DNA of 48,288 nucleotides, taken from positions 1 through 48,288 of the IMG/VR virus record IMGVR_UViG_3300025413_000040; one strand, written 5' to 3'. Source of the DNA: a virus. Below the pieces are notes generated by a model, which saw only the letters and a program-made list of their open reading frames with translations, searched no databases and was not told the origin of the DNA. Positions 1 through 48,288 of this stretch are shown here, one piece after another (positions within the stretch are counted from its first letter, which is position 1; every line of letters begins with the position of its first letter). The translations under genes and the position numbers were made by a program.

Positions 1-2549
1 CTGTAGGTCGTTGGGTAGCTAGCTCTGGAACGTTTATTCAACTTGCATACGCAAACTCATCTTCTGTATTTGGGTCAACAATTACCCCACCAACTCCTGG
101 CATGTATGACTTTATCTACCCTCCTCGTCAAATTGGGTTTGCGTACCTAACTACAACAGGCACAACTTCAGTAACGCTTACGCTTCCTGGCAATGGGTAC
201 ACTCCAATCTTAAACGGTATCCCAGTACAGCCAAACACCCGCTATGTCTTTACTGGTTGGGTGCAGCACGCAAATGCATCTGCAACAGTTACTGCTCAGA
301 TTAAGTGGTATGACCAAGTAGGAAACTACATCAGCACCACTACAGCTGGAGCCACTACAACAACCACCTCCTCATGGCAGGAGTTTATCTCTGCTTGTGA
401 TAGCGGTCGTAATGGAAAGCTGTCTCCTTACAACGCTCAATATGCGGTAGTGCTTTTGACTATTACTCCATCATCTGGAACTAACAAATATCTATTTGAC
501 ATGTTCCAATTTGCTGACCCTATCAGCAGCTTTGAATATGAAGATGCCCGCCGTGTGCGTGTTTACATCGGTGGGGAACGTGAGAACTACATTGACAACC
601 CTGGTTTTGAACAAGGTATCGGTGGTTGGACAGTCTCTCCAAACGCATCGTTTGCTGAGGATCCAACTATCTATCCCGGTGCTGTTCAAGATGGTACAAC
701 TGTAGGAGAAATTACTGTAGAAACAGCAGGAACCGCGTATATTACATCTGACTGGATGTGTGTAGATCCTAACCAAACCTACGCCTTTAGTGCTTATGTA
801 TCTGCTGAGTTTGGTATTAGCCGTCAGGTCTACCCTCGCATTGAATACTCTAACCCTATTAATTTTTCAACAGCTACAGATAGCAATGGTATTTACTTCC
901 CAGCTAACACTAACTATATTGATGGTACCCCTACTACAACTACATTCCATTACGTCTATGACAGCAATGGCAATCCGGTTACAGATCCTTTAATTCCTGG
1001 AAACCCACCACAACAGATTCCTAATAAATCTCGTATTTCAGTAACAGCAATCTCTCCATCATATGACAAAGACTATGGTTACCCTATGGCCAAAGTATCT
1101 ATCTGGATTCCTAATGCGCAAGTTGGAGATACCATTTGGATTGATGGTGTTCTACTAGAAGACGCTACATATGCTCGGGATTACTTTAGCGGCACTAACC
1201 CACCTGCACCTATAGACCCATTAGTTAACGTTTACTTTAACCCTATTGATTGCATTTGGGAATACAAGAACAAGATCAACTTCTTAAGCAACCCATCATT
1301 TGAAACCACATCTGACTGGACTATGAACTCTGGCTCTACTCTAAGCCTTGTTACTTCTGGCACGGCTTTATATCGTGTTGTCAACTCAGATGGTAGCTAT
1401 GGCGGTATTGGTGGAACAGTTACCTACTATCCACTTGCTGGAACATATATGGGCCGCATTACTTATAGCACTGCAGCTTTAGCAACCGGTGGTTTCTCTA
1501 CAACCGCATATCTTCCTGAACCTGCTATTGGTGGTGAGGATATTGTTTCTTCAATTTATGTTCGTGCAGCTGAAGGCTTGTACACAATTTCTTCTAAAAC
1601 AGCTGGTGGCACAGTTATTTCTTCTAACCAAATTTATATAGTACAACACGACCAGTACCAATGGATTAGACTGCATAACGTGCACCAAGCAGCTGTTGGT
1701 GAGACTTCATTTGTATTTAGCATTACTGTTCAAAACTTTTCGGCACCATCTACTGGTATGCCACAGTCTGGATACTTTGATGTTGACGCCGCACAGGTAG
1801 AATACGGACGTATCCCAAATGGATTTACAGATCCTCAAGGAGCGTACACAGTAACTCGTCCAAACCCAGGTAATCCAAGTAAGAACATGTACTTGTCTCA
1901 ATACCAAAGCGTTGGGGGAGGAAAAAGCAGCTACTTCCACAACTACTCTACAAAGCTTTCTCGTCTTAAAAATTCTCTTGCACTTGTTATGCCTAGCCAG
2001 GCCACATGGGCTGTAAAGCCGGGTATGCCTTCAAGACCGTATGCAGGTGAGTTGGTTGAGTCATTGATTCCATCAGCATCCTTTGAAAAGGATCTAGGAC
2101 AATGGACAGCAGTTACTTCTACACTAACCCGCGTCTACGCAAATGGAATATTGTGGGGAGACTCTACTGTTCACGGCGTAGCGTATTGTCAAGTCACAAC
2201 TGCTGGAAGCAGCGGCTCTAAGACCTTTGGTATTCAAACTGGAAACATCAACGTTTCTTCTGAACTTGGGTATTATAGTTCTGTAGCTATTCGTCCTGCT
2301 AACGCTGCATCTGTAGGAAGCTACACGCTTACCGTAACTTATTACACCCTCAATGGTACACAGGTTTCTACCCAATCACAAACTACAAGTATTACTCAAA
2401 CAAATCGTTGGGCATACATGTCTGTTATATCTTCAACCGCTAACACCATTGGCGCTTCTTATGCTATATTGAAAGTGACCTGCACACCAACCGCTGCATA
2501 CAGCAGCACGCAGGCTTTCCACATAGACAAGGCAGTATTTAGACAGTAG
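1..2549 (+). CDS. Tail/fibre-like structural protein with repeated jelly-roll modules (5' partial)
   Basis: The reading frame is open from base 3, so the gene starts left of the window; the first internal ATG is at 102. At least 849 codons are visible. The protein is rich in Thr, Ser, Tyr and Gly with little charge, as in virion fibres. Three modules open with an N-P-x-F-E or S-x-F-E ... W signature, at about residues 160 (NPGFEQGIGGW), 392 (NPSFETTSDW) and 653 (SASFEKDLGQW) counted from base 102. This signature is typical of carbohydrate-binding jelly-roll domains of the CBM4/9 type. Some modules end with a phrase such as FDMFQF, IDGVLLEDA or VDAAQVEYG, the usual last strand of these folds. 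Inferred role: a tail appendage or host surface-binding protein. No enzymatic motif was seen. Confidence 0.8.
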   Translation, partial: VGRWVASSGTFIQLAYANSSSVFGSTITPPTPGMYDFIYPPRQIGFAYLTTTGTTSVTLTLPGNGYTPILNGIPVQPNTRYVFTGWVQHANASATVTAQIKWYDQVGNYISTTTAGATTTTTSSWQEFISACDSGRNGKLSPYNAQYAVVLLTITPSSGTNKYLFDMFQFADPISSFEYEDARRVRVYIGGERENYIDNPGFEQGIGGWTVSPNASFAEDPTIYPGAVQDGTTVGEITVETAGTAYITSDWMCVDPNQTYAFSAYVSAEFGISRQVYPRIEYSNPINFSTATDSNGIYFPANTNYIDGTPTTTTFHYVYDSNGNPVTDPLIPGNPPQQIPNKSRISVTAISPSYDKDYGYPMAKVSIWIPNAQVGDTIWIDGVLLEDATYARDYFSGTNPPAPIDPLVNVYFNPIDCIWEYKNKINFLSNPSFETTSDWTMNSGSTLSLVTSGTALYRVVNSDGSYGGIGGTVTYYPLAGTYMGRITYSTAALATGGFSTTAYLPEPAIGGEDIVSSIYVRAAEGLYTISSKTAGGTVISSNQIYIVQHDQYQWIRLHNVHQAAVGETSFVFSITVQNFSAPSTGMPQSGYFDVDAAQVEYGRIPNGFTDPQGAYTVTRPNPGNPSKNMYLSQYQSVGGGKSSYFHNYSTKLSRLKNSLALVMPSQATWAVKPGMPSRPYAGELVESLIPSASFEKDLGQWTAVTSTLTRVYANGILWGDSTVHGVAYCQVTTAGSSGSKTFGIQTGNINVSSELGYYSSVAIRPANAASVGSYTLTVTYYTLNGTQVSTQSQTTSITQTNRWAYMSVISSTANTIGASYAILKVTCTPTAAYSSTQAFHIDKAVFRQ

Positions 2550-2557
2550 GGGGCAAG

Positions 2558-2833
2558 ATGTCTATCGTAATAATTGCGGCACTAGCAAGTGCTTGCGTGC
2601 TAACTGGAGTAGAAGGGTTACTTCGACCGTTAGGAAAGTTTCGAGGACTTCTTGGAATACTTTCCAATATTTTATTTCTAATCATTCTTAGTTCTTCTTG
2701 GCGTTACTTTGCCGTTTATGTTTTGGCATCAACGTTTATCAGTCTAAGTCTTTCGCTCTTGGTGGAGCATTTATTTACGGCAGGCTCGCCTCGTGAGGCA
2801 CGCAATTTGCCAAGAAGGGTCCCTACCCTATAA
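2558..2833 (+). CDS. Small integral membrane protein
   Basis: This 91-residue protein begins 9 bases after the fibre gene, with a GGGGGCAAG ribosome site. It has about three hydrophobic stretches, at residues 3-20, 30-48 and 51-73, followed by a short basic tail (SPREARNLPRRVP). It follows the structural genes and precedes the replication block. A holin or phage membrane protein is possible, but nothing in the sequence identifies a family and a separate lysis cassette lies at 20-23 kb. Confidence 0.7.
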   Translation: MSIVIIAALASACVLTGVEGLLRPLGKFRGLLGILSNILFLIILSSSWRYFAVYVLASTFISLSLSLLVEHLFTAGSPREARNLPRRVPTL

Positions 2834-2853
2834 ACTCAGAGTGAGGAGGGGTT

Positions 2854-3771
2854 ATGCAATCACCATATTCAAACCCATACTTGTCCATGAGGGCAAGAGG
2901 TCTATTCGCATATTACGCAGAGCTAGGCAGAGTCGTGTCCGCCGATGAGCTCTCTGCTGTCATGCCCGAAGGTCGGGATGCAATTCGTAGTGCCATGACA
3001 GAGCTAAAGCAATTTCACTATATCAAAGCTACCAGGACCCAGATCAACGGGCAATGGAGCACCTACCTGAAGTTCACAGATGGGGCTAAAAAGTTCCTTT
3101 CCACCGACGACGGATTTTCAGGCGTTCTATTAGTAGACAGTAGTACAACTACTAGTACTAGTGACTTAACTACTAGTCCTATAGTAGAACTACTACGTAG
3201 TTCTACTATACCTGCACCTGCGGTGCAGGAGGAAGGAGAAGAAATGGTTTGGAATTTAGATGAAGAGGAACCTGTCAAGGCAGGTGCTCGTAAGATTAGG
3301 GACGAGGCAGAAGATGATTCAGGCGCTGTTGGAAAAGTTATTGATAAGAAAGCTATGCGGCAAGCTAAGTATGGGGCAAAGGCTCTTGCTGGTAGTCCTA
3401 CTGAGCATCGCAGCAATAAGCCCGAAGATGATTGGGCTACAAAAGATCTGATCGCTGAGTTCATGATGTTGCTAGATGAGCATGCAGGCAACACGCCTAT
3501 GCAGATGAACACTCGTCAGATGGCTACATTCATTAACAAGCTTGTTGGTCAGGGAGTTACTCGCGTATCAATCCTTAAGGGAATCAGAATGTTCTTTGAG
3601 GATCAGCGCAACTTGCACGATCTTGGAATTGGTAAGCCACTATGGTCTCGCTTCATTGCTTACTACCAGAGCGTTCACGGCATCACAGTTCGTGAAGAAG
3701 TATCTGCGTACCTAGATGAGGACGACCTAGCGCATCAGGAGAAGATGCTCAGATTACTTGGAGGCAAGTAA
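2854..3771 (+). CDS. Winged-helix replication-initiation-like protein
   Basis: The 305-residue product has three parts. Residues 1-85 look like a winged helix (a helical segment, then LKQFHYIKATRT and a beta wing), similar to DNA-binding domains of phage replication initiators. Residues 90-130 are a low-complexity Ser/Thr linker. Residues 195-300 form a helical domain. The ribosome site GAGGAGGGG is strong. The gene overlaps the downstream DnaC-like loader by one base (TAATG) and sits two genes from the DnaB-like helicase, which suggests an initiator or DnaD-like role. Within the gene, AGGAAGGAG followed by ATG at 3244 is in frame and could produce a shorter protein of 175 residues lacking the winged helix. 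The role is inferred from context and fold-like features. Confidence 0.65.
   Translation: MQSPYSNPYLSMRARGLFAYYAELGRVVSADELSAVMPEGRDAIRSAMTELKQFHYIKATRTQINGQWSTYLKFTDGAKKFLSTDDGFSGVLLVDSSTTTSTSDLTTSPIVELLRSSTIPAPAVQEEGEEMVWNLDEEEPVKAGARKIRDEAEDDSGAVGKVIDKKAMRQAKYGAKALAGSPTEHRSNKPEDDWATKDLIAEFMMLLDEHAGNTPMQMNTRQMATFINKLVGQGVTRVSILKGIRMFFEDQRNLHDLGIGKPLWSRFIAYYQSVHGITVREEVSAYLDEDDLAHQEKMLRLLGGK
3180..3229 (+). repeat. Two adjacent perfect palindromes inside the initiator-like gene
   Basis: Bases 3180-3210 form a perfect inverted repeat with 14-base arms (TATAGTAGAACTAC and its complement) and a 3-base centre. Immediately after, 3211-3229 form a second one (CCTGCACC, TGC, GGTGCAGG). Both sit in the linker-coding part of the gene, just upstream of an in-frame AGGAAGGAG and ATG at 3244. 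The preceding 50 bases are also full of ACTAGT and TAGTAC repeats. Confidence 0.85.
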
Positions 3772-4418
3772 TGTATGAATTAGACAAAGAAGCTCCAAGT
3801 GTCAAACACCGTATCCTACGTGCTGGGTTGCCTATCAAGACGCTTGGCAAGGAGTTCTCAGACCTAGACAATGCCGGGGCAGCAGAGAAGGTTCAGTTCT
3901 GGGTAGAGACAGTCCGTTCTGGAATGGTCATTAAAAGCCCTGGAAGCCCCTCTAGCGGCCTTGGCATCATGCTGGTAGGGGAACCAGGTCACGGAAAGAC
4001 CACAATGGCCTCTGTGGCCCTTCAGGAGCTTATTAGGACTATGCCTTTTGAGAAGAGTCGTCCAGCTCTCTTCATGGACTACCCAAAGCTACTACGTCTT
4101 GAGAAGCTGAGCTGGGAATCTGATCAAGATGATTCGAAGGTTTTGCTTCGTCAGATCTACGGAGATAGCAATAATTCAATTGATCTTTTTATCTTAGACG
4201 ATTTAGGAAAAGAATATCGCACAGCATCAGGCTGGGCAGAAAATACATTTGATGCTTTATTACGTTCACGTTTCAATGCAGGCTTACCAACGATAGTAAC
4301 TACTAACACTCCTATCAGAAAATGGGGCGCAGTGTATGGTGAACCAATGGGAAGTTTTGCATATGAAGCATTTATACCAATTGAGGTAAAATCGGAAGTG
4401 GGGGACCGACGCAAATGA
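3771..4418 (+). CDS. DnaC-like helicase loader (AAA+ ATPase)
   Basis: This 215-residue ATPase has a Walker A motif (GEPGHGKTT, about residue 67) and a Walker B motif (LFILDDLGKEY, about residue 138). It also has the sensor-like TIVTTNTP segment typical of DnaC/IstB-type loaders. Such proteins load the replicative helicase onto DNA. The gene overlaps the winged-helix gene upstream (TAATG) and the SWIM gene downstream (ATGA), and a DnaB-like helicase follows. The order initiator, loader, helicase supports the call. Confidence 0.85.
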   Translation: MYELDKEAPSVKHRILRAGLPIKTLGKEFSDLDNAGAAEKVQFWVETVRSGMVIKSPGSPSSGLGIMLVGEPGHGKTTMASVALQELIRTMPFEKSRPALFMDYPKLLRLEKLSWESDQDDSKVLLRQIYGDSNNSIDLFILDDLGKEYRTASGWAENTFDALLRSRFNAGLPTIVTTNTPIRKWGAVYGEPMGSFAYEAFIPIEVKSEVGDRRK

Positions 4419-4711
4419 AAGATGTAACCATGGAATGGATGATCACACAGATCTTTCTATCAGATACTGGTGTGCACGAAGTTTATATCAATGGTAGTAA
4501 CCATCGGTTGAGATGCGACTGTCCGGGATACATGACGCGAAGTACTTGCAAGCATGTTAACCACGTCAAAGAAAAGATGAACATTAACGGCGGGGTCTAT
4601 CCAACAGAGATCTCCAATAAGATTTCTCGTGAAGAAAGCATGTACGCTACTTCAGATCCAAAAGCTTTCAGAGAAGTTCTTATTAACTACGGCAAGATCA
4701 TCGCCCTGTAA
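4415..4711 (+). CDS. SWIM zinc-finger protein
   Basis: The 98-residue protein contains CDCPGYMTRSTCKHVNHV, which fits the SWIM pattern CxC...CxH for one zinc ion. SWIM domains bind DNA or proteins and often accompany helicases and recombination factors. The gene overlaps the DnaC-like gene by four bases, so it is translated with the replication operon. Its exact partner is unknown. Confidence 0.75.
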   Translation: MKDVTMEWMITQIFLSDTGVHEVYINGSNHRLRCDCPGYMTRSTCKHVNHVKEKMNINGGVYPTEISNKISREESMYATSDPKAFREVLINYGKIIAL

Positions 4712-4794
4712 ATATGCGTGGGGGCGACATATCAAACGAACTCCCAAAGCGGTTGATCGCAACTCTTGATTGCGTAACCATGAAGGAGACAAAG

Positions 4795-5133
4795 ATGATC
4801 TCAGTTTTTGGCATCAAGGTGCCACAAGAAGAGACTGTCTATAACCGCCAAGCATTAGCAGCATTTTGGCGGTACAAAGAAAAACACGACTTTATATTTG
4901 AACTTGTTGGGTTCGGGTATTCGCAGAAAGAAATGGACGAGGTACTAGAGGACCTGGACAATCTAGGCACCAACCCATTCAACTATGCAAAGGCGTATAA
5001 CGTAGTAGCAGATTTAGTTGCTGAGCTTCCTTACAGGCCGGAAGTAAGGTACGTAGTGGATATACCGTCACGGGGCATGCGCTTTGGTGGCAGGTATCTA
5101 GATGAGGGGGCACTATATGGCGGCAGACAATGA
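4795..5133 (+). CDS. Hypothetical replication-block protein
   Basis: The best start is the ATG at 4795, with AAGGAG at 4783-4788 at ideal spacing, giving 112 residues; an in-frame ATG at 4714 has no ribosome site. The protein is mixed alpha/beta and acidic in the middle (MDEVLEDLDNLG). I do not recognise a family. It overlaps the start of the DnaB-like helicase by 17 bases, so a helicase accessory role is possible. Confidence 0.7.
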   Translation: MISVFGIKVPQEETVYNRQALAAFWRYKEKHDFIFELVGFGYSQKEMDEVLEDLDNLGTNPFNYAKAYNVVADLVAELPYRPEVRYVVDIPSRGMRFGGRYLDEGALYGGRQ

Positions 5134-6352
5134 AGAACGCTTACTGTCTAAAGCAATTCGTAATAGGGATATAACACCGCTAATCGAGTCGGGCGTACAA
5201 GATGACTGGTTCTACACAGACGAAAACCGTCAGATGTGGCGCTTCTTGGTGCGCCATCGTGAAAAGTACGGCGAGGTTCCTACAGCTGTAACGGTTAAGG
5301 AGAACTTCCCCACCTACACGATCTACGCCGTAGAAGATTCCATTGAGTATCTGATTGATCAGCTGCTGGAATACCGCAAGCGTCAGAAGACTCTTGATGC
5401 ATTGATCGATGCGCAGACCCACATCAGTCAGATGGATCACAATGGTGCTCTGCAAGTAATGAGCTCTGCTGTTCAGGCAATCCTTAACGACGGTACTAGA
5501 GACTCTAACGATCTCAACCTTAGTACAGATCCTCTTCAACGCTATGAAGAATACAAAGAGATCAAGGCTCGTCCTAACGGTCTGCTTGGAATTTCTACAG
5601 GCTTTAAGACAATTGATGAAATCACAGCTGGGTTGTTGAAGCAACAATTGTGGACAGTGGTCGCACCACCTAAGACAGGTAAGTCTGTGCTTGCTATGCA
5701 AATGGCTATCCGTGCTCAGGATGAAAACCTGCGCATCATGTTCCAGTCATTTGAAATGACGGCTCGAGAAATGAAGACTCGTTATGATGCTATGCGTGCA
5801 CATATGTCACACGGTAGAGCTATTCGTGGTGCGTTGCATTCGGATGAAGAAAAGCGTTTCTTAGATAGTCTTAATGTAGATCGTACAGATTTCATCATGC
5901 CTGACAACATCGCTGCTATGACTATCACTGGCCTATCAGCAAAGATTGAAAAGTACAAGCCGGATATTGTATTTGTTGACGGTATGTATTTGATGATCGA
6001 TGAAGAAACAGGCGAGAGAGAATCCGAGCGCTCACTACGTAGCTTGACACGTAACATGAAGCGAGTAGCACAACGCTATGACATACCAGTTGTGGTTACC
6101 ACCCAGGCTTTGCGTTCTAAAATGCGCGGGGGCAAGGTTACAGCTGACTCTATTGGTTATACATCGTCCTTCTTACAGGATTCAGACATTGTTCTAGCAC
6201 TACAGCGCCAAGATGAAGAAGACGATTCTTCTCGTTCTTTGTCAGTAGCAGCTAGTCGTATTTCAGGTATGGGATCCACAGATCTACTGTGGGATTGGGA
6301 GGAGGGTCGCTTTGAAGAGTATGCAGCTTTCAATAACATCCAGTCCATTTGA
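5117..6352 (+). CDS. DnaB-like replicative DNA helicase
   Basis: The start at 5117 is chosen because GAGGGGG lies just upstream; an in-frame ATG at 5102 lacks such a site. The 411-residue protein has a DnaB-type arrangement: an N-terminal helical domain (residues 1-150) and a RecA-fold C-terminal domain. The latter has Walker A (PPKTGKS, about residue 183), Walker B (DIVFVDGMYLM, about residue 285), the VVVTTQ segment and a late arginine-rich stretch. The phrase LLGISTGFKTIDEITAGL before Walker A is characteristic of DnaB. It would unwind DNA at the phage fork, loaded by the DnaC-like protein. Confidence 0.9.
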   Translation: MAADNEERLLSKAIRNRDITPLIESGVQDDWFYTDENRQMWRFLVRHREKYGEVPTAVTVKENFPTYTIYAVEDSIEYLIDQLLEYRKRQKTLDALIDAQTHISQMDHNGALQVMSSAVQAILNDGTRDSNDLNLSTDPLQRYEEYKEIKARPNGLLGISTGFKTIDEITAGLLKQQLWTVVAPPKTGKSVLAMQMAIRAQDENLRIMFQSFEMTAREMKTRYDAMRAHMSHGRAIRGALHSDEEKRFLDSLNVDRTDFIMPDNIAAMTITGLSAKIEKYKPDIVFVDGMYLMIDEETGERESERSLRSLTRNMKRVAQRYDIPVVVTTQALRSKMRGGKVTADSIGYTSSFLQDSDIVLALQRQDEEDDSSRSLSVAASRISGMGSTDLLWDWEEGRFEEYAAFNNIQSI

Positions 6353-6578
6353 TGGTACTCAGCTTTGCAGCACAGAAAACCCAGATCTTTTCTTTCCTGA
6401 CAACTATCAGGAGGATCTAGAGCAGATCAAACGCGCTAAGGCAATCTGTAGCAACTGTTGGATAGAGAAGGATTGTCTTAAGTTTGCTATGAAGACCAAG
6501 CAACGCTACGGAATCTGGGGCGGAACAACTCCTAATGAACGCAAGAGATTAAGGAAGCTAGATGTCTCTAGATCTTAG
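6312..6578 (+). CDS. WhiB-family iron-sulfur transcription regulator (first copy)
   Basis: The protein carries the WhiB pattern: LCSTENPDLFFP, then AICSNCWIEKDC, then the turn GIWGG and a basic tail (NERKRLRKL). The four cysteines (C...CxxC...C) bind a 4Fe-4S cluster in this family. A TTG start at 6312 follows GGAGGG (6301-6306) at good spacing; ATG at 6321 is the alternative. It overlaps the helicase by about 40 bases. WhiB proteins bind the principal sigma factor, and phage copies can down-regulate host whiB genes. The family is strong evidence for an actinobacterial host. Confidence 0.9.
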   Translation: MKSMQLSITSSPFDGTQLCSTENPDLFFPDNYQEDLEQIKRAKAICSNCWIEKDCLKFAMKTKQRYGIWGGTTPNERKRLRKLDVSRS

Positions 6579-6735
6579 GGGAGATCCCATTCATGTTTGT
6601 ATCTGTGGCTCAAGGCTATGGAATATACAAGCTATGTTTGAGGACTATGAAATCTCTCTATATATGTTAGATATGGAGTGTGCATTATGTGGCGCTATGG
6701 CTACAGCTCCCACTTTAGTAGATAAGGAAAATTAA
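6562..6735 (+). CDS. Zinc-ribbon microprotein, 57 residues
   Basis: An ATG at 6562 overlaps the end of whiB and the frame runs to TAA at 6733-6735, which itself overlaps the primase start (TAATG). The protein has CIC at residues 13-15 and CALC at 40-43, giving four potential zinc ligands. Tight coupling on both sides and the cysteine pairs make it a likely real gene. Its function is unknown; it is one of many short CxxC proteins in this phage. Confidence 0.75.
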   Translation: MSLDLRGDPIHVCICGSRLWNIQAMFEDYEISLYMLDMECALCGAMATAPTLVDKEN

Positions 6736-7709
6736 TGTACGCAGAGGGTGATGTAGAGGGGGTATTACTCTCGTTAGGTATTGATGGGCATCAGCGTAAT
6801 GATGAGATTCTTGCGCTATGCCCTATGCACCTAGAGAGAACTGGGCGGGAAGATTCCAATCCTTCCTGGTCTATCAACGTAGAGACTGGTGTACACCACT
6901 GCTTTTCATGCGGGTATAAAGGTAACCTCGTTACTCTTGTAGCTGAGGTACAGGAGATGGTCTCAGAATGGGGAAGACTAGACCTTGATGCCGCTAAGAA
7001 GTGGCTCAAAGAAAACGTCTCTATCAACCTGGACTTTATTCGTAAGCAGCTAGAAGAGGCTCGCGATGCCTATATCACCATTCCAGCAGTTGTTGGTATG
7101 AGTGAAGCACGTCTGTCGATTTTCGACAGTACTCCACCTGACTGGGCTTTATCTGCTAGAGATCTCAATGAAGACGGGATTGCCTACTATGGCGTAAAGT
7201 GGTGGGAAGAAAAATCTTCCTGGATAACACCTATCCGCACAGTAGATGGAAAGCTTTTAGGTTGGCAGGAGAAAAGCCAAGGACCGGTTCGGTACTTCCG
7301 TAACCGCCCAGCAGGTATCAAGAAATCCACAACCATGTTCGGTATAGATAGGTTCTCTGGTGGAACTATGGTTGTAGTTGAGTCTCCACTTGATTGCGTA
7401 AAACTAGCATCATTGGGAATTTTTGGAGCAGTGGCAACGTTTGGTGCTTCAGTTAGCGATGAGCAGTTGCAGCTTATGAAGCGAGCCGATAAATTAATTT
7501 TGGCTTTTGATAACCCACGCATAGATCCTGCCGGTGCTAAAGCCTCTAAGGACATGTTCTATCGTCTGCGCAAAGCAGGCATGGAAGCATGGTTTTTTAG
7601 TTATCAAAGTGATGAGTATAAGGACATAGGCGACATGCCAGAAGATTTGGTATCCTTAGGACTGAGGGATGCAAAACATTCCGTATTTGGAGAGGGGGCG
7701 TTTTTATGA
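6735..7709 (+). CDS. DnaG-like primase with CHC2 zinc finger and TOPRIM domain
   Basis: The 324-residue protein begins with a CHC2-type zinc ribbon (CPMHLERTG, then HHCFSCGYKGN, residues 28-63). It ends with a TOPRIM-like domain: TMVVVESPLDCVKLASLG (about residue 213) supplies the catalytic Glu, and LILAFDN (about residue 255) the Asp-containing second motif. It would make RNA primers for the DnaB-like helicase. The central RNA polymerase domain is short, as is common in phage primases. Confidence 0.88.
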   Translation: MYAEGDVEGVLLSLGIDGHQRNDEILALCPMHLERTGREDSNPSWSINVETGVHHCFSCGYKGNLVTLVAEVQEMVSEWGRLDLDAAKKWLKENVSINLDFIRKQLEEARDAYITIPAVVGMSEARLSIFDSTPPDWALSARDLNEDGIAYYGVKWWEEKSSWITPIRTVDGKLLGWQEKSQGPVRYFRNRPAGIKKSTTMFGIDRFSGGTMVVVESPLDCVKLASLGIFGAVATFGASVSDEQLQLMKRADKLILAFDNPRIDPAGAKASKDMFYRLRKAGMEAWFFSYQSDEYKDIGDMPEDLVSLGLRDAKHSVFGEGAFL

Positions 7710-8245
7710 TTATTGGTTTGTCAGGTTATGCGCAATCCGGCAAGGATACTGTAGCAAAGTACCTAGTGGAAAAAAAAGGATTCGAACGCGTTGCGTTTGC
7801 AGATCCAATCCGTAATTTGCTTTATGAATTGAATCCAATAATTGGGATAGTATCCAACGAACCTATCTATCTAAGCAACCGCGTGGATAGTGATGGCTGG
7901 GATAAAACAAAGCAGTTACCTGAAGTACGCCGCCTATTGCAAGAGCTTGGTGTAGGTGCCCGTAATGTTATCGATAGCGATATCTGGGTAGCTGCCGCCT
8001 TGCGTCAGATGGGGGATGTAGACCAGAACTATGTAGTAACTGATGTACGTTTTCAAAATGAGGCAACAACTCTTCGCCTTATAGACGCAAAAATTTGGCG
8101 GGTTGAGCGTATTGGTGTTGATGCAGTAAATTCTCATACATCAGAGCATGACTTAGATAGCTGGGAGTTTGATTCCTACATCCATAACAACGGAACTTTA
8201 GAAGACTTAGAGTTCACCGTACAGACGGCATTGATGCATCCATAA
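7706..8245 (+). CDS. Deoxynucleoside monophosphate kinase
   Basis: The 179-residue protein opens with MIIGLSGYAQSGKDTVAKYL, a P-loop (GYAQSGKDT) in the form typical of phage dNMP kinases, followed by FERVAFADPIR. Later, VVTDVRFQNEA matches the conserved DVR motif of the family. It would phosphorylate dNMPs to feed DNA synthesis. It overlaps the primase by four bases (ATGA) and the helicase downstream by one. Confidence 0.88.
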   Translation: MIIGLSGYAQSGKDTVAKYLVEKKGFERVAFADPIRNLLYELNPIIGIVSNEPIYLSNRVDSDGWDKTKQLPEVRRLLQELGVGARNVIDSDIWVAAALRQMGDVDQNYVVTDVRFQNEATTLRLIDAKIWRVERIGVDAVNSHTSEHDLDSWEFDSYIHNNGTLEDLEFTVQTALMHP

Positions 8246-9768
8246 TGTTTACCGGAACACTTTTACCCTACCAGGTTGAGGCCGTAGAGGCCATGGTAGA
8301 GCGCAAGAAGATGCTTGTGGCATACGACCTTGGCCTGGGTAAAACTGTTCTTACTATTGCTGCTCTTGAAGAGTTGGCGCCAAAGGAACCAGGTATAGTT
8401 ATCTGCTTGTCCTCACTTAAGTACCAGTGGGCAGAACAGATTAGGAAGTTTACCGATGTTGGAAACCCTTTGGTCATTGATGGGACCCCAAAGCAGCGAG
8501 AGGCGCAATACGCTAGCGCCCTCACTGGAGAATACTCTCACATCATTCTTAATTACGAGCAGATTGTCAACGACTGGGAACAAGTTAGTAAACTCCACAG
8601 AGGCTTCATTGTCTGCGACGAAGCAACCGCAATCAAAAGCTTTAGATCTAAACGCTCAAAGCATGTAAAGAAGCTTACTAGCCCAATTAAGTTTGCCCTT
8701 ACCGGCACCCCAATTGAGAACGGTAAACCAGAAGAACTTTATAGCATTATGCAATTTGTAGATCCAAAAGTGCTTGGACGCTTTGATCTCTTTGACAAAA
8801 CTTTTATTGTACGTAATTACTTTGGTGGCGTAGAACGCTACCGTAATCTGCCTACACTCAATAAGACCCTATCTAACGTAAGTGTACGTAAGCGCCAGCA
8901 GGATCCTGACGTAGCTCCTTATCTACCTGACACTATCTTCGCAGAACCTATACGGGTACCCTTTGATAAGGCGGGTGCTAACCTCTACACCTATATTGCT
9001 AATGAGATCCTACAAGATCTAGAAGACGCCATAGATAGCTATGGAACATCTTTTGACCTATTCTCCCATTACTCCGGTGAGAATCAGAATGAGGCGGCTA
9101 ACGCGCTCAAGGGCAAGATCATGTCCAAACTAACAGCATTAAGAATGCTATGCGATAGTCCAGAGCTATTTGAAGAATCTAGCTCTGGATACGTAGACAC
9201 TTTAAAACAAAGCGGCAAGCTAGATAAGGTAACGAAGTCGCCAAAGATGGCTGCTCTAAAATCTTACGTAGATGACTTTTTAGGACAGGACGAAAATAAT
9301 AAGGTTGTTATCTTTACTAGCTATGTCCATATGGTCTATTTAATTAGATATCACCTAGGCTATGCCTCAGCTAAGTACACGGGAGAGATGGATGCAAAAG
9401 CAAAAGAAGAATCTAAGGTCTGGTTTCAAACTGATCCAGATTGTCGTATTCTTGTGTCTAGTGATGCCGGCGGCTATGGCGTGGATCTTCCTCAGGCTAA
9501 TCTACTTATTAACTACGATCTCCCGTGGAATGCGGGCCTCGCGCTACAACGCAATGGGCGCATTCGTAGAGCATCTAGTACGTGGCCGTCAATCGTTATC
9601 CAAGACTTCTTAATGCTTGGCTCTATTGAAGAGCGTCAGCATGACATGCTGTTGCAGAAGAACTCTGTAGCTGATGCCATCATGGATGGAGAAGGCATAG
9701 ATGCTGCTGGTGGTATGGAATTAAATTTGGGTAGTCTTAAAGCGTTTTTAAAGGAAACATGGGTCTAG
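8245..9768 (+). CDS. SNF2-family (superfamily 2) DNA helicase
   Basis: The 507-residue enzyme has motif I (DLGLGKTVLTIAAL, about residue 28), motif II (DEAT, about residue 126), motif III (ALTGTPIENG), and C-terminal motifs V and VI (GGYGVDLPQANLLINYD and ALQRNGRIRR). This is the SNF2/RapA-like arrangement common in phages and used in recombination or remodelling of DNA-bound proteins. It is linked by TAATG to the dNMP kinase. Confidence 0.9.
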   Translation: MFTGTLLPYQVEAVEAMVERKKMLVAYDLGLGKTVLTIAALEELAPKEPGIVICLSSLKYQWAEQIRKFTDVGNPLVIDGTPKQREAQYASALTGEYSHIILNYEQIVNDWEQVSKLHRGFIVCDEATAIKSFRSKRSKHVKKLTSPIKFALTGTPIENGKPEELYSIMQFVDPKVLGRFDLFDKTFIVRNYFGGVERYRNLPTLNKTLSNVSVRKRQQDPDVAPYLPDTIFAEPIRVPFDKAGANLYTYIANEILQDLEDAIDSYGTSFDLFSHYSGENQNEAANALKGKIMSKLTALRMLCDSPELFEESSSGYVDTLKQSGKLDKVTKSPKMAALKSYVDDFLGQDENNKVVIFTSYVHMVYLIRYHLGYASAKYTGEMDAKAKEESKVWFQTDPDCRILVSSDAGGYGVDLPQANLLINYDLPWNAGLALQRNGRIRRASSTWPSIVIQDFLMLGSIEERQHDMLLQKNSVADAIMDGEGIDAAGGMELNLGSLKAFLKETWV

Positions 9769-9780
9769 AATTATGACACT

Positions 9781-9936
9781 ATGCCAAACGCACCTAAGAC
9801 CCCAACCCGCACCATTCGGGTATCAGATGAGCTTTGGTCCTCTGTTAAGGACAAGGCAGCCGAAGACGGCCGTACCGTCACAGATGTCATTATTTCTGCC
9901 TTAAAGGTATACGTAGAAACCCCAGTTGACAACTAA
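9781..9936 (+). CDS. Ribbon-helix-helix DNA-binding protein, 51 residues
   Basis: The frame from ATG 9781 to TAA 9936 encodes 51 residues. RTIRVSDELW forms the beta strand and DGRTVTDVIISALKVYV the second helix of an Arc/CopG-like fold. Such proteins are small dimeric repressors. Its stop codon region contains the -35 box of the next promoter, so autoregulation or local control is plausible. Confidence 0.8.
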   Translation: MPNAPKTPTRTIRVSDELWSSVKDKAAEDGRTVTDVIISALKVYVETPVDN

Positions 9937-9954
9937 CCTTCCTCCTGCTATATT
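9926..9954 (+). promoter_or_regulatory. Strong sigma-70-type promoter
   Basis: TTGACA at 9926-9931 is followed by a 17-base spacer and TATATT at 9949-9954. The predicted transcript starts near 9961, just before GGAGGGGG and the ATG at 9973. The sequence after the -10 box (CAAAGTGGAGG) is the same as after the promoter at 22790-22818. Confidence 0.85.
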
Positions 9955-9972
9955 CAAAGTGGAGGGGGTAAC

Positions 9973-10413
9973 ATGCCAAAGGTTATTCATAAAGAGGTTA
10001 AAGAGCAGGTTGTAGATCCTGTTGTAGCAAAGGTTAAGCAATACATAACCATCAAAGGTCGCATTGACGATCTATCTAAAGAACAATCCGTACTCAAGAC
10101 AGAGCTATCTGATCTTGTAGATAGCGCCGGTACTCCGGATGAAAAGGGCCACATCTGGTACTCATTGCCAGAAGAAGTAGATGGCTACACATCCCTACAG
10201 CGCCAGCGTCGTGTCTCTCAAAAGCTTGACGAGGACGTTGCTAAGCGCATCCTCGCCAGCAAGAATCTTACAGACCGCTGCTTTAAGATGATTCCCGTCT
10301 TGGATGAGGCAGAGGTTATGTCCTGTCTCTATGAAGATCTCCTCACAGAAGAAGAGATCGATGAGATGTTTCCTAAGTCAGTTAGCTACGCGTTTCTTAC
10401 AAGCAAGCAATGA
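9973..10413 (+). CDS. Hypothetical protein, 146 residues
   Basis: This is the first gene after a strong promoter. The N-terminal half (residues 8-55) is a charged helical, probably coiled-coil segment, and the C-terminal half has conserved-looking DLLTEEEIDEMFP. I do not recognise a family. It precedes the MerR-like, SSB-like and polymerase genes, so it is part of a replication operon. Confidence 0.75.
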   Translation: MPKVIHKEVKEQVVDPVVAKVKQYITIKGRIDDLSKEQSVLKTELSDLVDSAGTPDEKGHIWYSLPEEVDGYTSLQRQRRVSQKLDEDVAKRILASKNLTDRCFKMIPVLDEAEVMSCLYEDLLTEEEIDEMFPKSVSYAFLTSKQ

Positions 10414-10886
10414 GCACAGACCCAGTAGATAATTTCTTCGCAGGATTAGACGAATATTATCCTGGGTCAAAGAAAAAGCGCCGTGCAATTGATCCTAAGG
10501 TAGAAGCAAAGAAACAAAAGAAGTTAGAAGAAGGTAGCTGGGACTCAGCTCCTCAAGTAAAGAAGTTGCCTAACGGCAACACAGTAGAGTTGTTCAGTGC
10601 AGGGGCATTTGCTCAAGCACTGGGTAGGCCGCTAGTGACGATTAGATTGTGGGAACGTCGGGGATATATTCCACGCGCTCCTTACAGACTAAAGTCTATG
10701 ATGGTGAATGGTGTAAAGAAGCCAGGTTGGCGAATGTACAGCAGAGCTATCATCGAGTCTACAATCGAATCATTCAAAGCTCACGGGCTCCTTGAAGCGG
10801 TTCGAATTGATTGGAATTCGCAAACAGATCTATCAATTGAATTGTTAGATAATTGGGCGAGAATTCATGATCAAGAAACCAATTGA
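10410..10886 (+). CDS. MerR-like helix-turn-helix protein
   Basis: The 158-residue protein has a basic N-terminal tail (KKKRRAIDPK) and a central MerR-type helix-turn-helix: AGAFAQALGRPLVTIRLWER followed by RGYIPRAPYR (about residues 66-95). MerR-like N-terminal domains of this kind occur in actinobacteriophages next to polymerase genes. It overlaps the previous gene by four bases. Its operator is not apparent. Confidence 0.75.
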   Translation: MSTDPVDNFFAGLDEYYPGSKKKRRAIDPKVEAKKQKKLEEGSWDSAPQVKKLPNGNTVELFSAGAFAQALGRPLVTIRLWERRGYIPRAPYRLKSMMVNGVKKPGWRMYSRAIIESTIESFKAHGLLEAVRIDWNSQTDLSIELLDNWARIHDQETN

Positions 10887-10912
10887 CCTAATGATCCTAA
10901 TGATCCTAATGA
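10887..10912 (+). repeat. Three 9-base tandem repeats carrying TAATG
   Basis: CCTAATGAT, CCTAATGAT and CCTAATGAA follow one another immediately after the stop codon of the MerR-like gene and just before the start of the SSB-like gene at 10923. Each unit contains TAATG, the stop-start overlap used at many junctions here. Confidence 0.85.
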
Positions 10913-10922
10913 AAGAAGTAAT

Positions 10923-11621
10923 ATGTCTACATCACTTAAGTTAAACAAGTCCTCTGTACCAAACGTTGATTCATACGACGTTGACGTAGAAGAGGAACTC
11001 TTCGTAGAGGAAGACGAGAACTCGCTTCCTGATCGCTCTTCAGTAGTACAGCAAGGCTGGGCCTCTGCTAAGGCAGCAGCTAAGAAAGCTAAAGAAAAGA
11101 GCAATAAGTACGCCACCGATTTTAAATTTGATGAAGATGTGCAGCTTGTAAAGTTCATCTCCTCAGATCCAATGGCTTTCATGCAGCACTGGGTAAATCG
11201 CACTGGTAAGAAATCCTTTATTAGTATTGGTGAAAACGATCCACTGATCGCTGCAGGCTCACAGCCTTCGCAGAAGTTTGCCTTTACAGTTCTAAATCTA
11301 TCTGATGAAGAGCCTGAACTACAGTTAATGGTTGTTGGGGTTCGTCTCTGTGGACAACTAGAGAAGCTTGCTTCTGATAAAAAGACAGGCCCACTCAATC
11401 GTCCAGACATGTACTTTGCAGTAAGCAAGTCGGGAACGGGCACCCAGACTTCTTACAGTGTCGTACCTGTTAAGGAACGTGACCTCGCTGATGAATGGGA
11501 TATTGATCCTGTTGCCGCTGCAGAGTTGGTAAAGACTATGAAGCCTTTTGGACCAGAGGCTTTGTACATGCCAACTATGGAAGAACTCGCTGATATTGCT
11601 CGCGAGATCTCAGGCAACTAA
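10923..11621 (+). CDS. Single-stranded DNA-binding-like protein
   Basis: The 232-residue protein has an acidic N-terminus, a Lys/Ala-rich helix and a beta-rich core (FKFDEDVQLVKFI, FAFTVLNLSDEEPELQLMVVG, SYSVVPVKERDLADEW). This resembles phage SSB proteins of the gp32/gp2.5 kind found directly before DNA polymerase genes. It would coat single-stranded DNA during replication. The assignment comes from layout and pattern; no short signature proves it. Confidence 0.6.
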   Translation: MSTSLKLNKSSVPNVDSYDVDVEEELFVEEDENSLPDRSSVVQQGWASAKAAAKKAKEKSNKYATDFKFDEDVQLVKFISSDPMAFMQHWVNRTGKKSFISIGENDPLIAAGSQPSQKFAFTVLNLSDEEPELQLMVVGVRLCGQLEKLASDKKTGPLNRPDMYFAVSKSGTGTQTSYSVVPVKERDLADEWDIDPVAAAELVKTMKPFGPEALYMPTMEELADIAREISGN

Positions 11622-11699
11622 TATCCCATGACGATGTTGGAGGCTCCGGTTTTTGACCTCCTTTCTACGGAGCCTTCAACCCAACTTTTCAGGAGAGCA

Positions 11700-13676
11700 A
11701 TGAATATCATCACGACAGAGGATCAGCTAGCAGATCTAGTCAGTGCGTATAGTGCTGTAGATGCTTTCTGTTTTGACGTAGAAACAATGGGCGATCATCG
11801 TGGAGACCCACGACAGAACCAGGTTGTGTGGATTGCCATGTCTACATACGACCGCGTTGATGTTATTCCTATGGGGCATCCTAATGGTGACTACCTCCGT
11901 ACAGAGTACCCGCTCCTGCCTTCCGCTCAGGATCGTGTAATAAAAGGCCTTCCCCTACGTCCTACTGACTACAGTAAGGATGAACGTAAGGCTGTAAAAA
12001 TCTTTGGACCCGCACCAGAGCAGCTAATGACTGGTGAGGTGTTCAAGGCTCTTAAGCCATTGTTCTTTAGTGACAAGATGAAGATCGGTCACAATCTTAA
12101 GTTTGACTTGCAGAGCGTAACAAAGTATCTAGGCGCCCTACCTGCACAGCCGTATGCTTGCACCCTCAACGCAGCATTCATTTTAGATACACAGAACTAC
12201 CGCAGCCTTGGTCTTGATGATTGTTTAAAGCGCGAGTTCAACTACCACATGGTTAAAGGTGTCGGTAAAGAAATTGAGAAGCATTCCTTTGAAGAGGTCG
12301 CAACCTACGCAGCCCTTGATGCTGAGTGGACTTGGAAGTTGTGGGAAAACTACTCTGTAAAGCTAGACGCAGATAGCCTTCGTGGCGTCTTCAATTTAGA
12401 GATGGATGTACTAGAGGTTATCTGCAGCATGGAACTTCATGGTGCAAACATTGACGTAGAGGGCCTTAAGTTCCTTAAGGCAGACCTAGACTTACAGCTA
12501 GAAACAACTAAAGCAAAAATTTACCAGCTTGCAGGTAAGGCATTTAATATCAACAGCGTACCTGAAAAGCAAAAGCTACTCTTTACACCTAAAAAAGACG
12601 GGGGTCGTGGACTGCGCCCACGCTTATTTACCCCTAAGGGCATCAGCCGTGCAGAAAAGGGCGAGGCACCCATGATCTCAGACTACTCGGTGTCTGAGCC
12701 TGCACTAAAAGCGTTCGAGGGCAAGGACGCTTTGGTTGATGCCCTACTCAAGTATTCTGACCTTAATAAGTTGTTGACTACTTACGTTATCCCATACTTA
12801 GGCGGGGACATCGTACGTACTACGGCCGGTAAATCTAAAACTGTCGCTAAAGACAGTCTCCTCCTAAGAGGCCGTATTCATACCGACTTCATTCAGTTTG
12901 GCGCTGAAACTGGTCGGTTCTCTAGTAGGAATCCAAACCTACAGAATGTCCCCGCCCCTCATACACCCAACGGTAAGGCGATTAGAAATCTATTCACTGC
13001 ACCTGAAGGTTACTCTTTAGTCGTAGCCGACTACTCACAGATTGAGCCACGCATCATCGCCTCCTTTAGTGGGGACCGTATTATGTGTAACGCATATATG
13101 AACGGAGAAGATATCTACACTACTGTGGGTAACACTATGGGGGTAGATCGTAAGGCCGGTAAGCAGCTTGTTCTATCTCTTGCCTATGGTGTAGGTCCAG
13201 AGAAGATCGCAGCGTCTATTGGTTGCTCTGTTAATGAGGCTAGAGATCTACTAGACAGCTTTAGCCATAAGTTTCCAGCAGTGGGCAAATATAAGCAGCA
13301 GGTTGTTAGCGAGTCACGTCGTCGTGGTCCGGTTCCTTATGCTCTCACCTATCTAAAGCGTCGCAGATATCTTCCAGGACTACGTTCTCCCATCATTAAG
13401 GATCGTGCTCGTGCAGAGCGTCAGGCCTTTAATACTGTTATCCAGGGTTCAGCTGCAGATCTTATCAAGCTAGCTATGGTTCGAGCTCACAAGATCATTC
13501 CTGATGATGCAAACATTATTCTTACCATTCATGATGAACTAGTTACTGTAACACCTACGCATCTTGCAGAGGAGACAGCGGCCGCTATTCGTGAGGCCAT
13601 GGAAGGGATCAATGCATTAAAGATTCCTCTTCTAGCCGATGTCAAGATTGTACAAAAGTGGGGAGAAGCAAAGTAA
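11700..13676 (+). CDS. DNA polymerase, family A (Pol I type) with 3'-5' exonuclease
   Basis: The start at 11700 has AGGAG at 11691-11695; in-frame ATGs at 11628 and 11634 lack one, and the region between contains a GGCTCCG/CGGAGCC inverted repeat. The 658-residue protein has exonuclease motif I (FCFDVETMGD, about residue 22), then polymerase motif A (VADYSQIEPRI, about residue 443), motif B (GKQLVLSLAYG) and motif C (TIHDELV, about residue 610). There is no 5'-3' exonuclease domain. It is the replicative polymerase of the phage. Confidence 0.95.
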   Translation: MNIITTEDQLADLVSAYSAVDAFCFDVETMGDHRGDPRQNQVVWIAMSTYDRVDVIPMGHPNGDYLRTEYPLLPSAQDRVIKGLPLRPTDYSKDERKAVKIFGPAPEQLMTGEVFKALKPLFFSDKMKIGHNLKFDLQSVTKYLGALPAQPYACTLNAAFILDTQNYRSLGLDDCLKREFNYHMVKGVGKEIEKHSFEEVATYAALDAEWTWKLWENYSVKLDADSLRGVFNLEMDVLEVICSMELHGANIDVEGLKFLKADLDLQLETTKAKIYQLAGKAFNINSVPEKQKLLFTPKKDGGRGLRPRLFTPKGISRAEKGEAPMISDYSVSEPALKAFEGKDALVDALLKYSDLNKLLTTYVIPYLGGDIVRTTAGKSKTVAKDSLLLRGRIHTDFIQFGAETGRFSSRNPNLQNVPAPHTPNGKAIRNLFTAPEGYSLVVADYSQIEPRIIASFSGDRIMCNAYMNGEDIYTTVGNTMGVDRKAGKQLVLSLAYGVGPEKIAASIGCSVNEARDLLDSFSHKFPAVGKYKQQVVSESRRRGPVPYALTYLKRRRYLPGLRSPIIKDRARAERQAFNTVIQGSAADLIKLAMVRAHKIIPDDANIILTIHDELVTVTPTHLAEETAAAIREAMEGINALKIPLLADVKIVQKWGEAK

Positions 13677-14101
13677 TGTTCTGGCGTAAAAAGAAGCATC
13701 CGGTAGAGATAGAGGTAAAGCATGTCTCTCTGCCCACATTGATTCGCCAGAGCGTGTACGACGCAATGCTAGAGCCCGCAGAAGAGATAGCCGTAGCCAT
13801 GGGGTTACCTCCTATCTCTGACGAGGTTGCTGAGATGGAGGAGCGTGCTAGTCAGCGCAGGCTGGAGCGCATTGCTCAGCTGCTGCCCTTTTTAGAGTCT
13901 CATTCTGAGATCGCAGCAAAGATTGCAGTGCATGCTTACCTGCTTCAAGACAATAAAAAGTTGGAAATAGATGAAGAGGAAAAGGATAACCTTTTGGGGT
14001 TATTTAGAATTGTAGCTTTATCTGCATCTATCTCTTCCCTATCAAGTTTGGTTGACTTAGAACTATTAGACTCAAGAGTGGAGTACGACGATGGCGAATA
14101 A
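13676..14101 (+). CDS. Hypothetical helical protein, 141 residues
   Basis: ATG at 13676 overlaps the polymerase stop (TAATG) behind GGGGAGAAG. The N-terminus is basic (MFWRKKKHP) and the rest strongly helical and acidic. No family is recognised. Its position between polymerase and RecA suggests a replication accessory protein. Confidence 0.7.
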   Translation: MFWRKKKHPVEIEVKHVSLPTLIRQSVYDAMLEPAEEIAVAMGLPPISDEVAEMEERASQRRLERIAQLLPFLESHSEIAAKIAVHAYLLQDNKKLEIDEEEKDNLLGLFRIVALSASISSLSSLVDLELLDSRVEYDDGE

Positions 14102-14501
14102 CGACTGGTGGTCAAGAAAGTTAACAGGGCAGCCTGCACCACAGCAGACCTCTTCTACACCACCGACAAGCATGCCTGGGCAGGTTCCTTACGTGGCACA
14201 GCCGGGGCAACCCAACACACAGGTTACCTATAATCCAAAAGCTGACCAGGTAGAGAGAAAGAATAGTGCAAATCGTTGCCCTGAATGTAACAGCGGTAAC
14301 TATGCAAAGGTAGGCGTCCAGTCCACACAGAATGGCTCCTTTGATGTGATGCGCTGCTATGACTGCGGCTATCCAAAGATGCAGACAGGTAGTGGTATCG
14401 CAAGCACAGGTAGTTCTAGCGGCGGCGCAGCTACTCCGGCTAAGCAGCCTGCAAGAGGAAATGGTTTTAATCCAAATGTTATCGTAGATAGGATCGGGTA
14501 A
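14091..14501 (+). CDS. Zinc-ribbon protein with disordered flanks
   Basis: The 136-residue protein has a Pro/Gln/Ser-rich N-terminus, one zinc ribbon (CPECNSGNY ... CYDCGYP, residues 64-88) and a Gly/Ser/Ala-rich C-terminus. It overlaps both neighbours (11 bases with the previous gene, one with recA). Such proteins can bridge nucleic acids and proteins; no precise role can be given. Confidence 0.75.
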   Translation: MANNDWWSRKLTGQPAPQQTSSTPPTSMPGQVPYVAQPGQPNTQVTYNPKADQVERKNSANRCPECNSGNYAKVGVQSTQNGSFDVMRCYDCGYPKMQTGSGIASTGSSSGGAATPAKQPARGNGFNPNVIVDRIG

Positions 14502-15565
14502 TGGCAACAGCAACAATTAACTCAGAAGCTCTAAAGATTGCAGCTTTGATCAATAAGAAACTGGGCGGTAACACCGTAGTTCCTGCTAGTGAGGTTACTA
14601 TCCCACAGCGAATCACTACCGGTTCTCTAACCCTTGATGTTGTTCTAGGCGGAGGCTGGCCTATGAACCGTTGGGTTGAGCTCGTAGGTGAGGCTTCCCA
14701 TGGTAAGACTGCTATAGCTCTTCGTACGATTGCAGCTAACCAAAAGGTTAATCCAGAATTTACCGCAGTCTGGATTGCCGCAGAAGACTTTGACTCTGAG
14801 TATGCAGAGTTGTGCGGCGTAGACACAAGCCGTGTTCTACTGGTGGAGACCAACAGTATGGAGGATGCGTTTGATGCAGTTATTCAGTTCATGGAAAGCA
14901 AAGCGGTGGATCTTGTTGTTATTGATTCCCTTCCTGCTTTGGTACCCAGCGCAGAAGATGAAAAACACATGGAAGAATTCACGGTCGGACGCGGAGCGTT
15001 AATTACTAACAAGTTCTTCCGTAAGGTTATGTCAGCTACAAAGAGAGATTTGGTAGAGTCTGAGCGCCCAGTATTGGGCATCATGATCAACCAATACCGT
15101 ATGAAGATCGGCGTTATGCATGGCGATCCTCGTACTACGCCAGGGGGTCTTGGCAAAGATTACGCCTACAGCGTTCGTTGCGAAGTAAAGCGCGATGAGT
15201 GGCTCGAGGTAGGCACCGGACAGGATAAACGGCGTGTGGGGCAAACCATCCGTGTCCGTACTATCAAGAACAAGACCTACCCGCCTCAACAGACTGCTTA
15301 CCTAGACTTTTATTTTGCTGATGGTGGGGTAGTAGACGCAGGTAGCTATGACTCTGGTAAAGAGATCGTAGCCTTATCTATCCTCAACGGCATCGTAGAA
15401 CGTCGTGGAGGCTGGATGTACTATAATGAGCGTAAGTGGCAGGGGGCTCAGGCTCTTATTGATTCTATCCGTGAGGAAGAGGATCTAAAGAACGAGCTCA
15501 CCATTGCTGTTATGGATACGCTCCGAGCTGGACCCGCATTGATGTTGGAGTCCAATGAAGAGTGA
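14501..15565 (+). CDS. RecA-like recombinase
   Basis: The 354-residue ATPase has Walker A (GEASHGKTA, about residue 66) preceded by TTGSLTLDVVLGGGWPMNRW, the classic RecA lead-in. Walker B (VDLVVIDSLPAL) lies near residue 143, and the ESERPVLGIMINQYR segment matches the loop L1-to-QxR region. It would catalyse strand exchange in phage recombination and repair. Resolvase candidates follow directly. Confidence 0.92.
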   Translation: MATATINSEALKIAALINKKLGGNTVVPASEVTIPQRITTGSLTLDVVLGGGWPMNRWVELVGEASHGKTAIALRTIAANQKVNPEFTAVWIAAEDFDSEYAELCGVDTSRVLLVETNSMEDAFDAVIQFMESKAVDLVVIDSLPALVPSAEDEKHMEEFTVGRGALITNKFFRKVMSATKRDLVESERPVLGIMINQYRMKIGVMHGDPRTTPGGLGKDYAYSVRCEVKRDEWLEVGTGQDKRRVGQTIRVRTIKNKTYPPQQTAYLDFYFADGGVVDAGSYDSGKEIVALSILNGIVERRGGWMYYNERKWQGAQALIDSIREEEDLKNELTIAVMDTLRAGPALMLESNEE

Positions 15566-15869
15566 AGGACAAAAGCAATCTCTTAAGCACGAGAAGCGCT
15601 TAGAGAAGGTCACGGGCGGTACGCGCAATGCCGCCTCCGGTGCCTTTTGGTCACGTAAAGGTGATGTCAGAACTGACGAGCTTTTAATTGAGCATAAGTG
15701 GACGGGTAAGAAACAAGTAACTATTAAGTCAGAAGTACTTAAGAAGATTACTACAGAAGCAATCTTAGACAGCCGTAAGCCTGTTCTAGGTTTGCATTTA
15801 GATGGCGAGAACTATGTCGTACTTCTTGAAGAGGATTTCTTTGAATTGAGGAATGCTTTAAATAACTAA
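15555..15869 (+). CDS. Small PD-(D/E)XK nuclease, Holliday-junction-resolvase-like
   Basis: The 104-residue protein overlaps recA by 11 bases. It has GDVRTDELLIEHKWT at residues 34-48, fitting the PD-(D/E)XK core (Asp, then Glu-x-Lys), preceded by a basic helix with a Glu. Small proteins of this kind next to recA are usually junction resolvases or endonucleases. A second candidate of the same superfamily lies at 17822. Confidence 0.6.
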   Translation: MKSEGQKQSLKHEKRLEKVTGGTRNAASGAFWSRKGDVRTDELLIEHKWTGKKQVTIKSEVLKKITTEAILDSRKPVLGLHLDGENYVVLLEEDFFELRNALNN

Positions 15870-15903
15870 TATGGGGGGCCATAACTAGTTAGGTACACAA
15901 GTA

Positions 15904-16245
15904 GTGCGATATAACGACGATCCAGATTGGGCTTGGAGATATGAAGCAAAATGTCAGGGTGAAGATACAGAGATATTCTTCCCACCACGTGATAAAGCTC
16001 TCTACAAACCAATTGCGGACAAAGCAAAAGCAATCTGCTGGGGCAAAGACGGTAAATCGCCTTGCCCGGTTCGTAAAGAGTGTCTTAAAGAGGCAATCTT
16101 AAACAACGAACTCCACGGAATATTTGGTGGGTTGTCACATAGAGAAAGAAACGCAGCACAAAGAAAGTACAAGAAACAAGGTCTAACACTGGACCAGTGG
16201 CTTGAGTTGGAGGTTGCAAATGGGAAGACCGGTAACGGTTCCTAG
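15904..16245 (+). CDS. WhiB-family regulator (second copy, expanded cysteine spacing)
   Basis: A GTG start at 15904 gives 113 residues. The WhiB layout is clear: AKCQGEDTEIFFPP, then AICWGKDGKSPCPVRKECL, then HGIFGG and a basic tail (HRERNAAQRKYKKQ). The usual CxxC between the second and third ligands is expanded to C-x8-C by an insertion (WGKDGKSP). The FxPP and GIFGG landmarks are intact. It would bind an iron-sulfur cluster and affect transcription; the insertion may change cluster or sigma contacts. Confidence 0.85.
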   Translation: MRYNDDPDWAWRYEAKCQGEDTEIFFPPRDKALYKPIADKAKAICWGKDGKSPCPVRKECLKEAILNNELHGIFGGLSHRERNAAQRKYKKQGLTLDQWLELEVANGKTGNGS

Positions 16246-17095
16246 CAAGGATTTAAAAGCTTATCTCAATACCAAAAAGCGTACTACACGCTTGATGGGT
16301 GAGATAGAGCGCCATGTATTGGCGCAACCTTTTGATGAGCGTGATCAATCATATATCCACCCCTCGGATATTATCAAACCTGAATGGTGCGCTTTAGCGC
16401 AGTATCACGCTCTCAAAGGTAACTACGTTGAGACACGAGACAAACCCACCCTACGCTTGGCATCTATCTTTGCTGAGGGCCACACCATCCACGCTAAGTG
16501 GCAGAACTGGTTTAAAGATATGGGTGTCCTCTACGGTAAATGGTATGACGCTAAGACAGATGACTACACATGGGCTACATCTAAAGATTTAGTTGGTTAC
16601 GCCCGTAAAGATATCGCGTACGCCGAGGTCCCCCTACGCAGTGACAAGCATATGATGCGTGGGCATGCTGATGGTTGGATTAAAGGTATCGGGGAAGACT
16701 GCTTGATTGAGATCAAGTCAATTGGTACAGGGACTATACGCATGGAGATGCCTGCGCTTATGGCCCAGTACAACAATGATATTGATCAGGTGTGGAAGAA
16801 CATCAAAGTACCACTACGCTCTCACCAACTGCAGGGCCAGGTTTACCTGCACCTTGCCCACCTAATGGCTGAGGAAGGTACCCTACAGTCAGCTCCTGAA
16901 GAGATTGTATTTATCTATGAACTTAAAGCTAATCAGGAGTACAAGGAATTTGTAGTTAAATACAACCCAGAATACACAAAGGAAATTTTTGATCGAGCTC
17001 TCGATGTTTCCTGGGCAGTGGCAAATGATCGCCCACCCCTTTGCTCTGTTGACTCTGAGAAAGGATGTAAGCGCTGTGCGCCATTTATTCAGTAA
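16220..17095 (+). CDS. Cas4/RecB-like PD-(D/E)XK exonuclease with cysteine cluster
   Basis: The start at 16220 has GGAGG at 16209-16213 and lies inside the end of whiB. The 291-residue protein carries the RecB-type motifs GHADGWI and LIEIKSIG (about residues 145 and 160), and the later Q-containing HQLQGQVYLHL. A Cys near residue 59 (EWCALAQY) plus three C-terminal Cys (CSVDSEKGCKRC) match the iron-sulfur arrangement of Cas4/AddB-like nucleases. It would resect DNA for RecA-mediated recombination. There is no CRISPR array or other cas gene. Confidence 0.85.
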   Translation: MGRPVTVPSKDLKAYLNTKKRTTRLMGEIERHVLAQPFDERDQSYIHPSDIIKPEWCALAQYHALKGNYVETRDKPTLRLASIFAEGHTIHAKWQNWFKDMGVLYGKWYDAKTDDYTWATSKDLVGYARKDIAYAEVPLRSDKHMMRGHADGWIKGIGEDCLIEIKSIGTGTIRMEMPALMAQYNNDIDQVWKNIKVPLRSHQLQGQVYLHLAHLMAEEGTLQSAPEEIVFIYELKANQEYKEFVVKYNPEYTKEIFDRALDVSWAVANDRPPLCSVDSEKGCKRCAPFIQ

Positions 17096-17119
17096 AAAAG
17101 ATAAGAGTACGGAGCAGGA

Positions 17120-17596
17120 ATGAGCATAGCAAGTGACGCAATTGATTCTCTAAATGAATTGGGTTTTGCCTTAAACAACAAACCTACCTTTGACATTCCA
17201 CAGCTTCCTATGGATATCACAGAGCTAGATGACGGGGGCTTGATGGAGCTTTTTGTTCAACTAACTATGTGGAGTGACTACGTAGCTGGTGCGTTTGCTA
17301 TTGCCGCCATCAATGAGAAAGAAGCCGAGACCGCAGTAAAGCAGTACGAAGCTTCAGGAATGCTTGCTAACTGGACTGGTGCTAAGGCAGACCGCCTAGC
17401 TATTGCCAAGGCAACTATCACTGCTAGCGAGCGTATGCAGGAGCTCACTCGGAATTACGATACAGCTTACGCTTTTCGTAAACTTTTAGAAACTAAAACT
17501 AACAACATAGATAGAGATACTCAGCTGGTATCAAGAGAGCTTACCCGCCGCACAGCTGACAACAGCGGCTTTAGATCTAGACAGAGGAGAATCTAA
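17120..17596 (+). CDS. Hypothetical helical protein in recombination block
   Basis: This 158-residue protein is mostly helical, Ala-rich, and ends in a basic tail (FRSRQRRI). The start has GGAGCAGG upstream. It is joined by TAATG to the next gene. I do not recognise a family; its place between the Cas4-like nuclease and a resolvase suggests a DNA-metabolism helper. Confidence 0.7.
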   Translation: MSIASDAIDSLNELGFALNNKPTFDIPQLPMDITELDDGGLMELFVQLTMWSDYVAGAFAIAAINEKEAETAVKQYEASGMLANWTGAKADRLAIAKATITASERMQELTRNYDTAYAFRKLLETKTNNIDRDTQLVSRELTRRTADNSGFRSRQRRI

Positions 17597-17850
17597 TGAC
17601 CGACCTAACGTGGGAACAACTATCAATGTTCACAGATGAAGAGCTGGGTATTAGCACGCCTGCTGAAAAGCCGGTTGAGAAGACTGTAGAAGAACGCTTA
17701 GAGTACCTAGAGCAGCTAATCCAACTGCAAGCAAATATGATGTTTGCACAAAAGGATGTGCTTGATCTAGTAATCCATGTTCTAGGTGAAAAAGGTTATC
17801 TACCAAAAATCAAGGAGCAAGATGTCGAATCCAGCAAAAGCGAAGGGTAG
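17596..17850 (+). CDS. Small acidic coiled-coil protein
   Basis: The 84-residue protein is acidic with a helical, probably coiled-coil centre (VEERLEYLEQLIQLQANMMF, residues 30-49). It is coupled to both neighbours: TAATG at its start, and its end overlaps the resolvase start by 29 bases. Function is unknown. Confidence 0.65.
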   Translation: MTDLTWEQLSMFTDEELGISTPAEKPVEKTVEERLEYLEQLIQLQANMMFAQKDVLDLVIHVLGEKGYLPKIKEQDVESSKSEG

Positions 17851-18160
17851 TGGAGCGGAAAGAGCCGTCGTAGCATGGCTCAAACAATGGTTTCCTTATG
17901 CCGATAGAAGACTTGCAGGGGCTACTCTAGATAAAGGGGACGTCTCTGGTATTCCAGGGGTAACTATCGAGGTCAAGAATCAAGCTGCTATGAAGCTATC
18001 TGAGTGGGTTGGTGAACTAGAGACAGAGATGAAAAACGATGGGGCATGGACTGGGGTAGTGCTCCATAAGAAGAAAGGCAAGACCGACGTAGGGGAGTGG
18101 TACGCCACAATGCCTGCAAAAGTCTGGGTTGATCTCTTGAATAGGGGGATGAAGAATTAG
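17822..18160 (+). CDS. Holliday-junction-resolvase-like PD-(D/E)XK protein
   Basis: ATG at 17822 follows AAGGAG; an upstream in-frame extension to 17786 lacks one. The 112-residue protein has KGSGAERAVVAWL (catalytic Glu), GATLDKGDVSGIPGVTIEVKNQ split as GD, then E-x-K. This is the Hjc-like or VRR-NUC-like layout used to cut branched DNA. It is the second nuclease of this class near recA. Confidence 0.75.
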   Translation: MSNPAKAKGSGAERAVVAWLKQWFPYADRRLAGATLDKGDVSGIPGVTIEVKNQAAMKLSEWVGELETEMKNDGAWTGVVLHKKKGKTDVGEWYATMPAKVWVDLLNRGMKN

Positions 18161-18248
18161 AGCCTTATAGGCGTACTGACAGGCGTTTAAAGGGTATTGT
18201 AGGACTTGAGGGCGGACCACTAAACCGAAACTAAAGGACTACAAAACC

Positions 18249-18530
18249 GTGACAGATACACGAAACGAAGAAAAGTTCCTCCGCGTTGGCGCAGGATCAA
18301 ACGCTCAGTCAGTAGGCTCAGCTATAGCCCATGCTCTTCAAGATAAACCACAAGTTTACGTACGGGCAGTTGGAGCTTCAGCAGTAAATCAGGCAGTAAA
18401 GGCAATCGCTATTGCTAGCGGATATGTTGCCCCTAGAGGCCTAACATTAAGCTGCAGACCAGGATTTACCACAGTAGATTCACGAGACGGACAAATATCC
18501 GCAATTGTCTTTACTATTATTGCTAGTTGA
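18249..18530 (+). CDS. SpoVS-like protein
   Basis: A GTG start follows AGGA at 18237-18240. The 93-residue product has the SpoVS (stage V sporulation protein S) pattern: FLRVGAGSNAQSVGSAIAHAL, then VYVRAVGASAVNQAVKAIAIA, then GYVAPRGLTLSCRPGF. SpoVS is an Alba-like small protein of Bacillus and Thermus-type bacteria that may bind nucleic acid. Phage copies have no known task. Recognition rests on the AVGAxAVNQAVKAIAIA signature. Confidence 0.8.
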   Translation: MTDTRNEEKFLRVGAGSNAQSVGSAIAHALQDKPQVYVRAVGASAVNQAVKAIAIASGYVAPRGLTLSCRPGFTTVDSRDGQISAIVFTIIAS

Positions 18531-18572
18531 TATATCATCTAGCCAAGAGATCTCTAACAGTTAGGTACCAAA

Positions 18573-18914
18573 ATGGCAGATGTAGTAAAAGAAGCCTTAG
18601 CAGGCGAAGCTAAAGTTGGCGGACCACGCCAGCCAATGTTGCGTGAAGGTAGCAAGTTCTCTTCACCATCTTCAAAGCCCGCATCAGGCAAAGCTATGAA
18701 GCGCAAGAACGTTGCAGCAGGAGACCCAACCGTGGAGGCTAAGCCTGCACGTTCAAACACTCTTAATGAGCGTCATGGATCTACCTACAACATCGTTACA
18801 AATATCGTAAAGCAGAATGAGCCAGCAGCTTCAGCAACACTTATGAATGCTAAGGTCATTCCGTCAACAATCAAGCGTACCGCCGATAACTTCGGTGGCG
18901 GGATGCAAGACTAA
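18573..18914 (+). CDS. Hypothetical basic, low-complexity protein
   Basis: The 113-residue protein is Lys/Ala/Ser-rich with a disordered first half (SSKPASGKAMKRKN). It ends before a terminator-like hairpin, so it is the last gene of its transcript. No family is recognised. Confidence 0.65.
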   Translation: MADVVKEALAGEAKVGGPRQPMLREGSKFSSPSSKPASGKAMKRKNVAAGDPTVEAKPARSNTLNERHGSTYNIVTNIVKQNEPAASATLMNAKVIPSTIKRTADNFGGGMQD

Positions 18915-18932
18915 CTAAAACGTACTATAATG

Positions 18933-18960
18933 AAGCTGGAGAGTAAAATCTCCAGCTTTG
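18933..18960 (+). terminator. Hairpin terminator
   Basis: AAGCTGGAGA and TCTCCAGCTT form a perfect 10-base stem with a 6-base loop (GTAAAA), followed by TGTTATC. The U tract is weak. A TATAAT just upstream at 18925-18930 lacks a good -35 box. Confidence 0.65.
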
Positions 18961-18979
18961 TTATCTAATAGGGGGCAAT

Positions 18980-19216
18980 ATGTTAGAACAGCTATATGCT
19001 GAAGCAAAAGACGCACAAGCCAATGCGCTTAAGTTTTGCGTCGTAGGACAGTGGGCTAATACTCTTTTAGAGTCCGATCAAAAGGCATTTAATCTTTCAT
19101 TGAATGATGATGACTTTTCATCTCGGGCTCTTTTTATTTTGTATAAAAATGTAGGTGCACCATTTGGATTAACATCGCTTAAAGAACATAGAAACGGAGC
19201 TTGTTCATGTCGCTAG
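18980..19216 (+). CDS. Hypothetical protein, 78 residues, phage-type
   Basis: The start has GGGGGCAAT. The compact protein has FCVVGQWANTLLESDQKAF, an acidic turn (LNDDDFSSRALF) and ends GACSCR. This looks like a short phage protein often placed before the metallophosphoesterase, with a possible helix-turn-helix (SRALFILYKNVGAPFGLTSL). I cannot assign a function. Confidence 0.65.
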   Translation: MLEQLYAEAKDAQANALKFCVVGQWANTLLESDQKAFNLSLNDDDFSSRALFILYKNVGAPFGLTSLKEHRNGACSCR

Positions 19217-20364
19217 AAGACGCATATAACTCGGCTAAAACTACTAATGATGCCAATAGCGCACTCAATTCTATTGAGCGCCTACTTAAAAACAATGGCT
19301 TGACAGCAGAAGATGTTGGTAAGGTAAGTAAGGTAAGCCTTTCCAATAACCCTGACGATACTAAGATCATTCTCTCCCCTAAGTGGAGCGAGGGACCAAA
19401 GTGGCAGCCTGTACAACATGCTGCCCACGTAGTTATCGAAGCAAAAAAACCAACCCACACCCCTGCGCTGATAAGCAGTGGCTGGAAGGTTGCTGTTGCG
19501 TTGCCTGACCCACAGATCGGGTACCGTAAATATGAGGATGGGACACTGGATCCATTCCACGATGAGGATGCCATGGATGTGGCACTTCAGGTTGTTGGGT
19601 TAGACCATGGTCACCCATTAGACCAGGTAATTAATCTAGGAGACTTTTTAGATCTACCTATGTATGGAACTTACGAGCAGGAGGCTAACTTTGCACACAC
19701 AGCACAATTGGCTATTGATCGTGGTTATCGTTTTCTTGCTGAGCAACGTGCTAACGCCGGGGTGGATGCGAGAATTATCCTTTTGGAAGGTAATCATGAC
19801 AAGCGCCTCAATCGTTTTATTAATAATAACGCTGCTGCTGCTTATGGCATCAAAGTAGCTGACATGCCAGATAGTTGGCCTGTACTCAGCCTACAAAACC
19901 TATTACGTTGCGATGAACTTGGAGTGGAGTTTATAGATGGTTACCCAGCAGCTGCACACTGGATTAACAAGCGTCTTAGAGCTATCCATGGTGATAGGGC
20001 TAATGCTTCGGGTTCTACTGCTGCTCAGTATGCAAATAGTAACCCCAACATTTCCACATTGTTTGGTCATACGCATCGCATGGAACAACAATCCAAAACT
20101 GTATTTGATCGTGACCAGGCGATTAAGAGTGTTAGCTTTAGTCCCGGATGCCTATGTCGCGTTGATGGCGCTGTTCCATCAGTTAAAGGCGGAGTTGATG
20201 TAAAGGGTCAGGCTCTTCAATACTTTGAGAACTGGCAGCAAGGTGTAAGCGTTATCTTCTTCAAAGATGGAGAAGATGACAGCTTTCACTTCGATCAAGT
20301 TCATATTCATAATGGTAAAACTATGTACCGTGGACAAGAGATTGTATCTACACGTAAGCAATAG
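19207..20364 (+). CDS. Calcineurin-like metallophosphoesterase
   Basis: ATG at 19207 is preferred over TTG at 19201. The protein (385 residues) has the family motifs in order: ALPDPQIGY (a variant of DxH with Gln), LGDFLD, EGNHDKR and FGHTHR. These residues bind two metals in phosphodiesterases. The N-terminal 95 residues are a separate helical region. Its substrate (cyclic nucleotide, nucleic acid ends or protein phosphates) cannot be read from sequence. Confidence 0.85.
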   Translation: MSLEDAYNSAKTTNDANSALNSIERLLKNNGLTAEDVGKVSKVSLSNNPDDTKIILSPKWSEGPKWQPVQHAAHVVIEAKKPTHTPALISSGWKVAVALPDPQIGYRKYEDGTLDPFHDEDAMDVALQVVGLDHGHPLDQVINLGDFLDLPMYGTYEQEANFAHTAQLAIDRGYRFLAEQRANAGVDARIILLEGNHDKRLNRFINNNAAAAYGIKVADMPDSWPVLSLQNLLRCDELGVEFIDGYPAAAHWINKRLRAIHGDRANASGSTAAQYANSNPNISTLFGHTHRMEQQSKTVFDRDQAIKSVSFSPGCLCRVDGAVPSVKGGVDVKGQALQYFENWQQGVSVIFFKDGEDDSFHFDQVHIHNGKTMYRGQEIVSTRKQ

Positions 20365-20383
20365 TTTTTAGCAATACAAATAG

Positions 20384-20427
20384 GCCGGTGTCATGCACAA
20401 TATGTGCATACGCCGGCTTATTTTATT
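20384..20427 (+). terminator. Strong Rho-independent terminator
   Basis: A long stem pairs GCCGG with CCGGC and, further in, ATGCACA with TGTGCAT around the loop ATA, followed by TTATTTTATT. It separates the metallophosphoesterase from the lysis cassette. Confidence 0.85.
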
Positions 20428-20435
20428 GGAGAGAC

Positions 20436-20702
20436 ATGAGCTCAAGTACTATCAATATTCTGCAAGGTATTTCAGCAGCTCTAGCTATCCTAGGAGCTAT
20501 CGGCTTTGCATTCCGTTGGGTTATTAAACACTACCTATCTGAATTGCGCCCAAATCATGGGTCATCTCTCAATGATAAGATTAATTTAGAAATTATACCT
20601 CTCCTTAAAGACCTACGCGCCCACCAGGAAAAGATTGCTCTAAAGGTGGCTAAGCTAGAGGGCCGCTTCGAACAGCACGTAGACGACGTAGAGGAAGAAT
20701 AA
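20436..20702 (+). CDS. Holin-like membrane protein with C-terminal coiled coil
   Basis: ATG at 20436 has GGAGAGAC upstream; an in-frame extension into the terminator is not credible. The 88-residue protein has one transmembrane segment (residues 8-28, ISAALAILGAIGFAFRWVI) and a charged helical tail. It is the first gene of the lysis cassette. Single-TM proteins of this type are often annotated as holins or holin partners in actinophages. Certainty is limited. Confidence 0.7.
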   Translation: MSSSTINILQGISAALAILGAIGFAFRWVIKHYLSELRPNHGSSLNDKINLEIIPLLKDLRAHQEKIALKVAKLEGRFEQHVDDVEEE

Positions 20703-21181
20703 TGTCTTACACGCCTCGTCCAGGAGACTATGGCGTAGTTAAAACTAACGGCATAGTTGCAAAGCTAATTCGTCTAGGAACCCTAAGCCGCTGGAATCAC
20801 GCGGTTATTTGCATAGAGGGCGACCTTATTGTAGAAGCCCGCCCTATTGGAGTAAGCTTTGGCAAAGCTAGTAGCTATGACCATATTGCGTGGAACCAGC
20901 ACGAAACTCTTACTAAAGATCAACGATCAAAGATCGTAGACTATGCAGTAGCACAAATCGGCAAGCCTTACGGATTTCGAGATATTTTCACTATCTTCCT
21001 TCGTATACTGGGTTTACGTATCCCACCAGTAAAGCTATGGAATAAACTCTCAAAGCGTGAGGGATTTATCTGTTCAGAATTAGTTGCCGAGGCTTACGAT
21101 ACTGCAAGCTTCACACTTATTAACAAACCTCTTAATTTAGTAACCCCAGGCGATCTAGCAGAAAGGTTAATCTACCAGTGA
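20702..21181 (+). CDS. NlpC/P60-like (YiiX-type) papain-fold peptidase
   Basis: The 159-residue protein has the permuted papain-fold pattern: GDYGVV, then RWNHAVICIEG (catalytic His) and, near residue 122, FICSELVAEAY (catalytic Cys). These YiiX/YebB-like enzymes hydrolyse amide or lipid bonds at the cell envelope. Its place between the holin-like and endolysin genes suggests a lysis or wall-entry task. Confidence 0.75.
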   Translation: MSYTPRPGDYGVVKTNGIVAKLIRLGTLSRWNHAVICIEGDLIVEARPIGVSFGKASSYDHIAWNQHETLTKDQRSKIVDYAVAQIGKPYGFRDIFTIFLRILGLRIPPVKLWNKLSKREGFICSELVAEAYDTASFTLINKPLNLVTPGDLAERLIYQ

Positions 21182-21612
21182 CAGATGCACATAAGCAGAA
21201 CATGAATCTACACTTGGCCGTATCCGTACCCGCGCATGAACCACGTGAATCTGACCCACACTATCATTTGTTTAACCAGGCTAAGGGCCGCATTAAAAAA
21301 GCTGGGTTGTGGAAATGTATTATTAATGATGATTTATGCTCAGGTCAGCCAGAGCTACATCACAGCCACATTGAGTTTAGTCAGATCAACAACATGGATC
21401 CAGCAAAGGTTGAGCAGGCTTTTGGTCTTCATTTTGAAAATGATGAAGAGTTCCAAGAGTGGATTGAAAGCCCAGGAAACCTAGAAGTTCTATGTGAAAC
21501 CCACCATCGTACACGCTTTGGTATTCATGAGATTCCAGCTCCTCTATGGGAGACGTTTAGATATCGCAAGACGGGAACAGCTCCAGCTGCGGAGGTGTTA
21601 AAGAATGAGTAG
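21178..21612 (+). CDS. HNH-type endonuclease-like protein
   Basis: A GTG start overlaps the previous stop (GTGA). The 144-residue protein has WKCIINDDLCSGQPELHHSH and NLEVLCETHHR, an HNH core with two Cys pairs for zinc. It may be a free-standing HNH nuclease inside the lysis cassette, as seen in several phages, or a packaging-linked HNH protein. No intron or intein is visible nearby. Confidence 0.75.
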   Translation: MTDAHKQNMNLHLAVSVPAHEPRESDPHYHLFNQAKGRIKKAGLWKCIINDDLCSGQPELHHSHIEFSQINNMDPAKVEQAFGLHFENDEEFQEWIESPGNLEVLCETHHRTRFGIHEIPAPLWETFRYRKTGTAPAAEVLKNE

Positions 21613-22477
21613 CGGATTAGATATAGTAAATATTGCACAGACGCAGATTGGGTTTATTGAAGGACCAAACAACGATAACCCATATGGCAAGTGGTATGGA
21701 ATTCCCAATGAGAGTTATTGCGCTATGGGAGTTAGCTGGGTGTTTGCCCAAGCTGGTCTCTCCGCTCTTGTTGCTGCGCAAACTGAAAAGGGCTTTGCAT
21801 ACTGCCCTGCAGGCTTGACATGGTTTCAAAAGAAGGGCCGTGTCGTAGGAAAGTACGAAGGACAACCAGGTGATTTGGTGTTTTATAGCTGGGCAGGAAA
21901 TGGGGTAGCAGACCATGTGGAAATTATTGAAGCTGCGTCTCGTGACGGTATTACGTGTATTGGATTTAATACCGGACCAGACAAATCAACTGGTAATCCT
22001 GCTAACGGTGACGGCGTATTTAGGGTTCATCGTCCCTATCTTTATGTCTTGGCTATCGTTCGTCCTGAGTATCCTGGCGCAGTTAAGCCATCTCAAACTA
22101 AAGCTGTAAACAATAAAGCACTGGCTACAGGTGTAGCTGGAGTAACAGCGCTTGGTGGTGCAGGAGCTGCAGGTGTTACTCATAGCACTACTCCTGCCAA
22201 TACATCTAAAACTACCGTCATAGTTGCTCCACCATTTCCAGGTAGTGCGGTATTTAAGAAGCCCGGTGCTAAAGGAACTGCAGAGCTAATTGTTGCCCGT
22301 GCGCTTGCTAATGCCGGATTACTACCGGCAAACTTAGTATCAAATGTTTTGACTGATGCTGAGATCGCCCTTATTCCAGTTTACCAATCAAGATACCCAG
22401 GTCTGGCAGCTGAGAAAAAGGCGGGAGTTTTGGGACCTAACACCTATCTATCTATGGCAGCAAAAGCAGGGTACTAG
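21605..22477 (+). CDS. Endolysin with CHAP domain
   Basis: The 290-residue protein has an N-terminal CHAP-type amidase/endopeptidase: YCAMGVSWVFAQAGL (Cys about residue 39), PGDLVFYSW and VADHVEIIE (His about residue 104). An Ala/Gly/Thr-rich linker (residues 165-205) leads to a C-terminal peptidoglycan-binding-like domain ending GVLGPNTYLSMAAKAGY. It lacks a signal peptide, so it depends on a holin. The start overlaps the HNH gene by 8 bases. Confidence 0.88.
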   Translation: MSSGLDIVNIAQTQIGFIEGPNNDNPYGKWYGIPNESYCAMGVSWVFAQAGLSALVAAQTEKGFAYCPAGLTWFQKKGRVVGKYEGQPGDLVFYSWAGNGVADHVEIIEAASRDGITCIGFNTGPDKSTGNPANGDGVFRVHRPYLYVLAIVRPEYPGAVKPSQTKAVNNKALATGVAGVTALGGAGAAGVTHSTTPANTSKTTVIVAPPFPGSAVFKKPGAKGTAELIVARALANAGLLPANLVSNVLTDAEIALIPVYQSRYPGLAAEKKAGVLGPNTYLSMAAKAGY

Positions 22478-22806
22478 TGAAGCGTTTTCAAAAGATATCT
22501 GATTGGGCCTCTACTGCCTTTGGCTCACCATGGTTTCTTATCATACATATTGTCTTTTGGGCTATATGGATGACCTTTGCGGTCTTTGACCCGTACCCAT
22601 TTAACCTCCTTACGCTTACTGTTTCCCTGGAATCCATCCTGCTTTCTGGCTTACTTTTGAATGCGACTAACCGTTCGGGGGACGAAGACAGGCGTATTAT
22701 TAGTAAAGATCTAAAGCTAGATCAAGCTACCCATAACCATATAGAAGAGCTACGACGCCACATATCTCTTATTATGAACCATATGGGTGTTGACGATAAC
22801 CGATAA
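22477..22806 (+). CDS. DUF1003 membrane protein
   Basis: A GTG start overlaps the endolysin stop. The 109-residue protein has the DUF1003 pattern: ISDWASTAFGSPWFLIIHIV with a W-rich first TM segment, FDPYPFNLLTLTVSLESILLS as the second, then NRSGDEDRR and a helical tail. Phage members sit in lysis cassettes and may act as holin-like or spanin-like proteins; that is inference. Confidence 0.8.
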   Translation: MKRFQKISDWASTAFGSPWFLIIHIVFWAIWMTFAVFDPYPFNLLTLTVSLESILLSGLLLNATNRSGDEDRRIISKDLKLDQATHNHIEELRRHISLIMNHMGVDDNR

Positions 22807-22818
22807 GATTGTTATACT
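22790..22818 (+). promoter_or_regulatory. Sigma-70-type promoter
   Basis: TTGACG at 22790-22795, a 17-base spacer and TATACT at 22813-22818 lie across the end of the DUF1003 gene. The next bases, CAAAGTGGAGG, repeat those after the promoter at 9926-9954 and include the ribosome site of the gene at 22834. Confidence 0.8.
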
Positions 22819-22833
22819 CAAAGTGGAGGACAG

Positions 22834-23064
22834 ATGATTAAGTTAAATCTTAAGAGTCCAGTGTCTGTGGGAATTGGAAGTTCAGCTGCGTTTAGTGCGT
22901 GGGCAGCTTCCGGTTTTTCACCGGACTTAAAGCATATTGGCTTAGCTCTATCTGCCGGATTGGCAGGAACAGCTCAACCTAGCTTCTCTTCTTCTCAGCC
23001 TAATGTTCAGGCTGAATCCCACATTGTTACACCTTACGTAAATAATGTAACACCTACAGAATAA
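22834..23064 (+). CDS. Small hydrophobic protein (paralogue of next gene)
   Basis: The 76-residue protein contains one hydrophobic segment (SPDLKHIGLALSAGLAGTAQ) and a polar tail. Its middle resembles NHNLKHVAFAAVFGVIGPV in the following gene, suggesting an old duplication. It starts right after its own promoter. Possibly a holin-type or minor virion membrane protein; not identified. Confidence 0.65.
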   Translation: MIKLNLKSPVSVGIGSSAAFSAWAASGFSPDLKHIGLALSAGLAGTAQPSFSSSQPNVQAESHIVTPYVNNVTPTE

Positions 23065-23073
23065 GGAATATAA

Positions 23074-23370
23074 ATGCGTATTACAAACTCAGAAAAAGGT
23101 CTTGTCGAGCACTACGTCTATGCTACAGCCGCATCAGCAGCTCTTCTTTGGTACAAGGGTGGCGCAGCCAACCATAACCTAAAGCATGTTGCATTTGCAG
23201 CAGTATTTGGCGTAATTGGCCCAGTTCTTGCTCGTGTTAACACCAAGGGTCTTGTATCTAAGCTTGCAAAGCAGGAGCACCTAGATGCAGCAACAACCGC
23301 AGGTCTAGTAACTGTTGCAACAGCTGTTCAGACCGATGCTGAAAAGGCGCTGGCTAACGCGGCTAAGTAA
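23074..23370 (+). CDS. Small hydrophobic protein
   Basis: The 98-residue protein has two hydrophobic segments (about residues 14-26 and 36-53) and an Ala/Thr-rich helical tail ending EKALANAAK. Together with the preceding gene it forms a two-gene transcript bounded by a promoter and a terminator. Function unknown. Confidence 0.65.
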   Translation: MRITNSEKGLVEHYVYATAASAALLWYKGGAANHNLKHVAFAAVFGVIGPVLARVNTKGLVSKLAKQEHLDAATTAGLVTVATAVQTDAEKALANAAK

Positions 23371-23385
23371 GTTTAACCAAGTAAT

Positions 23386-23418
23386 GAGCCGGGGATTACA
23401 CCCCGGCTCTTTGCTTTT
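23386..23418 (+). terminator. Rho-independent terminator
   Basis: GAGCCGGGG and CCCCGGCTC form a perfect 9-base stem around ATTACA, followed by TTTGCTTTT. It closes the lysis region. Confidence 0.9.
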
Positions 23419-23452
23419 AGGGGTATTATTAGGGGGTCTAAGGGAGCCCTAA

Positions 23453-23683
23453 ATGCTAACAGCTGGTCAATTTGATGATGACCCAGAAAAGATCCATAAG
23501 GATATGCATGATACTGCATGGCTATCTGATCGATCTGTAAGTGGTTCTGATGAAGATCTTAAATTTATGAAAGCGCATCATGAGGCCAGGGCTAAATACG
23601 AAAAAGTTACGGGAAAATCACCTATAATCTCTATAAATGATTTTGATAGTCCATTGTGTTCACATTGTGGGGAGATGTTTTAA
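23453..23683 (+). CDS. Hypothetical acidic protein with terminal CxxC
   Basis: The start follows AAGGGAG. The 76-residue protein is charged and ends CSHCGEMF, a single CxxC. It overlaps the next gene by one base (TAATG). No family recognised. Confidence 0.65.
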   Translation: MLTAGQFDDDPEKIHKDMHDTAWLSDRSVSGSDEDLKFMKAHHEARAKYEKVTGKSPIISINDFDSPLCSHCGEMF

Positions 23684-24228
23684 TGGCTGAGTCACATCAA
23701 AACTGGCAGTACCTTGGTGCTAGCGGTTATATTGGCGCGTACACAACTACTGGTGGAGGCGGTACTCCTGTCTCACCTCGTAGTGCCATGGACTTTCTTC
23801 GTATGGGTGTTGGTCGCGCCCCACAAGCAGAATATCCTGATGGCTACCTCGGCACAATTCGTACACGCCGTGATGATAAAGGAAAGCCTTATGCAGTCTC
23901 AGATACAGTATTAGACTCATTAAAGAATCGTCAGAACCAACGTGCCTACCAACGCGGTGTTCACCGTGGAGAACGTATTGACCCTGCCCAGTATATGTGG
24001 CCTGAAGATCTACAACCAGATCGTAGATTAAACAATCGTAACTTTAAGCTTGCTGATGTAGAAGGCGGGTTAGTTTATATGGGTAAGAGAAACGCACCTA
24101 AGATGTCTCTTGCTCCAGCACCACATCTTGTTAATGATGGTAAAGCTAACGTATCCTCTAACGTACCGGCTGAATTTAACCCTCGCATTGCCCAGAACTT
24201 CACCCACCTATCACCACAATGGAAGTAA
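23683..24228 (+). CDS. Hypothetical protein, possibly virion-associated
   Basis: ATG at 23683 overlaps the previous stop. The 181-residue protein has a Gly-rich turn (TTTGGGGTPVSP) and many Arg/Asn/Tyr residues (NRQNQRAYQRGVHRG), with little predicted regular structure. It begins a run of small, Pro/Asn-rich proteins of unknown function. A structural or capsid-decorating task is conceivable but unsupported. Confidence 0.65.
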   Translation: MAESHQNWQYLGASGYIGAYTTTGGGGTPVSPRSAMDFLRMGVGRAPQAEYPDGYLGTIRTRRDDKGKPYAVSDTVLDSLKNRQNQRAYQRGVHRGERIDPAQYMWPEDLQPDRRLNNRNFKLADVEGGLVYMGKRNAPKMSLAPAPHLVNDGKANVSSNVPAEFNPRIAQNFTHLSPQWK

Positions 24229-24231
24229 CAA

Positions 24232-24504
24232 ATGGCTACATTTTATGATCAAGAAAACGATGAAGGCGGAAGCTATGAGCCGGAGCATGTTGCGGCAGGC
24301 CCACAACAGAATTTAGGTCATGGACCAACATGTGATCACTGTAACGATGCGCTCCTGAATACCATGGAGAATTCCCGCCGCCGTGCAGCCACGTTTAGCC
24401 AAGCTATTAATAATCTTAAATCTTATAAAACAGATAAAGCAATCAATGTGCTTGCGGCTACTATTGATCGTAAGCCTGGATTTAATCCATCTAAGGATTC
24501 CTAA
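24232..24504 (+). CDS. Hypothetical protein with CDHC motif
   Basis: GGAAG precedes the start. The 90-residue protein has an acidic disordered N-terminus, one CDHC (residues 34-37) and a helical C-terminal half. It ends in a TAATG overlap with the next gene. Unknown function. Confidence 0.6.
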   Translation: MATFYDQENDEGGSYEPEHVAAGPQQNLGHGPTCDHCNDALLNTMENSRRRAATFSQAINNLKSYKTDKAINVLAATIDRKPGFNPSKDS

Positions 24505-24866
24505 TGACTCAAAATGTAAATGGAGTTTATGACTACAGCAAGGGTCGTCCTATCACTAATGAGGACCCAGATCCTTCGCTACTTCGCTATGACTTCCTAG
24601 GGCCTTTTGCAAATGCACAAGAAGGCATGATGTCTAGGGCTCTTCTAGCTAACACCACCCCAGGCTCTATGCTTCAAGATATTGTTCGCCCACCGCTACC
24701 ACAAGTTCAACTCTTCCCACCACGCTACGGCTACCGCACCCGTGAGCTGGGTGTTGCTGACGTTATGGACGTGAATGAGGAGTTCTATCCAACTCGTGTA
24801 GACTTTACCCGTGACCCTGCAGGCTACCAGGGCACAGCCCGTAACGTCTCTGAATCGGTTTGGTAA
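24504..24866 (+). CDS. Hypothetical Pro/Tyr/Arg-rich protein
   Basis: The 120-residue protein is rich in Pro, Tyr and Arg (PPLPQVQLFPPRYGYRTREL) and looks largely unstructured. It is coupled at both ends through TAATG. It may be a virion component or scaffold-type peptide; nothing identifies it. Confidence 0.6.
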   Translation: MTQNVNGVYDYSKGRPITNEDPDPSLLRYDFLGPFANAQEGMMSRALLANTTPGSMLQDIVRPPLPQVQLFPPRYGYRTRELGVADVMDVNEEFYPTRVDFTRDPAGYQGTARNVSESVW

Positions 24867-25027
24867 TGGAAGATACATCTACGCTAACTATCTATGATGG
24901 TACTGTCCTTTGTAAAAAGTGCGGGTACCCAATGACTCCTTTGGAGGCAATGTACAGCGATGACGGGCTCTGCCCATATTGCCGTAATCAAAAATACGAA
25001 AACCACGCCAAAAATAGAATGGCCTAG
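24866..25027 (+). CDS. Zinc-ribbon microprotein, 53 residues
   Basis: The frame starts at the TAATG overlap with the previous gene and ends at TAG 25027. CKKCG at residues 16-20 and CPYCR at 36-40 form a complete CxxC-x16-CxxC zinc ribbon. It is short but well supported by coupling and motif. Function unknown. Confidence 0.78.
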   Translation: MEDTSTLTIYDGTVLCKKCGYPMTPLEAMYSDDGLCPYCRNQKYENHAKNRMA

Positions 25028-25063
25028 GCTGACATACAGAAAATTTAAGGAGATACTTACACC

Positions 25064-25222
25064 ATGGCTAGAACTAAGAGAGTTGCTAAGATTCTTACCC
25101 CAGACGGAGCACCTATGGACTATAAGGTCCAAAAGCTAAAGGTGAAGAAGCCTGAGGATAAGGTTAAGGAACAACTTAAAGCTAAGGCAGCTAAAGGTCC
25201 ACGTATTAAGAAGGCAAAGTAA
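25064..25222 (+). CDS. Lysine-rich basic microprotein, 52 residues
   Basis: ATG at 25064 lies 8 bases after AAGGAGATAC. About one third of residues are Lys or Arg, with the tail KAKAAKGPRIKKAK. Its stop overlaps the next start (TAATG). It is likely a nucleic-acid-binding peptide, or a histone-like or virion DNA-associated peptide; this is inference from charge. Confidence 0.72.
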   Translation: MARTKRVAKILTPDGAPMDYKVQKLKVKKPEDKVKEQLKAKAAKGPRIKKAK

Positions 25223-25392
25223 TGGACGTACTACAGAATCGTGCAGCACACCGCCGCGCATTTAGTTACAGCCGTGCTACATTATTTGGCCACAATGACG
25301 GAAACGGTATTCTTACAAATACTGTTCCTTCAGCTGGAGTACCGAACGTAAGTACTAACATAGAAAAGCCGGAGAATACAAATGAGAGATAG
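25222..25392 (+). CDS. Hypothetical microprotein, 56 residues
   Basis: The frame opens at a TAATG overlap and ends at 25392, 11 bases into the next gene. The N-terminus is basic (NRAAHRRAFSYSRA), and the rest is polar. It is supported mainly by coupling with both neighbours. Confidence 0.6.
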   Translation: MDVLQNRAAHRRAFSYSRATLFGHNDGNGILTNTVPSAGVPNVSTNIEKPENTNER

Positions 25393-25606
25393 AATCGCCG
25401 CATACGTGCGAGATCGTAAGCAGGTTCGTGCTGATAAGGCAGGAATGAAAGCTCATCACGACATGATCAGGGCTTTGGGTGGCAACGCTTCAAACACTAT
25501 TGATAGCTCTATGGCTTCCTATGATAAGAGCACGGGCATGTCCATGGGTACAGGCCACAAAGGAATTGTAGATGGAATTCAATCAATTAAGCCGGAAGGA
25601 AACTAA
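25382..25606 (+). CDS. Hypothetical basic helical protein
   Basis: The 74-residue protein has a strongly basic helical N-terminus (RDRIAAYVRDRKQVRADK) and a Met/Gly/Ser-rich end. GGAGAATACAA precedes the start. Unknown function. Confidence 0.62.
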   Translation: MRDRIAAYVRDRKQVRADKAGMKAHHDMIRALGGNASNTIDSSMASYDKSTGMSMGTGHKGIVDGIQSIKPEGN

Positions 25607-25888
25607 ATGGCAACCAACGAATCGCGCTCTCTAAACCAGAGCCTATCAGAGGGATCAACTGACGGCAAGTACCGTAAGGTTCGCCCTAACACCACAGTAG
25701 CGCCAGGTACCGGGGAAGATATCGTAGAGGCTAACCGTCGCGATCTCAATCCTTACTGGAACTATGATTTTATTGATCAAGAGAAGCCTGTAAAGGTAGA
25801 GCCAGGCAAGGCATCAGCTACATCTAAGCCACGCTCAGCTACACCAGTCGCACACATCTCTAACGATCAGATGCTGGGTACTTACTAA
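25607..25888 (+). CDS. Hypothetical polar protein
   Basis: GGAAGGAAA lies upstream of the start. The 93-residue product is low-complexity and polar, with few hydrophobic residues, suggesting disorder. No family recognised. Confidence 0.62.
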   Translation: MATNESRSLNQSLSEGSTDGKYRKVRPNTTVAPGTGEDIVEANRRDLNPYWNYDFIDQEKPVKVEPGKASATSKPRSATPVAHISNDQMLGTY

Positions 25889-25891
25889 GAA

Positions 25892-26188
25892 GTGGACGAA
25901 ACTTCAGACAATGTAGTTAAGTTCCCAATGACAAGGGCCATGCGCTTTCGTCATGCTGTGAACAAAGCAAAAGAATCATTGTTTGAACCAGAGCAAGTAG
26001 AGTACGAACCAAAAGAGCGTGTTGAAGGCGCACTAGATGACCATCTAAGAGCAGCTCAAAACACTGAAGAGTACAAAGCTATCCTTCCTAGATCTGAGCA
26101 CTTTGAGACGGGACAGAACGAAGCTACCGTTCATCATATTAATGAAGGTAGAGAGATTAAACATAGAAGAGGATTAGACAATGAATAA
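25892..26188 (+). CDS. Hypothetical charged protein (GTG start)
   Basis: A GTG at 25892 begins 98 codons; ATG at 25928 is an alternative that would lose VDETSDNVVKFP. The product is rich in Glu, Lys and His. It overlaps the next gene by 8 bases. Unknown function. Confidence 0.58.
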   Translation: MDETSDNVVKFPMTRAMRFRHAVNKAKESLFEPEQVEYEPKERVEGALDDHLRAAQNTEEYKAILPRSEHFETGQNEATVHHINEGREIKHRRGLDNE

Positions 26189-26381
26189 CCCAGCAGACCG
26201 CAGCAAGAACCGCCCTATTCACGCTCGCCGTGGTGGCATTGTCTCCTCTGAAGAAATCCTTGCTAACATTAAGGCAAGCGGAGTGCCTGATGACGATGAG
26301 ACTACTGGCACAGAAGGTATCCGCAACAGTGCGTGGCTAAAAAGCCAGCATGATGCCGGTAAGCGTGTTGGAGACCTCTAA
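26181..26381 (+). CDS. Hypothetical protein, 66 residues
   Basis: GAGG precedes the start. The protein has a basic N-terminus (RSKNRPIHARRGG) and an acidic middle (DDDETTGTEG). Coupled to neighbours; unknown function. Confidence 0.6.
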   Translation: MNNPADRSKNRPIHARRGGIVSSEEILANIKASGVPDDDETTGTEGIRNSAWLKSQHDAGKRVGDL

Positions 26382-27437
26382 ATGCGCAAGCGTGAGATAC
26401 GCTCAATCCCAGCGGGATTTGATACTGAAAAGGGCCCTGAAGGGGAAGATGTAGTAGTTCCTAGATCTGCACAGCTTGCAGAGAATCTAGACTTCACTAA
26501 GAATAATCTTAAACCCTACAAGTCTGATATTAATTGTGAGGGTGCTGTTGGCTGTCCACAAAAGGCTAGCCATTTTGTACAGCTTCCCGGTGTTTCACGT
26601 GAAGGTACTGAGGCATACTGCCCTACCCATACTAAGATGGCTTCAGAAGCTGCAAAGCGCAAAGGCCATACCGCACTGGATATTAGAATCAGCCCAATTA
26701 CTGCAGGAAGCGTGCACAGCTTCAAGCACCTACGTGCAATCCAGTCTGAAGAGAATCGCCTACACGTTGTAGCAGGACTATTAAAGAGCGGGCTTCGTGG
26801 AGAAGATGCACAAGTAGCTGGATTTAGACATCCAGGAGGACGCCCTGTAAATCGTCCTGAAGGAGACTGGCCTGTGGAGCCTTCTGCTCCTCGCATGTCT
26901 GAAGAAGAAGCCGCAGACTATAACAAAACATTGGCTAAACAGCCTAAGAGTGACTTTGCAGATATCAAGCGTCCACGCCCACGTAAAGAGGTTGCTAAGG
27001 GCAGCTATGAAAAGCCAGGCCCACTTCCAGCATTGGGTGAGGGAGAAGGCGACATTGATTATGTATTGCGTTTATATCGCTCCGGCAACAAAAACTGGAT
27101 GTCAGAAGCTAACCGCTTGGGCATTCAAGATAGCCAGCTTAAGCCGCACGTACAAATCATTCCCCGGGGTTTCTCTAAAACATCAAATCGCAGTAAGACT
27201 GTAACTATTAAAGATCTTAATTGGACACCAAAAGAAGAACCACTACGCAGAGCTATTACAAAAGTTGGCGAAGAACAAGCTGAGGCTAATGCTGTAGAGT
27301 CAGAACAAAATACACAAGCGGGTAAGCAACGCGCCTTAGAAGCACGTCGTAGAAAGAAAGCAACGCTTCCACCACCTAGTGGTCGTAAGGTACTCGAGCC
27401 TCGCCGTCGCCCTACAGATAAGCCCGAACTCCAGTAG
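26382..27437 (+). CDS. Hypothetical protein with Cys/His cluster and disordered basic tail
   Basis: The 351-residue protein has NCEGAVGCPQKASH and YCPTHTK (residues 48-86), a possible zinc site. A later segment (GDIDYVLRLYRSGNKNWMSEANRLGI, shown in part) looks like a small helical domain. The last 60 residues are a basic, Pro-rich tail (RRRKKATLPPPSGRK). It is the longest of the run of unknown proteins and could be a nucleic-acid-binding or virion protein. No family recognised. Confidence 0.68.
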   Translation: MRKREIRSIPAGFDTEKGPEGEDVVVPRSAQLAENLDFTKNNLKPYKSDINCEGAVGCPQKASHFVQLPGVSREGTEAYCPTHTKMASEAAKRKGHTALDIRISPITAGSVHSFKHLRAIQSEENRLHVVAGLLKSGLRGEDAQVAGFRHPGGRPVNRPEGDWPVEPSAPRMSEEEAADYNKTLAKQPKSDFADIKRPRPRKEVAKGSYEKPGPLPALGEGEGDIDYVLRLYRSGNKNWMSEANRLGIQDSQLKPHVQIIPRGFSKTSNRSKTVTIKDLNWTPKEEPLRRAITKVGEEQAEANAVESEQNTQAGKQRALEARRRKKATLPPPSGRKVLEPRRRPTDKPELQ

Positions 27438-27484
27438 TTCGCAATCTGTAGTACAATAAAAACGGAGCACACGAGAGGCGCAAA

Positions 27485-28066
27485 ATGACTGTACCAATTT
27501 TAGGACAAGGTGGCAATAATGCCTCCGAAGGCACATACACAGAGATAAAAGATGACGGTCCTAAGATCCGTCTACTCTATTGCTATAACTGCAAAACAAT
27601 CGAAGAACTCCCAGATTTTGAAGGTCATCCAGATGATGACGTTACGCTTCAGGTATTAATTGAGAAGCACGAGTCCGCAGGGATTCAACATACCGGTTTC
27701 TTATCTAAGATCGGAGTAAAGCTTTACTCACGACCTGAGGTACGAAAGCAAGTGATCGAGAATCTACGCAATCGCGTAGGAGGCGGTCTGGCAGATATTG
27801 ATCCAGACTACTACACCACCAAAGCAACTTTCTATGATGACGCTATGAAGTGTTTCAATCTTCATTTGCGCCCTGTAGAGGGCTGTTACGATTACAAGGC
27901 AGACAGTAAGCGTTTGGTTCCTAAAGGAACAGACAGCATGCGTAAGGAACTAGGACTAGAGTCAGCTGCCAAGTCCGGTAGCACTCGTGTTTTCTTATGT
28001 GACTTCTGCCCAGCAAAGACATATGTCGTAGAAAAGAACCGTAAAGCCATGGGTCTTTACGAATAA
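27485..28066 (+). CDS. Zinc-binding hypothetical protein, 193 residues
   Basis: GAGAGGCG precedes the start. CYNCKTIEELP (residues 32-42) and CDFCPAKTYV (about residues 174-183) form two CxxC pairs at opposite ends, which could come together as one zinc ribbon. The middle is alpha/beta with FYDDAMKCFNLHLRP. A TACAAT at 27451-27456 may be a weak -10 box for this gene. Unknown function. Confidence 0.7.
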   Translation: MTVPILGQGGNNASEGTYTEIKDDGPKIRLLYCYNCKTIEELPDFEGHPDDDVTLQVLIEKHESAGIQHTGFLSKIGVKLYSRPEVRKQVIENLRNRVGGGLADIDPDYYTTKATFYDDAMKCFNLHLRPVEGCYDYKADSKRLVPKGTDSMRKELGLESAAKSGSTRVFLCDFCPAKTYVVEKNRKAMGLYE

Positions 28067-28080
28067 CCTAGGAGCACAAA

Positions 28081-28350
28081 ATGGCAGACGAAACCACTAC
28101 ACCTGATACAACAGAAGAGACAGCGCCGGCGGTACCAAAGCTTATTGCGGGATTTGCTGTACTTATCTCTGATGATGGAAATGTATTCATTGAGAAAGAC
28201 CCTAAGGTCTTTACTGTACCTGTAGAGCGTGAAGCATCTCTTCTTGAGATCCGCCGCTATTCATCAGAAATCCTTATGGATTTGAATGCGCAAGCAGCTG
28301 GTGAATACGCAGCACTGAAGATTAACACTGCATCTACACCTAATTCTTAA
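28081..28350 (+). CDS. Hypothetical small acidic protein
   Basis: AGGAGCAC precedes the start. The 89-residue protein has an acidic Thr-rich N-terminus followed by a compact alpha/beta part (AVLISDDGNVFIEKDP). It resembles small chaperone-like or tail-assembly-type proteins only loosely. Unknown function. Confidence 0.65.
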   Translation: MADETTTPDTTEETAPAVPKLIAGFAVLISDDGNVFIEKDPKVFTVPVEREASLLEIRRYSSEILMDLNAQAAGEYAALKINTASTPNS

Positions 28351-28362
28351 TAGAATACATCC

Positions 28363-29274
28363 ATGAGACTTGAGGATTACATTGACGTTCCCGGCATTAC
28401 ACCGGGCTCAACGTCATACTTCAGCGCAGCTGCATCTGAATTAGATCCAAAGCTGTTCCAGGGAACGCACATGCGTACTTGGATGCGTGAAGCCATTCTC
28501 TCAATTCTCTTTGATTATCTAGCAAAGAACTTTAATGATCCATACTCCTGGACACGTGCATGGCTAGCCGGCTCTGGTGTCTCTTATCAATGGGCAGCTT
28601 CCCGTGATCCAGGAGATTTGGACTGCTTAGTAGGCATTGAATACACAAAGTTCCGTCAATCAAACAATGAGTATATTGGCTTCTCTAACAATGAAATTGC
28701 CTCTATGTTCAATGAGGGATTTAACGCTGATGTTCTACCAAACACACGTCGTTGGGAAGGGTATGAGCTCACATTTTATGTGAACCCCGCAACAGATATA
28801 CGCGATATCAATCCATATGCAGCGTATGATCTAATCGCAGATGTGTGGACCGTAGAACCAGATAAGAATCCACAACCACCATACTCTCGTGACTGGGAGA
28901 TGAAAACATCTCGCGACAACGAAACAGCAATAGAGCTTTTAAACCGTTACAGCGCAGCTCTTAATGAACTTAGATCTGCTAAAACAGACGCATATAGAAT
29001 TAACGCTGAAAGAAAGCTGAGGCTTGCTGAAGAACAAGCTGTAGCTTTTTATGACAGCATACATCAAGGAAGAAAAGTTGCGTTTAGTCAAACAGGTGCA
29101 GGCTATGCAGACTTTAATAATTATCGTTGGCAAGCAGGAAAGCAAACGGGTACTATTCAGGCTTTGCGTGCATTGAAAGATGCATATGAAAAAGCTAAAA
29201 CTAAAGAACAAGTTGAGACTTATGGTGTACAGCTACCAGATGTAAACACATTGCTCAGGAGAACAATGCGGTAG
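28363..29274 (+). CDS. Nucleotidyltransferase-fold protein
   Basis: The 303-residue protein carries WLAGSGVSYQWAASRDPGDLDCLVG (here split: GSG, then DPGDLD) near residues 67-92, the hG[GS]...DxD signature of the polymerase-beta-like nucleotidyltransferase fold. ELTFYVN near residue 143 could supply the third strand. The C-terminal 100 residues are a Lys/Glu/Ala-rich coiled coil. It could transfer a nucleotide to protein, RNA or small molecules. The motif is fair; the substrate is unknown. Confidence 0.62.
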   Translation: MRLEDYIDVPGITPGSTSYFSAAASELDPKLFQGTHMRTWMREAILSILFDYLAKNFNDPYSWTRAWLAGSGVSYQWAASRDPGDLDCLVGIEYTKFRQSNNEYIGFSNNEIASMFNEGFNADVLPNTRRWEGYELTFYVNPATDIRDINPYAAYDLIADVWTVEPDKNPQPPYSRDWEMKTSRDNETAIELLNRYSAALNELRSAKTDAYRINAERKLRLAEEQAVAFYDSIHQGRKVAFSQTGAGYADFNNYRWQAGKQTGTIQALRALKDAYEKAKTKEQVETYGVQLPDVNTLLRRTMR

Positions 29275-29283
29275 AATTGGTGT

Positions 29284-29424
29284 GTGGACAGAAACCAATG
29301 TAAGTTCTGTAATACGATGTACGTGGTAGCTTCTCTTGCAAGACATTGCGAGTATAAGCATTTGGACAAAGACGAGGATAACGATGACGGTTCTAATAGC
29401 ATTAGAGGGCGTTTTAAAGACTGA
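29284..29424 (+). CDS. C2H2/C2HC-type zinc-finger microprotein, 46 residues
   Basis: A GTG at 29284 opens a 46-codon frame ending at TGA 29424, overlapping the next gene by 41 bases. It encodes CKFCNTMYVVASLARHCEYKH, the spacing of a classical C-x2-C...H-x4-H finger, followed by an acidic tail. The ribosome site is weak. The finger motif makes it more than a chance frame. Confidence 0.55.
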   Translation: MDRNQCKFCNTMYVVASLARHCEYKHLDKDEDNDDGSNSIRGRFKD

Positions 29425-29845
29425 GGTAGGGGATCCAATCCCAGACGGCATCAAACTCTTCCGCGTACTTGCAACAAATTACAGAGTTGTTTTTAGCTCC
29501 GAACAATCCAAAGCGCAGACCGAGCACTGGCTCAAGTCAAATATGATTCTTGGTTACGCTGATGTCTATGATAGTTCAGTGTTCTTCCATGGACAAGAGT
29601 TACGCTCCCGCCACATAGATGTAGCTAAATCTGTTGGCAAGGTTGAGCTGTATATTGACGCTGATGCAGACTTCTGTGCTGAAGCGCTCTCCAAAGGAAT
29701 TCCTGCAATGATGTTTGCCGCCCCTAAATTTGTGCGTACAACAAGAAATGTAAAACCATGGCAAGATCTAACAGATGAGGTAGAGCGGCAAAAGCTTGCT
29801 CTAGTAGAAACCCAGCTGGGCGATAAGATTCACAGGTTTGAATGA
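29384..29845 (+). CDS. HAD-like protein with altered catalytic motif
   Basis: ATG at 29384 follows GAGGAT. The 153-residue protein begins VLIALEGVLKTE, where HAD enzymes have (V)DxDGTL; the two Asp are replaced (A-L-E). RVVFSSEQSK fits the motif II position and VELYIDADADFCAEALSKGIP the last motif region. It looks like a HAD-fold protein that has lost the nucleophile. Several phage HAD-like proteins have this layout; the function is unknown. Confidence 0.6.
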   Translation: MTVLIALEGVLKTEVGDPIPDGIKLFRVLATNYRVVFSSEQSKAQTEHWLKSNMILGYADVYDSSVFFHGQELRSRHIDVAKSVGKVELYIDADADFCAEALSKGIPAMMFAAPKFVRTTRNVKPWQDLTDEVERQKLALVETQLGDKIHRFE

Positions 29846-31320
29846 ACCTAGTCTTCATGGGGGCTGAAGTACCGTCCCATCGCATCTTACTTACAGACAC
29901 AGGCGCTAAGCATGTGTCTATTAACTATTATCGTTTAGCCAAGCGTGGCCTGCCTAAAACCAAGGATTACCTTATCCAGGGCCGGTTCCCGGACGATGTA
30001 GCAGTCTACGTAGATGGTGGGGGAACCCAACTCAATAATCTTAGTTTGACCGACCGCGAGATAGATGAGTACGTCGAGTCTTACCAGGAATGGGTAGCGC
30101 TGAATGCCGAGAGAATCTCCGGGGCCACTGAGATAGATTATCGTGGGCTTGACCAGGCTCGGGTACGTCACCACCGTGAGACTCTTATAGAGTCGGTAGG
30201 GTTGGAAAAACTATGGGTCGTATGGCACCCAGAGACCGGCCATACAGGCCTCTACGGCCTCTGTGAGCGCTTTTTAAACGTGGGTATATCTGGTGAGGCT
30301 ATCGATGATGACACCAGCCTGTCAGCACGCACCAGAGCCCTTTTAACACAATTTCCAGATTTGGAATTCCATGGCCTAGCCTGTGCTAAGCCAGATAATT
30401 TACGCCAGATCCCGTTTGCTACCGCTAGCACCTTGTCTTGGGTATCTCCAATGATGAGAGGCGAGACGATCGTATGGGACGGCACCCGTCTGGTTCGTTA
30501 CCAGAAGAAACAGAAAGACCAGGCCCGCCCTCGCTACAAAGCTATGATCGAAAGAGCTGGGTTGGACTATGAGAAGATTATTAATGATGATAGTAACGAG
30601 GTAACCCGCCTCGCTATTTGGTCCTATCTGCAGCTGGAGAAGAACTTGGATAAAAAGAGCAAGCCCTTGTTAGTTGATAACAACGATTTTAAAGATGACC
30701 CAGGAAGTGCGGAAACTGCCATGGGTCTTCCTGATAATAGAGCTCCTGAGGGTAGGAAACTTTTGTCAGAAAGAGCCGCTGATGAGCTTCGTACGCTGCC
30801 TGTTTTTGGGGTAACAACCAAGAAAGTCATAGAAAAAGATGAGCTCGGCGTCGATGTTATCAAGGATGTTCCAGTTGTTAATAGCAGCTCAATCTCCTTG
30901 CGCCAATGCGATACTTGCTTTGTTGCAGCTCAGTGTCCGGCATTTAAACCGTCCAGTACATGTGCTTTTAACCTGCCGGTGGATGTAAAGACAAAGGATC
31001 AACTACGAGCATTGTTAAACACAATCATCGAAATGCAGGCTTCTAGAGTAGCTTTTGCACGTTTTGCTGAAGAATTGAACGGTGGATACCCAGATCCAAA
31101 TACCGGTCAGGAAATAGATCGGCTATTCAAATTGGTTAATCAGATGAAGGAACTAGAGGAGAACAAGGAGTTTGTGCGCATGACTGTAGAGCGTCAGACC
31201 TCTGGTGGTGTACTGTCAGCCCTATTTGGTGACAAAGCTAACACTCTCCGTGAGCTCCCCAACGGTGGACTAACTGAGGGTCAATCTAGTAAAATCTTGA
31301 ATGAGGGACTAAATCTTTAG
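29842..31320 (+). CDS. Large phage protein with C-terminal four-cysteine cluster
   Basis: This 492-residue protein overlaps the HAD-like gene by four bases. The N-terminal 230 residues (MNLVFMGAEVPSHRILL, AVYVDGGGTQ, LWVVWHPETGH, ISFATA-like strands) suggest an alpha/beta barrel. Near residue 350 is CDTCFVAAQCPAFKPSSTC, four cysteines that could hold zinc or iron-sulfur. The C-terminus is helical. A TIM-barrel radical or metal enzyme is possible, but I do not recognise the family. Confidence 0.7.
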   Translation: MNLVFMGAEVPSHRILLTDTGAKHVSINYYRLAKRGLPKTKDYLIQGRFPDDVAVYVDGGGTQLNNLSLTDREIDEYVESYQEWVALNAERISGATEIDYRGLDQARVRHHRETLIESVGLEKLWVVWHPETGHTGLYGLCERFLNVGISGEAIDDDTSLSARTRALLTQFPDLEFHGLACAKPDNLRQIPFATASTLSWVSPMMRGETIVWDGTRLVRYQKKQKDQARPRYKAMIERAGLDYEKIINDDSNEVTRLAIWSYLQLEKNLDKKSKPLLVDNNDFKDDPGSAETAMGLPDNRAPEGRKLLSERAADELRTLPVFGVTTKKVIEKDELGVDVIKDVPVVNSSSISLRQCDTCFVAAQCPAFKPSSTCAFNLPVDVKTKDQLRALLNTIIEMQASRVAFARFAEELNGGYPDPNTGQEIDRLFKLVNQMKELEENKEFVRMTVERQTSGGVLSALFGDKANTLRELPNGGLTEGQSSKILNEGLNL

Positions 31321-32277
31321 GACCTGATAATAAGGGTATTTATCCTTGAAATAGCTTTTCTTAAAAACCACACACCTACAAATAGAAAAGAGGAAGTAAA
31401 ACTTGTTTTCGTTCAAACTAGCCGAAGACTTTGTTAACACGTATCGCTCCAAGAAAGTCGACTGGGGTTACCAAGATGCGGCGGGAAACTCCGTAGGTGA
31501 GATCACCTTTATCAGAACCTATTCTCGTCTTAAAGAGGATGGAACCAAGGAGACTTGGGCAGATACTTGTGAGCGTGTGATCAACGGTATGTACTCAATC
31601 CAAAAAGACCATGCCAAGGCTAACCGCCTTCCTTGGTCAGATACTAAGGCGGCTGCCTCAGCCAAAGAGGCATTTGACCGAATGTTCAACTTTAAGTGGA
31701 CCCCACCTGGACGTGGTCTATGGATGATGGGTACGCCGCTAGTTAATGTACAGAAGAACTCTGCAGCGTTGCAGAACTGCTCGTTTGTATCTACCGCAGA
31801 GATGAATAAAAATAACCCGGCCAAACCATTTGCATTCCTAATGGAAGCCTCTATGCTCGGAGTGGGCGTAGGCTTTGATACCAAGGGTGCAGAAAAGGAC
31901 TTCGTAATTTATGACCCACATCCAGATACCGACCCAATCGTCATCCCAGACACCAGACCAGACACCAGAGAAGGTTGGGTCGAAAGTACCACATCGCTCA
32001 TCAATAGCTACCTTAAGCCAGATCAGAAGAGCCCAGTCTTTGATTACAGCCAGATCCGCCCAGCTGGAACGCCAATTAAAACGTTCGGAGGAACTGCTGC
32101 AGGAGCAGACCCTCTTATCAAACTTCACGAGCACGTTCGCCGCATCTTTAAAGGACGAGCAGGAGAAAAAGTAACTACCACTGACATTGCAGACCTCGGT
32201 AACTTAATCGGTGTCTGCGTAGTCTCAGGTAACGTACGTCGCTCTGCTGAGTTGCTCATGGGTAAGATCGATGATCA

Positions 32278-32553
32278 GGAATTCCTCAACCTGAAGAACT
32301 ATGAAGTGTTTCCAGAGCGTAACGCTTACGACCCGACAGGTAAAAACTCTGGTTGGGGCTTCATGTCCAATAACTCAGTTGAGGCTCATGTAGGCCAAGA
32401 CCTTTCTCCTATCATGGAATTCCTCAACCTGAAGAACTATGAAGTGTTTCCAGAGCGTAACGCTTACGACCCGACAGGTGAAAACTCTGGTTGGGGTTTC
32501 ATGTCCAATAACTCAGTTGAGGCTCATGTAGGCCAAGACCTTTCTCCTATCAT
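32278..32553 (+). repeat. 138-base tandem duplication inside the RNR gene
   Basis: Unit one starts with GGAATTCCTC at 32278 and unit two with the same sequence at 32416. The two 138-base units differ at only two silent-type positions (GGTAAA/GGTGAA, which changes Lys to Glu, and GGCTTC/GGTTTC, which is synonymous). The reading frame is kept. Confidence 0.95.
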
Positions 32554-32765
32554 TGATGGTATCGCTCGTAATGGCGAGCCAGGAGTGATCTGGATGGACG
32601 TAACTCGTAAGTACGGTCGCCTTGCTGATCCTGAAAATAATAAAGACTGGCGTGCTGCTGGATACAATCCATGCGCAGAGCAATCCTTGGAATCTATGGA
32701 ATGCTGTACTCTTGTAGAGACATACATCGGACGACACGAGACCTTGGAAGATTTCAAGCGCACTC

Positions 32766-32775
32766 TTAAGTTAAG
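32766..32775 (+). repeat. 5-base duplication causing the RNR frameshift
   Basis: TTAAG is repeated directly (TTAAGTTAAG). Removing one copy joins the two RNR frames at a conserved segment. Confidence 0.9.
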
Positions 32776-33589
32776 TTTGCATATCTCTATGCTAAGACTG
32801 TAACCCTTCTCCCAACTCACTGGGAAGAGACCAATGCCATCATGCAGCGTAACCGTCGCATTGGCACATCTATCTCGGGCGTAGCTAACTTTGCAGATAC
32901 ACGCGGGTTGCCTACATTGCGTACATGGATGGATGAAGGATATGTAACCGTACAGGCCTATGATAAGAGTTACTCAGAATGGCTCGGTATTCGTGAGTCA
33001 ATCAAGACCACAACTATCAAGCCATCCGGCACAGTCTCAATCCTAGCCGGTGAATCTCCAGGGGTTCACTGGACTCCAGGTGGAAAGCATTTCCTCCGCA
33101 CTATGCGCTTTAGTAAGGCTGATCCTATGGTCACCCTATTTAAGATGGCTAACTATCGTGTTGAAGACGCTGAGAGCGATCCATCAGGTACTGCGGTTGT
33201 TTACTTCCCTATTAAAAGTGATGCTGAACGCTCAGAGCAGGACGTCTCTATCTATGAGAAGATGGCTTTGGCAGCTACAGCACAGCGTTATTGGTCTGAT
33301 AACTCAGTATCGGTAACAATTAGCTTTGATCCAAAGACAGAAGCAAAGGCTATTGGAACTGCCTTGCACATGTACGATGGTCAGCTTAAGACTGTTTCAT
33401 TCCTACCTATGGACAATGGTTCATACGCTCAGATGCCCTACACTAATAGTAATGCGGATGAGTATGAAGAGGGTAGAATGACTCTGTTCCCGATTGACTT
33501 CAAGGGAATCTATGAAGGTATGGGTCTGGATGCCGTAGGAGAGGCATACTGCACAACAGACGCATGTGAAGTAAAACTTGTAAGAGACA

Positions 33590-34303
33590 ATGCTTAATAA
33601 GCTCGAAGGTTTTGCGCCTGTCTACATTATCAACCTCTCAAAGAGGGTAGACAGGCGTAATGCCATTTTAAAAGAGTTTTTGGAGTACGGGATATCTGAC
33701 TATACGTTTATAGAGGGCATAGACCCAAACAAAGAGAACGTATTTGAGATGGTTACGGTCAAAGAGAACGTATTTGAGATGGTTACGGTAACCCGGCTAA
33801 GTAAGCCCTCTGAGATAGCCTGTACTTTATCCCACATCAAGGCAATAAAGTATTGGTTGGAAAATAGCGACACAGATCAGGCAATAATTGTAGAAGATGA
33901 TCTATCTTTCGATACTGTGCCCTATTGGGACTTTACCTGGCAGGAGTTCCTGGACTCCTTAGATTTTGAGTACGATGCCTTACAACTATCTATATTCAAT
34001 ATTCCAGAGAATCTTAATTTTAAGCTTCATAAAAGACATTGGGGAGATGCCTCAGCCGCCATCTACGTAATCAAGCGGGACTATGCTGAGAGGCTTCTAA
34101 GAGAAATGACAGAGATACTCATCTCCGAAGGCTTTCTGTTCGGCACCGGCAATGTCTACTCTGCAGCTATGTTCACCCATAATAAAGAGTCAATTCAAGA
34201 ATCTAATATAACCCCAGAGAATGTGCCGGGGCAGATAGTGTTTAGAGAAACAGTACTTGACTATTGGAAAAACCGTTATACTTCTATAACCCAGACCGAC
34301 TAG
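33590..34303 (+). CDS. GT25-family-like glycosyltransferase
   Basis: The 237-residue protein begins with VYIINLSKRVDRRNAILKEF and continues ACTLSHIKAIKYW and AIIVEDDLSFD, matching glycosyltransferase family 25 (LPS-type galactosyl/glucosyl transferases; EDD is the metal/sugar-nucleotide site). It may glycosylate host surface polymers or virion proteins. A 30-base tandem duplication inserts KENVFEMVTV twice near residue 48. The start overlaps the RNR stop by 8 bases. Confidence 0.78.
   Translation: MLNKLEGFAPVYIINLSKRVDRRNAILKEFLEYGISDYTFIEGIDPNKENVFEMVTVKENVFEMVTVTRLSKPSEIACTLSHIKAIKYWLENSDTDQAIIVEDDLSFDTVPYWDFTWQEFLDSLDFEYDALQLSIFNIPENLNFKLHKRHWGDASAAIYVIKRDYAERLLREMTEILISEGFLFGTGNVYSAAMFTHNKESIQESNITPENVPGQIVFRETVLDYWKNRYTSITQTD
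33731..33790 (+). repeat. 30-base tandem duplication in the glycosyltransferase gene
   Basis: Two copies of a 30-base unit starting AAAGAGAACGTATTTGAG lie head to tail at 33731-33760 and 33761-33790, differing at the last base only. The frame is kept, adding ten residues. Confidence 0.95.
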
Positions 34304-34315
34304 GCAGGAGAAACC

Positions 34316-34450
34316 ATGGCAGAAGATGAGCTCGATCCAGATCTATTTGATGAAGACTTCGATTTTGAGGACGAAGACCTTGATCTAGAAGATATTGATT
34401 GGGAAGATGATTACGACTTCGGTGACGAAGAGGACCCAGAACTACAGTAG
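34316..34450 (+). CDS. Hyperacidic microprotein, 44 residues
   Basis: ATG at 34316 follows AGGAG, and the frame ends at TAG 34450. Of 44 residues, 26 are Asp or Glu and none is Lys or Arg (for example FDEDFDFEDEDLDLEDIDW). It lies at the end of the plus-strand block, before the terminator. Such composition is typical of DNA mimics and of proteins that bind basic partners; the actual role is unknown. Confidence 0.75.
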   Translation: MAEDELDPDLFDEDFDFEDEDLDLEDIDWEDDYDFGDEEDPELQ

Positions 34451-34458
34451 GCTGAGGC

Positions 34459-34469
34459 CCAACACAAAC
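34459..34469 (+). repeat. Dispersed motif CCAACACAAAC, copy 1
   Basis: The 11-base motif lies between the stop of the hyperacidic gene and the terminator at 34474, on the transcribed (plus) strand. Confidence 0.8.
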
Positions 34470-34473
34470 ATTA

Positions 34474-34509
34474 AGCCCCCCGCCCATAAGGGCGGAGGGC
34501 TTTTTGTTT
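34474..34509. terminator. Bidirectional terminator between convergent gene blocks
   Basis: AGCCCCCCGCCC and GGGCGGAGGGCT pair (one mismatch) around ATAA and are followed by TTTTTGTTTT. Plus-strand genes end before it and minus-strand genes end just after, so it can serve both. Confidence 0.9.
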
Positions 34510-34512
34510 TAC

Positions 34513-34722
34513 TTAGTCGGCAAGCAGCTTGCCTTGAGACGTTCGCAGCTCCATGAACTGAGTGTCGCTGTCCTCTGTCTCCTCTTCTCCTTCAAGGTCA
34601 TCCATGTAGACAGACCCCTCCAGTAAGTTTTGATAGATTTCAATTGCTTCTTCCGTATCGGAAGCCTCAAACTTTAGAGTACCGGTACGGGTTGTTTCGA
34701 ATAGAACCTCAAACTTTGCCAT
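34513..34722 (-). CDS. Hypothetical acidic protein, 69 residues
   Basis: AAAGGAGATAAGTA precedes the start. The protein has a beta-rich N-terminus (FEVLFETTRTGTLKFEA), a helical middle and an acidic stretch. It is the last gene of the minus-strand block. Unknown function. Confidence 0.68.
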   Translation of the reverse strand: MAKFEVLFETTRTGTLKFEASDTEEAIEIYQNLLEGSVYMDDLEGEEETEDSDTQFMELRTSQGKLLAD

Positions 34723-34846
34723 TACTTATCTCCTTTGTTTGACAATCACATAGTTCGGCATCGAATATGTCTTCGTTGCCCCAATATAGGTATCCAGCCC
34801 CGTAACATAACTGACAGGTACGGGGCTCTACAGTTTCCATATCCAT
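34709..34846 (-). CDS. Zinc-ribbon microprotein, 45 residues
   Basis: The start overlaps the preceding stop (TAATG) and the end overlaps the next gene by 14 bases. It contains CQLCYGAGYLYWG and CDC, four possible zinc ligands in a DnaJ-like CxxCxGxG setting. Supported by coupling and motif. Confidence 0.72.
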   Translation of the reverse strand: MDMETVEPRTCQLCYGAGYLYWGNEDIFDAELCDCQTKEISNGKV

Positions 34847-35139
34847 TATGCGTCTACCTTATAAGTTACCTCTCCTTTTAATAAGATTGGCTTATCATTT
34901 AGATCTTTCTTAAGTACCTCCAACTTAATGGCTTTACGAGGTGTGTTCTCCAGGAGTTTTTCCTTGACCCACTTCTTGGCCGCAGATTGTGTTTTCCAAG
35001 CAGATGTGTAATACCGGTTGCTTGTACCCATTGGATCATTATCATCAATCATATTAGTGACTGTTGCCATCCACGCACCGCCCTTCTCAGTATTTAACTC
35101 TAATGCGGCTTGGAACTTACCATCGATTTTTTTAGACAT
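34846..35139 (-). CDS. Hypothetical protein, 97 residues
   Basis: GGGAGAGGT precedes the start. The protein has two clear beta/alpha elements (FQAALELNTEKGGAWMATV and KTQSAAKKWVKEKLLE). It is preceded by TATACA and an inverted repeat (35167-35191). Unknown function. Confidence 0.7.
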   Translation of the reverse strand: MSKKIDGKFQAALELNTEKGGAWMATVTNMIDDNDPMGTSNRYYTSAWKTQSAAKKWVKEKLLENTPRKAIKLEVLKKDLNDKPILLKGEVTYKVDA

Positions 35140-35166
35140 ACCTCTCCCTACTGTATAATTTGATTA

Positions 35167-35191
35167 GTACGACAGGTTTCTCCCATCGTAC
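35167..35191. promoter_or_regulatory. Operator-like inverted repeat
   Basis: GTACGA at 35167-35172 and TCGTAC at 35186-35191 are perfect complements with a 13-base centre. The repeat lies just upstream of a minus-strand TATACA and the gene starting at 35139. Confidence 0.5.
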
Positions 35192-35195
35192 CCGG

Positions 35196-35217
35196 CCCCC
35201 TAGATGCGCCTAGGGGG
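35196..35217 (-). terminator. Hairpin directly after stop codon
   Basis: CCCCCTAG and CTAGGGGG pair around a 6-base loop immediately downstream of the gene ending at 35218. There is no U tract, so it may be an RNA-stabilising hairpin instead. Confidence 0.6.
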
Positions 35218-35427
35218 TCATTCTTCTGCTATGTTGATAGTTAATAGTTTGGCGCCTTCGCCTGGTCTATCGCATGCATTGACAGAAACCCATTCTTGCT
35301 TGTTCCTATCATAGACCATCAGACACCATTCTTGGTTATTCGGGTCGCGTTGATCATCAATACGCCACTTTGCTAAGTTGACCTCGAACAACAAATGGAG
35401 TTTATAATTCATCTTTTCTGCGCTCAT
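35218..35427 (-). CDS. Hypothetical protein, 69 residues
   Basis: GAGAAGGAGATA precedes the start. The protein reads as a small beta-rich fold (LHLLFEVNLAKWRID, WCLMVYDRNKQEWVSVNACD). Unknown function. Confidence 0.68.
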   Translation of the reverse strand: MSAEKMNYKLHLLFEVNLAKWRIDDQRDPNNQEWCLMVYDRNKQEWVSVNACDRPGEGAKLLTINIAEE

Positions 35428-35480
35428 TATCTCCTTCTCCGTCTACTCCAATGGTTGTGAGTGTTACTGCTAGTTATGCG

Positions 35481-35948
35481 TTATTTTTTGTTTGTGTTGG
35501 GCACCTTCTTTTCTATTACTCGTAATGTCCTATTAGGCGTAGGCCATTTGTACAGTATGTCCTTGCGTACACGAAACCGGTACCAAACCGGATCTTTACG
35601 CTTGAGGTTAGAGCGATGTGATTCATGGAACTCATCATTGCCCCACCACCAGGGTGGATCCCATCCCTGTATGTCATGTTCTGCGTATAGCTCTTGCAGC
35701 TTTGCTTGGACGTTATCTTCGTAACCACGTTGTCTCCACTCCATGCACATAGCATTCGTGTACATGTATAGATATCCCTCGTGACCACGCCACATCACAG
35801 CTGCAGGGTGATTTACCCATCCCTTGGTTAGACCTAAGTTAGCCCTCAGAATTTGCAACGCTTCGACACGTTGCTTACCAAGTCTCTTATTGTCTAAGGA
35901 TTGTGCTGTACGTTTCATATCAGGCCAAGGTAGAAATGTATTAACCAT
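35481..35948 (-). CDS. Pyrimidine-dimer-glycosylase-like (MSMEG_6728-type) protein
   Basis: The 155-residue protein has MVNTFLPWPDMKRTAQSLDNKRLGKQRVEA (in parts), then GWVNHPAAVMWRGHEGYL and CMEWRQRGYED. This fits an actinobacterial family often annotated with the DenV-like pyrimidine dimer glycosylase superfamily. It could start repair of UV-damaged DNA. I recall the family by its N-terminal pattern; the enzymatic role is not certain. GGAGG lies 4 bases before the ATG. The last codons contain a copy of the dispersed motif. Confidence 0.65.
   Translation of the reverse strand: MVNTFLPWPDMKRTAQSLDNKRLGKQRVEALQILRANLGLTKGWVNHPAAVMWRGHEGYLYMYTNAMCMEWRQRGYEDNVQAKLQELYAEHDIQGWDPPWWWGNDEFHESHRSNLKRKDPVWYRFRVRKDILYKWPTPNRTLRVIEKKVPNTNKK
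35490..35500 (-). repeat. Dispersed motif, copy 2
   Basis: CCAACACAAAC on the minus strand encodes part of PNTNKK at the very end of the gene ending at 35481. Confidence 0.8.
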
Positions 35949-36039
35949 TGTCCTCCAGTAGAAAGTCTATGAGCTCATCGTCTGTCATTTCCCAGAGTTC
36001 TTTGCCCACACGTGGTTGTAGTCTGATTAAGTCTCCCAT
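35941..36039 (-). CDS. Microprotein, 32 residues
   Basis: The frame opens at a TAATG overlap with the upstream gene and ends 8 bases inside the next. The product (VGKELWEMTDDELIDFLLEDNG) is acidic and helical. Coupling on both sides supports it; length argues for caution. Confidence 0.5.
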   Translation of the reverse strand: MGDLIRLQPRVGKELWEMTDDELIDFLLEDNG

Positions 36040-36230
36040 TACATAACCGCAGACAATGTCAACGAGTTATCTTGGGCCCACTCTTCAGGCTCAGATATTG
36101 CTTCGATAGTTAGATTTGCACCCCCATCCGGTATCTCATCAGAGACGTGCAACAAGAACATCTGTGCACTCTCGTAGTCGTTGAACGGACCTATAAGTGT
36201 CTCTGTGACACTGTCAAATATGACATGCAT
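36039..36230 (-). CDS. Hypothetical protein, 63 residues
   Basis: AAAGGAGGATAAGTA precedes the start. The protein starts HVIFDSVTETLIGPFNDYESAQMF, a beta-beta-alpha pattern similar to small phage regulators of unknown role. Confidence 0.68.
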   Translation of the reverse strand: MHVIFDSVTETLIGPFNDYESAQMFLLHVSDEIPDGGANLTIEAISEPEEWAQDNSLTLSAVM

Positions 36231-36565
36231 TACTTATCCTCCTTTATATTATTAGAGTTTTCCCATTCAAATATGATGGTAAAACATTCGTCTTGATTGT
36301 AACTATCTCTGCTATACGTTCTTATATTAGAGTTTGTAGGTATACCGTGTTGATTCTGCAGTTCTTGCAGTTTTTCAATGGTAACCTTTTCATTTTTACC
36401 CAACTCAACCTGTATTGAGTACGTGGTTTCATAGAGATTAAATTCAGGGAATGGTTTTTGTATTTCCTGTTTAACTCGTGTGATTAGAGATTGTGGGTTT
36501 TTTTCCCTACCATCTCTCAATGCGTTACCAACAGCACGCATAATTAATTTGTCAATAACGTTCAT
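36230..36565 (-). CDS. Hypothetical protein, 111 residues
   Basis: CGGAGGTCATA precedes the start, which overlaps the VWA gene stop. The protein has a helical N-terminus and beta-rich C-terminus (ECFTIIFEWEN). It follows the MoxR and VWA genes in the same transcript, so it may belong to that system. No family recognised. Confidence 0.68.
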   Translation of the reverse strand: MNVIDKLIMRAVGNALRDGREKNPQSLITRVKQEIQKPFPEFNLYETTYSIQVELGKNEKVTIEKLQELQNQHGIPTNSNIRTYSRDSYNQDECFTIIFEWENSNNIKEDK

Positions 36566-38466
36566 TATGACCTCCGTTTTTTGATTGCACCCATAACTAC
36601 CTTTTTGGCAAATGGAATCAAATCACTGGCTGTATTAACACGGCCAAAGACTTCAGCACCATGCCGCATAGACTCCTCGCTTTCACCTCGGTTTTGATAG
36701 AAATCATAGTCTCTCTCCTGCATGATTAGTACCATTGCAGTCAAGATTCCACGAGCACTGATACGCTTGATAAGATCATCATTCTTGGTTTTATCAAAGA
36801 CACCATCGGTGATAATGAATAGCATCTTGTTCTTCTTACGAGAAGACATAAGAACCTGTTCGGCTGTGGTTAGGGCGCCACTAGGATCAGTGCCTCCACT
36901 ACCATAGATAAACTTGAACCGAGTCTTGTGTGCTTTCTCGCTCCGTTTATATGCTACCTCATTCTTATCATCGAATGCAAATACGGTCACAGGAGCATCA
37001 ATAGCCTCCAATGAACGCTTGATAGTCCAGCAAGCAATAGACGCTTCCCGATCGTTGTAGCCTGACATTGAGCCAGATCGATCGACAAGAATCACCGCCT
37101 CTACATCTGCACCATCAGTGCCTTCTTCCCAACGGTCAAATGCCTGATCAATTTCACACCCATTGATAACGCGTTGAACATTGACCCTACCGCTAGGTGT
37201 TTCTTTGACCCAAGTTGGTTCGCATTCATCACGAAGGCGTTCCAACTCACGTGCAAATCTACGATAGTTAGAGATAGATTGGGCAGGCACATCAGTTAGG
37301 TCAAACTTACCCATCTTAGTGTTGCCATCATATTCTCCATCACCACCTACGATTACTCGTTGCTTGGCTTTGATATCGTTCTGCACATCCTTACGATCTA
37401 ACACATCTGCTACAGCTTTATTGAGCTCAGCATGTAGATCTTCAGGTATACCGCCCTTGCTTTCAACATGGCCTGAGCCCGGTTTCATTGAAGGTGGTTG
37501 CTTTTGGTGTTCTTCAGCCATCATTTCACGAACAGCAATAGCTTCAGCTGCGGAATGTGGTTGGATAGGTTTTGACTTTTTATCAGACCCATCGTCATCA
37601 GCATCATTATTGTTTGTGTTGGGCGTACCACTTTGGCCTTTAGGTTTAGGTGTGTACTTGCCTTCCGCTTTGCCCATACCTTCTGCACGCTTAGCATCTT
37701 TTTCCTGTGCCTTACCAGGTTCAGGGCGTCCTTTAGATACGGGATCTCTTTGACCACAGCTATTGGGTCCACCGGACCATGGACTATCCAACTCCGGACT
37801 AATAACATCCAGAATCTCAGTCTTGAATCGTCTAATCAGTGCCAGACCTTTTAGGTAATCCTTGGGGAATGCCAGAAGTCTGTACTGATCTACGATGTCA
37901 ACAACCACAGGAATTAGTTCGGGGAATGCAAATAGATCGCGGAACCCTTCTCTAATCTCAAGTGGTAGATACCTACGACCACGAACCAGTACATAGTTAG
38001 CCATCGCTTCTTCAGGACTACCAGCAAGCCATCGTGAAACGGTTGCTGTTAGATATGGGGCAACAGATGGATACCTAGCAACGAGTAAAGTCTCGATGCG
38101 TTGATCCTCCAAACAGTTAGCCGCATTCATAAGGTCCTCAGCAAGTACAGTCTTAATGAAGTCAGTACCTTTACGCGGTGTGTAGAAGTGATGGGCTAGC
38201 TCGTGATAGTTCAAGCCAGATACCTGAGTCAATGTCTCCAGATCCATCTCATTAATCTCTTGTTGATTAATATAGATAGCTGAACCATCAGACCAAGCGG
38301 GTGCTGGGCCGTCCGGCATGACATTTACGATTACGGGATCGCCTGTAAGAACGCGGTCAGCCTGCTCGTACACACGACATAGTGCGCCTAATTGCAGGAT
38401 GCGTTCTTGGTCCGCTTCGGACTTTAACGGCGATCGCCATTGATCTTCTTCATAGTCTATTAGCAT
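36565..38466 (-). CDS. HExxH metallopeptidase-like and VWA-domain protein (MoxR partner)
   Basis: The 633-residue protein has HELAH at residues 88-92 in an N-terminal domain resembling the putative metallopeptidase part of DUF2201-type proteins. A low-complexity linker (about residues 240-345) follows. The C-terminal von Willebrand A domain has the full MIDAS: VDRSGSMS (about residue 460), a Thr in GSGGTDPSG and FIITDG. Such proteins pair with MoxR AAA+ ATPases in metal insertion, protein maturation or remodelling. The MoxR gene is just upstream. The linker coding region contains a copy of the dispersed motif. Confidence 0.88.
   Translation of the reverse strand: MLIDYEEDQWRSPLKSEADQERILQLGALCRVYEQADRVLTGDPVIVNVMPDGPAPAWSDGSAIYINQQEINEMDLETLTQVSGLNYHELAHHFYTPRKGTDFIKTVLAEDLMNAANCLEDQRIETLLVARYPSVAPYLTATVSRWLAGSPEEAMANYVLVRGRRYLPLEIREGFRDLFAFPELIPVVVDIVDQYRLLAFPKDYLKGLALIRRFKTEILDVISPELDSPWSGGPNSCGQRDPVSKGRPEPGKAQEKDAKRAEGMGKAEGKYTPKPKGQSGTPNTNNNDADDDGSDKKSKPIQPHSAAEAIAVREMMAEEHQKQPPSMKPGSGHVESKGGIPEDLHAELNKAVADVLDRKDVQNDIKAKQRVIVGGDGEYDGNTKMGKFDLTDVPAQSISNYRRFARELERLRDECEPTWVKETPSGRVNVQRVINGCEIDQAFDRWEEGTDGADVEAVILVDRSGSMSGYNDREASIACWTIKRSLEAIDAPVTVFAFDDKNEVAYKRSEKAHKTRFKFIYGSGGTDPSGALTTAEQVLMSSRKKNKMLFIITDGVFDKTKNDDLIKRISARGILTAMVLIMQERDYDFYQNRGESEESMRHGAEVFGRVNTASDLIPFAKKVVMGAIKKRRS
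37612..37622 (-). repeat. Dispersed motif, copy 3
   Basis: CCAACACAAAC on the minus strand lies in the linker-coding part of the VWA gene (codons for PNTN). Confidence 0.8.
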
Positions 38467-38474
38467 TTATCTCC

Positions 38475-39881
38475 CTAGATATTGGATGGGATACGCTTTG
38501 CCCATTCCTTTAGTTGATCGTCAATGCTGGCCTCTACAGTCTCTTCGATCTCTTCAACTTCTAGACCAAAGTCGGCTTTAAGGTTGTGTTCATGGGTTTG
38601 GATAACCATGCGCACAGATGCTTGCTCATCAATACTGAAGTGAGCAATGAAGTTTTCAGTCGCAAACTCATAACCAAGCGCATCAAGGAAGTCATTAAAC
38701 TCCATAAGCATATTGGTTGAGATTGGGGTTTCATACTGACCCTTAGCAGCCTCTGTACGAAGTTGCTTAGCCATCAATAGGAGCGCCTTAGACTTGACTA
38801 GCTTAGCCTCCACGGCATCGTCATAATCCCAAGGAATCTGGATATCAAAACGATTTCGGAACGCAAAGTTCAATGGCGTGGTGCCAATGTAGTCTGGATT
38901 CATAGTAGCGAAGATAGTAAGGTCTGGATGAGCCTCAATAGTCTCGCCGTGGTGATCGAGCAAGATAATGCAACGACGACCATCGGTCAATGAGTACAGG
39001 TTGGTATAGATCTTAGGATTGATGAAGTTAACCTCGTCAAGCAAGAGCACACCACCATTGCGTACCACATCGGTTACTGGACCATCGATCCAAGCAAAAC
39101 CACCGTGTCCATCGGATACGAACTTACCGGTCATTTGACTTGGCTCCATAGAAGCATTACCTGAAATAGTTGCCATACGAAGACCGCGTTCAGCAGCCCA
39201 CGCCTCAACAGATGTAGTCTTACCAGGACCGGTTGGGCCATAAATAAGCACGTTGATATTATTGGCACGAGCGTGATCAAAGACTGTAAAGTCTTCTTGA
39301 CCCCAGATCTTACGGTGAACATACCGCTCAGCTAGTTTCTTCGGTGGGATAGATGCTAGGTTAACCGCTAAGGTTTTAGCACCAATGTGTTGTGCTGGGG
39401 CGTCGTCGATTGTTTGTGTTGGACTAGACTGTACCGGTACTACTAGTGGCACAGTTGATCCAGTCTGACGACGGTTGTCGATTACTGTTGCATCCAATGC
39501 ATCATCTCCAATCAGGATTTGGTTATAGATCTCACAGATCTTATCCGCAAGCGGTGTCGTATCTGTGCTTACATCAGCCTTGGTATGTGAGTTACATGCT
39601 TTAGTACCAAGGACGGGTGAATAACCCTTCTCATCAATAGCACGCTCATCAGCTGCTGTCACATAGACACCAACCGGATTACGCGTTAGAGATTCGTTAG
39701 GTTTGATTGAATCAATTACTTCCTGCAGTTCTGTTTCCTCCCATTTATTGTGAGGACCCTTGGAACCATCAGTAGTACGTGACCATACTCGTACCTGATT
39801 ATCGTGTGGGACCATAAGAACTTGGCGTCGGTGTGCACCTAGCGTTGGTTCATATGACTCGGTGAATACTGCTATATCCAT
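38475..39881 (-). CDS. MoxR/CobS-like AAA+ ATPase
   Basis: The 468-residue protein has a unique N-terminal 170 residues and then an AAA+ domain: Walker A GPTGPGKTT (about residue 215), Walker B GVLLLDEVNF (about residue 278), sensor I TIFATMNPDY and the arginine-containing FAFRNRFD. Members such as MoxR, NirQ/CbbQ and CobS power VWA partners. It has AAGAAAGGAAGAC upstream and is followed 8 bases later by the VWA gene. The N-terminal part may recruit the substrate. A copy of the dispersed motif lies in the linker before the AAA+ domain. Confidence 0.9.
   Translation of the reverse strand: MDIAVFTESYEPTLGAHRRQVLMVPHDNQVRVWSRTTDGSKGPHNKWEETELQEVIDSIKPNESLTRNPVGVYVTAADERAIDEKGYSPVLGTKACNSHTKADVSTDTTPLADKICEIYNQILIGDDALDATVIDNRRQTGSTVPLVVPVQSSPTQTIDDAPAQHIGAKTLAVNLASIPPKKLAERYVHRKIWGQEDFTVFDHARANNINVLIYGPTGPGKTTSVEAWAAERGLRMATISGNASMEPSQMTGKFVSDGHGGFAWIDGPVTDVVRNGGVLLLDEVNFINPKIYTNLYSLTDGRRCIILLDHHGETIEAHPDLTIFATMNPDYIGTTPLNFAFRNRFDIQIPWDYDDAVEAKLVKSKALLLMAKQLRTEAAKGQYETPISTNMLMEFNDFLDALGYEFATENFIAHFSIDEQASVRMVIQTHEHNLKADFGLEVEEIEETVEASIDDQLKEWAKRIPSNI
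39412..39422 (-). repeat. Dispersed motif, copy 4
   Basis: CCAACACAAAC on the minus strand lies in the MoxR linker in a different codon phase (PTQT) from copies 2 and 3, showing that the DNA or RNA sequence is conserved, not the peptide. Confidence 0.8.
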
Positions 39882-39892
39882 GTCTTCCTTTC

Positions 39893-40126
39893 TTACCAGT
39901 TTTGATCATTGATAGATGAACTACCCATCAACGCTGCTATTTCAAACTGAACGATACGGGCGTTGGACCACTCAGTTATTAATTCATAGAGAATGCCATG
40001 TGATTCAGCAACCTCAATTACTTCCCTCATACGATCTGACGCATAGTATGCAAACTCATTAAGTTCATCTGGCGACATATCGTTCAAGGTATTATCTTCG
40101 TACTCATCTCCACATTCGTGGCACAT
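39893..40126 (-). CDS. Hypothetical protein with CHEC motif
   Basis: ATG at 40126 follows GAAAGGAAAGAATC; an in-frame extension to 40222 lacks a ribosome site. The 77-residue protein starts MCHECGDEYED and is helical after that. It is the first gene of the MoxR-VWA transcript. A possible -35/-10 pair (TTGGGA, 17 bases, ATTATA) precedes it. Unknown function. Confidence 0.62.
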   Translation of the reverse strand: MCHECGDEYEDNTLNDMSPDELNEFAYYASDRMREVIEVAESHGILYELITEWSNARIVQFEIAALMGSSSINDQNW

Positions 40127-40338
40127 GATTCTTTCCTTTCTATAATTAATATGGTTGGCTTGCTCCCAATGCTTCACAGGGACCTTATGGTCTAGCTCAT
40201 CGTTGCTCAACTGCCGCCCCATTGCTGTTACACTCAGCCGTGGACTAGTATTATTGCGCGGACTCTTGCATCACTCCAGTATGTTAGGCGGTAAGCTTAG
40301 CCAACCACATTATTTGGCACGTAATTACTATGCCAAAC
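40127..40338 (-). other. Spacer of 212 bases before the MoxR-VWA transcript
   Basis: No convincing gene was found. The last 60 bases before the gene at 40126 (minus sense) contain the weak promoter TTGGGA...ATTATA. TTTGGCATAGTAATTACGTGCCAAA forms an imperfect inverted repeat further up (TTTGGCA and TGCCAAA). Confidence 0.45.
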
Positions 40339-40827
40339 CTATACGGTTGCTAGATTGTAGGATCGCTCTGATTCTTCAAGCGTAGAACTGAGCATGCTTT
40401 TGATAGCTGATGTTGGGATCGGTGGATCCATTGTAATGGCTCTGACAACTGAAGCAATAGTCGCATCAGCGGACTCAGGATTTAACTCAAGCAACATACG
40501 CTTAGATAAATCAACGTAACCCCAAGCATACGCAATTGGTGCTGTGGCACAAATTAACGCATCCTTAGCATTGTTATTACCCCATTGACGCAGACTATAA
40601 GTTGTGTATTCAAGGAACTTTTCTTGTGCCCCTGTGTCATTTATATAAGTTGTTGCATACGCCATCAAATAACTTCTAAACGATTTAATTTTTAGAAGGT
40701 CTGTTCCATTGTTAGGAAAGAAGCCCATACTACAAATATAAATAAACTGTTCTGGGGTTGAAACTACTGGTCCAAAGTTCACCGGAGTTTCCTGTGAACT
40801 ATCTGATTTAACCGACTGGTTGAACAT
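40339..40827 (-). CDS. Hypothetical helical protein, 162 residues
   Basis: ATG at 40827 is preferred over a TTG nine bases earlier. The protein is helical and rich in Ala/Ser, with ATTYINDTGAQEKFLEYTTY and AWGYVDLSKRMLLEL. It overlaps the zinc-finger gene upstream by 20 bases. Unknown function. Confidence 0.68.
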   Translation of the reverse strand: MFNQSVKSDSSQETPVNFGPVVSTPEQFIYICSMGFFPNNGTDLLKIKSFRSYLMAYATTYINDTGAQEKFLEYTTYSLRQWGNNNAKDALICATAPIAYAWGYVDLSKRMLLELNPESADATIASVVRAITMDPPIPTSAIKSMLSSTLEESERSYNLATV

Positions 40828-41560
40828 AATTAGCAATCATCCTTTCTAATAGAGTTGCTGGTTCTTTTATTACATTGCCATCACGTAGACGGAGTGGCGA
40901 ACCATCCCACATCAACGGTATTGGTTTGTTGCCATAGTCACGCTTGCCAGTGCCTGAACAGCCGTAACAAGTTTGACCTTTTGGTACAGTATGGCCTTGT
41001 TTTTCACCGTGTTCACAAGGTACATAGTGATAACGAGCCCAAGGATTTACTACGGATGCATCGGTATGGTCTGGACAAGAAAACGTAAGGTTACCCTCTT
41101 CATTTCTTGGTTCATTAAACCCACCAGACCAACAGGTAGTTGGGCTGCACCATGAATCCACTTTTCCAGACTGCCTACACATACGACAGCCTTGAATCTT
41201 GGATGGGCTTACATCATAGTTTTTATCTACAATGTAATGCTTATAGTTGCGTTGGTACAAAGATGTAATGCCTGAGTACCGAACAATAGTCAACCGAACA
41301 GATTGACTTCTTAATGGGGTCCAGCCATACCAACCACCTTGGCTTGGAGTACTGTCAGCCTGAATGGTTGTAGTGCCATCTTTGTGGTAGGTTACAAAGG
41401 GTCTAATTGTCCCTGAGTATTTCCAACCAATAGTAAGATCACTATCCGGATCCCAAGCACGTTCTTTCCATATGCGAAGACCCCGATCATACATAGGGCG
41501 TTCGTGTTTCTTTTTACCGTGTGATAGGTAGTCAGAAGCACCTTGCCAAGTCCAACCCAT
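40808..41560 (-). CDS. Multi-zinc-finger protein with DnaJ-like CxxCxGxG
   Basis: The 250-residue protein has GCRMCRQSGKVDSWCSPTTC (about residues 124-143), later SCPD and PCEH, and CYGCSGTGKR (about residue 200). The CxxCxGxG pairs recall DnaJ zinc fingers, without a J domain. The N-terminus is Trp-rich. It may be a zinc-dependent chaperone-like or nucleic-acid-binding protein; no exact family is known to me. Confidence 0.68.
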   Translation of the reverse strand: MGWTWQGASDYLSHGKKKHERPMYDRGLRIWKERAWDPDSDLTIGWKYSGTIRPFVTYHKDGTTTIQADSTPSQGGWYGWTPLRSQSVRLTIVRYSGITSLYQRNYKHYIVDKNYDVSPSKIQGCRMCRQSGKVDSWCSPTTCWSGGFNEPRNEEGNLTFSCPDHTDASVVNPWARYHYVPCEHGEKQGHTVPKGQTCYGCSGTGKRDYGNKPIPLMWDGSPLRLRDGNVIKEPATLLERMIANYVQPVG

Positions 41561-41868
41561 TAATCAACCTCCTCCATAAATAGACTATAACGAGATCTAT
41601 TCTGCAAGTCAAACAGCAACTCGCGTGTCTGTTCGATCTTATTTTCTGGCTCTTCCTCCTCATAAAAGGACAAGCTTATAGGATATGAGTAAGCATCTTT
41701 TGCTGGGGATTTTGTTAGTAGGTTCAAAGCAATGCCAAGACCATCGATTATTCCAGAACTATAAGAGCGCATAACTTGGCTGTCATTGAACTGGGTATCT
41801 TGATGCTCTTCGAACATCATTTGATTGATCTGTTGTACTACACGCTTGGTTCTAAAGAACGGTCGCAT
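41560..41868 (-). CDS. Hypothetical protein, 102 residues
   Basis: AAGGAGGCAAC is an ideal ribosome site. The product has a basic N-terminus (FFRTKRVVQQ) and an acidic middle (FYEEEEPENK). It begins a transcript after the terminator at 41888. Unknown function. Confidence 0.68.
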   Translation of the reverse strand: MRPFFRTKRVVQQINQMMFEEHQDTQFNDSQVMRSYSSGIIDGLGIALNLLTKSPAKDAYSYPISLSFYEEEEPENKIEQTRELLFDLQNRSRYSLFMEEVD

Positions 41869-41887
41869 GTTGCCTCCTTATGTGAAA

Positions 41888-41910
41888 GCCCCCGCTAGTG
41901 TGACGGGGGC
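41888..41910 (-). terminator. Terminator after the coiled-coil gene
   Basis: GCCCCCG and CGGGGGC pair around a 9-base loop, followed in minus sense by TTTCA. Copy 5 of the dispersed motif lies just before it. Confidence 0.75.
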
Positions 41911-41914
41911 GATT

Positions 41915-41925
41915 GTTTATGTTGG
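41915..41925 (-). repeat. Dispersed motif, copy 5 (one mismatch)
   Basis: CCAACATAAAC on the minus strand lies directly after the stop of the gene ending at 41927 and before the terminator. It is followed by AATCG, as after copy 4. Confidence 0.7.
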
Positions 41926-41926
41926 G

Positions 41927-42334
41927 CTAGATACAGTTGAAGAAGTCATCATCCAACATGCTAGCGTTGAATGTCTCTCCAGCCATAATAGATACAGAAC
42001 GAATCTGTCGCTCAATACGTTGAATCAACGCCTTGGACGGTTTGCACAGTTCACTCTGATTAGGTTCTTTGAGATCAACTCTGACCTTAAAGTCAACATT
42101 GACTCCGTTGTAATAACCTCGGAACACACTGTCTTTTACATCAATGGATTTGAGGTATGTGATTGATGCTGCAACAACTGCTTTGTTGAATGCAACAAGA
42201 TCCTTGTCGTACTGAGCCTTTCGTGTCTCGTACTCCTTGAGATTTTTATCATACTCAGCCTTGTTAGTCTTAAGACTCGCATTGAGTTGCTTAAGAGCCT
42301 CAGCCTTGTTGATAAGGTTTGTTACTTTAGCCAT
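41927..42334 (-). CDS. Coiled-coil hypothetical protein, 135 residues
   Basis: GAGGGCCAGCA precedes the start. Residues 10-60 form a Lys/Glu/Ala-rich coiled coil (EYDKNLKEYETRKAQYDKDL) followed by a beta-rich part (VFRGYYNGVNVDFKVRVD). Unknown function. Confidence 0.7.
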   Translation of the reverse strand: MAKVTNLINKAEALKQLNASLKTNKAEYDKNLKEYETRKAQYDKDLVAFNKAVVAASITYLKSIDVKDSVFRGYYNGVNVDFKVRVDLKEPNQSELCKPSKALIQRIERQIRSVSIMAGETFNASMLDDDFFNCI

Positions 42335-42654
42335 TGCTGGCCCTCCCTTGTTAATGGTGGTGTTACAGGGATTCCTGCAACATATTCACTTTCTTGGCTA
42401 TCAATAACCATGAGAGTGTCGTTGATATAGGCATTACCAACGGGTGTTTCACCAATCACTGCATAAAAGAGTGCCGTCTTGAGTTTAGATACATCTGTAT
42501 CTGACAGTTTTAGTAGGTTCTCTTCATGCAATTGACTGACCATACCGATAACAAGACCGGCGCACTCTAGACGAGTGGCATCTTCGGTCGTATTATCGGA
42601 ATACTTTTTTTCTTTAAGGTAATCCAATGTATAAACTTTTAATGGTTCGCTCAT
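42322..42654 (-). CDS. Hypothetical protein, 110 residues
   Basis: It overlaps the upstream gene (stop-start ATGA-type) and the coiled-coil gene by 13 bases. The sequence is helical with a hydrophobic centre (LECAGLVIGMVSQ). Unknown function. Confidence 0.66.
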   Translation of the reverse strand: MSEPLKVYTLDYLKEKKYSDNTTEDATRLECAGLVIGMVSQLHEENLLKLSDTDVSKLKTALFYAVIGETPVGNAYINDTLMVIDSQESEYVAGIPVTPPLTREGQQWLK

Positions 42655-42926
42655 ACAAGTGACTTACCAATAATGGAAACGGCTTGAGGGTTGTATACCT
42701 TGCCTGTTTTCCAATGAGGAATTGACTTGTGGTCTGCACGACCACCAGCAGCCTTCCAAGCCTCGCGCTTGGCATGGCTTTCAGCACAGCGACCATTCAC
42801 GTGAGTGAAGTTTGTTTTCTCCATTTGCGCAGGTCCTGGATTCTTTTTCCATTTCTTGCCATTCTTACGGTCACTAGAACTTCTAGTAACCACTGGGGCG
42901 GACTTTCCGCCTTTACCTGATGCCAT
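42651..42926 (-). CDS. Basic hypothetical protein, 91 residues
   Basis: GAAAGGGGTCAGCA precedes the start and a promoter lies at 42946-42974. The protein is Lys/Arg/Gly-rich at the N-terminus (GKGGKSAPVV, RKNGKKWKKNPG) with HVNGRCAESHAKREAW later. Possibly a nucleic-acid-binding peptide. Confidence 0.68.
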   Translation of the reverse strand: MASGKGGKSAPVVTRSSSDRKNGKKWKKNPGPAQMEKTNFTHVNGRCAESHAKREAWKAAGGRADHKSIPHWKTGKVYNPQAVSIIGKSLV

Positions 42927-42945
42927 TGCTGACCCCTTTCGGATA

Positions 42946-42979
42946 GGTATAAAAAATGAGCAGTTTAATGTCGTGCTCA
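42946..42979 (-). promoter_or_regulatory. Promoter with overlapping operator, copy A
   Basis: In minus sense, ACGACA (42974-42969), a 17-base spacer and TATACC (42951-42946). The inverted repeat TGAGCA...TGCTCA (42979-42957) brackets the -35 box. A closely similar unit lies at 43238-43270. Confidence 0.7.
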
Positions 42980-42988
42980 GGACATAGA

Positions 42989-43222
42989 TTAATTTCTGGC
43001 TAACATAGCCTCAACATTTGCACCTAGAGAATCAAAGTATGCCAGTGAGGCTACATTGTGTTCTCCAGACATAGGTGCTAGTACTAGGCCATTACAAGCC
43101 AAAGTATCAAGCAATGAATTGACATCCAACTCGTCAGTCAACCCATTTGCTTCTAGGTCGTCTACAAGTGTGTTTGCCATCTCTTGTTGGGCTTTGATGC
43201 TTGCCTTTAGTTCTTCTGTCAT
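42989..43222 (-). CDS. Hypothetical acidic protein, 77 residues
   Basis: AAAAAGGAGAAACAA is a strong ribosome site, and promoter copy B is 16 bases further up. The product is helical and acidic (MANTLVDDLEANGLTDELDV). Unknown function. Confidence 0.7.
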   Translation of the reverse strand: MTEELKASIKAQQEMANTLVDDLEANGLTDELDVNSLLDTLACNGLVLAPMSGEHNVASLAYFDSLGANVEAMLARN

Positions 43223-43237
43223 TTGTTTCTCCTTTTT

Positions 43238-43270
43238 TGTATAGATGAGCAGTTTTAATTGTCATGCTTA
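43238..43270 (-). promoter_or_regulatory. Promoter with overlapping operator, copy B
   Basis: In minus sense, ATGACA (43265-43260), a 16-base spacer and TATACA (43243-43238). TAAGCA...TGCTCA frame the -35 box with one mismatch. About 26 of 31 bases match copy A. Confidence 0.7.
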
Positions 43271-43343
43271 GGACATTTGGTGTAACGGAGAGCTACTTGA
43301 TTGTCCTAGAAAGGATCGAAGAGCCGTCGCTTACCAATCTTAG

Positions 43344-43380
43344 TGGGGTATGTTTTACCTCAGGTCTTACCCCAAAGACC
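43344..43380 (-). promoter_or_regulatory. Mutually exclusive hairpins (attenuator-like)
   Basis: GGTCTT/AAGACC (around TGGGGT) and TGGGGTA/TACCCCA share bases 43368-43374, so only one can form at a time. They lie between the gene ending at 43387 and promoter copy B. A U tract is missing. Confidence 0.4.
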
Positions 43381-43386
43381 AACCAC

Positions 43387-43632
43387 TCATTCTTGCTTAT
43401 CTAATGAACCGTTTTCATAACGATTGAGTAGAGTCTGGCTGAGTGTTCTGCGCCACTTACCACTCTCACGAGTAGATTCATAGCAGCCCTCCCAAGTTTC
43501 GTGGTAATGCTCTTTTCCTTTTGGCCTTCCAGCCGAATTGAATAGATTTATTTCCAGCATTGCTTGGTGAGATTGAATGCGCCTACCGCATGAGCCGCAG
43601 TAGTGCGTTTCTGTAATGGCATTGTTTGCCAT
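43387..43632 (-). CDS. Zinc-finger hypothetical protein, 81 residues
   Basis: ATG at 43632 follows GAGGGGGTAC; the upstream in-frame extension to 43875 is structured non-coding sequence. The protein has HYCGSCGRRIQSH and later WEGCYES, giving a CxxC plus Cys/His. It is basic. Unknown function. Confidence 0.68.
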   Translation of the reverse strand: MANNAITETHYCGSCGRRIQSHQAMLEINLFNSAGRPKGKEHYHETWEGCYESTRESGKWRRTLSQTLLNRYENGSLDKQE

Positions 43633-43984
43633 TTTTGTACCCCCTCTGTTGTTGGTACTTCCTCCTTTCAGAGGAAATCTAATACAGCAAGGCGCTTTTT
43701 GCAAGCGCCTTGGCTGCCCATTAATGAAGCATTGCTTAAAGGCGATTGGATGACAATATGATCCACGACTAAATCGTGGGAATCGTAGGGGGTCATGAAA
43801 CGGGTCAGATACATCTATTAGCTTTGTCCGTCCAGACGTAGCGTTCGAAGCTTTAGCAGAGTCAATATTCCACACACCTCAATCCGTCCCGCAATGCTTT
43901 CTCTTGGTTGTCTATACAACCAGCATCCACCCCACACAGGGTGGAATGGATACAAGCGGTATAGGGGCGCGATGTTTGTGTTGG
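43633..43984 (-). ncRNA. Structured 352-base spacer, candidate leader or small RNA
   Basis: No gene is credible here. In minus sense it holds a series of hairpins: CCACCC/GGGGTGG, GGTTGT/ACAACC, CCACGA/TCGTGG, AAGGCGCTT/AAGCGCCTT, TTCCTC/GGAGGAA and GTACC/GGTAC. The fifth contains GGAGGAA, a ribosome-site sequence, in one arm. TTGCAA, a 17-base spacer and TAGATT overlap the AAGGCGCTT hairpin and may be a promoter. The start of the region carries copy 6 of the dispersed motif. Confidence 0.45.
43974..43984 (-). repeat. Dispersed motif, copy 6
   Basis: CCAACACAAAC on the minus strand lies immediately after the stop codon of the gene ending at 43985. Confidence 0.8.
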
Positions 43985-44263
43985 CTAATCGTCCTCACAA
44001 TCGTGGACGTTTTTAACATACTTGTCATTAACACCAAAATCCACAATCACGTGGTAAGCAATATCTATATAGGCAGATACATTGCTAATCAAATCCTCCG
44101 GATGATGTAACTCTTCCTCATTACCCAAACTCCAATTCTTTTGGAGGTACTCACGCAAGCCGGGAAGTAACAATTTAATGAACTCATCAATTGTCATCCA
44201 ACCATCGGCACGTAATGCCTCATCTGTGAGTAATTCAATAGTTATTTTCTTTTTCTTAGCCAT
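43985..44263 (-). CDS. Hypothetical acidic protein with basic N-terminus
   Basis: ATG at 44263 overlaps the previous stop (TAATG), so the 92-residue version starting MAKKKKITIELL is preferred over a GTG at 44275. The rest is helical and acidic, ending NVHDCEDD. Unknown function. Confidence 0.68.
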   Translation of the reverse strand: MAKKKKITIELLTDEALRADGWMTIDEFIKLLLPGLREYLQKNWSLGNEEELHHPEDLISNVSAYIDIAYHVIVDFGVNDKYVKNVHDCEDD

Positions 44264-44394
44264 TATTTGACCCACTCTTCTAACAACTTGGCTTGGATTT
44301 TAAGAATTGCAATATCCATCTGTAAGCGGAGAATCTCAACGCCTATCTTGTCTATGAAACGCTCCATCTCATCTAACTGCTCATCAGTTATCAT
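44263..44394 (-). CDS. Helical microprotein, 43 residues
   Basis: ATG at 44394 follows AAAAAGGAGATAAATA, one of the best ribosome sites in the window. The product is a single amphipathic, probably coiled-coil helix (EQLDEMERFIDKIGVEILRL). It overlaps both neighbours. Unknown function. Confidence 0.7.
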   Translation of the reverse strand: MITDEQLDEMERFIDKIGVEILRLQMDIAILKIQAKLLEEWVK

Positions 44395-44530
44395 TATTTA
44401 TCTCCTTTTTCCATTGCTTTCTAGTTTTGCGTGAGTATTTCTTCTTATTTGGTACCGGAGTAGCGGCGTTACTGCTACGAATACTAAGGGCTTTTTTTAC
44501 ACGCTCTTTATTGGGAAATTTAATAAACAC
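44384..44530 (-). CDS. Basic microprotein, 48 residues (GTG start)
   Basis: GTG at 44530 follows GGAGGCAAC. About one third of the residues are Lys or Arg (NKKKYSRKTRKQWKKE). It overlaps the next gene by 11 bases. Likely binds nucleic acid; unknown function. Confidence 0.65.
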   Translation of the reverse strand: MFIKFPNKERVKKALSIRSSNAATPVPNKKKYSRKTRKQWKKEINNDN

Positions 44531-44555
44531 GTTGCCTCCACTCTAATAATAATAG

Positions 44556-44587
44556 GTGGGTGGGGATCCCCTCAAATCCCCACCCAC
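44556..44587 (-). terminator. Strong Rho-independent terminator
   Basis: GTGGGTGGGGAT and ATCCCCACCCAC form a perfect 12-base stem around CCCCTCAA; in minus sense CTATTATTATT follows. It ends the transcript of the genes at 44618-45355. Confidence 0.85.
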
Positions 44588-44617
44588 TAGCCCGTATGTG
44601 GGCTTGCTCACATAAGA

Positions 44618-44824
44618 TTAACGACCGGAACTCTTACCGCTTGTCTTGAGGTCAGTAGAGTCTTTGGATACATAGGTAAAGCCTTGCTTTGGCATAAGAA
44701 CTAACTGATAGTTATTCCCACGCTCTGTAAGGGGCTCAACGGCACAAGCCGGCTTCATACAGTATGTATAGCCGAGCTCAGCACGACGCTCGGAGAACTC
44801 ATCACCGCAATACTGGCACTTCAT
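44618..44824 (-). CDS. Zinc-ribbon protein, 68 residues
   Basis: AGGAGGCAAGCA precedes the start. CQYCGDEFSERRAELGYTYC and CAVE give a CxxC...C-x4-C site, similar to treble-clef zinc fingers. The C-terminus is polar. Unknown function. Confidence 0.72.
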   Translation of the reverse strand: MKCQYCGDEFSERRAELGYTYCMKPACAVEPLTERGNNYQLVLMPKQGFTYVSKDSTDLKTSGKSSGR

Positions 44825-44969
44825 TGCTTGCCTCCTGATTTAATAGAAAATCGGCGGGGAACTGAATAATCTCAATAGCATAACTAAGTAAGAGCATAGT
44901 TACGATAGAACCATCAGGCTTACGTGTTTGAGTAAGGGTAGATTTCTTAACAATAGAGTTAGTCTTCAT
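44802..44969 (-). CDS. Hypothetical protein, 55 residues
   Basis: ATG at 44969 overlaps the end of the TM microprotein gene. The product has a basic N-terminus and a hydrophobic beta segment (VTMLLLSYAIEIIQFP). Bases 44853-44862 inside it are one copy of the GGCGGGGAA(A)C repeat. Unknown function. Confidence 0.62.
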   Translation of the reverse strand: MKTNSIVKKSTLTQTRKPDGSIVTMLLLSYAIEIIQFPADFLLNQEASNEVPVLR

Positions 44970-45072
44970 AGTGATGCCAATCCCAATCTTCTTGGTCAAT
45001 ACGATATTGAGCATTAATAAGGGTCATTACCAGCCAACCGGCTAGAAAACCACCAATAACCCAAAAGAACAT
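44959..45072 (-). CDS. Single-TM microprotein, 37 residues
   Basis: ATG at 45072 follows AAAGGTAAGACT. The protein has one membrane helix (FFWVIGGFLAGWLVMTLI) and an acidic, aromatic tail (EDWDWHHYED). It overlaps the next gene by 11 bases. It may be a phage membrane regulator such as a superinfection-exclusion peptide; that is only a suggestion. Confidence 0.62.
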   Translation of the reverse strand: MFFWVIGGFLAGWLVMTLINAQYRIDQEDWDWHHYED

Positions 45073-45089
45073 AGTCTTACCTTTCTGGT

Positions 45090-45130
45090 CGAAATTTTGC
45101 GGGGAAACCTAAATACTCTCAATGATAGAG
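45090..45130. repeat. GGCGGGGAAAC-family repeat, copy b
   Basis: CGAAATTTTGCGGGGAAACC is followed by a small inverted repeat (CTCTC...GAGAG). It lies in a 175-base spacer (45073-45247) where no gene is seen. Confidence 0.65.
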
Positions 45131-45225
45131 AGTGCAGGGTGTAGGAGGAATAGTCATATAGGATAAACAACCAAAACCTATAAGGAATGATCTCTCCTAG
45201 ACCCAGCACCACCTACCTGAAAATG

Positions 45226-45270
45226 GCAAAAAACGGCGGGGAAACTCTTATTCCTCAGGAATACAAGAGA
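45226..45270. repeat. GGCGGGGAAAC-family repeat, copy c
   Basis: GCAAAAAACGGCGGGGAAAC is followed by the inverted repeat TTCCTCAGGAA. It overlaps the end of the 35-residue zinc-ribbon gene. Confidence 0.65.
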
Positions 45271-45355
45271 GACAATAGGAGAGAGGAGATTGGGGAAATC
45301 TCTTATATTGGGCAATATGCTCATTACAGATAGAGCAGAGAACATCTTTATCCAT
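45248..45355 (-). CDS. Zinc-ribbon microprotein, 35 residues
   Basis: ATG at 45355 follows GGAGAGGGTAACT. It encodes CSIC (residues 7-10) and CLSC (28-31), a complete CxxC-x17-CxxC ribbon in 35 residues. It is among the smallest zinc-ribbon proteins conceivable. Coupling with the gene at 45358 supports it. Confidence 0.68.
   Translation of the reverse strand: MDKDVLCSICNEHIAQYKRFPQSPLSYCLSCIPEE
45291..45320. repeat. GGCGGGGAAAC-family repeat, copy d (degenerate)
   Basis: TGGGGAAATCTCTT is followed by ATATTG GG CAATAT. It lies within the coding sequence of the 35-residue zinc-ribbon gene. Confidence 0.5.
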
Positions 45356-45357
45356 AG

Positions 45358-45570
45358 TTACCCTCTCCTATCTAGATAGATAGAGAGATAGCCAAAATCT
45401 AGGAATGTAAGACCTAGCGTTCTCCAGTTATTAAAGTCAAAGCGTGGCTTATTGGTAACTGCCATAGCGATACGCACCTTGCCAAGAGTAATGTCCTTCA
45501 CCTTGATTACATCACCAAGATCACTAGCCAAATACTTGCGTAGTTGCGTTTGTTCATTGTTTATAGTCAT
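45358..45570 (-). CDS. Hypothetical protein, 70 residues
   Basis: AAAAGGAGGCAAT is an ideal ribosome site. The protein is alpha/beta (VIKVKDITLGKVRIAMAVTN). Its leader carries two copies of a 16-base direct repeat (45591-45644). Unknown function. Confidence 0.72.
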   Translation of the reverse strand: MTINNEQTQLRKYLASDLGDVIKVKDITLGKVRIAMAVTNKPRFDFNNWRTLGLTFLDFGYLSIYLDRRG

Positions 45571-45590
45571 ATTGCCTCCTTTTTAGATTT

Positions 45591-45644
45591 GATAAGATAG
45601 CCGACCAAGCCCTAGATAAAAGCCACCTGATAAGATAGCCGACC
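45591..45644 (-). repeat. 16-base direct repeat in a gene leader
   Basis: GATAAGATAGCCGACC occurs at 45591-45606 and 45629-45644, 38 bases apart, both just upstream of the gene starting at 45570. A shorter GATAAGAATTGCC follows at about 45674. Confidence 0.85.
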
Positions 45645-45790
45645 TAGTCGTATAGCCTGGACTTACTATTAATGATAAGAATTGCCAAAATGGCAGTAGC
45701 CTAGAGAGCGGGCAGGCTGTAAAGCCCACCCGCCTCTAATAGCAGGACACCGAAGATTGAGTGTCCGACCCGTATCTGGGGAGAAAACAT

Positions 45791-45855
45791 AAAAAAGCCC
45801 CCTATTCCCGCGTTACTCTTACCATAAAGGCAATTCACGCGGGTTATAGGGGACT
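45791..45855 (-). terminator. Long terminator hairpin
   Basis: AGTCCCCTATAACCCGCGT pairs with ACGCGGGAATAGGGGGCT in minus sense (two mismatches and a bulge), followed by TTTTTT. It ends the transcript of the gene at 45956. Confidence 0.85.
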
Positions 45856-45955
45856 TTCTTAACTCCCTATCTACGCTCATAGATAGAACTATGAACATAG
45901 ATAGAGAGGCGGGGGTAAGAGGGGAAACCCCCCGCACTCTCCTAGTGCTTCCTAA

Positions 45956-46510
45956 CTAAGCACTAATGAGCGACTCAACCTGATTAGTGCTCTTGACCGT
46001 AACCGTACGGTCTAAGAACGCCGATAACTCCGTCAATGCCTTACGAGCATTGAGTAGAGCCTCTGGGTCAGCATAGCCCGCCAATGAAGCCTTAAGGCGG
46101 GATACATCTTTGACCAGAGTTTCAGCGTCCTTACGAGCAGTTTTACCCAAAGCAAGATTAAGTTCCTGCTCCTCAGTATCCTCTGCCTCTAACTGGTCAG
46201 CAAAGGAGCGCAACTGAGAAACAATACCGGACTTATCTGCCTTGAGATTAAGGTCTTCACCCTTGCGATTAAGCGTATCAGCCCAAGAATAGGCATCATC
46301 TACGCTAAATTGCTTGTGGGCAACAAGATAACCGCCCAAATTCATAACCTTCTGACGCTTGTTATAGTTCACAAAGTCAGAGAAATCGAGGGGGGAAATT
46401 GAGGCATCTGCACGATAATGAGTAGATGCTTCCTCGATAATGAACTTGAGACCCGCCTCACCAGACGCTTGAGCATTGGTAAGGTTGATAAGGGTATCCT
46501 TGATAGACAT
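45956..46510 (-). CDS. Hypothetical helical protein, 184 residues
   Basis: ATG at 46510 follows AGAGGAAACGACT; an upstream extension to 46603 has no ribosome site. The product is almost entirely helical and charged (QLEAEDTEEQELNLALGKTA, LLNARKALTELSAFL). It is the first gene of the minus-strand block and faces the divergent control region. It may be abundant, given the strong signals, but has no recognised family. Confidence 0.72.
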   Translation of the reverse strand: MSIKDTLINLTNAQASGEAGLKFIIEEASTHYRADASISPLDFSDFVNYNKRQKVMNLGGYLVAHKQFSVDDAYSWADTLNRKGEDLNLKADKSGIVSQLRSFADQLEAEDTEEQELNLALGKTARKDAETLVKDVSRLKASLAGYADPEALLNARKALTELSAFLDRTVTVKSTNQVESLISA

Positions 46511-46816
46511 AGTCGTTTCCTCTTTCTGTAATGCGGAAGACCCGCGTGTGTGAGTGAGGAGTTGAACCCCACCCACACGACAGATTGAGTCGGACACTCG
46601 CAATCATCTTGAGCGGCTCTGAACTTCCACGCTCACCCGTACTCTATTTGTACCATTTGTATGCTTATGTCCGTTTTGTACCCCCCCGACCCTTAAATCC
46701 CTTTTGTCCCATTTGTCCGCCAGGGCTTACGAATGGTTGGGGGTTTGGGGAGCTATACAGTGGCCTTGGGTAAAATGTCCGATTTGTAACGTTTGTCATG
46801 CTTTGTGAGCTTGGGG

Positions 46817-46860
46817 CGAAATTTGGCGGGGAATCTACATAACTATGATCATAGAGAGTT
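46817..46860. repeat. GGCGGGGAAAC-family repeat, copy f
   Basis: CGAAATTTGGCGGGGAATC is followed by the palindrome CTATGATCATAG and AGAG. It is very like copy b. Confidence 0.7.
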
Positions 46861-46907
46861 GAAAATGAGGTTCTAATAAATAGAGGGTGTCAAAGGTGTA
46901 AAGGGTG

Positions 46908-46945
46908 CAAAAAGTCGGGGAAACCTACTATACTAAGAATGGCTA
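46908..46945. repeat. GGCGGGGAAAC-family repeat, copy g
   Basis: GCAAAAAGTCGGGGAAACC is followed by CTACTATACTAAGAATGG. It resembles copy c at its left end and overlaps the Hsp20 -10 box. Confidence 0.65.
46929..46934 (+). promoter_or_regulatory. -10 box of Hsp20
   Basis: TATACT lies in CTATACTAAGAATGGC. The same extended sequence (CTATACTAAAAATGCC) precedes the structured RNA at 47525. No good -35 box is seen. Confidence 0.55.
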
Positions 46946-46992
46946 GGCCAAATGGCTAGCTCTAACTAATTTATCGTCTAAGGAGATAAATC

Positions 46993-47505
46993 ATGGCATC
47001 ACCATATACAGGCGGGTATCCTAAAGATCCTCACAAGGAACGTTATCCAAATCCTTGGGGTAGAACAGGTACAACAAGCCAACCAATTCCAGAGGTAACA
47101 ATTACTAGCCTCTTTCCTCAGTTCAATCGCTGGGCTATCGGATTTGATCCCCTGCTCGATACATTCAAGCAGGTTAGTCAATCAGCTAAATTTGGCGGGT
47201 ATCCTCCATATAACATCTACAAAGATGGGGATAGATATGTCCTAGAACTGGCTGTAGCCGGTTTTAGCAAGGAAGATATCACCATTAGCGTAAAAGAGCT
47301 CCAGTTGACCGTAGAAGGCTGTTTAGAGGCATCTAAGCCGGAGCCTATCCATAAGGGTATTGCTACCCGTGACTTCAAGCAAGACTTCGTATTAGCGGAG
47401 TATGTAGTAGTCAAGGGGGCAGAGCTCAAGGATGGATTACTACGGATTACTCTAGAGCAAGAGCTACCCGAAGAGTTACAGCCAAAGATTATTAAAATCA
47501 AGTAG
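46993..47505 (+). CDS. Hsp20/IbpA-type small heat-shock protein
   Basis: AAGGAGATAAATC precedes the start. The 170-residue protein has a Pro-rich N-terminus, FDPLLDTFKQ, then the alpha-crystallin domain: YPPYNIYKDGDRYVLELAVAGFSKEDITISV, a VEG turn, RDFKQDFVLAEYVVVKGAELKDGLLRITLEQELPE and the I-x-I-like KIIKIK end. This is the IbpA-like class seen in several large phages. It would hold unfolded proteins, probably virion or host proteins, during assembly. Confidence 0.92.
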   Translation: MASPYTGGYPKDPHKERYPNPWGRTGTTSQPIPEVTITSLFPQFNRWAIGFDPLLDTFKQVSQSAKFGGYPPYNIYKDGDRYVLELAVAGFSKEDITISVKELQLTVEGCLEASKPEPIHKGIATRDFKQDFVLAEYVVVKGAELKDGLLRITLEQELPEELQPKIIKIK

Positions 47506-47524
47506 TCTTTGCTATACTAAAAAT

Positions 47525-47612
47525 GCCCCAGTAGATACCGCAACATAGGTGGCCCTCCTTTCAATAGGGCCTTAAAGATGCTACGGCCTATATGCACTGG
47601 ACCTACTGGGGC
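47525..47612 (+). ncRNA. Structured small RNA with anti-Shine-Dalgarno-like loop
   Basis: GCCCCAGTAG (47525-47534) pairs perfectly with CTACTGGGGC (47603-47612). Inside are an arm ATAGG/CCTAT extended by GCA/TGC and a hairpin GGCCCT/AGGGCC with loop CCTTTCAAT. A TATACT -10 box ends 7 bases upstream, so transcription should start at the first stem base. The sequence CCUCCUUUC (47554-47562) is the same as the anti-Shine-Dalgarno tail of actinobacterial 16S rRNA. Confidence 0.6.
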
Positions 47613-47635
47613 CATCTAATTTTAGGAAATACAGT

Positions 47636-47728
47636 ATGAAGAAGAATAAAGAAGAGAATGAGACAATAGTCTTAGATAAAGAGACTATGGATGATATCTG
47701 GGCTACCCAGCAATCATTTGAAGAGTAG
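47636..47728 (+). CDS. Acidic microprotein, 30 residues
   Basis: TTAGGAAAT precedes ATG 47636. The product is a short charged helix (KNKEENETIVLDKETMDDIW). It sits directly after the structured RNA. Short length makes it uncertain. Confidence 0.55.
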   Translation: MKKNKEENETIVLDKETMDDIWATQQSFEE

Positions 47729-47738
47729 AGAGGGCAAT

Positions 47739-47927
47739 ATGTTACTTGGATATCTGGGACTAGCCACAGGCATGTTCCTTATGTGGATCTGGCTTACTAA
47801 GGGCTCACCTACTGCCCGCCGTACTAAGCCGCTATTAATCAATGTACTCTGTAGCCATTGTGGGCGTATGTACAAATCTGCCCCCGAAAATGTGCGAACA
47901 TCTAATTACTGTGGGAGTTGCAAATGA
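47739..47927 (+). CDS. Membrane-anchored zinc-ribbon protein, 62 residues
   Basis: GAGAGGGCAAT precedes ATG 47739. One TM segment (YLGLATGMFLMWIWL, residues 5-19) is followed by a basic stretch and a zinc ribbon (CSHCG, residues 38-42, and CGSC, 58-61). It overlaps the next gene by ATGA. Confidence 0.72.
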   Translation: MLLGYLGLATGMFLMWIWLTKGSPTARRTKPLLINVLCSHCGRMYKSAPENVRTSNYCGSCK

Positions 47928-48130
47928 AATGTTATAACTGTGACGGATTAGGTTGGCTATACCTCGAAGACTTCCGTGAATTGATCGGTGGTGAGGTATA
48001 TGGAGATAGCCCCGGTATTATTTTTGATAATGCTGCTTTTGGCGTCTGTATCTGCCCAGATTGTGATGGAAAGGGGAGAGAGCCATTCCTAAGTATGATT
48101 ATCGATGCGATGGTTGCTCTAGCGTCATAG
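47924..48130 (+). CDS. DnaJ-like zinc-finger protein, 68 residues
   Basis: ATG at 47924 overlaps the previous stop (ATGA). The protein has CYNCDGLGW (residues 3-11) and CPDCDGKGR (45-53), two CxxCxGxG repeats as in DnaJ zinc fingers, without a J domain. Possibly a redox or chaperone-type helper, close to Hsp20. Function unproven. Confidence 0.75.
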   Translation: MKCYNCDGLGWLYLEDFRELIGGEVYGDSPGIIFDNAAFGVCICPDCDGKGREPFLSMIIDAMVALAS

Positions 48131-48252
48131 AGATAGAACGTTCCTTTGATCAGGAAAGTTCTCCGGTCTGTACTGGGTGTAACACAACCATGTCCCGCGT
48201 TTGGAATGCAACCCCGGCTATTTTTAGAGGCGGCGGCTGGGGCGGAAAATAG
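48085..48252 (+). CDS. FmdB-like zinc-ribbon protein with apparent ATT start
   Basis: The frame reads PKYDYRCDGC, then PVCTGCNTTMSRVW and PAIFRGGGWGGK, a near-perfect FmdB-type zinc ribbon (MPxYxYxCxxC ... CxxC ... SxPAIxFKGxG). In this frame a stop lies 18 bases before the motif and no ATG, GTG, TTG or CTG intervenes. ATT at 48085 is exactly where the family has Met, and GGGGAG lies 6 bases upstream. AUU initiation is therefore the likeliest reading; frameshifting from the previous gene is the alternative. Confidence 0.72.
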   Translation: MPKYDYRCDGCSSVIEIERSFDQESSPVCTGCNTTMSRVWNATPAIFRGGGWGGK

Positions 48253-48266
48253 TGTAGACTCTACCT

Positions 48267-48288
48267 ATGGCAGAAGGCGGCCTCGGTA
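48267..48288 (+). CDS. Start of a gene cut by the window edge
   Basis: ATG at 48267 opens a frame (MAEGGLG) that runs to the end of the window. Too short to identify. Confidence 0.4.

Follow-up and report, generated by a model that had tools for sequence, protein, structure and literature searches.

Mycobacteriophage stoperators are asymmetric sites that follow the direction of transcription, lose repression when they are reversed and drift between genomes, as described in two reports (PMC9283540, PMC6550527), the second of which also states that the stoperator consensus differs between relatives in step. In the cluster A phages L5, Bxb1 and D29, which infect actinobacteria, this short site occurs in many copies and in one orientation relative to transcription, operators have been reported at the early promoter of L5, and the cluster has a two-domain immunity repressor. 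Other described elements are the rut sites, which are degenerate and show a bias of C over G over some 70-90 nt, and the nut, put and boxA elements, which are promoter-proximal RNA elements, usually with a hairpin. In phage T4, RegB turns over early mRNA. OppZ and CarZ are reportedly names of 3'-UTR-derived autoregulatory small RNAs. Such small RNAs autoregulate their own genes, as stated in one report (PMC7398697).

Here, a repeated motif, designated M1, is compared with these systems. It was detected in the window, i.e. the whole stretch of 48,288 nt of viral DNA that was analysed (IMG/VR record IMGVR_UViG_3300025413_000040). The window covers part of a phage genome, and the long relatives of this phage have about 100 kb. 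The relevant features are as follows:

34459..34470, plus strand: M1 copy CCAACACAAACA, inverted relative to the block and sense for the converging rightward operon, directly 5' of a terminator-like hairpin
34473..34502, no strand assigned: terminator-like hairpin at the convergent junction; on the minus strand, its T-rich tail AATGTTTGTG belongs to the reverse-complemented M1 copy
34513..46603, minus strand: leftward operon carrying the array, 21 called ORFs
35489..35500, minus strand: exact M1 copy in the last codons of a pyrimidine-dimer-glycosylase-like gene
36565..38466, minus strand: VWA-domain (CobT-like) protein, core block gene in 9 of 9 genomes
37611..37622, minus strand: exact M1 copy in a linker-coding part of the VWA gene, codon phase 1
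38475..39881, minus strand: AAA+ ATPase of the CobS/MoxR type, core block gene in 9 of 9 genomes
39411..39422, minus strand: exact M1 copy in a linker-coding part of the ATPase gene, phase 0, encoding PTQT
40808..41560, minus strand: core block protein present in 9 of 9 genomes; two CxxC pairs in it are invariant, and its cysteine part is only weakly DnaJ-zinc-domain-like
41888..41910, minus strand: hairpin 3' of the 41915 copy, within the operon
41914..41925, minus strand: M1 copy CCAACATAAACA between a stop codon and a hairpin, its one mismatch being C to T at position 7
43973..43984, minus strand: exact M1 copy directly after a stop codon, the first copy of the array in the window genome

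The five exact copies of the 11-mer CCAACACAAAC and the copy with one mismatch all lie within 34.4-44.0 kb, and these six compare with 0.81 expected copies (mean of 100 dinucleotide shuffles; maximum 3). CCAACACAAACA was the most over-represented 12-mer found in the window, with 5 occurrences versus 0.01 expected from a Markov model, and in 60 simulated sequences the copy number of any 11-mer never exceeded 4. A chance repeat is thus rejected by the shuffle and Markov analyses, and also by the counts in relatives, where the pattern read backwards gave no match in 17 records. An earlier note on the window had correctly given the position and strand of all six copies (34459 on the plus strand; 35490, 37612, 39412 and 43974, exact, and 41915, with one mismatch, on the minus strand). 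It was also right about their contexts, i.e. a stop codon and then a hairpin at 34459 and 41915, a preceding stop codon at 43974, a gene end at 35490 and linker-coding parts in phases 1 and 0 at 37612 and 39412, and the signal is stronger than first described.

The array is present in 44 of the 44 related loci retained, as the core YCAACAYAAACA and its variants on the sense strand of the ATPase/VWA operon. Initially, there were 49 loci, of which L092 (GMA6) and the remote matches L093-L096 were dropped from the array counts; none of these five has an array. With search patterns for array and junction copies that included variants picked after inspection of the loci, 265 sense copies and no antisense copy were counted between first and last copy (44 loci, relatives unmerged, variants included). 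The tie to the transcript sense proposed from the window extends to the related phages, in which position and strand are conserved. None of the 221 gaps between copies is shorter than 500 bp, and their median is 1.3 kb. The spacing is regular, with a CV of 0.12-0.34 versus 0.60-0.80 for random picks among gene ends and interior slots (7 of 7 genomes more regular; p-values count genomes as separate though they are related). In L007 and L032, the 3' part of the ATPase gene contains one more copy, which splits the ATPase-VWA gap of about 1.8 kb found in most relatives, and in some phages the number of internal copies falls to as low as 2 (G007). The part conserved across relatives is the 12-nt core YCAACAYAAACA, followed by a C-rich, T-poor tract of about 12 nt; in the first 12 nt 3' of M1, the fraction of C is 0.35-0.39 versus 0.21-0.22 and that of T is 0.13-0.15 versus 0.24-0.27. 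The wider consensus GCCCAACACAAACAATCG of the earlier note fails in relatives, where its leading GC and AATCG are not conserved.

Among the 216 distinct sense sites (sites within 120 nt of a locus end were dropped and identical contexts merged), 141 lie in coding sequences as called by a simple ORF caller, and these are distributed over the codon phases as 63/59/19. PTQT is encoded in the linker of 27 of 37 distinct ATPase genes, all 27 of which use CCA ACA CAA ACA, while the codon usage of the same genes, which are related and not independent, predicts a count of 0.038. The use of all three codon phases together with the fixed linker codons rejects conservation of a peptide; it is the nucleic acid that is kept, as had been proposed from the window.

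In the nine mapped genomes, no copy at up to one mismatch was found upstream of the first called gene of the operon, a statement based on gene calls; G013 has a one-mismatch copy in the first codons of this gene. In L035 and L038, moreover, a tRNA-Met gene begins 13 nt after a copy. The suggestion that the motif is unique to the block holds for the window, which has no copy elsewhere, but not for 5 of the 8 mapped long relatives, in which the exact 11-mer occurs a few times outside the block, on both strands in some genomes. These few extra copies aside, neither a random genome-wide occurrence nor a lack of conserved position or strand was found. Coding DNA outside the block contains 19 sense sites with up to one mismatch versus 5.1 in synonymous shuffles, and 9 antisense sites versus 1.7. 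Thus, M1 is not depleted there and cannot be a strong, always-active stop signal. Other operons have copies ahead of hairpins, again in transcript sense (G004 87419, G005 85839, G013 99404), and the long rightward operons carry no array.

An inverted copy marks the convergent end of the operon in 36 of 37 relative junctions. In 31 of 34 cases, a hairpin follows this copy after 0-3 nt. The copy also continues the spacing, since its distance to the last sense copy has a median of 1.3 kb (range 0.4-3.0 kb). In the window, the operon has its own terminator-like hairpin (34473-34502), whose T-rich tail is formed by the junction copy. Some hairpins within the operon also come after copies; for instance, a stable hairpin is located about 20 nt downstream of the 43974 copy, and the motif-then-hairpin arrangement seen at 41915 recurs in L007, L008, L010 and L032 (by eye also in L006). 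An intrinsic terminator, i.e. a hairpin plus T run, is not the rule at internal copies: downstream folding is no stronger than in the control (-6.3 to -6.5 versus -7.1 to -7.2 kcal/mol), and only 10 of 216 sense copies are followed by a fold below -15 kcal/mol.

Internal and end copies mostly change together, although not always. Variants common to the end copy and to most or part of the internal copies are CCAACATAAACA/CCAACGTAAACA in L027, L082 and L089, CCGACACAAACA in L087 and CCGCAACAAACA in L088, and in this respect M1 behaves like the stoperator consensus. The exception is L030, in which the end copy has changed to CCGACACAAACA and all 8 internal copies have kept A3. Mostly joint change is expected for one evolving recogniser, and the variant lineages are natural swaps that could be useful for finding the factor.

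The likeness to the cluster A stoperators lies in a short asymmetric site with many copies in one orientation relative to transcription. Indeed, in D29 all 18 sites with annotated neighbours follow transcription, as the M1 copies do, and the leftward arm is densely occupied (19 sites), the rightward arm only sparsely (5 sites). However, only 4 of 24 D29 sites lie wholly inside coding sequences, compared with the majority of M1 sites, the spacing in D29 is irregular (CV 0.63-1.09), and there is no M1 counterpart to the operators at the L5 early promoter. The phages also differ in that no cluster A repressor homologue was found: the Tomathan repressor (181 aa) had no phmmer match at E 10 among 1090 called proteins of 9 genomes, in which the window record is a fragment, and blastp against the same proteins yielded only hits with E 3.1 and 6.5. 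Another difference is that none of the 14 long relatives has a tyrosine integrase match. In the best model, the M1 array may work like mycobacteriophage stoperators without necessarily belonging to that class.

With a probability of roughly 0.4, we favour the reading that the M1 copies are putative sites for a factor that acts on elongating RNA polymerase in the ATPase/VWA operon as a stoperator-like roadblock. M1, consisting of YCAACAYAAACA and the short C-rich tail, would be the asymmetric, sequence-specific binding site of a trans-acting and probably phage-encoded factor, and the leftward operon would carry a row of such sites, each in transcript sense, mostly at intervals of about 1-2 kb. 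The factor would most likely meet RNA polymerase from one side only and stop or pause it. With several evenly spaced sites, elongation might be shut down over the whole length of the operon, and the inverted end site may prevent polymerases that come from the converging rightward operon from entering the block. We infer the binding of a protein, its action on elongation, and arrest rather than read-through. Such polar control of elongation is a better reading than the labels of the earlier note, given that the copies in relatives are regularly spaced and that a single one, at the convergent end, is inverted. Moreover, since most copies are in coding DNA, ribosomes would tend to mask an RNA site, which counts for this model. 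The roadblock model is weakened by the absence of a binder among the candidates, of a repressor homologue and of any copy ahead of the operon. The sites in coding DNA outside the block, the phages with few internal copies, the unmatched change in L030 and the RNA accessibility of intergenic copies also count against it. An RNA target would likewise agree with the C-rich tail and with the hairpin next to the end copy.

Two candidate binders were considered. The MerR-like protein (10410-10886) is not favoured, since it is present in 9 of 9 genomes but also in Streptomyces phage BRock, where no array was seen. For the Cys-rich block protein, structure comparisons based on a predicted model lend no support to DNA binding: the AlphaFold model (mean pLDDT 87) had no Foldseek match at E 0.001, and VIA-align returned weak rows only, the best being a DnaJ zinc domain (Z 3.5, rmsd 3.6, 44 residues).

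More tentatively, M1 could be a new type of periodic cis element that, in most of these phages, marks one transcript, or its DNA, at intervals of about 1-2 kb, is kept in long genes via linker codons, has an inverted boundary copy at the convergent terminator and is read by a putative phage factor unrelated to stoperator repressors. No published description of the array was found in searches of open-licence papers on stoperator, motif and freshwater-phage topics, and among the matches listed for the motif string none was about phages. A regular one-way signal that is kept through coding genes and in lineages whose ATPase identity to that of the window falls to 54% implies strong constraint. 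If elongation is stopped, the stoperator principle would extend to phages without a detected repressor or tyrosine integrase, and the spacing would be a design rule.

It is possible, albeit rather unlikely, that a phage RNA-binding protein or endoribonuclease acts on the nascent or finished transcript, binding or cutting it at intervals of about 1-2 kb, and so sets the life or processing of this operon's mRNA, in the way of RegB in T4. This would be a mechanism not matched to any described one. The strict transcript sense, the C-rich, T-poor 12 nt after the site and the copies just past stop codons, ahead of hairpins or before tRNA-Met would agree with this, as would the accessibility in RNA of intergenic copies, which is somewhat above that of embedded controls (p 0.008). 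However, the majority of copies are in coding sequences, and these copies are no more accessible than the motif in random contexts (p 0.32; related genomes treated as separate in both cases). A hairpin excess at internal copies is likewise missing, and no known RNA family matched at E 1 in 33.5-48.3 kb of the window (Rfam). Nor is the Rho-related label of the earlier note supported: M1 shares with rut sites the C-rich, T-poor stretch just 3' of it, but the excess of C is confined to nt 1-12 and C is not clearly above G beyond (C 0.23-0.24 and G 0.22-0.25 in nt 13-30), and M1 has a conserved exact 12-mer.

Antitermination, also proposed earlier, is quite improbable. Polymerase would need a fresh nut-, put- or boxA-like signal every 1-2 kb across weakly translated stretches, with which the sense orientation, the regular spacing and the hairpins after some copies in the operon are consistent. 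However, unlike those elements, M1 has many dispersed and mostly coding copies, no hairpin excess at internal ones and none upstream of the first gene, and its most constant copy stands immediately before the converging operon's terminator-like hairpin, a place at which antitermination would do harm. Furthermore, long rightward operons manage without an array.

There is a slender chance that the 3' tail of the operon's own terminator, the M1 reverse complement UGUUUGUGUUGG, base-pairs with internal M1 copies, either in cis or in the form of a small RNA derived from the 3' end, and exerts feedback control, for which 3'-UTR-derived autoregulatory small RNAs provide a precedent. The tail of the terminator-like hairpin fits this idea, variant lineages co-vary in part, and of the 215 copies fitting the search pattern, 199 can pair with the tail of their own operon (149 match it and 50 are G-U compatible), whereas 16 cannot. 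However, compatibility says little in most lineages, since any transition in a motif made up of A and C alone still permits G-U pairing, and in the six lineages with a changed end copy 14 of 36 copies are incompatible (L030 8/8, L088 3/6, L087 2/5, L089 1/5, L027 0/7, L082 0/5). In addition, the copies ahead of hairpins in other operons serve no such operon.

A polar DNA element not concerned with transcription (fork barrier, primase or recombination site, nucleoid or partition site), which would follow the operon only since the block is one-way, might explain the even spacing regardless of gene borders, the inverted junction copy that continues it and the 11-mers on both strands outside the block, but it is hardly probable given that dense copies are restricted to a single transcription unit with its convergent end and that the copies ahead of hairpins elsewhere are in transcript sense.

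The hosts of these phages are probably actinobacteria, since WhiB genes are present in 14 of 14 long relatives, which also share genes with BRock; WhiB is called exclusive to actinobacteria in one report (PMC10202952). A scan of the genome collection detected no relative of the ATPase in host or prophage genomes. No own arrays were seen in Gordonia phage GMA6 and Brevibacterium phage Cantare (49,001 bases each), whose k-mer lists are dominated by acidic-codon runs so that a weaker array could be missed, or in 100,000 of the 112,523 bases of BRock. BRock has one isolated M1 site with 1 mismatch.

The earlier note had reported six copies of an 11-base motif, here M1 (12-nt core CCAACACAAACA), between positions 34459 and 43984, and a sequence count in the window confirmed all of their positions and strands. 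Shuffled sequences contained on average 0.81 and at most 3 sites (100 shuffles), and CCAACACAAACA is an outlier among the 12-mers of the window. Five copies are located within the leftward operon (the block) in the operon sense, and the sixth is a plus-strand copy located at the end of the long rightward run. Among the products of the operon are an AAA+ ATPase of the CobS/MoxR type and a CobT-like VWA protein. The gene runs of the window are:

102-34303, rightward: long gene run
34513-46603, leftward: operon with 21 called ORFs
right of the leftward operon, rightward: second run, start only

As relatives, 44 loci around the ATPase gene were taken from IMG/VR (33 from a first and 11 from a second search); GMA6 and four remote matches of the second search, which carry no array, were left out. 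The motif search revealed 265 copies oriented like the ATPase gene, distributed over 44/44 relatives, and no antisense copy between the first and the last copy at any of these loci. The 221 gaps between copies have a median of 1307 bp and an interquartile range of 1053-1842; no gap falls below 500 bp. No antisense copy was found in the block of the nine mapped genomes either.

Copies of M1 in the nine mapped genomes: sense copies in the block; copies outside the block, both strands summed, in the remaining 36-89 kb of each genome
Window: 5; 0
G002: 11; 6
G004: 11; 6
G008: 8; 4
G010: 12; 0
G013: 9; 6 (junction copy included)
G012: 3; 0
G005: 7; 9
G007: 2; 0

Spacing was tested in the seven genomes with enough copies, leaving out G007 (2 copies) and G012 (3 copies). 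It was more regular in 7/7 than that of random positions (p 0.036 or less) and than that of sites drawn at random from gene ends and the interior slots within long genes (p from <0.0002 to 0.0098). In the two copy-poor genomes, the copies are still exact, and no series of decayed sense copies separates them. Most relatives have the ATPase linker copy at an equivalent position; of 37 distinct genes, 27 code for PTQT at this point, with the codons CCA ACA CAA ACA in 27/27. The majority of the M1 copies lie inside genes, and the 141 coding copies fall into the three codon phases as 63, 59 and 19. The array is real, strongly conserved and looks regulatory, its geometry is established, and it is undescribed within the literature searched.

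At the convergent end of the block, a single inverted M1 is present at 36 of the 37 loci judged to reach the junction; at the 37th, L083, an M1 copy lies 3 bp past the called gene. The distance from the last sense copy has a median of 1.3 kb (0.4-3.0 kb), so the end copy continues the array spacing with reversed orientation. A hairpin below -10 kcal/mol, of any sequence, follows within 0-3 nt in 31 of 34 distinct end copies and is absent directly after the end copy in L083, L085 and L086. On average, no hairpin follows the internal copies: the downstream 45 nt fold with -6.3 and -6.5 kcal/mol versus -7.2 and -7.1 for controls, and folds below -15 occur in 10/216. The approximately 12 nt after internal copies are C-rich and T-poor, whether or not the copy lies in coding DNA.

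Several lineages show a change of the end copy that is shared by most or some of their internal copies: to CCAACATAAACA in L082 and partly in L089, to CCAACGTAAACA and CCAACATAAACA in L027, to CCGACACAAACA in 3/5 copies of L087, and to CCGCAACAAACA and close forms in L088. Such joint change would be expected from a single recogniser common to all copies. An exception is L030, whose end copy is CCGACACAAACA while the A is kept in 8/8 internal copies.

The mechanism that we infer is that M1 copies would serve as sites at which a factor encounters RNA polymerase from one side and stops or pauses it, with the inverted copy facing the converging rightward operon. This model fits best because of the orientation relative to transcription, the independence of gene borders, the mostly concerted change and the inverted end copy. 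The leading reading, tentative at a probability of roughly 0.4, is that the array works like the stoperators of cluster A mycobacteriophages, which act on polymerase in this one-sided way. Published work describes stoperators as asymmetric, aligned with the direction of transcription and failing once reversed (PMC9283540), with a consensus that drifts from one relative to another (PMC6550527). With the same tools as for M1, the sites of the cluster A phage D29 were likewise found to be one-way, with a high density in the leftward arm and a low one in the rightward arm; however, they lie mostly outside genes and are irregularly spaced, whereas M1 is mostly genic and regular. Only a likeness in working is proposed and membership is not claimed, because no repressor homologue was found among the called proteins of nine genomes, no M1 lies upstream of the operon's first called gene, and most copies are genic.

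Alternatively, M1 could act at the RNA level by binding, cutting or pairing with the terminator tail. RNA accessibility of the motif is slightly higher for intergenic copies and shows no rise for coding copies. The leftward operon has its own terminator-like hairpin, whose T-rich tail is the complement of the end copy, but strict pairing is disfavoured: in the six lineages whose end copy has changed, 14/36 internal copies, among them all eight of L030, do not fit their own tail.

Beyond the block, coding DNA contains 19 sense copies with at most one mismatch versus 5.1 in synonymous shuffles, and 9 antisense copies versus 1.7. This excess, located partly at shared positions of a tail-region protein and often lacking A at position 12, argues against a permanently active stop signal, which would be avoided in coding DNA; the polymerase-stopping factor would have to be active only early or depend on the context of the array. 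Copies of the form TAA-TCAACACAAACA precede hairpins beyond the block at G004 87419 and G005 85839; L028 and L037 contain relatives of these, and another pre-hairpin copy lies at G013 99404. The exact 11-mer CCAACACAAAC occurs beyond the block a few times per genome in G002, G004, G005, G008 and G013, with position 12 often being T or C and many of the copies in tail-region genes, and is lacking there in the window, G007, G010 and G012.

The long relative records are about 100 kb in size; WhiB genes are present in 14/14, and 0/14 match a tyrosine integrase at E 0.001. By the G004 terminase, the nearest isolate is Streptomyces phage BRock (53%), which has many replication and structural genes in common with the window's phage group. 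In the 100,000 bases read of BRock, no array was seen, and the genes for the ATPase and the VWA protein were not found, nor were others of the block; none of 17 records matching the VWA protein is a Streptomyces phage. Relatives of both proteins are encoded by Gordonia and Brevibacterium phages, and the parts of these that were read showed no comparable array.

Several further features were observed. A second repeated sense-strand motif, approximately TTTCCCCGCCRATTTT, lies near the operon's 5' end (44847-46841, minus strand) and is possibly promoter- or leader-linked; with at most 3 mismatches it has 4 copies in the window, and there are 3 in G010, 2 in G012, and one each (3 mismatches) in G002 and G005, while the blocks of G004, G008, G013 and G007 lack it. 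A strong terminator-like hairpin within the operon (44556-44587, minus strand) has no adjoining M1. Within the block, at L035:8441-8539 and L038:1181-1278, an M1 copy precedes a tRNA-Met gene (anticodon CAT) by at most 13 nt. Several relatives carry an extra WhiB-like gene within the array-bearing operon (e.g. G004 79176-79379, G013 85798-86010). At 31403-33597, a ribonucleotide reductase gene looks split or interrupted, since two neighbouring ORFs of 466 and 251 aa, the first matching ribonucleotide reductase, cluster with one 676-aa G004 protein. An exact 30-base tandem duplication (33730-33789) lies within a glycosyltransferase-25-like gene. A proteasome-subunit Pfam match above cutoff (E 5.6e-7) was obtained for L050:5730-6296 (G004), a gene present in 8/9 genomes, and a SpoVS-family gene (window 18249-18530, Pfam E 7.9e-25) is present in 8/9 genomes and in BRock.

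Follow-up and report, generated by a model that had tools for sequence, protein, structure and literature searches.

A conserved, structured RNA element between a promoter-like site and tRNA or microprotein genes downstream of phage hsp20

An 88-nt segment located just after the hsp20 gene of an uncultured freshwater phage is, on comparative sequence evidence, a genuine and evolutionarily preserved RNA structure, of a kind that is absent from RNA databases (no Rfam match). The window analysed here, meaning the whole stretch of DNA, is an IMG/VR virus record of 48,288 bp. Another 10 virus records contain the element, in each case immediately behind a phage hsp20 gene; it has a promoter-like site on one side and a tRNA gene or ribosome site on the other. 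We give roughly even chances to the reading that it serves a tRNA or microprotein transcript as a structured leader module. The closest relatives of the window's DNA polymerase are polymerases of Streptomyces phages (~40% identity), a similarity with which a likely actinobacterial host would fit. The features of the region are the following:

46993 to 47505, + strand: hsp20 gene (170 aa), constant upstream neighbour of the element (35 related phage loci)
47510 to 47518, + strand: extended -10 promoter-like site TGCTATACT, predicted +1 near 47525
47525 to 47612, + strand: structured RNA element, 88 nt (folding, alignment and model search), one per record and hsp20-linked
47525 to 47534, + strand: closing stem P1, 5' strand (covariation in alignment A3)
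47535 to 47541, + strand: conserved core, 5' strand AUACCGC (consensus RUACCGC; family alignment)
47542 to 47593, + strand: hypervariable apical domain (interior unalignable across the family)
47554 to 47562, + strand: CCUCCUUUC, claimed anti-Shine-Dalgarno mimic (CCU paired, CCUUUC in loop; not conserved)
47594 to 47602, + strand: conserved core, 3' strand GCACUGGAC (consensus GCAYUGGRC; family alignment)
47603 to 47612, + strand: closing stem P1, 3' strand (covariation in alignment A3)
47636 to 47728, + strand: 30-codon ORF with AGGAAA upstream at 47624-47629, likely co-transcribed

A first-pass annotation of this DNA had proposed an 88-base segment closed by a perfect 10-base stem, lying between Hsp20 and microprotein genes and preceded by a promoter-like TATACT, and all of this was borne out. 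The closing stem P1 (GCCCCAGTAG/CTACTGGGGC) is a perfect 10-bp helix, and the element at 47525-47612 folds with a minimum free energy of -35.9 kcal/mol (z = -2.97), an equally good fold being obtained in 1 of 200 shuffles. The hsp20 gene, whose product matches Pfam HSP20 (E 2.7e-13) and PHROG 432 (2.2e-30), ends at 47505; the 30-codon ORF starts at 47636, had no family match in Pfam and PHROG profile searches, and has its predicted Shine-Dalgarno (SD) sequence and start codon unpaired in the folding. TATACT is found at 47513-47518 as part of the extended -10, with the element beginning 6 nt later, and a consensus scan returned no -35/-10 pair. The annotation was equally right that the segment does not look like a tRNA or a simple terminator: ARAGORN detected no tRNA in the window, and the window region contains no intrinsic terminator (GC stem with an immediate U run). 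A tRNA or tmRNA identity was dropped after permissive scans of the window and relatives gave no match. Against Rfam 15, the window had no match at the gathering threshold, a weak SAM_alpha match lying outside the element, and in the relatives this threshold was reached by tRNA genes alone; a resemblance of parts of the core to twister-sister and T-box RNAs was considered and abandoned, having no Rfam support.

To delimit the family, IMG/VR was searched with the Hsp20 protein, giving 35 and later 80 loci, and the DNA past the hsp20 stop codon was read. The element-bearing relatives are L002, L028, L005, L008, L010, L017, L023 (identical in L025), L007, L112 and L124. A covariance model (R1) built from ten rows recovers all ten, a match by construction, while L007, which is outside the model, was found independently just after hsp20 (E 0.0007 in 340 kb, R1 E-values being rough). 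Run on 22 whole records, R1 found a single copy in 10 of them, each at the hsp20 site, and its eleventh match was a remnant in L019. When the model was applied to 37 loci from hsp20 phages that are more distant, the element was not found, and distant blastn of the element region against 50,697 phage records gave no match. Scanning viral contigs for the pattern of core and P1 residues returned true members at hsp20 only; the matches in L039-L043, L045, L046 and L048 were discarded as chance-like, the stem context being missing. The tRNA-anchored scans yielded the known members plus L342 (a contig match), which is not recognised by the family model and was set aside, and a weak match in L121 was treated as chance, with pairs broken in stem and core and a distance of 1.5 kb from hsp20.

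Evidence for the structure comes from alignment A3, which comprises P1 and the core, hand-cut around the core, and in which N stands for the variable interior in the counts (row L007 has one additional base in the core region). In A3, 94.8% of the stem cells are paired. Covariation among relatives, on which the first-pass annotation had made its proposal depend, turned out to be strong: there are 34 double-changed cells, against 10.4 +/- 2.5 in shuffled controls, which do not correct for relatedness, and against 3-7 with the register slid, a control that does. The wobble counts, 13 G-U versus 2 A-C pairs, indicate therefore that the selected molecule is the + strand RNA, and it is in this form that P1 is shown, by sequence comparison, to be under selection. 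The 11 rows contain two close pairs (L002/L028 and L005/L023), so that the independent lineages number fewer than 11.

Conservation is distributed very unevenly along the element, with an alignment that shows a nearly invariant core and an apical domain free to vary. The CCGC, GCA and UGG of the core are invariant in 11/11 rows and the UA in 10/11, and the core, as it can be read, combines a bulged A and two C-G pairs with a bulge of three bases (AYU) and two further G-C pairs. The apical domain differs both in sequence and in length, whole elements ranging from 62 to 121 nt.

On the upstream side, P1 starts 6-11 nt past the -10 in 7 of the 11 rows, and in L002, L028, L007 and L124 a separate hairpin occupies the start position, with the element following at 30-53 nt, that is, as the second of two hairpins in tandem. 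An extended -10 no more than 50 nt from the hsp20 stop is present in 28 distinct relatives, and in 18 of these 28 loci a stem of 9 bp or more begins 4-14 nt after it, versus 1.7 expected from shuffles. On the downstream side, a tRNA begins 4-7 nt after P1 in eight rows (L002, where the tRNA sequence was seen directly, L007, L008, L017, L023, L028, L112 and L124). There is no adjacent tRNA in the window, L005 or L010; the window presents a ribosome site and the 30-codon ORF where most relatives have the tRNA. Several relatives have a U-rich tract behind the stem; it is absent in L008, L010 and L112. Since there is no room for a promoter between them, element and tRNA probably form one transcript. 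Because of this tRNA proximity in most relatives, and because the window lacks a terminator, co-transcription is likelier than a free-standing RNA; the structured RNA with a promoter-like site of its own thus stands as first proposed, its free-standing character being doubtful.

The site after hsp20 also exchanges modules. Other hsp20 phages have different stems, of at least 9 bp, in the same place. In L019 and L009 the hairpin has the core UACGGCGAAUACGU, and remnants of the element's 3' side lie behind it; a 5' structure thus persists although the module changes type. Two further motifs were noticed. The hairpins of the form GUUU[C/A]UACGGCGAAUACGU[G/U]GC constitute a second family, with at least 120 rows in viral contigs and at least 45 distinct copies with a P1 of at least 4 bp in several gene contexts; in the common forms, C always goes with G and A with U. 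Among the matches listed, this family includes L003, L004, L009, L012, L019, L021, L035 and many of L132-L250, and the ten loci scanned gave no Rfam match at gathering. A third motif after hsp20 (e.g., GCUCCUGGGUAUGAGCACGCAAAAACUGCCCA) reads as an H-type pseudoknot, with arms that change yet stay complementary (UGGG/CCCA, UGAG/CUCA, UGGAC/GUCCA); it occurs in L029, L032, L080, L085, L087, L262, L263, L266, L268, L286 and L324 and had no Rfam match in the loci scanned.

Other observations concern the hsp20 gene itself and a distant part of the window. The hsp20 leader (46929-46961) contains the hairpin GGCUAGGCCAAAUGGCUAGCU 6 nt after a TATACT, and in about 20 loci the leader has a hairpin soon after the -10, with a variable stem, a bulged G, CC/GG or CUC/GAG pairs and an AAAY or GAAY loop. 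The hsp20 ribosome site, in the window (46969-46991) and in about 20 loci, lies in a loop, GUCUAAGGA, and the hairpin stems that close it vary by phage (AUUUAUC/GAUAAAU, UAUAUC/GAUAUA, AUUUC/GAAAU, GUUGUC/GACAAC); one possible role of such a hairpin is the control of Hsp20 translation, perhaps by acting as a thermosensor. At 31403-33597, a ribonucleotide-reductase-like sequence (named by eye) is divided between two ORFs, and about 43 of its residues are repeated in tandem (FLNLKNYEVFPERNAYDPTG...); the next ORF (33590-34303) has a short tandem repeat, VKENVFEMVTV x2. The repeats at 31403-34303 are either an assembly error or a true duplication.

In the leader reading, transcription would start from the extended -10 just after hsp20 and run on into the tRNA genes in most relatives, or into the microprotein gene in the window. 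Where a tRNA follows at 4-7 nt, the RNase P cut of the pre-tRNA would free the element, leaving a stable RNA that measures about 65-130 nt and ends in a short 3' tail. The stem, at or near the 5' end, would shield the transcript from 5'-dependent decay, and the invariant core is probably a docking site for a protein, RNA polymerase or another RNA. This reading is supported by the covariation, the G-U excess, the hsp20 linkage, the start of the stem soon after the -10 in 7 of 11 rows, the proximity of tRNAs, the persistence of a 5' structure through module exchange and the free SD of the next ORF; against it speaks the window, where no tRNA is adjacent. Protection of the 5' end is not the sole job of the element, because the latter lies away from the 5' end in 4 of the 11 rows. 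An invariant internal core is not known to be a requirement of ompA-type stabilising stem-loops, and the near-invariant core exceeds what a protective stem needs. A more specific proposal, which we put forward tentatively, is that of an undescribed phage RNA family in which the core would recruit a host or phage factor (RNA polymerase, a processing enzyme) to tRNA transcripts, with RNase P freeing a second functional small RNA.

The main rival of the leader module is a put-like action: the element could be a cis-acting regulatory leader whose core binds a ligand or acts, as put does, on RNA polymerase, and which thereby governs pausing, termination or anti-termination in the tRNA or microprotein genes behind it. 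This is possible, at perhaps half the probability we grant the leader module. A near-invariant, asymmetric core within a covarying stem, a promoter-proximal location, the U-rich tract of several relatives and the tandem hairpins of L002, L007, L028 and L124 are all consistent with it, as is the architecture of put RNA, with putL just past the promoter (PMC9378689). However, no expression platform is seen in the window, where there is no terminator and the SD is free, the U tract is missing in L008, L010 and L112, and the element is present in a single copy per genome, while antiterminators are often reused.

An independent small RNA acting in trans, with apical loops that pair with targets, is rather unlikely. 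It would account for the promoter-like site and the very stable closed fold, and it has a parallel in the two stable small RNAs of the T4 tRNA region (PMC3014915, PMC9697503), but the apical loops are the least conserved part, the window has no terminator and related phages carry unrelated hairpins instead. Very improbable is an inverted repeat working at the DNA level in recombination or cassette exchange, as proposed for the T4 PeSLs, and having no RNA function: the module replacement seen in L019 and L009 is clear, but G-U pairs are accompanied by hardly any A-C, the invariant core is asymmetric, and the orientation relative to promoter and hsp20 is constant.

Least credible of all is the function originally suggested, that of a decoy or sequestering RNA with a hairpin presenting nine bases of the 16S anti-Shine-Dalgarno tail. 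The sequence match is exact (CCTCCTTTC, at 47554-47562) to what we take to be the 3' end of actinobacterial 16S rRNA. It has a frequency of 0.0009 in dinucleotide shuffles of the element, but the choice of target came after the sequence had been read, and conservation judges the matter better. Of the 11 family members, only the window's element has the 9-mer, and it lies there in the apical domain, where conservation is lowest; the ten others lack any 16S-tail 6-mer that contains CCUCC, and other 16S-tail 6-mers are limited to CUUUCU in L002 and L028. As for presentation, CCU (47554-47556) is paired (unpaired probability 0.005-0.107) and CCUUUC alone is in the loop, so that about half of the match is buried in a stem; the computed duplex with GAAAGGAGG reaches -13.3 kcal/mol, but opening CCUCC costs ~6.1 kcal/mol. 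The same 9-mer, moreover, occurs twice more in the window. Given its restriction to one phage and its limited accessibility, anti-SD mimicry was rejected and the match is incidental. One of the further copies is at 43661-43669 on the + strand, and a gene on the minus strand may use its complement, GAAAGGAGG, as ribosome site. A lesson of the case is that a short match may be striking, as this one to 16S rRNA is, and still fall where a genuine RNA is least conserved.

What emerges is an RNA family that is defined, testable and strongly covarying, and that uncultured phages, likely of Actinobacteria, carry at the place where phage tRNAs are made. Among known systems, stem-loops in 5' untranslated regions are established to shield transcripts from RNases, and the element resembles the 5'-terminal stabilising stem-loops of the ompA type in having a stem near the transcript 5' end (PMC7509114). 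The put RNA of phage HK022, of about 70 nt and two stem-loops, with putL just downstream of a promoter, is likewise a structured RNA that follows a phage promoter, and acts without a dedicated protein (PMC9378689). It differs in being a pair of stem-loops and in binding, in E. coli, the polymerase's zinc-binding domain, and the likeness is one of description. The PeSL cassettes of T4-type phages, attributed to Comeau, Arbiol and Krisch (2014; cited in PMC5931544), reportedly consist of an intergenic promoter and a stem-loop, in modules that are shuffled among relatives. A promoter-like site and module exchange would be shared with the locus of the element, whereas the PeSL stem-loops are terminators and the stem of the element lies behind the promoter, with a conserved core and, in the window, no U tract; the pairing of a promoter with an effective terminator stem-loop was not found in the window, which has no terminator.

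The T4 tRNA region yields two stable small RNAs whose function is unknown (PMC3014915, PMC9697503). These, RNAC and RNAD (species 1 and 2 stable RNAs), resemble the element as small structured phage RNAs within a few nucleotides of tRNA genes, but they lie 3' of the tRNA, measure 119 and 139 nt and, in the case of RNAC, have a T-arm-like CCGGGUUCGAAUCCCGG. Homology was not apparent when R1 was run on the T4 region with filters off (best score 8.7 bits, not credible). As analogues, RNAC and RNAD would nevertheless appear to be the closest, together with, by architecture, HK022 put and the T4 PeSL cassettes. An independent family with a conserved core therefore offers a second system in which to ask what the tRNA-linked stable RNAs of T4, which have no known role, might do.
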